A DNA stretch of 64,000 bases from Echinarachnius parma (lineage: Eukaryota; Echinodermata; Echinoidea; Clypeasteroida; Echinarachniidae). A program made the translations under genes and the position numbers. Under the pieces are notes generated by a model. It was given only the letters and a program-made list of their open reading frames with translations. It ran no database searches and had not been told where the DNA came from. The stretch is taken from assembly GCA_037951105.1 (NCBI GenBank), contig JBAMJV010007737.1:1-64000 (forward strand), written 5' to 3'. The number at the start of each line of letters is the position of its first letter. Within the stretch, counting starts at the first letter, position 1. This document shows, piece by piece, positions 1 to 64,000 of the stretch.

Positions 1-28
1 ATCCCTACGACTGCATAGTATCGAATGA

Positions 29-220
29 TACAGCGTGGTCGTACTGGGGGGGGGGGGGGGGGGGGGTCACGTGAGATATTGGGGTACACTATAACTGTAC
101 GTATTTTTGTTTGGAAACAAAATAACAAGTACATTAATAAGATTATGAGGTGTGAAACCCCTCCCCCTCCCCCCCCCCCCCCACCACCCTCATCAATCCG
201 ACCACGCTACGCCACTGTAT
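29..220. repeat. Poly-G/poly-C inverted-repeat element
   Basis: A run of about 19 G (47-66) and a C-rich run (about 160-190) face each other between related ends (tacagcgtggtcg at 29 and, inverted, cgaccacgct...actgta at 200-219). It looks like a small non-autonomous transposon whose G and C tracts could pair. Confidence 0.4.
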
Positions 221-1121
221 CCACTGTATCCCTTAGCTACGACACCGTGCTCGCACGCTCGTATTATCATAGTAATCGTTAACTAAATGCACATGACAGT
301 TCGGAACATGTTATTTAACGCGCACTGTGAAATTATTTTCAACCAGCGTCAGATGCCTCCTAACTCCTAATCAACTATCATAGACTTGATTTTACCTTTA
401 TGGGCAGGTCTGGACAAAATAACTGATCAATCTTAGTATGTAAGGCCAAGCTAAAACATGTGACAACTTTGCCAATTAGGGAGTCGTGATTTAGTGGAAC
501 TTATAATGAAATATATGTACTTGCGTGTAATTGGATTGACAGGTGAGTGTTTGAATATCGATTTCCTTTTTCGCTATTATATTGGGCAGATTAGCTGATC
601 AACAGTGCACTTTATGATAAAAGCGCAAAATTTGACACATAATTCTGTAGAATAGACCATTCTAAGCAAATTTGGGTATCGACCCACCGTGGAACTTCCC
701 CGATGGCCATGGCCGCCCTTTTTCAGAATGGCTGCCAGTGTGTACATGATCAGCATTATTTCTCACGAATGGAGGGCTAATTTTCACAAATAAAATAAAG
801 GCAGTGATCTGGGGAAATGTAGAGGCTATGAGGTCAAGGGTCACAAAAACTATATACGCAAAAAGGCAAATTTTTGGAATATCTTGAGAATCATGTGCAA
901 AATTGGCAGCAAACATAGTACATGTATGCACCTTATGTCAAAATATGTCATATCAATATAGTAATGGGTCATGCGGTCAAAGGTCAAAGGTCAGAGGTGA
1001 CCATATTCCAAATTGACCGCCATCTATATTAGGTGATAACAGTAGAACTTCAATGGTTTAAAGCATGTATGTATTCAAATATGGCACATAGGCTACATAT
1101 AACGACGTAATGTATCTGTGT
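221..1121. other. No gene seen; AGGTCA half-site cluster
   Basis: Only short chance reading frames. The sole notable content is the set of nuclear-receptor-type half-sites annotated separately. Confidence 0.5.
974..1000 (+). promoter_or_regulatory. Four AGGTCA-like half-sites at one-base spacing (DR1 array)
   Basis: CGGTCA, AGGTCA, AGGTCA and AGGTGA follow each other with single-base spacers. Another DR1 (AGGTCA-A-GGGTCA) lies at 831-843. Perfect DR1 sites bind RXR/HNF4-type nuclear receptors in animals. No nearby gene start supports a role, and a 7-bp microsatellite explains it equally well. Confidence 0.25.
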
Positions 1122-1275
1122 GGGCAGTGGCGTAGGTCCAGGGGTACAGCGGGCATGCCCCCCCCCCCCCCCCCCAAGACATTTAGAAAGGAACTACAAA
1201 TAGGAAGAATCAAGACAGAGCTTGCATGCCCCCAGAAAGTTGTGTCCCCTCCCCCCCCCCCCCCCCCCACCCCCT
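1122..1275. repeat. Poly-C MITE (gtggcgtag type)
   Basis: Begins with the gcagtggcgtaggtccagg motif common at ends of small invertebrate transposons and holds two C tracts (about 1159-1174 and 1250-1268). A related, inverted end (gggtacgccactg) closes the element near 4027. Confidence 0.45.
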
Positions 1276-2195
1276 ATTCACACATACACACAAATTAATA
1301 GTATGCTCTGTTATTCAGTAGGGTAGTGAAGGGAGTACGGGGCAGTAATTTGAGACAAATTGTAACATACATATCATAATTACATAACTTACATACATTA
1401 AAAAATATATGTACATAAAGTGTGCCATCGACATTGTTCCTGTTCCTTAAATCCTTCCCCCTCCCTGACCCCCTCCAACCAAATTGTCAGTACCTACCCT
1501 TTCATCATACATTGGGAATATTGTTTGCATTACAAAAAAGTGATGCACAATGTAAATACAATATTTATCTGATGTAACTTTTTTGCTCACTTAAAAGAAC
1601 ACTGAAACAATTGTAAACAAAATACTAGTGGTCTGCAAAGGAAAGTGTAACACACTGAAGACCTAACCACAGATTGGATTGGAAGTGAACAGGATCAGAA
1701 TTCTGATAACGAAAGTACAAATTAATGAAATTGAATGACAAAAGTGTTAAAATGAATGGGAAAACCGATATTTCAAATCGGAAATTTTTTGCAATTTCAG
1801 CGTAGCGTATAACAACTAACATTTCAATATTCATAATATTAATTATTTCGTTTCAATCTGACATAGTTAAACTGGTGAACTGTAGGGTGAAGAAACAGAT
1901 AAACACAAACAAGTCATTGATCGTTTTAACATTGTAAAAAAACTTGTCGAATCTCTTTGCGCATTTGTACAGCATTGTAAATGCAAAGTGTCGTTTTTAA
2001 CAAAATATTATTCAAATACTTATTCACCTCTGAGAACAGTCGGGAGCTCGCAAAATATCACAAGAGATAAATCCACTTGTTTAAGTTTGGAGATATGCAG
2101 GTTTATCTTGTCGAAATGTGCCAATGGAAAAATTAAAATTAAAACGTTACATTTTGTATTTAAATTGTGAATTTTGTCAACAAATTCGAAAAACT
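1276..2195. other. No gene seen
   Basis: AT-rich with scattered short reading frames on both strands, none with recognisable domains or flanking splice sites. Confidence 0.5.
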
Positions 2196-2652
2196 GGATA
2201 GGTACGTAGTTTTGTAAAGTATTGAGAGTACAGTTTTGGTAAGACTGAATGTTAGTAACCAAAACCTGCATCATTACAGATTTAAAATCAACGCTCATCG
2301 GTTTCAACCATTTTAGATAAAATATTGTGCATGAGATGATTTGTTGAATAGTGAGTAAATAGAGAGATAATCAACAGCTATTCAAAACCTCTTTTGTATT
2401 TTTTTGAAAAGATAAAGCATTTCTACAAAAAAAACGGCTGGTTCAAAATCATCGAACGATTGTGGGGCCCCACAATTGTTACAAAGTCTTATGTTTACGA
2501 AAATTTCAGCCATTTCTGAACTGATTTTTATCAAATAAAGTGCGTTATGTCTTTAAAATTGTATGCTCTTTCGAATTTGACAGTTTTTCATTAGCTCACA
2601 ACAAATTACTTGTTGTAGCTCCCTCTATACCAAAAGTCAACTATCCCTTTAA
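2196..2652. repeat. TTAA MITE family A, copy 1 (5' worn)
   Basis: Shares the family core: a cggctggttcaaaat block, the palindrome tgtggggccccaca, ttcagccatttctgaac, and the terminal motif accaaaactcaactatccctttaa (here ccaaaagtcaactatcccttta). It ends just 265 bp before the V-set exon start. The left terminus is degenerate. Confidence 0.7.
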
Positions 2653-2917
2653 TATTTTAATGAAAAGTGGATTAAGCGCTTTTCTTCATATGTCGAAAAT
2701 TGATGATGTATGAAGGAAAATATGGACTAAATGACCTTATGATATGCACAAATTACCACAAATATGTAAATGAGTTAATTTATAAAGAATAATAATTGTC
2801 TTTATCGTGATCTATGCACCATACTTCACAGGCATGAAAAGTTATTAAAGATCAATATTGCATAATAACGTTTACTCTTGTATAACAAATTTACCGCTGC
2901 ACGGATATAAGCTCTAT

Positions 2918-3284
2918 ATGCAATTTAAACATTTTCCTTATACAGCGCTTGTCTTAACGGTTATTGTGAGTTGTGAAGAAATCGGACAAGCCATTTCGTT
3001 CTTGAAAGGGGATACTGCTGAGCTACCCTGTCAATATGGGGCCGGACAAGTTACATCAACTCTTTGGTTCCATCAGAGGGAAGCTATCTGGGACTTAGTA
3101 ATACAACAAACTTCTGGAGAATCTAAGGTTTATGGAAATGGATATTCATCTCATCGTGTCGATTTACACGACAATTCGCCAACGCTTATGATCAGGAATC
3201 TATCCCTGTCCGATGACGGTTATTATAAGTGCACTGTGTTTGCCTCAGCACCACTGGATGTGTTTTTGAAGTTACGTGTTATTG
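2918..3284 (+). CDS. V-set Ig exon with signal peptide
   Basis: Open from ATG 2918 to a donor (attg|gtaaga) at 3285, ending in phase 1; 122 residues. The N-terminus has a basic start and a hydrophobic core (ALVLTVIVSC, residues 10-19), a plausible signal peptide. An Ig V-type domain follows: B-strand Cys in ELPCQY, core Trp in TLWFHQ, and the F-strand signature SDDGYYKC. Its phase matches exon 12791, so it could splice directly to the receptor's Ig exons, giving a 678-residue product. No other Ig exon was found between 3285 and 12260. A second possible start is an acceptor at 2944-2945 (exon from 2946, phase 1), which would make this an internal exon. It may instead belong to a separate gene. 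An upstream in-frame ATG at 2858 gives a poorer signal peptide. Confidence 0.7.
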
Positions 3285-3516
3285 GTAAGAATATTTTTGT
3301 TTAACTTAAATTCAGAGTCGAAACCATATCATACATGCAACGTTTCGATTTGATTCATTCTAATTATCACCGTGTTCTTATATCATGCATCTATAACCAA
3401 ATCATACAAATTGTTCCGAGGATCATCAACATAATTATGTCGATGATCCTCATCATGTGTGTTGGGAGGCTTGGTACGAACAGTCACGTCATGTTCACGT
3501 TCACGTCACGTGAAGG

Positions 3517-3616
3517 TTTTGTACCTTTTGTGAAACAGGTCACCCAAATCTACGAAGTGTCACGTTCAGGTTCTGTACCTTTTGTGAAACAGGTCACCCA
3601 AATCTACGAAGTGTTG
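3517..3616 (+). repeat. Tandem duplication in the left MULE arm
   Basis: A unit containing gtaccttttgtgaaacaggt and cacccaaatctacgaagtgt occurs twice, about 56 bp apart. The right arm holds it once, so the duplication arose within the left arm. Confidence 0.8.
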
Positions 3617-3787
3617 GGTTACGTGACACAACAGTTTGTAGATATACTATATGCAATTCATGAAAGCTCACGTAAATTGGCGCTTGCGTAAAACAAATTA
3701 ATGTAAATTGTCGTTGAGAAGAGACTAATTCTCGGTAAATTTAATCGTGAACGAACCCGTCCTACCTATACTGTAATATACAATTAT

Positions 3788-4030
3788 AGGCGTACACAGG
3801 CCTGGGGGCTGGGGGATGGACACCCCCTACCCCCATCCCCTCCCCCTTACATAATTCAAGAAATGTCTTGGTCTCGGCCTCGAAATTTGTGACCGGTCCT
3901 GGTCTCGTCCTCGGCTGCGGTCATTTTCTACGGACACCCCCTACCCATACTCCCCCCGCTTACTTCAATTTGTCTGACGAAATATTCCCCCCCCCCCCCC
4001 TACACCCACCCCTGGGTACGCCACTGCCTA
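3788..4030. repeat. Poly-C MITE nested in the MULE
   Basis: G-rich start (cctgggggctgggggatgg), several C-rich tracts and a gggtacgccactg end resemble the 1122-1275 element in inverted form. Boundaries are approximate. Confidence 0.45.
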
Positions 4031-4863
4031 CAAGTACGGTAGCTAGTTCGAATGTCAAATACATTCATTGATTTATTTAATATTGATTGGTTGGTGTGAT
4101 TGTTTCATTATAATGATTGACTGATTAATTGATTGTTTATTAGATTAAATGACTGACTTATAGATTGACTCGATTCAATAACCATAAATAAACACTATTA
4201 ATCAAATCATTGTTTTATTACTTTTAAACTCATTGATCACTGCTGCCACTGCCAGTCACTCACTCACTCACTCACTCACTTTCACAGGCATGCACATACA
4301 ACGCCGTTTAGGGCCAGTACGGTACGCGCAGACGTCGAGCACGGGAACTTCAGGCGTATGCGAACTGAATTGTCCGATGCGTGTAGCAATTCAGCTGGAA
4401 ATCAACATTTGCCAAAATCCACGCACGACACGTCTTTAGAAATACTCCAATAACAAGACAAATAATGCAAGTGGTATGGTTGTACATTACCTAAATGACA
4501 GAACTGCATATTATCGTCTCAGATTACTCTGAATTATGCACGTACATATTATAAACATAATGATTGAAAAGATTTGATAAGGGGGTATCGGCATTTTCGT
4601 CGACATTTTTAAATCTCTTTGTGCGTGTATGTCTAGTCTTAGTAACAAGCGTTCGCAATTTAAAAAATCTTGATTAAACGCTCACGTCACGATTTGGTTA
4701 ACGCGACACTTCGAGTTTTACCGGCGTGGAAAACGACAAATTGTTGGGTCACTTTACCCTACACTTCGTAGATTTGGGTGACCTGTTTCACAAAAGGTAC
4801 AGAACCGTTCACGTGACGTAAACGTGAACGTGACGTGACTGTTCGTACCAAGCCGTGTTGGGA

Positions 4864-5630
4864 CATGTTAGGTTTTCTATAGCTACGTGTACGTACCAAG
4901 CCAATCATACTTATTTATAGTGGTCAGGGTTGGCCGGGAAATACCAGTGGCGGGAATTCCCACCGGTAAATACCGGGAAATACCGCCCGGGAAATAAGGT
5001 GCCCGTCCGGTAAATATGAGAAAAGTGGGAAATATGATTTATTTCTTTTTATTTTCATTGTTTTTACTTAACTTGTTGTTGTTTTACTGCAACTTCTTAT
5101 TCTTTTTTGTGTACATTGTGTTTAGAAATATTCTTCAGCAGGCTGTTAGTCTATCATAATTGTTTGGACCCAGTTTGTCATTAGACAAATTTAAGGAAAA
5201 AGAATTTAGTCTAATATAATAGACTGTCTAAATGCCACTTTGTCTAACACTTACATCATATATATGACAAGGAACTATAAAATAAACACGCTATAAGTAT
5301 TTCCAATATATATCAAGTATTTACATTATTTGGCATTCACCATATAATAAAAACGTAATTTGAAAATTAACAGAAATAGTAATAATGCTATAATATTTAG
5401 TAACAATAACAAATATAATACATTCTGACTTTATACATACCTGTTAAGGCTGATCTGAAATAATAAGAGTCTAATAAACTAGAAATGCATAATATTGTAA
5501 ATGGCTGATCCCTGAAACGATATTGAAGTTTGTCCATGTTCGGTTCTAATTGTTGGCATGGCCAAAATGTATTACTCATTCCGTCTTGTATTATAAGGAT
5601 TCTCATACAAAAATTATAATACTCATACAC
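4864..5630. other. No gene seen
   Basis: Contains a short run of gggaaataccg-like repeats (about 4935-5035) and AT-rich sequence. No domain-bearing frame. Confidence 0.45.
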
Positions 5631-6711
5631 TACACTCTAAATTACAGGGATTTAAAATCTAAATCGTAGCTTGGATTGAAACAAATATAAATACACTTAG
5701 ATTATTTGTAAATCTATGGAGACTTAAAAAGTCGCGCGAAAGCAATTGTTAATCGAAGGCCAAGGTGTGATTTTCAATCCATCAAAGGATTGGAAAATAA
5801 CGCCAGGTTATCGGAGATTTGACGAATGAGAACAGAGATATTTCACACGTGACCTACTGCGGTATTCTGAAGCTCAGTTTTCGCACCCGTGGTCAACATG
5901 GCGGTTTTGTCGGAAGAAGTCCGTAAAATGTGCTTTTCTCCTGTGTGGAACAGTATTATTTGCCTGTGTGGCCATTCATTATTGTCAGAATATTAGTTTG
6001 TAAGACATGTGTGGTTGTTGTTAGGAGCCTGTGTGGCTGTAGGTTAGGCTTTAGGGAAGGAGATGACAGTTTGCGATACGGGTTCGGTTGCCGCGCGAGC
6101 GCTTCGCGTTGAGAGAGCATCACGACGCCGTGAGCTGAGCGGGCTGACGAGGCAGTGAGAGGCTATAACTAAGGTGGATTTAAAAAGTTTTAATCCTAAT
6201 AAGATTAAAATAACCCTTGTTTCAATCCCGCGAAGAGTGAAAAATAAGCTATAAGGATTTATAAAAAAAAATCCAAAAGGGCTTCATTTTTAATCTATCT
6301 GGATTTATATTTTTTTAATCCAACAAAAGATTTATTTTAAATCATGATCGGCTGGTCCCTAACCACAGCCGAAGAAAGATTTAAAAGTAAATCTAATAGA
6401 TTTAATTTCAGTTCAACTGGATTTATTATATTTTAAATCCTTTATGGATTAAAAAAGTTTTAATCCCAATAAGATTGAAATAACCCTTGTTTCAATCCCT
6501 CAAAGAGTGAACAATAAGCTAAAAGGCCCTAAAAGGATTTATAAAACAAATCCAAAAGGGCTTCATTTTTAATCTATCTGGATTTATATTTGTAAAATCC
6601 AACAAAAGATTTATTTTAAATCATGATCGGCTGGTCCCTAACCACAGCCGAAGAAAGATTTAAAAGTAAATCTAATAGATTTAATTTTAAATCCTTGTAA
6701 TTTAGAGTGTA
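5631..6711. mobile_element. TIR DNA transposon (tacactctaaattac ends), non-autonomous
   Basis: Inverted ends tacactctaaattaca-ggattt at 5631 and, reversed, at 6711. The interior has a GC-richer 5' part with an ATG in good context at 5898 (MAVLSEEVRKM..., 32 codons) that looks like a captured gene start, and a 3' part made of two tandem units. No transposase. Confidence 0.65.
6178..6690 (+). repeat. Two tandem copies of a ~267-bp unit
   Basis: Starts such as agttttaatcctaataagat (about 6188) and agttttaatcccaataagat (about 6455) recur, as does catgatcggctggtccctaa. It lies inside the TIR element at 5631-6711. Confidence 0.8.
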
Positions 6712-7089
6712 AATGTGTTAAATACTGCATGCATGGGAATGCATGTTAATTTTCTTAATTAACCGGTGGTTTGTTATTTCAATAGGGTAGATTTGTGAAA
6801 TGATATATAACTGTGTGATACAAGGAACAACTTTGACACAAAGTATTGATTGGGTTACATTCTGCAAAAAGTAGGTGGGGAAACGTGAAAGCTGCTTTTG
6901 GCAAAAAAATGTCTGGCTTGTTACCATATAATTACCATATAATTTATTTTTGTAGGTTTTTTTTGTTTGTTTTTGTTTTTGATAGATTTGTGTAAGCTTG
7001 TTCCATAATGATAACTTTTTTCTTGCAAACGTATTGTACATGATAAGGAATAGCATTATGTTTCGTACACTGAGTTTTGTAAACGTTAT
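6712..7089. other. No gene seen
   Basis: AT- and T-rich spacer between the TIR element and the LINE. Confidence 0.4.
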
Positions 7090-7322
7090 ACATGATGAGT
7101 AATAATAAATACAAAACTGGTCATCAAATATGTAGTTTTTGTTCTGAAAATGTTCCCCCTAGATTAATAAATACAACTTTTACAACTACACCGGGAAGAC
7201 ACGGATCGCGTCGATTTAATTATGTAAAGGCTTTACCATTCAAAATTGCATAGGAGAAATTTTACCATTTAATCACTTTATTTAATGATCAAATTTCTTC
7301 ATTTTTTCAACTTGAAGATTCT

Positions 7323-7610
7323 ATGAATCCATTAGAAATTAAAAATACAATTATTAACCTTCAAAATATTATTCCGTTAGATAATATTGAAGATGGTACA
7401 CCACAGAGTACTTATTATTCGGTTAAGGACTTTAATGAGACATTTGTAAATGATGATTGCTTTTCACTAGTTCACCTTAATAGTAGAAGTATACCCCAAA
7501 ACTTTGATGATCTTGAAATATTTTGTAATGATTTGAAACATAAATTTAAATTAATAGCCATAACAGAGACTTGGTTAAATGATACTTCATTGACTATTTA
7601 TATCAGTTAG
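7323..7610 (+). pseudogene. LINE endonuclease fragment
   Basis: 95 codons with HLNSRSIPQNFDDLE and ITETWLND, the first conserved blocks of APE-type LINE endonucleases. The catalytic remainder is lost to stops and a deletion before 8077. Confidence 0.7.
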
Positions 7611-8076
7611 AATATTATGAATTTATAACAAATCACAAGACAGGAAAGAGGGGTGGGGGAAACAGGTTTGTATATTCATAAATCAATTAAATATAAAGTA
7701 AGAGATGACTTGATGCAACCCACCTCATTTGAACACCTTTTTTTTAATAGAAATACAGGATAAACATAAACATAAATTAATTGGTGTTTAAAGTCTGCTA
7801 AATCTTTATATTATTTTGATACGTTTAATAAAGTTAGAGGTAATATGAAAGTATTGTGGAAACTTAATAATTTATTAAAAAGAAAGGTTAAATGTACAAA
7901 AATTGAATCACTCCATGTAAATAATGACGTGGTAATGGATAATATTCAAATGGCTAATGCATTAAATGACCCACAACCACATGAACAGTTTAAATACTTA
8001 TTTGAATAACTCTAACGCATCTTCTATTTATTTTAAACCAATAACATGAACAAAGATAATTGAAATTGTAAGGAAC

Positions 8077-9553
8077 ATGAAAAGTAATACAAGTCCTGGG
8101 TTTGACTCAATTGATATTCAAGTAATTAAAAAAGTGATAGTAATACTAGCCTCTCCATTATGTAAAATATGTAAATATAGTTTAGAACAAGGTATATTTC
8201 CAAATCAGATGAAAACAGCCCGAATTACTCCAATTCAGAAGAAGGGCCCAAAAGATAGCATGAATAATTATCGACCGATTGCAATACTTCCTATTTTTAG
8301 TAAAATACTTGAAAAATGTATGTACAGTAGATTAATGTCATTTTTTAATGTCAATATGGTTTTAGGCAAGGACACTCCACATCCACTGCAATATTACAAT
8401 TAGTGCAAAATATAAATGAATCAATTAATAAAAAAAAAAGATAAATTACTGTCCGTGTGTATTATCTAAAGCATTTGATATAATTAATCACAATATTCTT
8501 ATTTCCAAACTGTCACATTATGGTATAAGAGGGCTTTCCTTGCAATGGTTCCAGAGTTACTTAGATGCTCGTCAGCAATTTTCACTCTTAAATGGAAATA
8601 ATTCAGAACACAAACCAGTTGAATGTGGAGTGCCCCAAGGATCAATATTAGGACCTCTTTTGTTTTTGATTTATGTAAATGACATACAATATTGTTCTAA
8701 TTTACTTAGATATATATTTGTTGCTGATGATACGTGTATTTATTTATCTGGAAATAATATTGATTCTTTAATATCCACTATGAATATACAGCTACAACTT
8801 ATAGACAATTGGATGCAAGCCAATGACCTAATATTAAACGTTGAGAAAACAAAATTTATGATATTTGGTAATTATAGCAATAATACTTTTAATAATTTAC
8901 AATTACTTTATAGAAATAGTCCTATACAACATGTTAATGAGTTTACATTTTTAGATGTCATAATGGATGAAAAGTTAACATGGAATAGCCATATCTCACA
9001 ATTATGTAGTAAATTAGCGCAGAATATTGGTATACTCAATAAATTACGTGTTTTGTCACAGGATGTTCTTAAAGTAATATGTCATTCATTCATTACATCG
9101 CATATAAGTTATTGTTGTATTATTTGGGGTTTTACCTCACAATTGAATTTAAAGCGAATATATATTTTACAAAAAAGATCAATTCGAATTGTTACACATT
9201 CTCAATATTTATGTCCAACCAAACCATTATTTGTAAAAACAAAGATCCTTTCTATTTATGATATTATTCTATCATACACAGGAAATTGTATGTACTCTTG
9301 CTATCATAGTGAACTACCCCAATCTTTTAGAAATTACTTTAATTTGAATATGATGGTACCTAGTTATGACACTAGAAATAAAAAAAATAATTTCCATCCT
9401 CCATTGATGCGTACTGAAGGAACAAAATCAACCCTATTTTATGAAGGTCCAGTTCTATGGAATAAATTACCCGATAATATAAAAGCCTGTAAATCTCTTA
9501 ATCATTTTAAAAGCTCATACAAACAAGTACTATTGAATAATTTGACAACATAA
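8077..9553 (+). pseudogene. LINE reverse transcriptase, frameshifted
   Basis: First piece 8077-8403: NTSPGFDSI, ITPIQKKGPKDSMNNYRPIA. A broken segment (8403-8540) holds the FDIINHNIL motif (RT block A). The second piece, 8540-9553, has GVPQGSILGPLLFLIYVND, an altered catalytic block FVADDT (usual YADD/FADD), and the C-terminal block ending YEGPVLWNKLPDNIK. At least two frame breaks make it non-functional. Confidence 0.88.
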
Positions 9554-9825
9554 TGCGTTCAAATGTAACACAAACTATCGTTCATTAGTTTGTCCTCTCT
9601 TTTCTTATGCCATATTTTTTTTTTTTTTTGGGGGGGGGTTTGGTTTTTTTCCTCTGTAATTTGAAATTTGTATGTATATTTTGCTTTCAACCTTTGTAAA
9701 TCATGGAGCCTTTCTTGACAAGCCTGTGGCTTCTATTGGCTCCACCACACAATTAATTTGTATGTATACTATTTGATTTGTATTTGCATGTGTTTTTTTA
9801 TGGGGCAATAAATTCAACTCAATTA

Positions 9826-11380
9826 GGTATTCTGGCAATACCCTGACATAATTGGTGACTATGCGTGATTTTCGTGTCAAGTCATATACGGTTGACTCCA
9901 TATAATTAATGTTGGAACATTCTGAACAAAATACACTGACAATAAATTCAAATGACAACAATTATAATATAGGTTTTCGCGATTGTGACAATCAAATTGA
10001 TATAAGGAGCAAACGAATTAGCGCAATTTGCTATCGCCGTGTAAAAGCAGCATTCGAATTCGTAAATAGTCGTTCGAAATCGCGTCTGAGCAAGTTAATT
10101 TGAACAAAGAGCATACCTTTTCATCAATGGTCATTCAAAATCGCACGTAGTTCACGCTGGCGCTACTGCACATTCGCGAATTCGAGTGCCCATTAATGAA
10201 TTATCGTGTCTATTCACGAAACCGTATGCGTATGCATGAATTCGTTTGCACTTTTTCGGAATTTGAAAGACCGATACCAACGATTGCGCGGCAATGCGTG
10301 AATTTGAATGACCTTTAATGAATTCGATTGAAAAAAGTGTAAAATTGAGCGGGAAAACCTATATCAGTTGTCAAACCGTTATGGTAACGTTTAAATCACG
10401 TAGCCCTTGTATCATTATACATAGCGCAAAAAAGATACAGGACACTTGTTAAAGTTGAAATATTTCATACTGATATGCGAATAAATAAACAATACCATAA
10501 CAAATTAAAGGGAATGTATACGCTACCAACGAGGTTAGACATTTAGATATATTCATTCATGCATGACTTTGGCAAAGTCAATTGACACAAGCAATGTATT
10601 TTTTGTTTCAAATATAGTAATCTTTCGAATTAAATGTTAGGTAACATTGGACTAAAAAACAGTGTGTTACATATCGTTACAACGTGATTTGTCACACACG
10701 GACGTGACGTTACATATGCCGCGCGTATGTGAATATTGTAATGATGTTGTCATGATAATGTAATGTAAATGCTATGACGAATGACAAGAGGCTATGATTT
10801 TAATATAAATAACGGCTTTGGAATTTGTAAAAATTGTAAAAGCAAAGAAAGCAAACAAACAAAAATACATTTATGACATTTAAAAAAGAATAACATAAGA
10901 TAATGAATGTTTAATATGTTTTTGGTTTGGATCTCCCCAAATAACATCTGAATGTAAATTGTCAATTACCTAACCCATGCGAATATTTACCTTTGTTGTA
11001 TAACTTTAAAACATTCACAGAACTACAATTACAAAATACAAGATGCAAAGTGAAGTTAAATGATCAACAACATTGGTGCAGCAATTGATATTTCGTTTGA
11101 TGAATCGTTTGTTTTTATTCAAGACTTCCACACCAGGTCCACTGTCGTATTTATACGACAGTAGCATGCATTGAAACCAACTGCACATTGCAATACACAC
11201 TAGTCTAGCTCACATCATTATGAAGGTATATCATTACATACAAATTAAAATTGTATCATACATATTATCAACTCAATAGCTACACAAAAGGCACACATGT
11301 GTCATAAATTTTGCTAAATCATGTATGTATCCTGGCAGATAAGATAATGAAAGCATTCGTTTATCAAACATAAAACTTAA
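9826..11380. other. No gene seen; GAATTCG-rich stretch
   Basis: From about 9970 to 10330 the sequence repeatedly shows gaattcg/cattcgaattcg-like words and is richer in CpG than its surroundings, suggesting an old repeat. The remainder is AT-rich without domains. Confidence 0.4.
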
Positions 11381-11823
11381 AGGAACTACAGCGTCTAGAT
11401 GGCCTAATTTTTACAATCGCCTCTCTATAAGTAATTTTTCCTCAAGAAAAAGAATTTGGCAGTGATTTCCCATGAAATCAATCAATTTGTGGGTAATTAG
11501 TAAATATCTAAATGTCCTGGAAACGCCCCTTTTAAATCGCAAAAATCTGACGTCATCTAAACAACTTCGCCCCGTACACGACGCCTATCTAAATTATGTA
11601 GATGACGTAAGCCGATGAATTGTCAATCACATGTCAATCACGCTGCTGATTTTGTAACCTGGGCGGGGCGTAAACTGGCTGCTAAGTGAGATTTTGCATC
11701 AGAAAATTAGCCTAAAATCACTATTGTGTTTATTTTCAGGGAGTTTTTTTTTTTCGGCAGAACTAGTTTACAAGTCATCAACTATAGAATAAGTACCAAA
11801 GTACGTTGTATTCCTTAGTTCCT
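11381..11823. repeat. TTAA MITE, family B
   Basis: Ends aggaactacagc and, inverted, ttccttagttcct, bounded by TTAA at 11377-11380 and 11824-11827. The interior is GC-richer with two tgacgt-like words. TTAA duplication is typical of piggyBac and Kolobok elements. Confidence 0.65.
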
Positions 11824-12259
11824 TTAAAAAAGATTTGTATTGGCAGCAAAGTGAGGCATCTATGTCACGAATATTGCATGCTGGGATAGATTCCACTGAC
11901 GGCATATTCGATCAAGAACTGTTACCTTATTTAGTCCAAAAGTGATTGTTAATGATCCAGTTGGTCTTTTTTCGTCGGGACAAGGGCAATATGTTGACAA
12001 AATATTGTTTCTTTGATTGGTAAATGCTGAAAATCGTCCGAACCCCTCCTTTAATAAAAACAAAATGTACAATGTTGTACATTAAAGTGGTCCCTGTAAA
12101 GTGTCAGATATTGCACAAAATGACATTTGAGACTTCAATCCTATATCAATATCATTGTAAAATACAATTGAAAGATTTGTGAAAGTTTGAAAGAAAACGA
12201 ACACAGTTTACCTAGTGAAAAAAACGAATATTGAGTTCATATTTTATCACCGAATACTG

Positions 12260-12335
12260 ATGGCCTGCCGTAGATTTGTCGCAGTAATAATCATCCGTTT
12301 GATCTTGATGATATCCGCACCCGTGTATACAGACG
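12260..12335 (+). CDS. Receptor exon 1: signal peptide
   Basis: ATG 12260 opens a 25-codon leader: basic MACRR, a hydrophobic core rich in Val, Ile and Leu, then a polar APVYTD end, typical of a secretory signal. The donor is gacg|gtacgg at 12336, phase 1, and joins exon 12791 to give a Val at the junction. An in-frame ATG exists at 12215, but the shorter start gives the better signal peptide. The reading frame runs on into the intron to 12517, which I take as fortuitous. Confidence 0.7.
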
Positions 12336-15300
12336 GTACGGATTCATGGAATTTTTGCGCGCTCGGCTCAACAGTCGAGTCGGGAAGGTTTACCAAGCGC
12401 GCTGGCCGGACGTGTTCAGCTACGGCAATTGTACTTTTCATCAAAAGCGTTAGCAACGCTTTTGAAATAATGATTTTCAATGATAAATATCTTCATATTA
12501 GGGGGACATTTGAATAAATCTAACCCTATTTTATTCTTCTCTTACCATAAGCTAAACAACACGGCAGAAGAGAAACGAGGAAGCTCCAAGTATTTGTCGT
12601 GGAGTTAGACACTTTACCTGTATCACTTTAATAGTTTATGAACATATTGATGATGTTGTAAATTTCATTTCATAGCTTCCAACAAATTTTACTAGTTTCT
12701 GAACCTTTTTTAAGGGTTTTAGATCAACGATACAAATTGGTTCAAGGATAAATTATTCTGATTTTAACTGACCGCATTTTCTCTTTGAAGTTTCTCCGGT
12801 CCAGCCAAATCCTGTCATCAAACAATGCAGTTATGCGGGTCTCATGGCAAACTGTGAGATGTCCGTGTCGGCAGGAAATCCTGATTACCTGTCGTGCGAG
12901 ATGCGTGGTTTCTACCCTGCAGATGAAGCTGTAATGGAGTGGCGACAAAAGGGCGAAGCTTCTGCCTTAGCGACAACGTCAACTCCCACGAGAAATGATG
13001 ACAACACGTATTCTTTGCAGTCTTCTGTTAATGTCAGCGTGTTGGTACCTGAACGCTTCTGGTGCAACGTCTCATACCTATCAGAGCATGGAACTCAACA
13101 TAGTGGATCTTCAATTTATTTGAACGCAGGTAATATAACTGAGTAGCAAATGCAGATGGAGTATGGGTTGGCCTTGTATATAGTTATTGGAATCTCCACA
13201 ACAGCATGAATAGCACGAATAGCACGAATAGCACAAATGACCGAGGTGGAATAAATATAACACTCACGTTGATATCAGGGTGTCTACAATTTGATTTTCA
13301 ATCATCAATTTTGATTGGCAAATTATCCTCATTTGGAATAACGTTTTGCATGATATACCTTAATACAGAAAGTTTACCAAAGATTGCTTGTAACTCATTT
13401 GTCTAATTATCTAAATGTATATATCAGAACAATGGCTGAATTGTAAGAGGTTTCGTCAGTTCGATCTCAACCATCGTTCGTGTGTGATTTTGCGCAGCAA
13501 TTCAAACTAGAAATATGCATAGGTGTGTTTAAGTACAAAATATTTCATTTATTTCTAGACTGCAGGTTGATATCAAGGCGAGGGATAATTTTTTGGAGTA
13601 GGTTTTATGTAGCATATTCTGAAATAGAAAAATCATTGCCAATGGGTAAGTTTACCATTGAACATTTTATCTAACTTGCGTACTTTTTTTAATCAATATA
13701 CAGGGCTTGGCATCGAACTCTACTTCGATTAATATCAAAACATGTAGCTTTCTATGTTAGCTAGTGTACCGTTGACATTTTATACCGCTTATCTTAATAA
13801 TCACCCTTTATCATTTTAGTTCCAACTGAAGACATTTCTCCAACTATCGTGCAGTGCGAGCAGTCTTTTGAATCAAGGAAATGCATTCATCATACAAAAA
13901 AGAACTTTGCCCAAAATCTCACATGTGAAATTCGCAGTTCGTACGTTCCGAAATACGCGTTTTTAGACTGGAGAGCTGAAGACGGTCGGATTCTTCCTTC
14001 AGTGTCGACTCGTGTTTCTAAGAACAAAGACGCAACATCCACATTAAGTATAACAGTCTCCGCCGTCACATCTGAAACTGAAACATTTTGGTGCAACTTG
14101 TCGTACGATCGCAGAGTGGGATTGAATGGATCTGGAACAACAATTCAGTTAATTTCAGGTACAACAATCCAGTTAATTTCAGGTACATGAATACGATTTA
14201 TTAATAACTTCATAATTATTTGGCAGCAATTTACTCTTACTGGGACATTTATACATAATAAGTAGAATAACAATTTGTATTCTTCTATATTTACTATATC
14301 ACAGTGACCAATATTATATGTATTCGTTATAATTTTTTTTTTTTTTTTTTTTTTTGGGGGGGAGACATAATGTGTAAATATTATTATTCAACACAGTTTG
14401 AATGTATATTATATGGGTTCCACAAAACGTAGCCATAATCGCTGTGATATTCCTAATGTACAAACGAATGGAATCATATCAGGTCATATTAGAAGAAGCC
14501 CTTGAAATAAGGCAAATATTAAATTATTTCTTTTTATGTTCAGTGCTCAGTGAAATCTCACTTATTCGTATAATTTTGACCTCGAGCGCATTTTAAAATT
14601 TGCAAGGGAGATACATTGATATAAGTATAATCAATACTATTGTTATTATTATAAGTAGTAGTAGAAGTAGAAGTACTATTAGTATTGCTATTAGTATTGT
14701 TATTTTGTTATTTATTGAAATATGTGTTGGGAAAGAATCAAAGGTGCAATTGTGTTTTTCGTTTTATAAGTAGGTACAGTTTTTTTAGACTTTGTTCTGG
14801 TTTATGTTTTACTTAGGATCCAAACAAATATTGTGATTTATCGTTTTGATTACTTCCACAGTAACATCGTCAAGAAGAACACGACTCATCGTATCAATTA
14901 TGGTAATCGCTTTAGTACTCTTCTCTGCAATAGCAATTGGTGTCAGATGTTTCATTCTTCATACCGGAGATACAACAAATGGTAAATTGAACTCATTTGT
15001 ATCAACTTCCCTCCTTTCGTAATTTAGCCCTAAAGATTCCAGGGGATATAATGCATCAACATTTGCAAAAATTCGACCTACCGTTACAAACGCACGTGAC
15101 CTTTTCTCATGTGTGTTATTTGTGTACAAAACATTGGGAAATATGTTCATATTAAAACAAAATAGAACATTGGATATAAAGATGTTTTTAATGTACATTT
15201 TTGTTTTGGGTAAAAAATAGTTAATCCAACGGTTAGACTTACTAACACACAACCCCAGCAATGAAATACATTAATTTAAAAATAAGAATAAGATATTATC

Positions 15301-18300
15301 AAAACAATAAAAAAAAAAATAGGAATAAGCCGGCTCCATTCCAATGTTTGGTTTTTATTTACGAATATATCTGATGAGAAACAGTATTCATGATACAAAA
15401 TGAAGGATCCCATGAGCCCGAATATTATTTATACGACCTTATTTGTTTAACTGACCAAAAATATATAAATGAAGCGATAACCAAAAAATACCCATTGCTT
15501 GCCATTATTGTTCTATGGTTCAGACATCAGTAAGAATTAGTCAGAAATGTTTCATTGGAAAGTGTTTATGAACGTAATGCACAAGATGCACAGCGATATA
15601 TGCAACTTAGTTTACTAAATATATGGACGTTTATTTTGTTTTACTATGCCCCATTCGATGTCTTTTGATTTAATTAGATTTCAATGAATAAATGTAAAGA
15701 TAAATAATGGGAAAGAGAAGTTAAATATGTTAGGTGTTCATTGACTTCAATATATCCACATAAGTTGACATCAGTACATCTGCCTTTTTTTTTTTATTTA
15801 TCTTGGTGTTATTTTAGATGTGCAAGGAATCTATCGCCAGAAGTGTAAGATTTGGGGATATTTAGGAGACAGGTCTACGCAAATAGGTTTAGTTGGAGCT
15901 GCATCCGTTGGAAAATCGTCATTAATCAACACAGTATCGACTGTGCTTGGTGTGAATTATCAGCGTTCATGGAGAGCAAACACGAGTACGATTCGAATGT
16001 TTTTCGGATTACCGGCGGATTACCACGAGTTGTTTGTCGAAACGGCCCCTACTGCACCAATTCATCATCAAGGAGGATACTCAAGGTGGCGAGATCCCGT
16101 ACAAATTACTCAAAATGTCACTATCCGGGACAATCGAGGATGGGATGACTGGACAAATGAAAATGCCAGGAAAGAACTTGAAGCACAGATAAGTAAGACA
16201 CTATATTTCAGAAATATGGCGTTCACGTTTTCAGTTGGTCTGAATTCATTTTGAACTATGTTGTATAACTATTTAAATATCTAATCTGTGTGGTAGAAGA
16301 TGTTTGTTTTACTCTGAACAAATTCTAGAACGATTTATCTTCCACACTTTGCATCCGATTAAAATGCTTTAAATAACAACGTACGGAGTGTAAATTCGTA
16401 TGGAAATCATTGCGTGTGTATATAAATATTAAAGGGATAGTTGAGTTTTGGTATAGAGAGCGCTACACAAAATAATTGTTTGTGAGGTAATTAAAAACTA
16501 AGTGTCAAATTCGAAAGAGCATAACATTTTATTGACAGAAAAAACTTGATTTTATCTTAATCGATTCAGAAATGGCTGACATATCCATAAACATAACCAT
16601 TTGTAATAATTGTGGGGCCCCACAATTATTCGACAATTTTGAATCAGCCGTTAAAAATGTTTTTAAAATGCTTCCTCTTTTAAAAAAATTACAAATAGGT
16701 TTTTAAATAGTTGTTGATTATCACTCTATCTAATCACTATTCAACAAAACACAACATGCACAATTTTATATTTAAAATGGTTGTCATCGATGAGTGTTTA
16801 GAGAGCGCGAATTTTAACGGCTCTTTTTACATGATAACAGGCTTTATAAGTTATAAGTAAGTTCTAATTCATTTCGAGCATGGTGGGGTTTATATCTATC
16901 AGTTTGTAATTTAATTGTGCAGGTTTGGGTTACTATAATTCAGTTTGACCAAAACTGTACTCTCTTTACCAGAACTCAACTATTCCTATAAATAATGACA
17001 TTTGGTCTTGTAAATAAGCCTTTCCATCTGGATTTACCCTACATTTAACGATTAAAGGGGCTTAGTAACTTTGTTGACACGAGTAATTTAATGACGAAGG
17101 GTTGGTACATGTGAATATGAATATAATCCATGCCAAACTTATTATTAAGAAATAAAAGTGCAGAGAATTTGTTTTAACATCCAGCATATAAACATAATTA
17201 TATAACTAGCTTCTCGATTGCAAAGCCAACCTTGTAATGTAATGTTTGCTATATCATGCTCCAGATGGCACTGCATCAGGTTGCGAAGATGTTAGCTGGA
17301 GACATAACGAAGAGACAGCAAACGATACAACGGAAATTGAACTAGCCCCTCTTAATCCACCGGAACTGAGCCCCAAATTGACAAATGCAATCCTCGTCTT
17401 GAAGTAAGTTAAATTCAAAGGCAATACAAGAACAGGCAAATGAAGAGTTTAAGGGGCCCGGTGGGGTATTTACTAAATCAGGTATATTTTTCTAATCATT
17501 GAAACTACCCCCTACAAACCATACATTTCTGGAACGCTTAGAATATGGTATGGGGAATCCAACAAAACGAAATAAAAGACAATTGGACTTATAATAACAG
17601 TTAAAACAGCAATAATATAGAGAAAATTTTAATTTTTGATTTTTAGCAAGTCAACATTCCAAACGTATCTACTCATATAGGGGAGTTTACATTCTACAGT
17701 TAAAATATAGATATTATAATGCTATACAAACAAATTAATGATGGCTTTTTACATTTTACCACACAGATGGTTTCTCCTCAGACTAACATTCCAATGAGAT
17801 TGTTTAACAAGTTACCAGTAATATTATGTCCTCCGACTGAAAGGACAGTATAATACTAGGGGCATGTTAAACCATATCATTGGAATGTCAAACATCCCAT
17901 TGTCTGGATGCCTAATGACAAGAAACAATCAGAAATGGTGCATGGCAATCAACAATGTGCTTGTTAAAATACACTTGTTAAACTGGTCAAGCTGGTAACT
18001 GGGAAGTGTTGTCTGTTTTAGTCTAGCCTAAGTTCATTAATTTAGTAGAATACCGGCCATCTGTTTAATATTTACACTGACACTAAATTAGATTAACATA
18101 CATAATTAATATCATGATTCTGAAATCGCAACATAGACATAATGGGAAAATTACCCTTAGGTTGTATATACTTTTAATACTTGTTGTCATGGCATTGAGG
18201 CAGTGTGCACGTACACAATTTATTGCTACATTATTTTGTTCTACTCTTTACTGCATGTACTGTGTCTGTCTTACAGAGGGAATACGTGTTTGGACACAAT

Positions 18301-19022
18301 GGATGATGATAGCGCAAAGCAGCTGCGAGATACCATAAATCGTGGATTAGGTACGTAAAATAATGTATCTAAATTCATCTAATGTACGTGGGCAGTAGAT
18401 GAGGGGGAGAGAGAGAGAGAAAGATAGTGGGGGGTAGGAGACGTATCAATATTAAATTGTGTGAGTTTTTGTTTTTAATACACGGATTCAGATTTTAACT
18501 TGTGGCGACCATGAAGACACTGATATTTTATGTTTGATTCATTAAACTCGCACTTTAATGATAACATCTGTGCATCAGGGTTGTTTTATATAATCATTTA
18601 AAATGCAATACCTGTGACTAATCATGTCATGATTTCAAAATTGCTCTTGCAGCTTGAATTAACTCGAGACGTCTTTATTTAAGCTTGTAGATTTGATAGA
18701 AAATACACTAACGACCTCTATATTTTCATTCTGAATAGGTCGTGATCCGATTATAGTAGTTACCCATTCGGACTGGATAAGCGAGACTGAGGCCGGTCAT
18801 ATTGAACAACGTCTGCGGCAAATCTTCATCATTGAAGACAATCGACTCTTCTTCATTGAGAATGCAAGGAAGAAAAAGCCCAGAGTCGAACTGTCAAGCC
18901 GGCTTGCGGTTCTTCGATTGATAAATCAGTGTATCAGAGAAAGTGAAACATTTAATAAACGTCTTGTAATAAGAGAAAGTGAAAGAGAGATATTGGACAA
19001 TCACCATGTCCTCACTCAATAA
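12260..19022 (+). CDS. Ig-Ig-TM-GTPase single-pass receptor (eight-exon model)
   Basis: Joined exons: 12260-12335, 12791-13129, 13820-14158, 14862-14981, 15818-16192, 17265-17403, 18277-18350, 18739-19022. They sum to 1746 nt, 581 residues plus TAA, with compatible phases (1,1,1,1,1,2,1) and GT-AG at each intron. Domain order: signal peptide (1-25), Ig domain 1 (26-138), Ig domain 2 (139-251), transmembrane helix (about 260-279), cytoplasmic P-loop GTPase (about 312-581). GTPase motifs seen: G1 GAASVGKSS (about 318-326), G3 DNRG (396-399), G4-position THSD (496-499) and a late FFIEN (525-529). The G1 surroundings and FFIEN are what I associate with IFI44/IFI44L-like proteins, which are interferon-induced in vertebrates. 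Inference: a cell-surface recognition molecule with an internal GTPase effector. A GIMAP or other septin/dynamin-like assignment is possible. The downstream AATAAA at 19065 fits the end of the gene. The exon structure is strongly supported by phase; the function is inferred. Confidence 0.82.
12441..12465. repeat. Short perfect hairpin in receptor intron 1
   Basis: tcaaaagcgt, a 5-nt loop, then acgcttttga. Possibly chance; the role is unknown. Confidence 0.35.
12791..13129 (+). CDS. Receptor exon 2: C1-like Ig domain 1
   Basis: A 339-nt exon, phase 1 on both sides; acceptor ctttgaag at 12783-12790, donor cgcag|gtaata at 13130. It encodes one Ig domain with B-strand Cys in YLSCEMRGFYPADEAV, core Trp in MEW and F-strand Cys in FWCNVSY. 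The C-x3-GFYP-x-D-x-AV-x-x-W spacing is the hallmark of C1-set domains (antibody constant regions, MHC). A second Cys pair (KQC and ANC) lies N-terminal and is also present in the next exon. N-glycosylation sequons occur (NVS). Confidence 0.85.
13206..13238 (+). repeat. Short tandem repeat (aatagcacg)
   Basis: Three to four copies of a 9-bp unit in receptor intron 2. Confidence 0.7.
13559..13645 (+). other. Possible 87-nt cassette exon or Ig remnant
   Basis: Between Ig exons 2 and 3, an acceptor (atttctag) and a donor (atgg|gtaag) bound an open 87-nt stretch that is phase 1 on both sides, so it could be included without a frameshift. It encodes 29 residues with no Ig Cys pair. An FWSRFYVAYSE stretch faintly recalls the FWCNVSY strand of the neighbouring Ig domains, so it may be the decayed end of a third Ig exon. 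It may also be chance. Confidence 0.25.
13820..14158 (+). CDS. Receptor exon 3: C1-like Ig domain 2
   Basis: Exactly 339 nt again, phase 1 to phase 1; acceptor tcattttag at 13811-13819. The domain has the same four-Cys pattern as exon 2 (VQC, RKC, LTC, FWC), core Trp in LDWRAE and FWCNLSY at the F strand, so the two exons are diverged tandem duplicates. The C1 GFYP motif is replaced by SSYVPKYA. Two in-frame donors end the exon, at 14159 and 14183, 24 nt apart; the longer form adds eight residues. Sequons include NLT and NLS. Confidence 0.85.
14862..14981 (+). CDS. Receptor exon 4: transmembrane segment
   Basis: A 120-nt exon, phase 1 on both sides; acceptor ttccacag at 14854-14861, donor aatg|gtaaat at 14982. 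A short basic stretch (SSRRTR) precedes about 20 hydrophobic residues (LIVSIMVIALV...), then RCFIL and a polar tail. This is a single membrane span. The predicted topology puts the Ig domains outside and the GTPase inside, although the basic residues on the N-terminal side do not follow the positive-inside rule. Confidence 0.78.
15818..16192 (+). CDS. Receptor exon 5: GTPase G1 and G3 motifs
   Basis: A 375-nt exon, phase 1 to phase 1; acceptor ttattttag at 15809-15817, donor ataa|gtaaga at 16193. It carries the P-loop GAASVGKSS followed by LINTVSTVL, and the G3-type motif in TIRDNRGWDDW. The region between holds a Tyr/Trp/His-rich segment. The - strand paralog at 63855-64000 matches closely from HHQGGY to the exon end, which supports this frame and exon boundary. 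Confidence 0.9.
16433..16990. repeat. TTAA MITE family A, copy 2 (receptor intron 5)
   Basis: Starts TTAA-agggatagttgagttttgg and ends ccagaactcaactattcct. Central tgtggggccccaca palindrome. Near full length (about 560 bp), within the intron after exon 5. Confidence 0.85.
17265..17403 (+). CDS. Receptor exon 6: GTPase linker
   Basis: A 139-nt exon, phase 1 in and phase 2 out; acceptor atgctccag at 17256-17264, donor tgaa|gtaagt at 17404. It begins GTASGCEDVSW, passes through an acidic, Thr-rich stretch and ends PPELSPKLTNAILVLK, probably a core beta strand. The paralogous exon at 63317-63473 starts GTASG and ends LSPKLTNVILVLK with the same phases. The middle is poorly conserved and six codons longer there. 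Confidence 0.85.
17785..17889. repeat. Inverted repeat in receptor intron 6
   Basis: acattccaatgagattgttt and tgttaaaccatatcattgga are near-reverse complements around a 55-bp loop, the core of a small hairpin element. Confidence 0.45.
18277..18350 (+). CDS. Receptor exon 7: GTPase
   Basis: A 74-nt exon, phase 2 in and phase 1 out; acceptor tcttacag at 18269-18276, donor ttag|gtacgt at 18351. It encodes KGNTCLDTMDDDSAKQLRDT followed by INRGLG. The paralogous exon at 62520-62587 (KGNVGLDSMSGAEHLRDT, then ILGALG) is 6 nt shorter and keeps the phases. Confidence 0.85.
18739..19022 (+). CDS. Receptor exon 8: GTPase C-terminus and stop
   Basis: The last exon, entered in phase 1 after acceptor ctgaatag (18731-18738), runs 94 codons to TAA 19020-19022. 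It starts RDPIIVVTHSDW, where THSD occupies the G4 position (usually [NT]KxD), continues through FFIENARKKKP, and ends in a charged helical tail. The paralogous last exon at 59162-59451 keeps IIVVTHAD, FFIEN and QCIRE. A candidate poly(A) signal AATAAA lies at 19065-19070. Confidence 0.9.
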
Positions 19023-19064
19023 GAAAATAACAAAAACAATAATTCGATCACAATGTTGCTTGTC

Positions 19065-19070
19065 AATAAA
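19065..19070 (+). terminator. Candidate polyadenylation signal of the receptor gene
   Basis: AATAAA begins 43 nt after the stop codon of exon 8. The hexamer is common by chance in AT-rich DNA; only its position supports it. Confidence 0.4.
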
Positions 19071-20427
19071 TCAAAGTCCAATGCTCATTTTGCATATTAT
19101 TTGGTATCCGAATGTCACATGATGATCAGGACTGTGAACACCGTATTATGGAACCGCGATGAACTTGTTCGTTTTAAACTGTCCTTTTGAAATCACAACG
19201 AATGTAGTTATTAACGGATATTCTGAAACTTACATTAACATTTTTCAAACTCAAGAAATCCCATATGCATGAAGTATTAATGTATGGTATTTTATATAGT
19301 AACACATTGGTCACAATGTGCATTTGTATGATATCTCGTATCGAAGATGGAATTTCAATATACCAATATTAGATTATAAAGATGAAGCATTGATTAGATT
19401 TACAAATCACAAAACATAATTTGTAATTATTGTAAATATATTGGTATATGTTTATGTCGAAGTGAAAGGCCAAGGTGATGGAATGTTATGCGGTTTCATG
19501 CTTGTATTAAATGTGAAATATACTCCACAAAAAAAAGAAAGTGTATATCAAATTAAAGGGGATTTAGTCCTCTACAGGCTGAGAATAAGTAAAATGTGTA
19601 ATCGTTCATGCATGATCTGCAATGGTAAATTAACAATAGCAAGGTCTGTTTTCATAAATAGCAAAACAATTGAGTACCACACCATTCGACTGAACTGATA
19701 GTAAGCGTTTTGCTTAGAACAAGATGTGCGGGGCAAGTAAATTATGAGATTATTATACCTTATTGTTGTGAACATGCAAGAGACTACCCAACTGGTTGAC
19801 CAAGGGTGACATCATGTTTTGAAGATCTTTGGACTATGGTAGAATTCTTGAGAAGAATTTATACTAAGTTTCATGCTGAAATAAGGAGAAAATTGTGGTT
19901 TTGACGAATAAACCTTTGCCATGGAATTCCCCATTGTCTTACATTTGGATGAAAATAAAACCAATAACGTTCACAATTTGTCTTTATTTGTACTTTTGTC
20001 TTGAGACAAAAATACAAAAGATTAGTTATGAAAAATTATGCCATTCATGAATATAGCGTTTTAGATTATGCTTATCAACATGTATATAGTTAAGTGAATG
20101 TTTCAATTTTTTAATTTTTTTTAATTATGGAATGTGCAGTAGACCTGAATATGGAGCCGTGTCAAAAGCGAAATATCACAAAATACAACGTTATTGTCAA
20201 TGTGAATTCTTTATTTGTTTGGGGGTTTACGTGCGTTTTGAATGGTCACACAATAACAATGCAGTTTGCAACATTTCAATCTTGACCTGGCCCTATATTT
20301 AGGTGTAATGCACATTCCATAATTACATAACCATTACAAATGAGAAATCAGTTTAAACAGGATTAAACAGGCTTTTCAATTGTACCAAATTCATGTAAGA
20401 TAATGTAGGGACAGGAGAGATATGGGT
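19071..20427. other. No gene seen
   Basis: Downstream of the receptor. AT-rich, with an 85-codon frame at 19441-19698 that has no recognisable domain. Confidence 0.45.
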
Positions 20428-20585
20428 CCTGTTGCAGAAAGATATACAATCGATTGTAAGTTACGATTAATTGTAAGTCTGGTCATGTATTCTGGATGCG
20501 CAAATCTGATTGATTGATACGCGCAAGTTATCTGACTTACAATCAATCGTAACTTACAATCGATTGTATCTCTTTCTGCAACGGG
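20428..20585. repeat. Hairpin MITE, 158 bp
   Basis: Two ~52-bp arms, cctgttgcagaaagatatac... and its reverse complement, around a ~50-bp loop. The arms themselves repeat a caatcgattg core. Target duplications are unclear. Confidence 0.75.
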
Positions 20586-21596
20586 GCAATGGACTCTCAA
20601 ACCTGAATTGCGGAACTTTTTATAAGGCGGTTTGGTTCAATAAGATGTTTTACTTTATATTGCAATCGTGTGTGATGATTTTTTTTTACTGTATATTACA
20701 ATTGTGATGATGTGTTGTTTTGCTGTTGCATATTATACTAATGTTTTTTTTTCCGCTTGCATGTTTGCCAACAATGTATTGATAGTGAAACATCTTTAAT
20801 TAGAAAAGGATCTTTTGACAGATAATGTAGGCCAGCTGAAATTGAAGAGGGGTGCTTCAGAATACATTTTGTATCACACGTGCCTTTATTCTATTACGAA
20901 TGGTCGAGCAAGTGGGTTTTGATGGGGATATTATTACTGTATATTACGGTTGCTCATTTCCTTTGAAAAGTATGTTTTTCATAGTTTAATTATCTCTATT
21001 ATAGAAAATGTTTATTTCGGCGTTTCAAAGTTATTGACTTTTGTCCCTTTGCAATTCATTTGTATATATACAACCTTGGAAAAAATTATTAGACCAAGCT
21101 CTTTTTGCTCAATTTTGTAGATTTTTTCCAAAATTTTGTCACTTGAATTACATTTTAAAGAAATTAAATTTCATACAATATCAAAGTTTACATGCTTACA
21201 CAACTTACATGAACAACATGAACACATTTTTCACTTTGTAGTAAAAAATGTATATAAAAACCCATGTACATGTAATGAATGGACAACATCCATACAATTT
21301 GTATAAAATTCAAGTTTTTAATAAAATTGAAGGCAGAAAATATGTTATAGGTATCACTTGCACCATTGACCAACCCCTGTTGGAATGCCATTAACACATT
21401 TTTCTTTAAAATATTATACAATGGACAAAATAGCGTAAAACGTCAAAGAAATTGATCAAAAAGTGCTTGGTCTAATAATTATTTCCAAGGCTGTATATTA
21501 TATTTAATGACAGTTTGTGTTAATATTGTTTTGTTTGTTTGGTTGTAGATGAAAAGTTATTATATAGACCACAAACTGTTCTATCCTCAGTTTAAC
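20586..21596. other. No gene seen; weak inverted repeat
   Basis: aaccttggaaaaaattattagaccaagc (21072-21100) recurs inverted near 21455-21494 (gcttggtctaataattatttccaagg), so 21070-21495 is probably another fold-back transposon with about 30-bp ends. Confidence 0.55.
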
Positions 21597-21734
21597 AAAA
21601 GTTTTTACACGATATTGAATGCAGTGATTACTAGGATTCATAAGTGCATTTTATCAAATAAATTGATGTGTTTATTAATTACATGTTTCGTTTATATGTA
21701 ATTTTGATTAATATATGCCATGAATGTTGGATTT

Positions 21735-21800
21735 CGGGCATGGTGGCTTAGTGGTAAGTGAGTCTGTCTGATAGCTGGGGGCGACCAGGGTTCGATCACA
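21735..21800 (+). repeat. tRNA-like SINE head
   Basis: An A-box-like tggcttagtgg and a B-box-like gggttcgatc at tRNA spacing, but no tRNA fold in the middle. Repeated at 25209 in the duplicated block. Probably a tRNA-derived SINE remnant. Confidence 0.55.
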
Positions 21801-22604
21801 TACATGGATGGTTTATCAAACTGCAGTTTTGCCAGCTATTCCTATACCACCCCGAATGCGAAGTAGATGAAATGTTAGTACATTATAACAGTATAATGTC
21901 GATACGATGATCAGTGTAAACTACTGTCACTATTTAGCGCTACCCATCACTTTGTTTACAGTAAGGTTATGTGTTGCTGCAGTGGATTTATTAAGATCGA
22001 GGGGGCACATGCAGCTCCCCAGTGACACATACAAAATAAACAAATGGTGGAATAAAGAACAAACGTAAGGCAAAGCGCCCCGCTGAGCCATATTGGATCA
22101 TTGTTGTATGAACGGTTCTCCACATCGCTCCATTGGTAGTAAATGTTTTTTCACTCATAGGTAATTCAGGTATATATATTATTTAGTCAAATGTTATGAG
22201 GTATTAAATCGATATTTTGCACGACGGAGGACCACCTCTGATAAATGATCACGTAAATTCAACTAAATGTATTAAATTTGGACTCAATACAATAATATAC
22301 CGATTTCAACAACATAAAAACCAACAATGGAACAAGAGAACTCAGATAAATTTACAGTGCAAATATTCTACAATACAATTAAATAATTAGTTATAAGCCA
22401 AGAACAGCACAATCGCGTTGATAGTTCAAATAAAAATTATTGATAATTACGGGCTTAGATCCCACGGTAGGCTACGTACTATCATTCCCTATTGTCAAGG
22501 AGACGATCAGTTTACGGTGCCTAACCAAATTATTTAGGATGATGATCATAATAATGACAATAATAATGATTATAAATACTGATACTAATAGCAAGAATAA
22601 GTAC

Positions 22605-22996
22605 AAGAAGAAGAAGAGAAGAAGAAGAAGAAGAAGAAGAAGAAGAAGAAGAAGAAGAAGAAGAAGAAGAAGAAGAAGAAGAAGAAGAAGAAGAAGAAGA
22701 AGAAGAAGAAGAAGAAGAAGAAGAAGAAGAAGAAGAAGAAGAAGAGGAGGAGGAGGAGGAGGAGGAGGAGGAGGAGGAGGAGGAGGAGGAGGAGAGAAGA
22801 AGAAGAAGAAGAAGAAGAAGAAGAAGAAGAAGAAGAGAAGAAGAAGAAGAAGAAGAAGAAGAAGAAGAAGAAGAAGAAGAAGAAGAAGAAGAAGAAGAAG
22901 AAGAAGAAGAAGAAGAAGAAGAAGAAGAAGAAGAAGAAGAAGAAGAAGAAGAAGAAGAAGAAGAAGAAGAAGAAGAAGAAGAAGAAGAAGAAGAAG
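22605..22996 (+). repeat. Long (GAA)n tract with (GGA)n core
   Basis: About 390 bp of pure purine on one strand: GAA repeats, then about 17 GGA units (roughly 22743-22795), then GAA again. The 188-codon frame through it is only poly-Arg/Gly/Lys. Such tracts can form triplex DNA, and the GGA core can form G-quadruplexes. Confidence 0.97.
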
Positions 22997-23128
22997 ATAT
23001 AATTGAATTAAGTTGTATGAAAAGAAAACAATTTTAGGCATTATTAATTAGATTTCCATATATTTGTATAGTTAAATTGTTTTTGAATCACTATCATCGA
23101 TACTGTGATGAAATGTTAATACCAGACT

Positions 23129-23252
23129 TAACTTTTTATTTAAATGGTAGCCTACCATTTCTGTTTGGTTATATAACATGGTTATATATCACGTTCATAT
23201 TATACGGTATAACCAAACAGAAATTGTAGGCTACCATTTAAATAAAAAGTTA
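23129..23252. repeat. Hairpin MITE, 124 bp
   Basis: Arms of about 45 bp (taactttttatttaaatggt... and its reverse complement) with one or two mismatches around a ~30-bp loop. Confidence 0.8.
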
Positions 23253-25208
23253 TCACATAATTATTTGTATGTTTTTATAGGCATTTTCGGCTAAGCCGAG
23301 CATTGCATCCTAAGTTCAAAGTGTTTAACTCATAACACAGATACGAGTTCTATTTAACACCCATTTAAGTGTACTAGAATGGAAAGAATAACAATGGTAG
23401 TGATTAGTATCATGTGGCCTCATGATTCTGTTTGTTGTCTCGATTTGCATTGATGTACCGTAACTGTACCATGCAATGCATTTAATATATAATGTTTAAT
23501 TAATTAATAATAATCATAATGTCGATGTGACAGTGATAAACGCTGTGTACACTTTTAGGGACACGATATGCAGTTGTTTAAACGTTGCTTTATGTGGTGG
23601 TATTGTGGCGGCACTGAAATGAGAGGTCACGAACTTCCCGAACCTTAGTAAATGAGGGCAAGAGGGTGAAAAAGAAAATACAATCAGCACCGACCCATCA
23701 CGCTTGTCGTTTCTTGTGTTGTAATTTAAACACATGCGTCATATCTCTCCATTGGTACACAGTGATTGATTTAATCTGCTATACTCACTCATATTATATT
23801 AAAAAGGTATATTTTGTATTGATCGATTATATGCAGTACAGGGGGCCACCCCATGTTGAGCTTCAATTATCATGGCTATTCAACCATCGTATTGTTTTAT
23901 CTATATATAATGTAATTAGACGCTACAAAGAAAGTCTCCGTCAAAAAAAACACATTGTTGGCAATGGTGGCGGTGATAACAATTCATCTTACAAATACGA
24001 TTCACTGCAGGTGTTAACATTGATTAAGATAACAGTCGACAGAGAATACAAATAATAAGCTACTAGACACAAATTTATAATAAACCTCCAATAAACTTTT
24101 GAGAGCTGTCTAACATGTTTATAAATCACATTTGTTCGAATATTGTAAACATAGATAAACGAACTCAGTTAATATTACCCCTTTGATTATTTGCTTTAAA
24201 TATGCGTTGAATATAAGTATTTACCTACAATAATCACATATCCCTACTGAATGGTGTTTCTAATTAATTGCTGAATCATATTTGTAATAATATGATGCTG
24301 CATGTGAGTGGAAAACTTGCCCTATACATTGTATTTGCTTATTTTTCAAAGTTTACAAATTTAAGAAACTAGAAACGAATGAAGAATTAAATCAGTTATT
24401 AATTTATTTTGAAGACAATACAAACGTATTGTATTTTCATGGTACTGGAAACAGTTCGTATAACAAGTGGAGTATCTAGTTAACTATGAAAGTTGCAATA
24501 TCAAATGTAATGAATACTTTGTATACATGGGTTATTACTGCTTTCAGATGTCTGACATTATGTTGCAAATTCAGACGGAGTTCGGCCAATCAGTGACTAG
24601 TAAGTGTCTAAAGTCATACAAAATGACTTGTGATTGATACAAAGAATTTCAATTCGCATCCACATTATATCCCCTTTGTTGTGCCAACATATTAAGGCAG
24701 ACAGGCATGTATTGTTGAACGGGGTACATTTTCATCCCCCACCCCTTGATCCCGTTTCTGCTGGAAAATCATTATTTGACCGCAATAAAGGAAATGGAAA
24801 TAAAAGACACAAACAAAAATAAAGGAACAATAATAACACTCATTGGTCGCTTAACAAATATATTCATCAGTCGTAGACTAAAGTGTCTGAGTGTGCATGC
24901 ATCATGTTGTTGACCGGAGAGCTCTGTTTATAATACGAACTCATCTGGTATTTTGTATTGATGTTTTCTAAACTGTACTTTATTATGGCTCATTATATAA
25001 ATATCACCGGTTAAACATGTTTTGATTGTGATAGTATTACTCTATATTACGATTGTTCATTCCTTTGGTAATTTATTATGTTCAAACTACATTGAATGCA
25101 GTGATAACTAGTGTTCATGAGTGCGTTTTATAAAATAAATTGATGCGTTTACTAATTACATGTGTCAGTATTATTTCACTTTCAATAACTGCTATGGATG
25201 TTGTATAT

Positions 25209-25280
25209 CGAGCATGGTTGCTTAGTGGTATAAAGTGAGTCCTTCGGATAAATGGTTCGACCAGGGTTCGATCATATAGG
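25209..25280 (+). repeat. tRNA-like SINE head (second copy)
   Basis: Diverged copy of 21735-21800: gcatggttgcttagtgg and accagggttcgatc. Confidence 0.55.
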
Positions 25281-25447
25281 CCTCATTTACCACCCCGTAA
25301 CGAAGTAGATGAAATGTATTACATTCCGTAACATGATCATAATGTCGATACAATAATTATGATCAGTTTAAATAATTGACAGTATTTTAGCACGACCCAT
25401 CGCATTGTTTGCTGTGAGGTTATGAGTTGCTGCAGTGGATTTATTAA

Positions 25448-25605
25448 AGGTACTTCAGATTCGTCAAATCAGATGCGCGGCGCCATCTTAAGTACACGTT
25501 GCGCACGGTGCGTGATGCACGTTAGCTCAGTGTCATGCGGTGCGCGCAAACTGGCCCAGTTCAAAATGGCGACCCGCTGTGTAGAATCCCCACGCTTGAT
25601 GCCCT
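25448..25605. repeat. 158-bp insertion at TTAA with empty sites in sister copies
   Basis: The sister copies read gtggatttattaagatc at 21984 and 25874. Here the TTAA is duplicated (25444-25447 and 25606-25609) around a GC-rich segment beginning aggtacttcag and ending gatgccct. The empty sites show directly that this is a TTAA-targeting insertion. Confidence 0.85.
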
Positions 25606-27853
25606 TTAAGATCGAAGGGGGCTCAAACAGCACCCCAGTGACATATACAAAATAAACAAAGGGTTAAATAAAGAAAATGCATAAAGCAAGGACCCATGCT
25701 GTGCCATACTGGATCATTGTTGTATGAACGGTTCTCCACATCGCTCCGTTGGTACTATAATTGGTGTTTCACTCAAATGTAATTCAGGTATATTCAGGCG
25801 TGGCGATAGGTTGCATTGTGGGGGGCGAGCATTATTGAATATCAATTTGCAGTAAGGTTATGAGTTGCTGCAGTGGATTTATTAAGATCAGGGGGGGGGG
25901 GCACATACAGCACCCCAGTGACATATACAAATAAACAAAGGGTGAAATAAAGAAAATGAATAAAGTAAGAACCCACGCTGCGCAATCGCATCATTGTTGT
26001 TTGAACGGTTCTTCACATCGTTACGTTGGTAATAAATGTTGTTTCATTCAAATATAATTTAGGTATATTCTATTATTTAGATTATGAGGCATTAAATCGA
26101 TATGTTACACGACGGAGCACCACCTCTGATACTTTAACACGTATATTCAACTACATGTATTTAATTTAAACTCGGTATAATAATAAAACGTTTTCAACAA
26201 CATACAAAGCAAACAATAGAAGAGAAGAACTTAAATCGATTTGCAGGGCAAATATTCTACAAAGCAACATTAGTAAAATACATTAAAATTTTACAATATT
26301 TCAATAATTAGTTATAAGCCATGAACAGATCGCTTTGAAATAATAATTCAAAGGAACAATCAATAACAATTACGGGCTTAGATCCCACGGTGGGATACGT
26401 ACTACATTGTCAAGGAGACAATCAGTTTACGGTGCCTAACCAAATTATTTAGGATGATGAAAAGGAAAAAAAAAAACATTCAGCACCGACCAATCACGCT
26501 ACGCTAATATTGTGTTGTAACTTTTAAACACATGCGTCACATCTCTCCGTTGGTACAAAGTGATTTATTTGGTCCAATATACTCACCCATATTATATCAA
26601 TAAAGTATGTTTTGTATTCATCGATTACATGCAGGGCAGGGGGCCACCCCATGTTGAGTTTCAATTATACATTGCTTTTATCTATACAATGTAATTAGAC
26701 GCTACAAAGAAAGTCTTTGTCAAGAAACACACATTGTTGGCAATGTTGGTGGTGATAACAATTCATCTTACAAATACGATACGCTGCAGGAGTTAACATT
26801 GGTTAAGATAACAGTCGACATAGAATACAAATAATAATCCACTAGACAAAAATTTATAATTAACCTTTTGACATTATGGAAAACAAACTTCTGAGAGCCG
26901 TCTAACATGTGAACAAGTCACATTTTTTCGAATATTGTAAACATAGATTAAATAACTCTTTAAATATATGCTTTAAATATGCTTTGAATAAAAGTATTTA
27001 CCTAGGCTACAATACTCATATTTCCCTACTGAATGGTGTTTCTAAACTTGCTGAATCATATTTGTAATAATATGATGATGCATGTGAGTGGAAAACTTGC
27101 CCGATACATTGTATTTGCTTATTGTCAAAGTTTACAAATCACATAAACTAGAAACAAATGAAGAATTAAGCAATTGATTTATTTTAAAGAAATAAAAACA
27201 TATGTATTGTATTCGCATGATACTGAAAAGAGGCGGTATAACAAGAGTGGTATTTTATTAACTACGGAAGATGCAATTTTAAATGTAATGTATACTTTGT
27301 ATACATGGGTGATTTCTGCTTTCATATTTCTTACGTTATGTTGGAAATTCAGACGGAGTTCGGCCAATCAGTGACTAGTAAGTGTCTAAGTCATACAAAA
27401 TGACTTGTGATTGATACAAATAATTTCAATTCGCATCCAAATTATATCCCCTTTGTTTGTATAACTATTATCCAGGGTCACCGTACCATGGTACGTACAT
27501 TGGCCTTTATTTCGAGAATTAGTTTTCCATTTGGATTGATAAGGAGATAAACATAAAGAAAACAATAAATCGTGCCAACCCCAACATTTGCTTCACAAGT
27601 GCCAACATATTGAAGTAGACAGACATGTAATGTTGAACGGGGTACATTACCATCTCGGCCACAACCCTCGATCCTGATTCTGCTGGAAAATCATTATTTT
27701 CAAGTTACCGCAATTATTAAAGAAAGGGAAATAAAAGACACAAACAAAAATAAAAGAACAAGAATAACACTCATTGGTCGCTTAATAAATAAATTTATCT
27801 GTCGTGGACTAAAATGTCTTGCAAGTGGTTGACTTTGCCCTTTATATTATTAA

Positions 27854-28415
27854 AGGGATAGTTGAGTTCTGGTAAGGAGAGTACAGTTTTGGTGAAACTG
27901 AATTTTAGTAACCAAAACCTGCATCATTACATTACTAAGTACAAACTAATAGTTATAACTAGAAAGGAACACAAAATTACAAATGACGTAGTAAAGATGA
28001 TGTTTTCATTCAAAAAGAGCTGTTAAAACGTAAGAGGGCGCTCTCTAAACACTCATCGGTTTCAACCATTTTGACTAAAATATTGTGCATGTGATGTTTT
28101 GTTGAAATAGTGATTAGATAGAGAAATAACCAACAACTATTTAAATACCTATTTTGTAACTTTTTTAAAAGAGGAAGCATTTTTTTGAATTTTTAACGGC
28201 TGGTTCAAAATTCTCTAATAAACCTGGGGCCCCAGCTTTATGACAAATTGTTATATTCATGGATATTTCAGCCGTCTGTGAACCGATTTTGATCAAACAA
28301 AGATGATTTTATTATTTAAATATTATGCTCTTTCAAATTTTACACTCAGTTTTTCATTACCTCACAAACAAAATAAGTAGTCTAGCGCCCTCTCTACCAA
28401 AACTCAACTATCCCT
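27854..28415. repeat. TTAA MITE family A, copy 3 (full length)
   Basis: TTAA at 27850-27853 and 28416-28419 flank ends agggatagttgagttctgg and ccaaaactcaactatccct. Central ggggcccca. About 562 bp. No open frame. Confidence 0.9.
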
Positions 28416-28419
28416 TTAA

Positions 28420-29104
28420 TACCGTTATATATTTTCGAATTGTTCTCACGAACTAAATAAATGTGATAAAAGATCTTAAACTAAATGTTGAGCTTATTCC
28501 ATGAAGTGGATAAACGCATCCCAATAAACAGATGGTTGATAGATATATGGTGGCGATAATGTTCATGTTCTCTGTATCATGTGTCATAAGTGATTACGTC
28601 TCAACATATTAATCAAAAGTGTCTAAATAATGGCATGGGCATAAGAGTACGTATTTACGTTTACAAACGCAGAGGGCAGAGTTATTCTTTACCAAACGTG
28701 TACACAGACGAGAAAAACATTGTTTTCTGTTCAATATTTACTTTTGGCTTTACAACATTATTTTGATTTTTTACTTGATTATCTATGGGTCTTTAAACGT
28801 ATATTGTTGTACAAAGAGCCTCATCGAAAAAAGGGCATGATAACAGAAACTAAATGAGAAGTTCATTAAATTATAATCAGGATAATATAAATAATCACTT
28901 CCCGATGCACATATTTGTATTGACAACAGATGGCGCCATACCTCAAACATGTCAGAGAGCGTTGTTGATTGATATTGGGTATACAAATCTAGAGAACGAA
29001 ATTTGCGAGAGATCACCGAAGCGATGCACCTTCTTTGTATAAATGATGTCAAACATGGGGAAAATAACCAGAAGTATCTAATATAAATAAAAAGTGAGCA
29101 ATGA
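28420..29104. other. No gene seen
   Basis: AT-rich. Short overlapping frames on both strands (28783-29052) have no domain. Confidence 0.45.
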
Positions 29105-29165
29105 GAATTGGGCTTCAGGGGAATTGGAACCCTAAACTAGCGGAGTTACAGACCGCTGCTCGACC
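29105..29165 (-). repeat. tRNA-like fragment (B box)
   Basis: On the - strand a gggttccaattccc T-arm-like hairpin follows an anticodon-arm-like stretch, but no full cloverleaf closes. Possible SINE head or tRNA pseudogene. Confidence 0.3.
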
Positions 29166-29363
29166 TCCTGATACCCTTGAGAAAGAAAAAAGTAAAACAA
29201 TTTTGTTTTTAAACAAATTGTTTATTAAAATATATTGGCGGAAATATTCATAAATAAAAAAAAAGTATCCATTACAACAACAACAACAACAATATAACGT
29301 CGTATCAGTGTACGTAGCCCCCAAGCTGTCGAAGTATAAAATGGGATCTAATATTACCTTCAG

Positions 29364-29915
29364 CGTGTTCACAAACAACAAATTTTCATCCCTTTAATCA
29401 TGACTAAAGAATCATGACTAATGGCAAGCCCTTTGTGTAAAAACTAGATACACTCTGTTTTCTAAGATAAACTCAGTTTTTTCTCAGATAAACTCAGTTT
29501 ATCTCCATATAAACACAGTTTATCAGAAAAACTCAGTTTATCAGTTGAAATACTCTGTCTATCTGGTGATAAACTGAGTTTATCTGAGAAAACAGGGTTT
29601 ATCTAGTTGTTACGCAAAGGGCTTGCCATATAAACACATTATCAGACAAACTCAGTTTATCAACTGATGAACTCAGTTTAACAACTGATGAACTCAGTTT
29701 ATCAACTGATAAACTGAGTTTTCTGATAAACTGTGTTTATCTGGAGATTAACTGAGTTTATCTGAGAAAAACTGAGTGTATCTGAGAAAAACATAGTTTA
29801 TCTAGTTTTTACACAAAGGGCTTGCCATAGGAATTTGTAATGAGAAGCTGATTCTATAGTCAGCTGCTGATTCTTTAGTCATGATTAAGGGCTGAAAATT
29901 TTGTGTGTGAACACG
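29364..29915. mobile_element. Fold-back element built of short palindromic repeats
   Basis: Outer inverted ends of about 50 bp (cgtgttcacaaac...ttaatcatgactaaagaatc and its reverse complement) enclose about 20 copies of an aaactcagtttatc-type word in both orientations. A second inverted pair, atggcaagccctttg...aaaactagat, occurs at about 29421, 29600 and 29800, marking two sub-units. No coding frame. Confidence 0.8.
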
Positions 29916-31087
29916 GGGCTTGTCTACTAAATCCAGAAAACTTAAAGACATAGAACTATTATTACATTAGAACTCTAGTGGTTCTATTATACCATAAATT
30001 GTACTACACTTTTGCCCATAAAGTTGTAATATTTTTTTACAACTTTATACGAAGTAAATCTGTCACTGTAAATGATTTATAATATATGTGGTCTCGTTTT
30101 TCAAGTTAATACTTTTTTAGTTCTCGTCGGTCAAAAATTATGTTATATTTTTAACGAATATGTATATCCCTTAAGTGACCGTAGAGTATTCTTAATTGAG
30201 CTTAACGTTCAACTCACGTTAATAAAACAAACTCTCTCTGATGGATCTAATTGGTATAATGACCTCGTAGAACCCACCTATGTAGAAGAAAATATCAACT
30301 CCATTAGTCTTCAAGTATTCGATATTTACCCTCTAAAAATTGTTCGTTTAATGATTTGTATAACTATGAGGCAATAATTATAAATGATATTTTTAAGTTC
30401 CGTAAAAGTTATATCATCGCGTTAAATTACCTCATTGGACGATTATTCGTTTTATCAAAATAGATTTGAAAATAAATTGATGCATACAAATGTAATGATT
30501 TAGCAACATTAAAACCTTGACTACGGGAACCGGGTGGCCTGTGTACAAAGTCTATGGGGATTTCAGAGTATCGTAGTGTACGGGTTAATATATCTGATTG
30601 AACGTATTTAGATGTTTTTTTCCACCTTAGTCAAACAAAAACAAAGTAATGTCAACATTTAAATTTTGGTCAAATGCAAATGGTTGAGACCTTTCCTCCG
30701 CCTGTCCTAAATGCACTGTGTTGCGCATTAGCACTGACGTGACCATTGAAACCATGCAGGTGACGCGTTACAAAAGGGATACGAATAATCATATAATTGA
30801 TCAATTCATAAATACGCCATGTTGATGATTCGTTTTTGATCAATTGATTAATGCCGCGATTATTAATTGATCGTACACCAAATTGTAAAGCTTATGTTCT
30901 GGGCCCAGAGCCGAACCATTTTGATGACAATAATTGCGGTGCCCTCTCACGTACATAACAAATACAAATGATTTTTAAAAGATAATAATGTCTGACCTCA
31001 CTTTTTGCACAATGACAGTCAAGTGTATCCAACTTACTGTGGAAGAGCGCCATCTTCGTGCGTGTTTTATTCTACGTTACTCGTTAA
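29916..31087. other. No gene seen
   Basis: A 101-codon frame at 30072-30377 has no recognisable domain or good context. The rest is AT-rich. Confidence 0.4.
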
Positions 31088-31429
31088 AGGGATCTAGTAA
31101 CTTTGTTTGACACTTTGTGCAAAAAGTGATGAGTGATTAATACAATGTGTATTGGTGTGATCTCATATGTCCACAAAGTAATGTGTCAACATTTGGCTGA
31201 GATATGATCAGAGATGCTCATTGCTCTCACTTTGAACACGGCTTCAATTATCCTCTAGACAATTTAACATCTTAACATTTCAATCGTAAATATCTTTTGA
31301 ACTAAATGGAAATTTGAAAAACCGAAACCTGTTTTGTGCTTTTATTGTCAATATGAATATAATAAGTATGAGAGAACCACTAAGGTACCATGTAAGTTTT
31401 GAGGATTTGGACAATGTTACTAGATCCCT
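31088..31429. repeat. TTAA MITE, family C
   Basis: Ends agggatctagtaactttg and, inverted, caatgttactagatccct, with TTAA on both sides (31084-31087 and 31430-31433). A related single end (taaaggggcttagtaacttt) is at 17054. Confidence 0.8.
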
Positions 31430-32330
31430 TTAATGCTAGGTAGGCATCATTATGTTAGGGAAGGACTTAAATTGTGGTCACCAAATCGGTAATGTTAGTA
31501 GGCCTACTGCCGCGAATTACATCCATGGTCCGATTTAACGAAAAGGTCTGGGCTAGGTATGTTTGAACACAACCTTGACGTAAATATGACATGTCACATT
31601 AATGAATAAGGTGTTTCATAACTCCTTGTTAGAATGCTTAGATGTTTTAACTTTTGACCGATGATAATCATAGCCATGCACGTTCAAAATAGGTCTTAAT
31701 ATTGTATGTTTGATTTAAAATACGAATCAATGCTGTCCTTAAAAGGGTAGTACAGTTCTAGTAAAAATGAATTAACGGTAAATCAACATGTTCGATATCA
31801 ATACAAGATTGCGCACTCTAGACACCAGAAACCTTATTTTTATTACAAAATTTCAACGTGGGTTTTGTCAAAAAAGTTATTTAATATGTATATATCATAA
31901 CAAAAAAACAAAATGTAACGCCACTTTTTTCTAAAATGTGCAGGCAATATTTGTTTTCATTATTATTGAATAAATGAGGGACCCAACTAATACGCAATAT
32001 ACTATATTCATTGGGGTTTTAGGGCAATTCCACGCCAAATGAGCCAAAAGTGGAAAAATCCAATGAGGATTATTTCTGATCTTGTTTATTTTTTCTGGAT
32101 TATTTGTTCATAAATCATGATCACATAATCATATCTTTCAGTTTGCATGATTAAACAAATATTGGGCGTCTCCTGATAGGAGAAACAGACACCATTAGTC
32201 TAGTCGGAATGGGGGGTTCCCATGCACCCAAAAGACTTTTCTAACTCACATTTTTGTAAACCTGAATATGTCTAGTTAAAGAATGTTGATGTTAACAAGA
32301 CCAAATCATGTCCCATGGGTGTGTTTGGCG

Positions 32331-33220
32331 GCCATCTTGGACACCATGTTGGATTTCAAAGGCAAAAAGTGTAGCTTACCTAAATGTTGAATAACGGGAC
32401 ATGAAAAGAAAATTGAACATGCATTTAGGAATAGTTGGCAACGAGGGATTATATCAAAACAATTTTACAATATCTAAACTAATTTGAAAACGTAATTTGG
32501 CGACAATCGTGGTCGCCATCTTGGATTTTGACCAAAAAGACGATTTTCGAATATATCTCTTAGAACATATCTAATAAAAAGACTAATAGACATGACTGTT
32601 CATGAAATGCATCATGGAATATTTGATCAATATGTTCTTGTTAATAATTCAATCATATGAATTCAAACAGGGGGTCCTGGCCGCCATTTTGTGCCACTCT
32701 TTGCCACCATGTTCGATTTCACTGAAATACGTGTACATTGCTTATCTCTGAAGTAGGGTCATACAAATACAAATTAACACATTTTATTTCGGTAAAATAC
32801 CAACGAGGGATTAGTTGAAGAATAATTATAATGATTTAACCAATTTGAATGCATAATTTGGCAGCCATCTTGGATTTTGGTTAAAAAAACATATTTTCAT
32901 ACATTTCTCGAGATAAATTTTAAAAAAACAGTAAATACAAAGCAAATAAACATGTTTTTTTTAAAATAATTTCGCAACTAGGGATGACTAATGAATATAA
33001 TTTGAATTATTTGTATGCCTGCCAGCTTGGCAGCCATCTTGGATTTTAATGAAAATTGTATTTGTACATATATTATCTTTTTAAACAAGTATCGTACATT
33101 TAAGTCCAATTGTAATATTCTTTGTTTGATACGTATTAATAGATATAGTATTGAAACGTAATGTCAGAATATCAAACCACCCAATTTGGGTCTTGGTAGC
33201 CACCTTGGTGGCCATCTTTG
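32331..33220 (+). repeat. Array of about six ~175-bp units
   Basis: The word gccatcttgg/gccattttg recurs at about 32331, 32515, 32692, 32864, 33033 and 33211, with similar flanking text (aatttgg before, atttt after). Confidence 0.75.
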
Positions 33221-33579
33221 ATTTCCAATCCAATCCGATCTCCAATTATCTGATTTAGCAGAGCATGGCAGGCTTTTGCCATGCCTTGAAATACATCAGA
33301 CATGTGAATTATTTGAAGGTGGACTAGCTGAGGGAAGTCAAATCCCTCTGAAAATTTGGAACCGACCGTAAATGTACTGGGCCGAGAGCCAAGAGTGTAT
33401 CCATCTTCAGCTAAAGCTTTACCTTTAGCGAAAGTACTTCTCTTGTACAAATGAGGTGTCCAAGAACCAGTTGGCAGCTGTTTTGATGTCAAAGATTGCA
33501 TGATCAGCCTCCATGATGCAGACATACTTCTAGTATCATGGGAACGTATTGGTTGGTCAATAACTTCACCACCTATCAC
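33172..33579 (-). other. 135-codon open frame, unrecognised
   Basis: The longest frame inside the 32022-36101 element. Composition looks protein-like rather than repeat-like (for example LPTGSWTPHLYKRSTFAKG). I recognise no domain. It could be a remnant of a captured gene or of a transposase. It overlaps the last of the 175-bp units. Confidence 0.3.
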
Positions 33580-34289
33580 ACGAATGTTCTTAGCAATCCA
33601 TTTGATAAGGATGTCTTAAAATCACATGAAACATCACATGGTTTCTAACTCCTGCCTATCAATTGAGAGGGTCTAAGGACAATGTTTAATTAGTGTAATG
33701 CTATTTCTGCAGGTAGAACAAAACATTTTTCAAGATCTCCGTCGTCCAGGACACTAAAAGTTTACTGTCGACAGACCCCATCAAGTACATCCAGGACATC
33801 CAGTACATCCAGGATGGCATCACCGTCTGAGAAGATTCAAGGCTGAAACCTACACAAATCTGATAAAGAGAACACACTTATATCCGTGGAATAAAGTTAG
33901 AAGAAGTCACTGCGGAGCCATCTGGGAACGAGATCCTACTTTCACATGGGCGGTTAATGTGACCTATCAGACCATTGGAACGACCCTTCAAGATGAAAGG
34001 TGTGAGATGAACTGGTCGACGGATTATGCTTACAGTGGCCATGCGTGACCAAGACTAACGATCTTTCGGACAGGCCTAACTCTTTTTTAGGCAACTGGAC
34101 TAGAATTAGCCACACAGATGGTATCAGGTTCAATGAGACCTCAGTGACAGATGTTGAACCAGACATGCCAGAAGACCACAATTATGATTGATTCCGCGCA
34201 TGAAACACAACTACAAGGGATCACATGCAAGAGACGGAAGGTTGAAATCTAGTGTTCTTCAACCCATGTCGAAACAACAGTTGAACATT

Positions 34290-34640
34290 AGTTCACATTG
34301 TTACCAGTTGATACCAGTTGGCCAACTGGTTTCAATATGGAAATTGGTACACTGGAATCAACTGGAACAACCAGTGAAAAAAAGAACCCAGTTAGGCTGA
34401 CCAGCACGAAACCCAATTGAAACCATTAAGAAACCTGTAGTGAGATTAATTAGTACATGAGGACCAGTTAAAGTAATTGGTTTCAATTGGTATTTCTATT
34501 GGTTTCAACTGGTCTGCTGCATCTGTCCATTTATGTTTATTGGGAACCAGGAATTTTAACTGATACCGTTTGATGCCAGTTAAAACCATTAAAAGATCAG
34601 TTGAATATCCAACTGGTTTCAACTGTTTTTTTCGACCTGG
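34290..34640. repeat. Short palindromic repeats (caactggtttcaa)
   Basis: More than ten copies of accagttg/caactggt in both orientations, similar in style to the aaactcagttt array at 29364-29915. Confidence 0.75.
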
Positions 34641-35705
34641 GAATCAACATGTCTTGAGTGTACGTAACTAGGTAAGTTGATGCCTTGAACTAAGAAGAAA
34701 CATGTTGTATCATGGTTCAGTTTCAGGAAATTACTATTCATCCACATCTGCATTCTCAGTCAAACCGTCTTACATCTTCTGGTATGCAGCAAGGTCTGAA
34801 CGCCATGGCTTGAAGCAACTTAGACATGTTAGAGTGGAGTATCATATATGAATATAATATGATAACTCACGTCGTGATGCTATGCGATCTCCCTAAGTTA
34901 AGTGTGAATGGTGAATGTGATAGGTCCCATGGCAGGCTCCTGATGGAATGTAACAACCCAAGTTCTGTTTTCGATGTAGAGTGCAGCTAGGGCGATAGTT
35001 CGGAATGTGATTTAGGTTCTTGCATTGCTTTGTATTTTTCATGTTCCGAATCAATAATAATGGTGGTCTTTTGGTTCAACATCTTTAACTCAGGTCTCAC
35101 TGAACCTGATTTCATCTTGATGCATCCGTGTGGCCATTTTTAAAACCATTTGATTGAAAAACAAAACATGTGTTAAAGTGTTAGATAGCATTAGTATTGG
35201 CCACTCATGGCCTCTGCAAGCATGATCAGTCGACCGGTCCGTCTTACACCTCTCATCTCACAATAACCGCCAAATATTCCTAAATACATGTTCAATTTTC
35301 TTTTCATGTCCCGCTATTTAACATTTAGAAGAGTTACACCTTTTGCCATTGAAATATAACATGGTGTCCAAGATGGCCGCCAAACACACCCATGGGACAC
35401 GATTTGGTCTTGTTAACATCAAAATTCTTTAACTAGACATATTCAGGTTTACAAAAATGTGAGTTAAAAAAATATATCTGTTGGGTGCATGGGACCCCCT
35501 ATTCCTCCCCTACTACATACATGAACCTATACACATGGGACTACACAGTGCCTATTTCTAGATTTTCTTTATTTGTTACATTCCTTTCTAGTATTTTTCT
35601 GTTTTAAGGTACCAAATTCGATGATTGAATATCACATTATGTGTTCAGATTAAAAATTCAGTCTTTTGAGAGCCCTAAAGTATATTTGTAATGAATACAA
35701 AACTC

Positions 35706-36090
35706 TGTTCTTCCGTTACTGTCCTTCCGTTACCGAACAGTGAATCAATTAACTTTTTGTAATTTATATACCAATAGATATATTTTGTTCAAATAAGTGT
35801 TGTAATACTCTTAGAACATTAGGGAATGGACTATGAGCAAATATAACAGAGATTGGATCATAACTAAAGGACTTGAAAATCCATGTCCATTTTGCCGTCC
35901 TTCCGTTACCGGTCTCATTAGTGTCCATATCTAATAAACGTAATGTAAAAAATAATAATAAAAAATAGGAAATCAAAGGTGTCCCACCAAGAGTCTCAGA
36001 AATGTAATTTACAATGATGAATCATAAGCAGGATTCTGGAATGATTTGATTTAATTTCAAAAATTGCGTCTGAATGTCCTTCCGTTACCG
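35706..36090 (+). repeat. ccttccgttaccg repeats
   Basis: Four copies of c(c/t)ttccgttac(c/t)g near the right end of the 32022-36101 element, the last overlapping its terminal repeat. Possibly transposase-binding sites. Confidence 0.7.
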
Positions 36091-36209
36091 TGGAATTGCC
36101 CTTTAGCTGTTTCCGAACAATTTTGATCAAAGAAAGCTTATGTTTTTTTCTTATAATTAACGTGCCTTTCCATTTTCAAATATTACACTTAGCTTTTGAT
36201 TTCCTCACA

Positions 36210-37079
36210 GATCTAGAGTTTATTTCTAAAAGCAATATGGCAATCCGTATAAATCTTCCAAAAGATACATTGTATTATTATTCAATGTGTGTTGCTTTAA
36301 AATTGGCCACTATGTGATTTCAGGTTTATAACAAATTGTGTATAGATTTTTTATTTTTTCATTATGTATGAATTTACTTATTTATTTGTTAAATTCATTA
36401 TTTGTATTTATTTATATTTTTTATTTTGTTTATTTTGTATTTTTTTATTTTTCGTTTTTGTTTTGTTTCGTATTTTGTGAGTAAACCGACGGAACATCGA
36501 GCCCATGTCCTCCTGTAGTGCGCAACTCATACATTCTACCTACACACCACGATGCTTGTTATTGTTGGTGGAGCGACGTGCCAAAAAGAACAAACATCAC
36601 GACATACCACATCAGGCATTGTCGTAGCGTTATCAGACATATTGGGAGGGACGCGTGAATGTTTTTTTTTTGGTGGGGGAGGGCGGGAGGGGCACACATT
36701 ATGATTTTTGTTTGCTTATTTAACACATATTTTACCTTAGTGTTTTCTATAATTTGAGCCAAATTTTTAAAAACAAATTATTTTCTGGCATCAAAAGATA
36801 AAAGTCCTTTTTTCGGGAAGGATTTATCGGGCAAAAAACCCCAGCCCCTTGAAAAAAATGTGCTCCTACGCAAATTCCCGAAATACATTGTGCAATGTTT
36901 TACCATAGAATAACGCCTTAATTAAGGTGTGTGCACTCACAACCAATATAATCAATAATAAAAGTCCATGACGTTATTTGTTTTTTTTGTTCTTGAGCAG
37001 CTGTCGCCAGCGGTAAAGGACAACGTAATGAGGATTGACGTATCCTGCGGCACGTGTTGTTGTTTGTTCCCACGCTTAA
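36210..37079. other. No gene seen
   Basis: T-rich low-complexity stretch (about 36340-36480), then AT-rich sequence without domains. Confidence 0.45.
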
Positions 37080-37635
37080 AGGGATAGTTCAGTTTTGGTA
37101 TAGAGGGCGCAACACAAAATACTTTTTGTGTGAGATAATGTGAAAATGAGTGTCAGATTTGAATGGGCTTACAATTTGAATGACAAAATAATCTTTATTT
37201 TTTATTAAAATCGGTTTTAAAATGGCTGAAATTTTCATAACCATAACCATTTGTAATAAATGTGGGGCCCCACAATTATTCGATAATTTTGAACCAGCCG
37301 TTCAAATTTGGTTTTAATTGCTTTCTCTTATCAAACATTTAGGAAACAGGTTTTTAAATAGTTGTTGATTATATCTCTATCTAATCATTTTTTTTACCAA
37401 AACATCACATGCACAATATTTTTGTTAAGTGGTTCAAACCAGTGATTTTTTAGAGAGCGCCCTCTTGAGTTTTAACGGCTGCAAAGAGGCTTTGTATTTA
37501 GTTAATTATAATGTTGTATTACTTTCGAGTATGGTGGAGGTATAACTAATAGTTTATAATGTAAAGGTGCATGTTTTTGTTACTAAAATTCAGTTTGACC
37601 AAAACTGTACTCACTTTACCAAAACTCAACTATCC
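37080..37635. repeat. TTAA MITE family A, copy 4
   Basis: TTAA at 37076-37079, then agggatagttcagttttgg. Right end ccaaaactcaactatccct; the right TTAA is mutated to TTGA. Palindrome tgtggggccccaca present. Confidence 0.88.
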
Positions 37636-38458
37636 CTTGAATGTGGTGTTTATTGTACGCAGCCAACAAACTGCATTATGTTTAATAACTTTCTATTTCA
37701 AGTCTCGCCTTTTGAAATAATGTATTTAACAGCATGGCTCATATCAAATGAAGGCCCGTAGGCCAACGTGAAATCAAATCTTAAGATCAATTCTTTTTTG
37801 TTACGTCTTAGAACAGTATTATTGTACGAAGCGGACAACATAAATAATGCATACAAATCATAAACAAAACGAACACATTAGACTTGTTTTGGCAATGTGA
37901 GGAAATAAGTATAAAATTACAGTCTTATGTAAACAAATTTAAAAAATATGTTTTAGATTGGAGCCCATTCATATACAGGAAAGTGAATTGTACATGTGAG
38001 GGGTCAAGGATGTTACATTATCCGCTTAATTATTTATCGATTACAATTTAATTTACAATTTCGGTGTGAAATCAAACCTCTGTACAATAAATAGACTTCT
38101 CCTAGCCCAGCATCTTAGCCAACAAAAAAGCATTTATGTAGATTGGTTATAATCTTGTACTTGGTTATTTGCTATTTTGTCGGTGTAATGTTGCGCAACC
38201 GGAATGAACATTTTCATAAACATAAATAACGCAGTATAATGTTTTTTGGAAAGGGAAATTCAAAGTATTCAAGGTAGAAATTATGTTCAAATAAGGCGAT
38301 TATTTGGGGTATAACAAACCACTCATGGCGCTGATTCGGAATATAAACATTTTTTATAATATATGGCTTGGAAGCCATTTGTAAAGTGTGAAAAATTGTA
38401 GTCTTTTTCATTAAACTTAGATTTAAGACTTCGGTCGGAAAAGGACACCTCTGCATTT
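37636..38458. other. No gene seen
   Basis: AT-rich spacer between two MITE copies. Short frames only. Confidence 0.4.
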
Positions 38459-38462
38459 TTAA

Positions 38463-38924
38463 GGGATAGTAACAATCTGGTAAAACTGAACTTTGGTTTA
38501 TTACAAAAATGTACGTTATCACTAAAAGCTAATATTTGTTATTCAACCATACGTGCATAGAGAAAATATATTAATGTCAATGTTAGAGGGCTTTTTCCAA
38601 TCAAATAACATTCGTTAACACACGAGGGCGCCATTCAGGCACCTGAAAGATAATACCGTTTTTTAGAACAAAATATGAACGTGATTTTTGTTTTGAATAA
38701 TGAAAAAGCCATTTTGGTATATTTTGTCAAACAAATGTGGGCCCTGAAATTCATTCTAATTGGATATGTGTTTTAATATTTTAGCTGTTCTGAACCGACT
38801 TTGATCAAACAAAGTTTGTCTGCCTTTCGATTTGTGTGATTTTCACATGTTACACTTAGCTTTTCATTACCTCACAACAAAATATTTCAGGAAGCGCCCT
38901 ATACACCAAAACTGTACTATCCCT
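38463..38924. repeat. TTAA MITE family A, copy 5 (diverged)
   Basis: Left end gggatagtaacaatctgg, right end ccaaaactgtactatccct before TTAA. The core is diverged (tgggccctga in place of the palindrome). Confidence 0.7.
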
Positions 38925-39515
38925 TTAAAATCAAGCACGTTGGCCAAGAAACATTCATGCGGATTGATTAAGAATAATTTATCATGGATAATTGGCAATC
39001 AAGGGGTGGCAAAAGTGCAAATCGTTTTTCGCATAATACATACACACCTACCGCCCCCAATGACATCATGCCAACGGATTGTTATTGCCATGACAGAACT
39101 GTTTGAATGATTACATGTCAACCGAAACGTAATGTATTCACTTTATGTTATTCAGAGCGAAATTTAAATTTACTTTTGATGGTCTATTGTAATCACGAAC
39201 AATGGAGTGAGGTACCACCTGGTTCGATTTCAATGCTACGTAAATATGATCTTGAATTGACTCACTCAATAATAAAGCCATCCCCGACATACTGGCGCCT
39301 ATCGCACAATGCTCTATTCAAGCATTGTTATCGTTTCGACAATCGCTTCATACGTTTTCCAAAGATCAAAACCAGGTATACTCCCATAATGTTTCGGCTG
39401 AACAGGCACTATATCAATAAATGATATTACTAGATAAGTCGACCATTTGAAGGGAATTGTATGACAATGAAAGAACACGGTGGATGGCAATTATGTCTTA
39501 ATTTGTTTATCGACA
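38925..39515. other. No gene seen
   Basis: Frames at 38832-39110 and 39107-39424 have no recognisable domain. The second partly resembles the repeat at 39956 around its tggcgcctat word. Confidence 0.4.
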
Positions 39516-39517
39516 TG

Positions 39518-39588
<71 letters not shown>

Positions 39589-39615
39589 ATATGTATATAT
39601 ATATATATATATAAT
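39516..39615. repeat. (ATCT)n and (AT)n microsatellite
   Basis: About 18 ATCT units followed by a TA run. Confidence 0.95.
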
Positions 39616-39724
39616 GCAAGGAATAATCATAAATGATTGAGAAGGAAGAATAATAGGCGTAGCTTAATAAGCATTGTGCCTCCCTTTAATCCTCCAAATG
39701 AAAAAAGGCACTGGTCGAAAAATT

Positions 39725-39796
39725 GGTCTCCGCCAGGACTCGAACCCGGGTCTCCAGCTTGGAACGCTGACGCCTTAACCACTAGGCCACGGGGAC
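39725..39796 (-). tRNA. tRNA-Gly(UCC)-like sequence, possibly a SINE head
   Basis: A full cloverleaf can be drawn: anticodon arm TCAGC-GTTCCAA-GCTGG with anticodon TCC, T arm CCGGG-TTCGAGT-CCTGG, and A box tggcctagtgg. The acceptor stem has one mismatch (position 4-69) and loop position 32 is G, both unusual. This fits a SINE head or pseudogene better than a housekeeping tRNA. Confidence 0.45.
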
Positions 39797-39955
39797 CGTG
39801 TGATTGAAGACAGATCCAAATTCAGGTCATTGGCAAGCCAATCTCTCGGCCCTTTGTACTCAATTAATTCATGGGGAAGGAGTTACGAACAATTCAAGCC
39901 GCCTGTACTTCAGCTGGATCACAAAGGAGTGATTCAAGTATTAGTTAGTTCTAAC

Positions 39956-40297
39956 CCCTGAACACAAAGCACTACATGACTAGTAAACAGTTATTCAACA
40001 GGCGATTGAAAACTTGCTACTGGCTTATTATTATTTAAAGGTACTGTGTGTCAGGTATCAGTTTTATTCAAAAATATAATATGTTGATGTTCATGATCAA
40101 TTGCATTCCAAAGAACGATTGTGTAAGATTTATAGAAGATACTCATCTTTTCATCTATCGTTATTATACCAGTCATGCTGGCGCCTATCAAAGTAAGCTC
40201 TATTCCGAATCTACTGAACTGTTCTTGGACAATCAACTAAATGTATGTATTCTGATTAAAACGAAAGAAAAGCGAAGTAGTATGCTAATTGATTGTG
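39956..40297 (+). repeat. Direct repeat flanking the Tx1 LINE, left copy
   Basis: About 342 bp nearly identical to 47428-47772, from cctgaacacaaagcactaca to tagtatgctaattgattgt. The copies diverge sharply outside these limits. No coding domain. Confidence 0.9.
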
Positions 40298-41344
40298 TTT
40301 CAGACGGAAAACTACTGAGTCTGCCAAACATTTACATAGTTCTCCTTTTCAATACGTAAAGAACACTGAAAAGCTTAAAGCCAAATAAAAGTTTTGGGAA
40401 AGATACCGAAAACATCTATATCGGCCAAACTTATTGATCAATATTTTTGAATAAGTATTACAAAATGGTTTGTGTGGTAAAATCCGAACCTAAGCATCGT
40501 TAAATGCAGAAATATCAGAAGAAATAATCAATGGCCGCCCGTGAAATGTTTGAATCCACCGCCCGTTCGCACCTGTCCGCGCCGCTAATGCTGGGCTGGG
40601 GATATCGACAAACCCACATACTGGATACCACATTTGTTTATCCAATATTAGTAAAATTATATTCTTGCACATGGTTGGTAATACGAGCGTACATTTCATT
40701 GTTTGTGTGTGGGGCGTTTCCCACTAATGTCATTTAGCTTTAAAAATAACTTGTCCCTGTTTCGTCCCATTTTTTTTTTCTCACTGCGGTTATTCTAACT
40801 TCGGTATTTTGGTCCATAGTCATACATCTAATCTTTGGGATCTTTGTAATTTGTAGGAAAACCGGAGAAAAAAAATGTTTGGCTCCAGTTTAATTTTGCC
40901 AAGTCACCTCATAACTCTTCCAAATAAAAGAAAACATGCTTTTATGCGAGACAATAGACTATTTCCAACAATAGATGTTTTTCATATATTGGTATCAATT
41001 ATTTGCCAGGTAGCTATTGTCACCAGAGTCGTCGACCGTCGATGTATAGGGTAAACGAACTTCAACATTTCTTTCATGATAATGCTTTTTGTGAGGTACT
41101 GATAAACTGCAGGTAACGCAAAGTTGTCAATTATAAAAAAATAAATATACAAACATTAAGTAAAGTCTCCGTCGCCCACGCCGTTTCAAGGTGTAATAAT
41201 GGAGGTATTGTGTTTTTCTGGTTCCCATAATTATTGTGGCAAAAAATACGAAATCATCAACCCCAATTTAAAACCAAATGACAGTTTGGGGAAAATTACT
41301 TTATGGCCAAACTAATTGATTAGTATTGTTGAAATACTATTTTT
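40298..41344. other. No gene seen
   Basis: Overlapping short frames at 40490-40737 on both strands have no recognised domain. Confidence 0.4.
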
Positions 41345-41450
41345 GTGTTGAAATAGTGTTTAGATAGAGAGATAAATAACAACTATTTAAAAACATCTTT
41401 TGTAAAAAGAAATTCATCACGGCTGGTTAAAAATTATCGAATAATCACCG
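41345..41450. repeat. TTAA MITE family A fragment
   Basis: Contains the tagatagagagataaataac and cggctggttaaaaattatcg blocks, inverted relative to the copy at 46702. Truncated at both ends. Confidence 0.65.
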
Positions 41451-41971
41451 GGACGAGACCTATTTATGATTTTTTTATTTTTTTTTTCAAAGATATTTAT
41501 TTTCTCCATTGCTTTTTACAAACAATAACAACATAACAATAACAATCAATACAAAAATCAGTACATAAAATAATTTGCATGTTTACATAATTATATATAA
41601 TATGATTGTACATTCACATCTAAATAGTACAAATTGTTACTATTTACATCAAATAAAGCATGAAACATGCATGCATGAAGAAAGCATAAACATAAAAAAG
41701 GGGAAAATAGGAGAGAACAAAACATTCCCACCCCCCCCCCCTCCACCAAAAAAAAAAAAAAACACAAAAAAAAACACCTATACAAGCACTTACATACAAA
41801 CATACACACGCGTGCACAGACACCCACACACACATCCACAGAAAACATGCCTACATCTTGTGAGAATCTCGACCAATTATCAGCCATGTTTATTTCATTG
41901 CTTCTATTCGCCTTCCATATTTTGTTCTGCACGAAGCTATTTTAAATTGTCCCACTTTCTAAAATGATATG

Positions 41972-44900
41972 TTAGAGTACCTCGCGGTCTCTAGCTAATT
42001 TCTTCTCCTCCTTTCTATTTTCTAATAATCTTTTCTTAATCTCCAAAGGAGTTGGTGGTTTATTTTTATTTTTACTGTCTATAAATATCATATATTTTAT
42101 CAAAATTATTATATGATTTAATAACTGTTCCTTCCCTATGTTTAACTCAATTATCCCTACATGGATACCTTTCCAATTTATATTTTTAATCTCTACTAAA
42201 TTAAATAGAATCCCACACTCTTCCCAAATTGGTTTTACTTTCTCACAAAGACAAAATAAATGCTCGTAAGTTTCTTCATATTTACCACAAAGAGAACATA
42301 AATTACTATTAACCATTTTAAATGTATATAAATGTAATTTAGTATATATAATATTATAAAGTATTTTAAATTGAAATTCTCGAAGCTTACTATTCAAAGT
42401 GCATTTTCTAAGTTTTACGAATATTGATTGTATATCTTTCCCATTAATATTATAAATCTGCTCTAAATTTCGTTCTGCATATGATTTTTCTACTCTCTTA
42501 TTTAATAAAAATGCATATATAATTTTTGAAGTAATTTGATCTAACAAATATACCCTTTCAAAAATTAAAAAGTCCATATCTAATTCCCTATCTATATTTG
42601 AGTGAGTATTTTTATTTAAAAATTGTTTCCATGAAGGGGGAATGCCAAGAAAAATACGCTGTATTTTTGTGATTTCTAAAGTATTTAAACCCTTTCTTTG
42701 AAATTCCTCATTTGCTTTTATATTGCCTTCCTCATCGATAATATGATGCAACTTATAAACATTTTTTTTTAAATAGTTGTTCATCAAAAGGAACATGACC
42801 ATCAATATAAACAAATCTAATATTATAAATAATCTTATTCCTTTTAGATGTATCTTTTTTTAACAAAAACGTTTTCGTGGCCATCCAAACGTCCAACATA
42901 TCTCTATAAAATGCCGGTAATACTAATTCAGATATACCTATGATTGCATTATTATAAAATATCAAACTTCCTCCAGCATCTTTAGTTAAATAATTAAAAT
43001 ACTGTTTCCATCCCATTTTTGCATCCCCCGTTAAGAGTCGCTTTACCCACATAATCCTTTGCACTAAAATAAATAAATGAAAGTCTGTTAGTCTAAGTCC
43101 ACCTTTACAATAATCCAAGAACATAACATTTCGTTTAATTTTATCTTTTCCATTCCACAATAAGTCAAAAACCAATTTGTCCAAATCTTGAAATACCCAA
43201 TTCAGTACTGGTGTCAGCGCCGATACATAAATCAATTTTGACAAAATAAACGTTTTTTTCAATTGGATTTTCCCCATTAAAGTTAAATCTCTTTGTTTCC
43301 ACCAGGACAACAACTTTTTTATTCTACTCAAAATTTCCTTATAATTTGTCCTTTCCTGAACTTCAACATCCAAAGAAAAGTATATACCCAAAATCTTAAC
43401 TATTTGTACTATTTTACCAAATGGAAGAGTAATATTTTTATTTTGAGAAGGGCCTAATAATAATATAAAAGTTTATTTTTTATTAATTTTTAATCCAGAA
43501 TTTCTAGCAAAACTTTCAAACAGTTTTTCTACCCTTTTAAGTGAGTTTGAGTCCCGAATAAAGAGAGTCATATCGTCTGCATAAAGAATTTGTTTTACTT
43601 GTACATTATTAAAAGTAAATCCTTGAATTTCAGGGTCTTTATATATTGAACGAGCTAAAATTTCAATACAAAGTATAAACAAATATGGGGACAGGGGTCC
43701 CCCTGTCTAACACCTCTCTTAATATCAAAGTATCCAGTAGTTGCGCCCCCATTAAAAACACAACTTTGAGCATTATTATATATAGTCTCCACCCATCTAC
43801 AAAATGACGGTCCAAAACCAAATATAATCAAAACCCTCTGCAGAAAAGTATGTGAAACTGAATCAAAAGCCTTTTCAAAATCAATTATCATCATATATCC
43901 AGGTATTTTATTAACGGATGTATGATGAATTATATCATCTATCATTCTTATCGCTTCACCTATATTTCGACCTTTTAAATATCCCACCTGGTCTACAGAG
44001 ATTAATTCATTTAAAACTTTTTTAATCCTTATAGAAAGCACTTTAGTTAAAATGTTATAGTCAACATTCAATAAAGATATTGGTCTATAATTTTTTATAA
44101 ATAAGGGATATTTTCCTTCTTTATAAATCAAACTTATAACTGCCTGCTTTAGTGATGAGGAAAGTTCCTTCTTTTCAAAAGTTGAATTTACAGAATCTAC
44201 AACTAAATTTCCTATTAATGGCCAAAACAGTATATAAAATTCGACACTTAACCCATCATTACCCGGGGATTTATTAGATGCCATTTCTTTCATGGCTGCA
44301 ACACATTCTCCGTTTGTTATTTTTGCCTTCACATAACTCTGAATTTAATTTTGGCAAGTCCTGAAAAAAATCATCCACAAAATCAACTTCCCCTTCCGAT
44401 TGAGTATAAAGCTTACTATAAAATGTATATATTTCCTGCATAACATTTTTTTGATCAAAACTTATTTCTTCATCAATATAAAGTTTACCAATCAATGTTT
44501 TCTTTTTATTAGACTTCATTAATTGAGTAAAATACCCAGTGTCTCTTTCTCCACATTCATAGTGTGATGCTCTAGAACGAATTTTAATACCTTCATTTAT
44601 ATAATTATAACAATCCTGTAAGTCTTTTTTTTTCGTTCTAAGTCATCAACTTTTTCCTGGTCTATTCCATTCAACAATTCATTTTCCAACTTCAAAATAT
44701 CTTCTTCCAAATTGTAAATTCTTTGTTTTCGTTGTTTCGCCTTTTCTTTTGAATATTTTCTACTAACATTTCTAATTTTCATTTTCAAAAAATCCCATAA
44801 AACTCTTTTATCTTCTATTTCTATTCGAAATTCTTCTTTTAATTTAATAATTTCCTCTTTAATACAATTAATATATTCAGTATCTTGGCATAAACTGTTA

Positions 44901-45646
44901 TTTAATTTCCAATAGGATCCCTAAAACTTAGATGAATACATTAACTTATCGTAAAATTGAAATTGAATGGCTGAATGATCTGGAGCCGTAGAAGGTATTA
45001 TATCACACTTTAATACTACATGTTTACTAAACTGCTAAACTGTTTCTTCAATCCATTCCTTCCCCTTCAAATATCCAGCAACTCAAATCTATCTAAAAAT
45101 TGTTGAAATCAAATATTAAATCGAGACTGAACATTGTGTTTACTACTTCCAAAATAATCTAAATCTTTATTTTAAATAATATTAAAATATCCCCCAATAA
45201 TTATTGCATTATTTTCTTTATTAATTTCTTTTACTATTTTTTCAAAATTGACCAAAAAATCATTTTGTTTCTGATTCCCTTCCTCTTACTGGCAAATAAA
45301 TATTAGCCATTATCAATTTCATCCCCTGAATAATACATTCCATTATAACATATATACCATTATTATCTGAAATAACATTTAATATCTGAATATCTAATGT
45401 ATTATCTATTAAAATAAGCACCCCTTTACTATGGTTTGTCCCATGACTAAAATATGAACTCCCATTCTATGGCAATTTCCAAGTCTCCTCAACTTCAATT
45501 GTACTATATGTTTCTTGTAAAAAAACAATATCTACACCTTTATCTTTACACCACGTACACATGTTTTCCCTCTTTGACTTTTCTCGAATTCCTTTAACAT
45601 TCAAAGAAAGAAGATTACATTTAATACAAATATCTTTACCTTCCAT
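41972..45646 (-). pseudogene. LINE ORF2: AP endonuclease, reverse transcriptase, C-terminal Cys-His motif
   Basis: Endonuclease start (LLSLNVKGIREKSKREN and QETYS, about 45620-45500). RT blocks: NKSPGNDGLSVEFY, IKNYRPISLLNVDYNILTK, VGYLKGRNIGEA, FEKAFDSVSH, GVRQGDP (43655-44332) and the catalytic YADD in ILYADDMTLF (43473-43682). The distal RT (42753-43391) and a terminal CSLCGKYEETYEHLFCLC cluster (41972-42814) follow. Frame breaks occur between the pieces and the endonuclease contains stops, so it is inactive. Confidence 0.88.
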
Positions 45647-46019
45647 AACTACATATTAATATACATATATATATTCATGTATTATTTCCTCCATATATAA
45701 GCTTCTAACAAACGGGCTGGCATAAGCAGGTTCAAGAATGTATAAATGACTCCACAAATCAGCATACTGGTCGAGATCCCCAACTACGTAGGCAATGCAA
45801 TTAACACTCACACACAGCTGCACACACAACACACACAGTAACTTAACTAAAAAAAATTGTAAGATATATACACTAAACATTCTTCCTCTGTGAGGTCTCT
45901 ATGAGGTCTCCTCCTCCTCCTTACTATATAACACATATAAATTAAACGCATTCATAAACATTTTCTCATATATTGGCGCTGAAATATTCCACAAGTGGAG
46001 GGGGGGGGGGGAAATAAAA

Positions 46020-46575
46020 AATAAATAAATAAATAAAATAAAATAAAAAATAAAATTCAAATTATGTTCATTAAATTTTCAATTAAAAATGAACATTTAT
46101 CCTTCTATACAAAAATTAAATAGTATTTCATAATCTCGTTTTCTTCCATTTCTAAATAATTAAAATTTCAATTATGTTTCATTAAATTAAAATTCAAGAG
46201 TTAACATTTATCATTCTACAGAAAGATTCAATAAGTAGTATTTCAGAATCTTTTTTCTCTTTTATTACTAAAAAAAAAAAAAAAAATTAAAAAAAATTAA
46301 AATTAAAATTCAAATTATGTTTCATTAAATTTCTATTAAAAATGAACATTTATCCTTCTATACAAAAACAAAAAATAGGTATTTCATAATCTCGCTTTCT
46401 TCCATTTTAAATAATTCAAATTCAAATTATGTTTCATTCAATTTAAATTCAAGATTTAACATTTATCATTCTACAGAAAGATTCAATATGTGGTATTTCT
46501 GAATCTTTTTCTCTTCCATTACTAAAAAAAAAAAAAAAAAATTAAAAAAAATTCAAATTCAAATTCAAATTATGT
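46020..46575. repeat. Two tandem ~250-bp AT-rich units
   Basis: Words such as aaatgaacatttatccttct and acatttatcattctacagaa each occur twice, with A-homopolymer joints. They may be the LINE's 5' UTR monomers, as in L1 elements, or an adjacent repeat. Confidence 0.65.
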
Positions 46576-46701
46576 TTGACATAATGAGTAAATGATAATA
46601 TTCAGTGGCTAAACTCAAATTTGGGGGTCACCGAACCACTGACAATAGTATGTATTTTTTTAAAAGCTATGCATGGCAAAGGGATAGGGATTGATATTAA
46701 A

Positions 46702-46996
46702 GGGATAGTTGAGTTCTGGTATAGAGGGCGCTACACAAAAAAAAATAACTGTGAGATAATGAAAAAACTGTGTGTCAAATTCGAAAGAAAATTCAATTTT
46801 AATGACAGAATAAATTTTATTTAATAAGATTCGGTTCAGAAATGGCTAAAATATCCATAAACATAACCATTTGTTATAATTGTGGGGCCCCACAATTATT
46901 CGATAATTTTTAACCAGCCGTGATGAATTTCTTTTTACAAAAGATGTTTTTTAAATAGTTGTTCTTTATCTCTCTATCTAATCATTATTTCAACAC
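46702..46996. repeat. TTAA MITE family A, copy 6 (3' truncated)
   Basis: TTAA then agggatagttgagttctgg, palindrome tgtggggccccaca, stops at tcattatttcaacac. Confidence 0.8.
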
Positions 46997-48280
46997 AACA
47001 CTAGTGAAGTGTGTGTCTTTGCTTAGTTTGTATCCCCTTGTCACTCAAACACGGGTGTCCATCACCATGAAATTGCTTAGTTGCCGCTATTCTAAATTGT
47101 TAGCATTTCACATTTAATGTGCACTTTTTGATATTGAATTCGTTCTGTATTTATGTTGTATTATTTGTATTGTTGGCTGAACAAAAAACTATTCTGAATA
47201 TCACCATAGCTAACGAATCGTAATTAATATTACACATCTAAATGCTGCCAACACATCTAATCACATCCACCAAATCTAACCATAGCTACGAGATCTCACC
47301 ATACATTACGATAATTTTGATTTTATGTTATATGCATTGGATCTCTCTTTAAAAACAATCAAATTTAAGTATTCTGCTAGGGACAAATCTCGATGCTGTT
47401 TGAATTATATTCTCAGTCCTAACATTCCCCTGAACACAAAGCACTACATGACTAGTAAACAGATATTTAACAGGCGATTGAAAACTTGCTACTGGCTTAT
47501 TATTATTTAAAGGTACTGTGTGTCAGGTATCAGTTTTATTCAAAAATATAATATGTTGATGTTCATGGTCAATTGCATTCCAAACAACGATTGTGTAAGA
47601 TTTATAGAATATACTGACCTTTTCATCTATCATTATAATTATACCAGTCATGCTGGCGCCTATCAAAGTAAGCTCTATTCCGAATCTACTGAACTGTTCT
47701 TGGACAATCAACTAAATGTATGTATTCTGATCAAAACGAAAGAAAAGCGAAGTAGTATGCTAATTGATTGTTTGAATAAGGATGATATATTTGCAGTCGC
47801 CAAAATTACTTGCATCATTCGGAAAACCCAAGTGTTCTGTTCCGATCTAATTCTACATGTCCGTCATAGATAAGCGGTTTAGTCCCATAAATCACGCCCT
47901 ACCTCACTTTTGTTTAGAACTGTAAATTTGATCTGAAAAAGGCGGATATATGGTAGTAAAATATAATTACTCTTGTGGATATTCGCTAGATTGTATTAAC
48001 CCCATAGGATGGCGAGGAGATGATGAGACATAGCTGCTGAGAGGGTTAGACATTCTTAACGTAAAAGAGGGCTTTCCCCTACACCTTCTTTATGCCAATG
48101 TATGGGGGATATGGAGTAGATAATGTGCTCAAGATATATTGAAAACCCTCGACTTCAAACTTGACAGGGTCATATGTGAGCAACCAGCTCGAAATCCACA
48201 TAAAGTAGACAGATTTGAGTATTGACTTTTGCATATATATGACTTGAACGAGTGAAATCTAAGCTTTGACATTGTATATA
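46997..48280. other. No gene seen apart from the direct repeat
   Basis: Holds the right direct repeat (47428-47772). The rest is AT-rich. Confidence 0.4.
47428..47772 (+). repeat. Direct repeat flanking the Tx1 LINE, right copy
   Basis: Partner of 39956-40297. A three-base insertion (ttataatta for ttat) and a few substitutions separate them. Confidence 0.9.
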
Positions 48281-49052
48281 CACACTAAGAAAAATGGGTC
48301 ACTTTTGACCCCCTTTTTTCATCACTGGCAGCACCTTTATAGGTGCACATTTGCACCCTTATATTAACAAAACAAGTTGCACCTTCGGGTTAAAGGTGTA
48401 TCGTTGCATCTTTTGGGTGCACAGTAGCACCCTAACATGCCAATCTGACGACTGTGTGTTTAATGAAAAGTGCAACTTTTCACCCTTCCTACAGGTGCAA
48501 AGTTCCACCTCAAAATGAGCTGCCACCGTTGCAAATACATTTCACCTTTAAAATGTTTAACGTTGTGCCTTTTTTTCGAAGATGCAGAAAAGGGTGCAAA
48601 GAAGTGAAATGCAACCATTTTTCACTTAATTAATTTTTTCACTACAAATGTTGCTTGAATCTATGCTATGAATATTTGTCTCAGCGATCAGAAAAATAAA
48701 AAAGTAGTTTACATACACGCTAAGTAAACAAGGATGCAACTTTGCACCTATATTAGTGCATACCGTTGCCACACTGGGATCACCTTAAAAGGTGCAACTG
48801 TACACCTTCTGGCAAAGTGCTATAGCTGCACCAAATAATTTGAAGATTAAAATTTGCACCGTTAAGGTCCAATTTAGAACTCTAAATGTGCAGAGTTGCA
48901 CCTTTATGACGCAAAAAGGGTGCAAACAAGCAATCTGCATCTTTACACCTTCACCGAATGGTGGAATTATGCACCTTTTAGAGGAGCAACTATGAGTCAA
49001 GCGGTTGGCACCTTTTCAAAGGTGCAAAATTTACCCATTTTGTCTTAGTGTG
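48281..49052. mobile_element. Fold-back element rich in TGCACC/GGTGCA
   Basis: Inverted ends cacactaaga-aaaatgggt at 48281 and reversed at 49052, each next to a TA. The interior carries at least 15 ggtgca/tgcacc words in both orientations. No coding capacity. Pieces of a second copy lie at 51540-54020. Confidence 0.75.
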
Positions 49053-51539
49053 TAGAATATGTACGAGAACAATAACCCATTCAATAAATGCCTAGGTCAC
49101 AAATTCACCGGGTGCCGCACGATATTTGTTACCTTCGGCGGATTATTTACGAATTTCGGGGAGTTAGGATATCGTTCGATGTCTGGCGGTCACATATTCG
49201 CTGGGGCACGTGCGATGACTTTGGAAGTTGAAGCAAAAGTAAATCGCACGGCTCCAGTGCTTACAATCTGAGCGCTCATACAGACCCATTACGGGACTAT
49301 TACAGACATCGGAAGATACTCATACGATATATTCGACATAGTACGATATTCGGGAAAATGCTACGGTTTCTGTGATGCATCGGCCCGTGCAATGCCCTTG
49401 CGATGCCCGTGCAATGCTCTCCACAACGTGTCTGCGGGATTACGGCCAATACATTTTGTACAATACATATTTTGTTTAACTTGTTATAACCTCCCATGAC
49501 GTTGTACGGCGAGGAAAAATGCAACGGCGAACGTAGAATAGCCACGGCAACTTTGCGGCCGCCTTAAGATTCCCGCAAGATTTCTCCTATAAGTGGCATC
49601 GTTGGGGCGCCTTATCCCAAACCGGAGCACTTGTGATTGAGGCGTAATATAAACCAAAATAGAGCAAGAAAGTCCAATAACACAGATTACAAAGAAAGGG
49701 GATTAAAATATTACGACAATTCACGCGTGTCTCCCCAAAACATTCTTAGAAAAACAGTTAATATCACACCTTTTAGCTAATTTTTGGTATCCAAAGGTTT
49801 ACAGTGTTACTCTTTATAGTCAAATCTAGAATATTAGTAATTTTCAACTCATTCACATATTATGGCAAATTGTAAAGAACCCTAATGACCGACGTGTTTT
49901 TTTGAGCTGGTGGGTCACATGATTTGTAAGTTATTGTGGGATTTTCATTTCGAAAATCCAAGGTAATTTAATTCAAGTAATTTAATTTTTCAGTATCTGT
50001 GACGAAATAAGATTTTGTTTTACTCGCAATCTATATTCAAAGCTACAGAAGGGGCTAGTCCTCATCAAAATCAATTCGTTCACCTTTTCTTCCCCATTTG
50101 AAAGGATATAGCTTAAAAGGCAGCTTGACCCTGTTGGGGATCGAACCTGAGATCATAGACCAAGCTAATTAAAAAATATCACAATAGAAAGCAATATGAA
50201 AAGATTTACATTACAAGTGACAAGGAAACAATATTTATGGCATAGCAAGATATTCTTTAATTTCGAAACTTTGATATTTCCAATAATATTATTTGGAAAA
50301 TAAAACCATAATAAACAGCAAGAATAGGATAAAAATCATCAAAACATATTTGCTCTACCATATGTGAGAGCAGCGTGGAAGTATGAGATAAATTGTGATC
50401 AGAAGCATCAATCTTCAATGTAATTTTAACGGCTTGAATTATCTTCCTAACATTGTCTATTAGCTAAATCTTCGGTTTGTGTGTGCGTAAATTGCACCTG
50501 TTTGCCATAATTGAGGAGTGGTCGGCTATTCAAAATGCGCCACCCAAAATGTTATTATGGAGATTAAACATATTACACATTAAGAAAAGAAGAGTCAATT
50601 TCGCACCTTTTCTTGCAATAATGGCAGCACCTTTAGACTCTATTAAAGGTGAATATACATATGTAACTTTAACACTGGCGTATATCTGTTTTGAGAAGTG
50701 AGGGGGGGGGGGGGGGGTGTGGGATGGTGTGGCAGGAAGTTATCCCCCCCCCCCCCTTCCAGGGTAGGCGACTTTTCACTTGAAACTATGCAATCTGGTG
50801 CATAATTTGGAAGGAAATATGAACAGCTAGATTTTTAAGAAAGTATGACTTAAATTTATCCCCACACATTATACCGAACTACATACAAGCATACACATAA
50901 TAGGGCGCTAACAGCTTCTCAAAAGTGGGGGAGGGTGAGATTATGAGGGAGCAATGCACGACCGAGCAGGGGAGGGTATGAGAGGGGCTGTCCCACAATC
51001 CCACAATAGGGAGCTTTGACATTTTCATTGATTTTCTGGCTTGCTGTTGTACGATTTTGGCATACATGAGACATAAATGTCACATTATATTTGGTATACA
51101 AGCGATGGATTTAAACATATATCATGTTCGACAGGGGTGAGGACAATCTCCTTCCCTACGTGGGATAGTAGGTTCATGTTGGTGCACATGCACATATACA
51201 ACCCACTCACGTAGACGCACAAATACGCACATACCCTTAACATGGATGTAATAGTAAATATACCAATTTGGGGAAGGGAATGGGAGGGGATTTAACACCT
51301 CCCACGTGGAGAAATTTTCGAAAATGGTGTTTAAAATACCACAGTAGCTATATGGTAATTAGTATTATAATCATTGTTATCATATATATTATGATTATTA
51401 TGTGGGGGATGTTTGTACAGGCCACCCCCCCCCCTCCCCGCACCACAAAGTGTGTGTGTGTGGGGGGGGGGGGGGTGAGGAGTGGTTATATCTCCCCATC
51501 CCCCCGGGATCTACGCCCGTGAACTTTACATTATTTGAA
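49053..51539. other. No gene seen; G/C tracts and a tRNA-like B box
   Basis: A GC-richer stretch (49060-49620) has a 70-codon frame without a known domain. On the - strand a ggttcgatccccaacagggt word (about 50145-50125) is B-box-like. Poly-G and poly-C tracts face each other at 50702-50757 and again at 51424-51500. Confidence 0.4.
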
Positions 51540-51796
51540 AAGTTCCATGTCCAAGTCAAGAATGCATCTTTGCATCTGTAAAAAGGGTAACAATTTGCAC
51601 CCCACCCTTTGAATGAGCTGCTAATGTGCCAAAGATAATCACCTTTAAAGGTTGAAAGATGCGTCTATAATATATTTTGTATCCACTTCAAATTTCGCTT
51701 TTCGATGGCTTTTTGTTTCAGCGATGACAAAATTAAAAACAGATGTACGTACATGCTAAACATGTTAGGTAAAACGGCGCATGTTTGCACCTTTAA

Positions 51797-53405
51797 AGAA
51801 ATAGTACAGTTTTGGTCTAACAGAATATTCTTAACTAAAAGTTATCATTTAAAACAAACATATTGTATATAATTAAATTATGCTTGAATGAAGGTATAAC
51901 ATATGACTGGTTAAGTTACAGGGCTGTTTTCATTTTAAAAGCGATCTATAACACAAGAGGGGGCCCTCCATACACGTCACTTTCCAACTATGTTTTTAAT
52001 TTGAAGGTACACTTGAGTATTGTTACTTCCCAAAATGCCAGTTGACACTTAATGGTTGGTTTAAATTCCAATTGAAAGTTCATTGAATACAACATGTGAA
52101 ATTAGAATTATTCCCTTTCGAATGCTTTAATAGTTGTAGAATTTGATTTCAAAATATTCTATTCATATGTCTACCCTGCCGGGCGACATCCTGACTTTAA
52201 ACAAAAAATACATAAGATGCTTATTCACTTCTTTCAAAAAATGTAAAAAGAGGGTTTGAAATAATTGATATCTCTATTTAATCCTTGTATTAAAAATGGT
52301 TGAAAACAAAGAGTTTTTACAGCGCGCCCTCTTAAGTTTTAACGGCTCTTTTGTTTAATGATAACACGGTTATTACTTAATAGTCGTTTGTAAGTGTGTA
52401 TTCCTTTCGAGCATGGTGGAGATATAACTATTAGTTTCTACTTTAAAGGGACTGTCCACCTTTTACAAATCGTCTGAACAGTTTCCAGTAGACGGATGAG
52501 GATAAATGTAACACACACAAACAAATTCAGATCGAACAGCCCTGTAATTTGGATTCTACGAATGAAAAAAAGAATGCGCCCCTCCACCAAACTATATATC
52601 GGTCAATTAAGGAGTTTAACTGATTTAGCATAATATTACACCAATATTGTACTTATTTTTGTAAAGGTATTGTGAAGCCGACAATAGTAAAGGTATGTCA
52701 CGGAAAAAGTCTCGAAAATGAAGAATATACAATTACATGTAGTCAGTTTTAGCGAGTTTTGGTTATTTTGTTTAATATTCGCTTGTGCGCGGGTCACGTA
52801 TGGGTCACGCACAGCAACATGGTACTCCGTGGAATGCGCCGTGAGCGAAATTTCGCACCGGGTGAATACTCGTATAATGCACAATTAAACGCGCTGTGTC
52901 GTTTTATTATTTTGAGGTCTATAACTCCACGAAAAAGAGATTTCAAGCCCTAATTTGTTCAGGCATGCTGTTAAATGATATTTTCTTTCATATAAGACAA
53001 TAACCTCGCAACTATTGAAATTTTGCTTGCAAAAGGCGGACAGTCCCTTTAAAGGTGCAGGTTTGGGTTACTAAAATTTAGTTTGACCAATGGGTTTTGG
53101 TAAAATAATTGATGAATAGAGAGATCATCACAAACAAGTTAAAACCCATTTGGATATATTTTGTTTAATGTGTTGTATTTATTAATATTTTCTTAAATCA
53201 TTGAATAAAAGTTGGTCCCCAACATTTATTCCAATCATAATGTATATACTTCTGGACATTTACAGCTGTTTCTGAACCAATTTTTTATCAACAAAGTTGA
53301 TTGTCTTTAAAATTGTGTGCTCTATACAATGTTACCTTTAGTTGTTCATTACTTCCATTACCTCAAGAACAAATTATTTCTCTAGACAAAAACTGAACTA
53401 TTCCT
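51797..53405. repeat. TTAA MITE family A, copy 7, interrupted
   Basis: TTAA then agaaatagtacagttttgg at the left. The right end, aaaaactgaactattcct, is followed by TTAA at 53406-53409. Another MITE sits inside. Confidence 0.75.
52447..53048. repeat. TTAA MITE, family D, nested in copy 7
   Basis: Ends agggactgtccacctttt and, inverted, aaaggcggacagtccct, with TTAA duplicated at 52443-52446 and 53049-53052. Removing it restores the usual family A text across the join (ctact-TTAA-aggtgcaggtttg). Confidence 0.85.
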
Positions 53406-53485
53406 TTAAAGGTTTAAACCGTTGTCACACTTGGCGCACCTTAAAATACGCGACTTTATACCTTTAGGTAAAGTTTAAAGCTAAA

Positions 53486-53951
53486 AAGGGTAGTACATTT
53501 TTGTTAAGGCTGAGCTTTAGTAATCAAAACCTGCACAATAACTTTAATAAAACTAATAGTTATAACTCCACCATGCTCGAATTTTTTACAAAATTACAAA
53601 CGACTAAGTAAAAAGCCCGCTCTCTAAAAAAAAGCATTGGTTTCAACTATCTTTCATACATAATTATGCATGTGATGTTTTGTTGAAATAATGATTAAAC
53701 AGAGAGATCATCAACAACTATTTAAAAACCTCTTTTGAACCTTTTGGAAAAAGTGTAAGCATCTGGGCCCCAGATTATTACTGTCGGATATATTTATTGA
53801 TATTTTAGCCGTCTCTGAACCGATTTTGATCAAATAAAGTTTATTCTGTCATAAATATTGTATGCTTTTTCAAATTTTACATTCAGGTTTTCATTATCTC
53901 ACATAAAAATACTTTGTGCAGCACCCTCTATACCAAAACTGAACTACCCCT
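53486..53951. repeat. TTAA MITE family A, copy 8
   Basis: Left end aagggtagtacatttttgt, right end ccaaaactgaactacccct then TTAA. Core gggcccca is half present. Confidence 0.75.
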
Positions 53952-54020
53952 TTAACCAATAGGTTGCGTGATTTGCACCATACAGTATAGGTAAACATTT
54001 GCACCCTTGAGACTTTGTAA

Positions 54021-55072
54021 CTTTGCGATTTACCTTAACCCAAAAAAAGCCGTGAAACCGCTGATCGCCACGAATGTGCATGCGAACTGAAGTGTATAGA
54101 ATACTATGATAATTGTAATTCTTTTAAAAATTCCCTTATTTGCATATTTATGGTAATTTATGCTATTAAGTTCACAAACAATTATCATCTTTAACAATAA
54201 ATCATATATTTGTTGATAATTAAACATTGGTCGTCATATTATTCTTTAAACAATTTGGAATAATAATAAAACCAAACAGTTTGGAAGAGCAAGGTTATTT
54301 CTTATTTGTTTGTATTGTTTTCATCATTTCTAATGCATTTTTTGTTTTAACTTATGTATTTTATTTTTTGTTGTTGTTTTATTTCTTTTCTAACTATAAT
54401 TCAACTATTTTGATCGCCAAAACAAATACCTTAAACGAAAACAAGACCAAATAACCAATGTTTTATCTTTTTTTCATGAAAAATTATATTTCCATATGTT
54501 TTGTACACGAATCACGAAAATGAGCGATTTTCGGGCTGACATGCAAAGACAAAAGATCACGTTACTTACGATAGATCCGATTTCCGGAAGAGTCGAAAGA
54601 AAAAGTCACGAATCGCCGGGGCTTCATCTGTACGCGTTCCGGAGCAATCAGAACAAATGCCGAGGGATAGTGCCCCCAGCCTTATTAGGACTAACGTGCA
54701 AACATGCACCTCTAACGGAGATACTAGTTTGTAAAGCGGTTTTATCGTACCTCTGAAAATTGAAAGATTAAGTCTTAATTTTGTATAAAAATGCTTCAAA
54801 TTGGTACATTATCGAATTCTCTGCTGATATAAATGGTAAAAATTTATGTTAAAAATAAACATTACACAATTGGCTTTTTCAAACTTTGATTACATTATTT
54901 TCACACAATCCTGGCGTTTCGCCACACAAGGAGTAAATTTGTATTCACATAAGATTTCAAATATATTCATTTTAATTACAAATTTTAATCGAAATAAAAT
55001 ATATCCGCCCATTAACCTGCTGTAGCAGATGAGTAAATACGATATAATTAAAAACATAAACATGTTTATTTA
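54021..55072. other. No gene confirmed
   Basis: An 86-codon frame at 54496-54756 has protein-like composition but no domain I recognise, and an antisense frame overlaps it. Confidence 0.35.
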
Positions 55073-55990
55073 CAACAAGATAATATTCTGTTGCTACGCC
55101 TAAATTTATACATTTATAGATGGTGGCATTGTATATGAGCAGTTAAAATTGAACTTTTCTTGAGTATCAATTAAAATAAAACAAGAAGTATACGTAATAT
55201 AATACACAACAAATTGAGCAACATAACTAACAAAATGTATTACACTGATGATAATAATAATAACTCGCGTAAACTCTCTCAGTGCCATGGTCGACTAGAG
55301 TCACAAAACTCACAGCATAAGGTATATTGATTTGGTCCAAAATGCATAGAATAAAACAGTATGGAAGCAATTGTATAGACATCAGACTTTTTACCGATGT
55401 GAACTTTCTTTCATTCATTGCCGATGAATTGAGGGGATCATGTCATATTCATGAACTTGTCTAAAGAAATGGTTCAACTGGAATCTTGCAATGTCATTTA
55501 GCACTAAGAGAGTTTTGAAATACTGCATATTATATTTAGAGGTCATTATTAACATAATTATGTTATCGGTGGGGCTTCAACATTCGGGCTATTATGTACG
55601 AAAAACATATTTCTTTACAACTAGGTAGTATTCTGTTGCTACGCCTCTATGTACATGACGGTGGCATTTTATAAGCAATTAAAATACAAATTCTCTTGAA
55701 TATCAATTAAGATACAAGAATGAGTATTGTGATACGGTATATAAACAACGAATTAAGAAACATAATTAACAAAATGTGATGATTATATTAACTGTCGTGA
55801 ACTCTCTCAGCATGCTCAGTGCCGTGGTCAACAAGAGTCACACAACTCACAGCATAAGACATATGGATTTGCTCCAAAATGCAAATTTAATATTGCACTC
55901 AGAGAGTTTTAAAATACATCTTATATTTAGAAGTCATTATCAACAAAATATATGTTATCGGTAGGGCTTCAACATTTGGGCTATATATGT
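55073..55990 (+). repeat. Two tandem copies of a ~0.4-0.5 kb unit
   Basis: attctgttgctacgcct, gtggcatt, actctctcag...gtgcc, gtggtc(g/a)ac and tatcggt(g/a)gggcttcaac occur in the same order at about 55073-55600 and 55618-55990. Confidence 0.85.
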
Positions 55991-56443
55991 ACCAGTCCGC
56001 GTCGAGATTATACAATCCTCATTATTATTAGCGGGGTATCTTGTCTACAAAATATTGACACGGCAGATAAATGCGCAATTTGTTCATCAAAGCGTTGTCT
56101 GTATATACGGTTTGAATGGTTTTAATGGATTGTTTGACCCTCAAAATATGGATATAGACAACAAATTAAAATTGTAGGATGTGTAATTACGGATTTATAG
56201 CACCCTCAAGCATCTTCAAATTAATGACAGCAATCTTGTCGGCCACTGTTGATGTTTGTTTGCATTTGTTATTACTCTTTCACACGCGTACTTATTGAAA
56301 CCGAGTTCCAAACCACTTAAATCAAGAATAAGGCAATAATATTACAACTCTAGTACGTATATTAAACGATACATGGTATTTTCAGTGAATGGTTTGACCC
56401 TGACAAGGTGGGTGTAGAAACAAAAATTACAACTAAGTGATGT

Positions 56444-56446
<3 letters not shown>

Positions 56447-56480
<34 letters not shown>
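56447..56480 (+). repeat. (AAT)n microsatellite
   Basis: About eleven AAT units forming the 3' tail of the L2-like remnant. Confidence 0.9.
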
Positions 56481-56547
56481 ATATGTATAATTATAGCGCA
56501 TATTGCAAAGAGCCTCTAAGCGCTTAAACATATTTACATAAAGTTAA

Positions 56548-57081
56548 AGGGGTAGTATAGTTTTGGTATGGCTGAACTTTATTAACCAAACCTGGACAGT
56601 AACATTATAAACTAATAGTTATAACTCCACCATGCTCGATAGGTATACAAAATTACAAACGACTAAGTACAAAGCCTGTTATCATTCAAAAAGAGCCATT
56701 AAAACACAAGAGGGCGCTCTCTAAAAAGGCATTGGTTTCAACCATTTTATATACAAAATTATGCATCTGATGTTTTATTGAAATAATGATTAAATAGAGA
56801 GATCATCAACAATTATTAAAAAAACGCTTTTGAAATAAAATAAAAAAGAGTAACATTTGTTTAATTTTTTGAAAAAATCATTTAATTATTTGGGCCCCAC
56901 ATAATTATAGGTTCAGATATATTTATTGATATTTCAGCCGTTTCTGGACCGATTTTGACCAAATAAAGTTTATTCTGCCATTAAAATTGCATGTTCTCTC
57001 AAATTCGACACTCAGTTTTTCATTATCTCACAAAAAAATTGTGCTGTGCAGCGCCATCTCTACCAAAACTAAACTACCCCT
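56548..57081. repeat. TTAA MITE family A, copy 9
   Basis: TTAA at 56544-56547 and 57082-57085. Ends aggggtagtatagttttgg and ccaaaactaaactacccct. Confidence 0.88.
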
Positions 57082-57730
57082 TTAACCAAATAAAAAATTG
57101 TTAAGGTATATAAACATAATGAAGAGCTTAACTCCAAAAGGCGCTAAATCCAATTGTTCAACTTTCGAGAAAAACAAGGTTTCTTTGCCCAACTTTGTGC
57201 ACATATGGGAATATGAACATGGAACGTTCCATATTTTGAATTTGATTGTGTAATTTGTACTAAAACTCTGATATCTAAATTTATAGAGCTCTACGAGGCG
57301 CTTTAATGTACTAATATCGTTACCTCAATTTTGTTATGGAAAGTGGGTAACAACAAAAATTAATTATCACAATAGGCTAACTTAAACAAATGAGTTTTTA
57401 ACCTCATTTTAAAAGTATCGACATTGTGAGAAGTGCGGATATTGAGGGGAAGATTGTCCATAAGAAAGAAGCAGCATAAGAAAAGGATCTTTCACCATAG
57501 TATTTTGAGCTAATTCGTTGTGTGAAATCCAGAAGTGAATGAGTAGATGATCGCAGTGTTCGGGTAGGAGTGTAGTGGTGGATTAGATCTGTTAAGTAGG
57601 TAGGAGCGAGGCCATGATAGGCTTTGAAAGTAATGAGAAGGATTTTGTAGATAATACGAAAGTTGATAGGGAGCCAGTGTAGATTGCGTAAGATTGGTGT
57701 AATGTGATGAGAGCGGGAAAAAAGAGAAAA

Positions 57731-59161
57731 CGGATAACGGATTTATGGCACTTTCAAAATAATGGCAGCCACAATGGACGCCATTTTGAAAACCAATCAT
57801 AATCTTTTTGATCGGAGGTGGAATTTTCTTACTTTTTAGGTTTATATTACATGATGTTACGCACTATCAGAAACAATAGAAAAAAAAAACATTCAAAAAG
57901 CCTTTTGTAAACATTTTGGCAAGGTCAAACGGTATATTGACCTGACTTTCATCAACATCCAAGATGGCCGCCAATTTGTACTTGCTCCCTTTATCGGATT
58001 CTTGGAAGCAACCACTTTATTTTAGTTTGTATAATTTATAAAGGCAAAGCTTTGTTGAAAAAAACGCTTTTATCCAGCGTGTCACGATTCCTTTAAGTTG
58101 TGTCGCTAAGGTCTTCCAATGATCATGCTCATATATTTCATACACATTCTCGTCACTTAACGTGCTCATTTGATATCTCAATTAGCATTTATTAATAAGT
58201 TACTGAAATTAGTTTTTATAGTTTTCATATATTTGATTGTAATAAACTATAACTTTTTTTACTCATTGACATTATTATAGTACTTGTATACACGTTTAAC
58301 AAAAAACTTTCTATACACCTTTTCCGAAATGTATTCTCCTTACAAACGTCTTTTTAATTTACCTTAATCAAGGCTTCATCCCATGAGATCAAATTCCAAC
58401 ACCGTGTATTTCCCTTTGACATGTGCATAAACCAGACTATTTACAATAATGATAACAATATATACAAATGAGCAAAGTTATGTAAACATTGTTATATTAC
58501 ATATTCTTAATTATTATCTCAATACTCACGTTGACACAGAGATATTATTTCCATTCGTTTCAATATTTGCAAACATTTGTTCAGGTTTATATCATGGACG
58601 ATATACACTCAGATGTGTAGCTGCATCCTGCTACAATTCATTTCTTAGCAATTCTTAAGCATTTTCAGTAAAACCTCAATTTACAAGAAAAAACGAGTTT
58701 GTTTTACGAGCAAGTCATAGGCTCTGCATGTAAACAATGCACATTCCTCCGCGTTGCGGTCTGCATGTGATGTCATGAATCGGGTGACACGTGCGCACAT
58801 TCCCGCTCTGCTATAAATGACCTTTTTTAGGAGCATGGAACGCCGATGCGAAATAAAGCAAAAAAGTTGCATGAAATTTACCTTTTTTTCCCCAACTTAA
58901 GGATTTCTTTGAAAAAAAGAGTGTGGTATATCAATAAAGGCACATAGTTAAAGCTATAAACCTGAATCAAAGCCGGGATTTCCCCCCTCCTTTAACACGC
59001 CAAGAATAAGGAATAATTGTCCACTTCGAGAACGATCATGCGTTACACCTCTGAATACGAAGTGACCACATTGGGGGATCTGAAACTAGCTCTCCCTAAG
59101 AACTGCCCCCTTTTGTCTTAATTTACTAATTTGGCTTCAATTCTTTCATTTCAATGTCAAG
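57731..59161. other. 3' flank of the paralog gene; no other gene seen
   Basis: Contains a gccgcc-type word shared with the 175-bp units (57960) and a GC-richer spot with tataaa (58740-58830). No coding domain. Confidence 0.4.
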
Positions 59162-59451
59162 CTAAAATTGCGTTACGCTTTCTTTGTGTTTTTTCATAAT
59201 CTTTCTCTCGCTTTTCTGAATCTCTAGACGTGTGTATTCTGTTTCCCTCTCTCTGATGCACTGTTCCATGAGCTGGAGTACGGTGTCTCGGGTATCCGGT
59301 TCAATCTTGGGTTTCTCCTTCCTTACATTTTCAATAAAGAAAATCCGTTTATCTTCAACATTGAATGTGAGCTGCAGGCGTTGTTTGATGCGATCGAAGT
59401 CAAGCTCTTGTAGTAAGTCAGCGTGGGTAACTACGATAATCGGGAGACGTC
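59162..59451 (-). CDS. Paralog last GTPase exon
   Basis: 290 nt ending in TAG, entered in phase 1 after acceptor cacatgaag. Begins RLPIIVVTHADLLQ and includes KRIFFIENVRKEKP, then a charged coiled tail. The match to receptor exon 8 extends over nearly its whole length. Confidence 0.87.
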
Positions 59452-62400
59452 CTTCATGTGAATAATGGAGAGGGGTTGTTAGTAGCCAAGTGAATGAACA
59501 GAGTATAGAGTAAAAACTCTTGTCACTTGTGATTGTAGATAATTCTTAAAGTATGGCTTTGTTATATTCATATTTCAAACAAAGGTAGCTGAGTATTAAA
59601 CAATTGTGTTGGGTATGGTCGTGATGCGTAATTCAAACTTTCGCATAAAGAATGTTTTATAAATACACTGGGCCCAAAAAGAAACTTATATTTTTCACAA
59701 GGTCATATCTTTAAAATCTTTCCATCAAAATTAACCAAACTGGCACACATGATTACGTATATACCTTACTCCAATGACATGTCAATATCCAAACGGTTAC
59801 CTTACTGATAGAACTAAAAAAAATGAACTGGCATGGAACCGTTTGCTGTATCACATGTCACAGCCTGGGAATTTCGGCAACAGAGTTTAAGCCAGGTGAG
59901 GAAATCAAAGCAAATTGAAATAAAGGTAATATCAGTTTCCAATACACAGACATCAATAGTGGGTGTGTCCACCATGTGCTTAGAAGCATTCAGTGCATCT
60001 GCTACGCATTCTATCCACCAGGTTTCTGACATAGGCTTGGGGAGATTTCTGTAGAGCTGCTTTGAGTGTGTGCATTAACAGGCGAATTGTCCCTTATACT
60101 GTGACATGTGGTCCCGGAAGTTGTTCCATGTCAGTGCTTTTTGATGTTGTGTCAGTTGGGCAACTGCTTGGTTATTGACATGTGTTTAGAGTATAGTATT
60201 TAAGTTATTCGGTGTGTCATTCTGGTTAATTTTGATGGACAGGATTAAAAGATATGAACATGTGAAAAAATCTAAGTTTCTTTTTGGACCCAATTAAAAC
60301 GACCTATTAAAACGAATTAAACTTGAGAAGCTGTGTTCAAGTCTACGAATTCGTACCAGCAATGGCAGTTGTCATTTCAAATTTGATTTATAGATTAATG
60401 CCTAACTTATCAAGAATTACTTGCGTCTGGTAAATGAGAAATAATTACAATAATATCGTCGAGGGGACAATTGTTCGATTTAAATGAATATAATAAATGT
60501 AATATTTAAATGGACAATATATTTCTGGTTGAGAGGCCACTTTGTTCGTAAAATAAAGGCAAACTCAGTGTAATATACACCGTGTCCCAGAAAAAACGAA
60601 ACCGGGTTTCATGGCAGAAATTTTCTGTCATAATGAATAAGTTAATTGATGATATATATATGCCTGGAAGCTCTGTGTCTCTTCTTTCATTTGATGTGCA
60701 ACTTATGGCACATACTTCAAGCATGACTGAATTAGAACAATGGAAAGGGGTGTTACCAATATTCAATTTGCACGCATAAATTTGAAGTTTGGGTGAGTTT
60801 TAAGAGTTGTAAACGTACTTATTTTTAAAAAGGACAAACACCACATAAAAGTTCATATTTTTATATTTTACATGACACCTCATGCTCAAAAAATAAATGA
60901 TTTATGCCAGAGAACGAGTACAATGAAAACATGCCTGATTTCTGCCCGAATGTGTCAAAGTTGAGTAAGAAGTCGCTCAGCTTTCCTGACTAGCAGCTGA
61001 CAATGGACTTTGATGCATGAGTGAATTTACACAAACATGGGGATCAGGAAACAGGCTAGATCAGGAAAGTTACTCATTTGGGCTGGAATCAAGCATGTTT
61101 TCATTGTATTCGTTCTCTGGCATATATAATTTATTTTTTAATCATGAGGCGTCATATAAAAGATAAAATTATGAATTTTCATGCGGTGTCTGTCCTTTTT
61201 CAAAATAAGTACGTTTACTACTCTTAAAACTCTCCCCAAAACCTCACCCAAACTTGCAATTTCTGCGCGCAAATTAAATTTTGGTAACACCACTTTCTAT
61301 CGTTCTAATTCAGTCATGCGTGAATTATGTGCCATAAGTTGTATATCAAATAAAAGAAGAGACACATAGCTTTTCAGACATATATATATATCATGAAGGA
61401 AATTATTCATTATAACATAAAATTTCTGCCATGAAACCCGGTTTCGTTTTTTCTGGGACACGGTGTATAAAAGATCACATACTTTTAAAGAAGGAATTAT
61501 CTTTGTTTGATCGAAATCGGTTGGAAATCGTCTAAATGTATATAAATATACAATTCCTATTAAGTATGGGACCAATTAGATGTATTTCAATCAACCATTA
61601 TGAACAAACATGTATGCACATGAATCGAAAATGATTTCGAGTACGGTACTAGTATACTCTGATTATTTATGTAATAATAAGTGTAAATTCGAAGAAAGAA
61701 AATAAGTTCATATTCAAAATGGTTTGGAAAATACGGATCCAATCTCCCACATGTATAAAACAGCTTCTGGTCTTAATGAATGTGGATTTAAAAAAATAAA
61801 AACGGGATATTGAATGACCCTTTCATGATTTTTCCTAGAATTCAAGCATGACAGTATGACATCTTCGAGTTTTAAGGATAACACACAAGTTTTAGTCAAC
61901 ATATTTCAGTTAAAGAAAATACAATCCCTCTTGATTATTCAAAAAGACATACTGACTATATGGTTTTACACCAAGCATGAGCGGGTTGTAGTTTGGCACA
62001 TCCATTATACTATGTCACATTGTATCCATTTCATTTGATGTATTATCAATTCGAATTCTGGAAATATGTATGGTGCAAGGCAATCGTTCAATGACTGTGT
62101 TGTTATTTTATATAAATATACTGACATGCTATGAATCAACAACACATGTTCTTACCTGTATATGCGTATGTCTTATACTTATAATAATGTTCTAATAAAT
62201 AGTGAGTCTGTAATAACATAAACATTTATGTTTTTATGAACAATAATGAGATAATTATTTACCCTACGAAAACAGAAGTAAGCAAATGTAATGTTTACCC
62301 ACTCTGCAATGCATTTTTACTATTTTGAGGTAACGTCGTTACCAGAAATTAATTTACCCTACGAAAACAGAAGTAAGCAAATGTAATGTTTACCTACTCT

Positions 62401-64000
62401 GCAATACATTTTTACTATTTTGAGGTAATGTCTTTACCAGTCGTTATTCTCCAGCACAAGAATTATGCATCAAAATGTGGGTACATTTATTTGTAGTTAA
62501 TTATTATACATGTACTTACCCAATGCACCAAGTATAGTATCTCGAAGGTGCTCGGCTCCGCTCATGGAATCTAAGCCTACATTTCCTCTAAAAAAAGAAG
62601 AAAAAAAAATATAAGGCATTATTTAATAATTGTCCCACGATTCAAAATACTTAATGCGCTCATTAAGCACGAATATAACAGCACGAATATTAGTAATAAG
62701 CAATTAAACATGATAGTAACAAGACGTCATGGATGTTGTGGGTCGGGTCAAGAAATGTCTCGTAGGCGTCGATACTGGGTGACAATGGCTTGCAGTGTTG
62801 CAACCCTTAAACATAGCTTGGGACGTACACATATCGTTTGTCCCAAATATTCCTGGAGAGGTTTGACATAAGTCTTGGCGAAAAGCGGTCATAAATGATC
62901 AAACAATAGTTTAACGATATTAAACACAATATAGTATAATTTCTTTTGAAATACTCACATTTTTTAATTCGCAGCGCACTTTGCGCTGGAAGATATCAAA
63001 ATGTGAGCTTTTATGTATGGTCATAACAGAGTACTGTAGCGTGTGACGTTTTGTTGAATGATTGATTTTATGAATCGATTTTGATTAAATAAAGTTTCTT
63101 ATGTCATTACAATTGTATGCTCTTTCAAATTTGACACTCATTTTTTCATTATCTCACAAAAAAATTATTCCGTGTAGCGCCTTCTATACCAAAACTCAAC
63201 AGTCCCTTTTACAGTTATCTATTCTGTGGTTATGTGCAAATTATCAGACTGCATTGTATTTATAACAAAGTCATAAAACGTGTGATTCTTTTTCATTGCA
63301 TGTTGACTTAACTCACTTCAATACGAGGATAACATTTGTCAATTTGGGACTCAAAGCTGGCGGTTGGTATTTAAAGGGTGCAGATTCATCATCTGCACTG
63401 TTGATGGTTATCTCTTCATTGCGATTAAGATCTCCTTCCCAGTTAACATTCTTCCATCCCGATGCAGTACCGTCTGTTTAATACAAAACACCAGATCATG
63501 ATGTTAAAACTTTGCATCTAGAGGATTCGTAATGGTTTGTATTTTGTTTTACACTATCATATTTGTTATTTGGTACAAACTAAGACTAAGCACTAGACAC
63601 AGTTCATGTTATATTCACTCTTGGCCATTTGAAGACGAAAGTGAGAATTACAAACATGATAATTAGTTGCGCTTCCAAAATGCTTTAAGTAAATACTAGA
63701 AATATAAGAACATGTACTTCTTAAACCACGATCCCGATATAGGTTAGCATGTTTTACCAGAATAAACATTTTAAAAAAGAATATGTTTTAAACACTCATG
63801 ACCAGTTAAAAGGTTTCAAACTGATTTAAATCTTGTAAATGGAAAGTATCTTACATATCTGCGCTGCAAGTTCTCTCCAGGCAGGTTCATTTGTCCAGTC
63901 ATCCCACCCACGATTGTCCCGAATGGTAATATGCTTGGCAACACGTACAGGCTGACGCCACTTTGTGTATCCTCCTTGATGCTGTGATGGTGCAGTAACC
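59162..64000 (-). CDS. Paralogous IFI44-like GTPase gene (3' part, runs off the right edge)
   Basis: Four exons on the - strand: 63855-64000 (partial), 63317-63473, 62520-62587 and 59162-59451, ending with TAG at 59164-59162. Intron phases (1, 2, 1) equal those of the + strand receptor. Conserved blocks are ITIRDNRGWDDWTNE, SPKLTNVILVLK, HLRDTI, IIVVTHAD, FFIEN and QCIRE. The P-loop, transmembrane and any Ig exons would lie beyond 64000, so whether it is also an Ig receptor cannot be seen here. It converges on the receptor gene with about 40 kb between their 3' ends. Intron 3 (59452-62519) is swollen by two transposons. No stop or frameshift is seen in the exons, so it is probably functional. 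Confidence 0.82.
59669..60292. mobile_element. TIR element in paralog intron 3
   Basis: Ends tgggcccaaaaagaaactta and its near reverse complement, with about 80 bp of similarity (including atcaaaattaacca). The internal frames on both strands have no transposase features. Confidence 0.75.
60574..61469. mobile_element. 0.9-kb palindromic fold-back element
   Basis: Almost the whole element is two ~400-bp arms that are reverse complements around about 61020. Ends tatacaccgtgtcccagaaa. The TA-rich ends and accgtgtccca motif recall Tc1/mariner termini. No transposase. It lies in intron 3 of the - strand GTPase gene. Confidence 0.85.
61470..62258. other. Intron sequence, nothing recognised
   Basis: AT-rich; short frames only. 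Confidence 0.45.
62259..62440 (+). repeat. Two tandem copies of a ~91-bp unit
   Basis: ttaccctacgaaaacagaag through tactattttgaggtaa occurs twice, over 95% alike by eye, just downstream of the short paralog exon in the - strand sense. Confidence 0.9.
62520..62587 (-). CDS. Paralog short GTPase exon
   Basis: 68 nt, phase 2 in and phase 1 out; acceptor tttttag (62594-62588), donor ttgg|gtaagt (62519). It encodes KGNVGLDSMSGAEHLRDT and ILGALG, matching receptor exon 7. Confidence 0.8.
63020..63208. repeat. TTAA MITE family A fragment, copy 10
   Basis: Only the right third remains: cgattttgattaaataaagt, tgctctttcaaatttgacac, accaaaactcaacagtccct. Confidence 0.75.
63317..63473 (-). CDS. Paralog linker exon
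   Basis: 157 nt, phase 1 in and phase 2 out; acceptor ttaaacag (63481-63474), donor ttgaa|gtgagt (63316). It opens GTASGWKNVNWEGD and ends LSPKLTNVILVLK. It is 18 nt longer than receptor exon 6. Confidence 0.82.
63855..64000 (-). CDS. Paralog exon with DNRG motif (partial)
   Basis: Enters from beyond the window and ends at the donor t|gtaaga (63854), phase 1. It encodes a Gly-Gly-Tyr stretch, then ITIRDNRGWDDWTNE and a Leu-Ala-Ala-Gln end, parallel to receptor exon 5. Confidence 0.85.

Follow-up and report, generated by a model that had tools for sequence, protein, structure and literature searches.

The window analysed here, i.e. the whole stretch of 64,000 nucleotides (C7725:1-64000), contains a gene predicted from the genomic sequence at positions 506 to 19022 of the plus strand, with nine exons and 681 codons, and part of a second copy that extends from 59162 to beyond 64000 on the minus strand. 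The location of their exons is shown in Table 1. The predicted product of the first gene comprises, in this order, a signal peptide, a V-set domain, a C1-set domain, a third Ig domain, a membrane span (TM) and a P-loop GTPase. The second copy is of a different type (B, the window gene being of type A) and the rest of it (TM, Ig, C1, V and leader exons) continues along the contig, to 77067.

Table 1. Exons of the two gene copies and associated repeat, in window positions
Feature	Position	Strand	Remarks
Leader exon (predicted)	506-542	+	ATG, 12 codons and one base, donor GTGAGT, phase 1; MKYMYLRVIGLT
V-set exon	2946-3284	+	339 bases, phase 1-1, acceptor AG/CGCT, donor GTAAGAAT
C1-set Ig exon	12791-13129	+	339 bases, phase 1-1, Pfam C1-set
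Third Ig exon, C1-like	13820-14158	+	339 bases, phase 1-1
Membrane-span (TM) exon	14862-14981	+	strongest hydrophobic window of the protein
GTPase exon 1	15818-16192	+	G1 GAASVGKSS, G3 DNRG
GTPase exon 2	17265-17403	+	splice sites and phase recur in other loci
GTPase exon 3	18277-18350	+	splice sites and phase recur in other loci
GTPase exon 4	18739-19022	+	G4-like VVTHSD and stop codon
Dispersed repeat, ca. 550 bases, holding 12260-12335	12077-12631 (about)		not counted in the gene model
Second copy (type B), last exon	59162-59451	-	frame joined in phase
Second copy, GTPase exon 3	62520-62587	-
Second copy, GTPase exon 2	63317-63473	-
Second copy, GTPase exon 1	63855-64000	-	cut by the window end; runs to 64151 on the contig

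Several other elements were detected in the window. Two open frames, one located on the plus strand within the V-C1 intron (7254-9553) and the other on the minus strand (41972-44920), are ones which we take to be reverse-transcriptase-like and to belong to LINE elements. A dispersed repeat family, with ca. 150-180 bases matched, occurs in both orientations at 2433, 16493, 28252, 37143, 46763, 53789, 56918 and 63044, one of the copies being inside the GTPase intron 16192-17265. A long inverted repeat (60574-61469), with arms of 88-168 bases, lies in the second copy's last intron and looks like a foldback element. Finally, a long polypurine microsatellite at 22472-23047 leaves several frames open through composition only, and an Rfam scan of the window detected one tRNA.

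The exon structure was compared across eight loci, namely the window gene and those found in 199 kb examined around seven GTPase-exon places, and splice sites were checked in these loci. An earlier, sequence-only reading had joined eight exons into one frame of 582 codons: its GT/AG sites and phase were borne out, and its C1, Ig, TM and four GTPase exons recur elsewhere with their splice sites and phase. It had counted two Ig domains where three are now predicted, the V-set exon having been overlooked. A V exon was found upstream of C1 in seven of the eight loci (window gene, C1654, C2213, C5340, C2551, C7749 and the minus copy) and none was found for C10443; its AG/CGCT acceptor and its GTAAGAAT donor are present in all six assembled A-type loci. 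ATG.../GTGAGT leaders having the same donor and phase precede the V exon in C1654, C2213, C2551, C7749 and the minus copy of C7725, this last one with a weak DNA similarity (E 0.096), and the leader search, which covered the loci other than C10443, detected none in C5340. For the third Ig exon, an alternative donor at 14182 would lengthen the exon by 8 codons.

From the V exon to the stop codon, the frame is open in the six assembled A-type loci (669, 669, 669, 669, 677 and 679 codons without leader). The minus copy is also an open frame, of 657 codons including the leader, and four other joined proteins have 683-693. Each joined protein with a leader opens with a hydrophobic, signal-like stretch, and each predicted chain has one strong hydrophobic span with the P-loop domain C-terminal of it; in the window protein, the hydrophobic maximum (2.89) falls on residues 361-379, in the TM exon. 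Since a single strong hydrophobic span follows the signal-like N-terminus, a type I topology is predicted.

Searches of the 1.2 Gb assembly (14790 contigs) scored the best candidates, so that the counts are lower bounds: at least 23 matches for the first GTPase exon, at least 37 for the C1 exon, about 20 of which are C1 copies, and at least 24 for the last exon. Of these, 21, 20 and 23 were used, respectively, after dropping the second pieces of C443 and C12323 for the first query, one half of C7186 together with 16 weaker matches, mostly third-domain exons, for the second, and the second piece of C10443 for the third. Among the matches listed, 17 of the 21 first-GTPase-exon places are flanked, on the same strand and at no more than 25 kb, by a C1 exon upstream and by a last exon downstream, and none of the 21 has a C1 exon in the wrong order or on the wrong strand. 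Places that are not co-linear correspond to the plus copy of C3540, with a weak third-domain-type match at 9731 and no C1 match, to C443, where the first GTPase exon lies at the contig edge, and to distant relatives in C3752 and C7518. No match to the first GTPase exon accompanies the C1 exons of C4039 and C8067, which occur alone, the C1 exon with a stop and the last exon of C7186, or the two last exons of C7380. Two co-linear places have an in-frame TGA, located within the GTPase exon 1 match for the plus copy of C2213 (C2213:13652-13969, plus strand) and in the last exon for C10443 (10458-10712, minus strand), a weak match lying 22.6 kb off; some family members thus look broken. Overall, the family has about 17-20 loci of this architecture in the assembly, and the near-identical ones may include alleles. 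One COX1 gene was also detected in the assembly. Its 447 codons include 12 TGA, 3 AGA and 17 ATA. AGA in frame is at odds with the vertebrate code; it occupies places of serine, and ATA those of conserved isoleucine. The protein resembles echinoderm COX1, and the source is taken to be an echinoderm, or at least an ambulacrarian.

On all five contigs holding both types (the window contig C7725, C2213, C1654, C2551 and C3540), A-type and B-type copies occur as convergent, tail-to-tail pairs that are 38-56 kb apart, with one further B copy located farther away in C1654. This arrangement suggests the duplication of a two-gene block.

Selective constraint was estimated within the A-type loci only, i.e. 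leaving out the minus copy and C10443. Over all codons, dN/dS between the window gene and the five other A-type loci was 0.33, 0.45, 0.36, 0.32 and 0.36, and comparison with C2551 gave similar values for the Ig part (0.28) and for the GTPase part (0.30). By exon, values against the two most diverged A-type loci range from 0.15 to 0.58, except for the TM exon (0.84 and 0.47). This exon is weakly constrained, with dN/dS of 0.47-1.88 where defined, although near copies give noisy ratios and the value of 1.88 comes from a short exon. A single predicted chain that joins an Ig ectodomain, through a membrane span, to a P-loop domain in the cytoplasm, as had been proposed from the window alone, is repeated across the family with dN/dS well below 1. 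Given the 17 of 21 co-linear places, the lack of any C1 exon in the wrong order and the dN/dS of 0.32-0.45, these predicted genes form a duplicated family and not a chance neighbourhood. In the comparison with the distant A copy C2551, dS is 0.12 for the V exon and 0.80 for the last exon, so that V exons may have been gene-converted or exchanged between copies.

In the ectodomain, the V-set exon scores 42.1 bits with Pfam V-set (cut-off 26) and the C1 exon 32.3 bits with C1-set (cut-off 21; 32.6 bits in the 582-codon protein), with all eight exons of alignment A3 matching C1-set at an E-value of 0.01 or less. The third Ig exon alone reaches 20.7 bits with Pfam ig against a cut-off of 21.8; in the whole ectodomain, Pfam finds two C1-set stretches. 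The cysteines and tryptophan of the third Ig exon are kept in the six full proteins, as are the six Ig cysteines. When compared with the PDB, the C1 profile retrieved SIRP-alpha as the only chain under 1e-7, and a single-sequence search with the two-domain part ranked the IgA1 heavy chain first. Putative membrane receptors with IgV-IgC1 ectodomains have been reported in the sea urchin (PMC3308324), and the C1-set matches described here are in line with that report; another review holds IgC1 to be confined to jawed vertebrates (PMC7916673).

In the tail, the G1 motif GxASVGKSS, the G3 motif DNRGW and the G4-like VVTH(S/A)D are kept in all six full proteins; the first two fit the P-loop GTPase patterns GxxxxGKS and DxxG, whereas G4 reads THxD instead of N/TKxD. 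No GTPase family was above its cut-off in the Pfam scan of the tail, MMR_HSR1 scoring 18.3 bits (cut-off 21.9) and AIG1 15.1 bits over the second half (E 0.015). With AIG1 at 15.1 bits in the window gene and 11.2 bits in the C7749 tail against a cut-off of 27, membership of the GIMAP/AIG1 family was rejected. The IFI44-like label given at first is not established: a profile of the six tails aligned with a human IFI44 sequence over 24 columns around the P-loop and nothing further, so that kinship with IFI44 is a lead, and the predicted membrane span argues against a soluble protein, solubility and induction by interferon being features of the IFI44 family.

More distant relatives were sought in structure and protein collections. 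A single GTPase sequence gave four chance-level PDB matches, none significant (best E 0.57), and the GTPase profile gave 18, mostly located at the P-loop, the best being YsxC (E 0.0029), with no significant relative. In a large protein set, seemingly poor in eukaryotes, nothing was found at E 10 or better (8000 and 712 candidates scored); a further GTPase search of this set returned 23 weak matches, which centre on the P-loop and reach E 0.004 at best, the four with a source name being YihA/YsxC or "GTP-binding protein". An AlphaFold model built from GTPase exon 1 by itself had a pLDDT of 41 and was discarded. Since no ITAM or ITIM pattern occurs in any of the six tails, the GTPase is their sole recognisable signalling part.

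Relatives of these GTPase exons that lack a C1 match also occur in the genome. In two of them, L028 1276-1704 (from C3752) and L053 3-734 (from C11980), the P-loop is shortly preceded by a Met codon in frame, with putative starts MATATQ... and MSNLTDE..., respectively, and their contigs show no C1 match among the matches listed. With the L028 exon as query, at least 33 matches had E-values of 0.001 or lower; among those listed, 15 are on contigs that do not figure in the C1 list, or 14 if the contig-edge copy C443 is left aside.

Taken together, the nine-exon gene probably encodes a type I receptor with V-set, C1-set and C1-like Ig domains outside the cell and a divergent P-loop GTPase of ca. 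290 residues inside, which would work by clustering. Binding of a ligand to the V domain would cluster receptors on an immune cell and thereby concentrate the GTPase domains at the membrane, where these would bind GTP and assemble, the assembly acting as a switch or as a membrane effector. Nucleotide-dependent assembly of the tail is proposed here by analogy with GTPase families in general, and the GTP-dependent effector role proposed in the sequence-only reading is putative. Immune Ig receptors usually rely on separate adaptors or kinases; if the proposal is true, the GTPase would here be part of the receptor chain itself, and recognition would be coupled directly to a GTP switch or to a membrane effector. 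Most likely, the exons of a free cytoplasmic GTPase would have come to sit downstream of an Ig-TM gene, to which they would have been joined at a phase 1 intron. Since relatives of the GTPase exons that lack a C1 match persist in the genome, the family would offer a test case for a receptor gaining an effector by exon joining.

More tentatively, an echinoderm lineage may have expanded V-C1-C1 receptors with their own GTPase effector, signalling through a self-assembly that GTP drives at the membrane, with no ITAM, TIR or kinase domains involved. Within that extended proposal, it is conceivable, with the same reserve, that these V-C1-C1 receptors belong to the kind from which antigen receptors are presumed to derive. 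The sequence-only reading had taken the whole layout as one not known to be described: this does not apply to the ectodomain, V-C1 membrane receptors having already been described in the sea urchin (PMC3308324). As to the tail, no description of an Ig receptor ending in a GTPase was found in the literature searched, the scope of which excluded most subscription journals.

The ligand may be of another nature. A receptor for self/non-self or cell adhesion, rather than for pathogens, would agree with a multicopy family and with a V-C1-C1 layout resembling that of SIRP, the only PDB chain under 1e-7 for the C1 profile, although IgA1 ranked first in the two-domain search; we consider such a function rather unlikely. 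Another possibility concerns the tail, which could serve as a non-enzymatic bait or scaffold, either as a guarded mimic of the free GTPases or by assembling partners without hydrolysis. The related GTPase exons lacking a C1 match in the same genome would provide the proteins to be mimicked, and a scaffold role has to be taken seriously as an alternative because the restriction of RSV by IFI44 and IFI44L is reported to be independent of their predicted GTP-binding region (PMC7459546). The conservation of the P-loop, DNRG and THxD in six of six proteins nevertheless suggests that nucleotide binding matters; we regard a non-enzymatic tail as improbable.

Two further alternatives relate to the gene model. 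A shorter form, with exon 1 at 12260 and two Ig domains, is very improbable as the true transcript or as an alternative one. The segment 12260-12335, taken at first for the signal-peptide exon, is in phase, open and followed by a GT donor in the window, and its peptide recurs in C5340 and, followed by a GT donor, in C7749. It lies, however, in a dispersed repeat (see Table 1) that behaves differently from one locus to another: when window positions 11900-12790 are compared with C2213 and C1654, the match begins only at ca. 12625 and the repeat is unmatched; in C7749 the repeat is found between Ig2 and TM; in C2551 pieces of it are located 10-15 kb upstream of the V exon; and in C5340 it has the same position as in the window but no GT donor. 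Being repeat-borne and, in other loci, misplaced or devoid of a donor, this segment is very probably no exon, and the leader at 506-542 replaces it. Finally, it is scarcely credible that the Ig and GTPase regions belong to two distinct, adjacent genes, even though an extra 5' exon between TM and GTPase could escape a view based on genomic sequence, since the absence of any Met codon between the membrane span and the P-loop in six of six full proteins means that translation of an independent P-loop protein cannot begin within those exons by themselves, 17 of the 21 places are co-linear, and the TM-GTPase junction, although at different places in types A and B, is in phase with its splice sites kept in both.

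The receptor with a GTPase tail favoured here can be compared with several known systems. The SIRP family has a V-C1-C1-TM layout, and thus the same order and type of ectodomain; SIRP-alpha signals through ITIMs, a pattern that none of the six tails displays. With IFI44 and IFI44L, the P-loop can be aligned, and IFI44 has TH.D in the place of G4 where the tails have THxD. IFI44 was originally described as cytoplasmic (PMC7459546), whereas the GTPase predicted here would be tethered to a receptor. GIMAP/AIG1 proteins are P-loop GTPases linked to immunity, which the tail matches weakly through AIG1; lancelet GIMAPs are reported with CARD and HINT partners, not Ig (PMC12373286). The sea urchin IgV-IgC1 molecules, compared by description only, are likewise putative membrane receptors of an echinoderm with a V-set followed by a C1-set, and a GTPase tail is not mentioned in that review's account of them (PMC3308324). 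Finally, the Aplysia TLRs with ROC-COR also combine a recognition ectodomain with a GTPase module, but as LRR/TIR receptors with a Roco GTPase they do so with domains other than those found here (PMC9334734).
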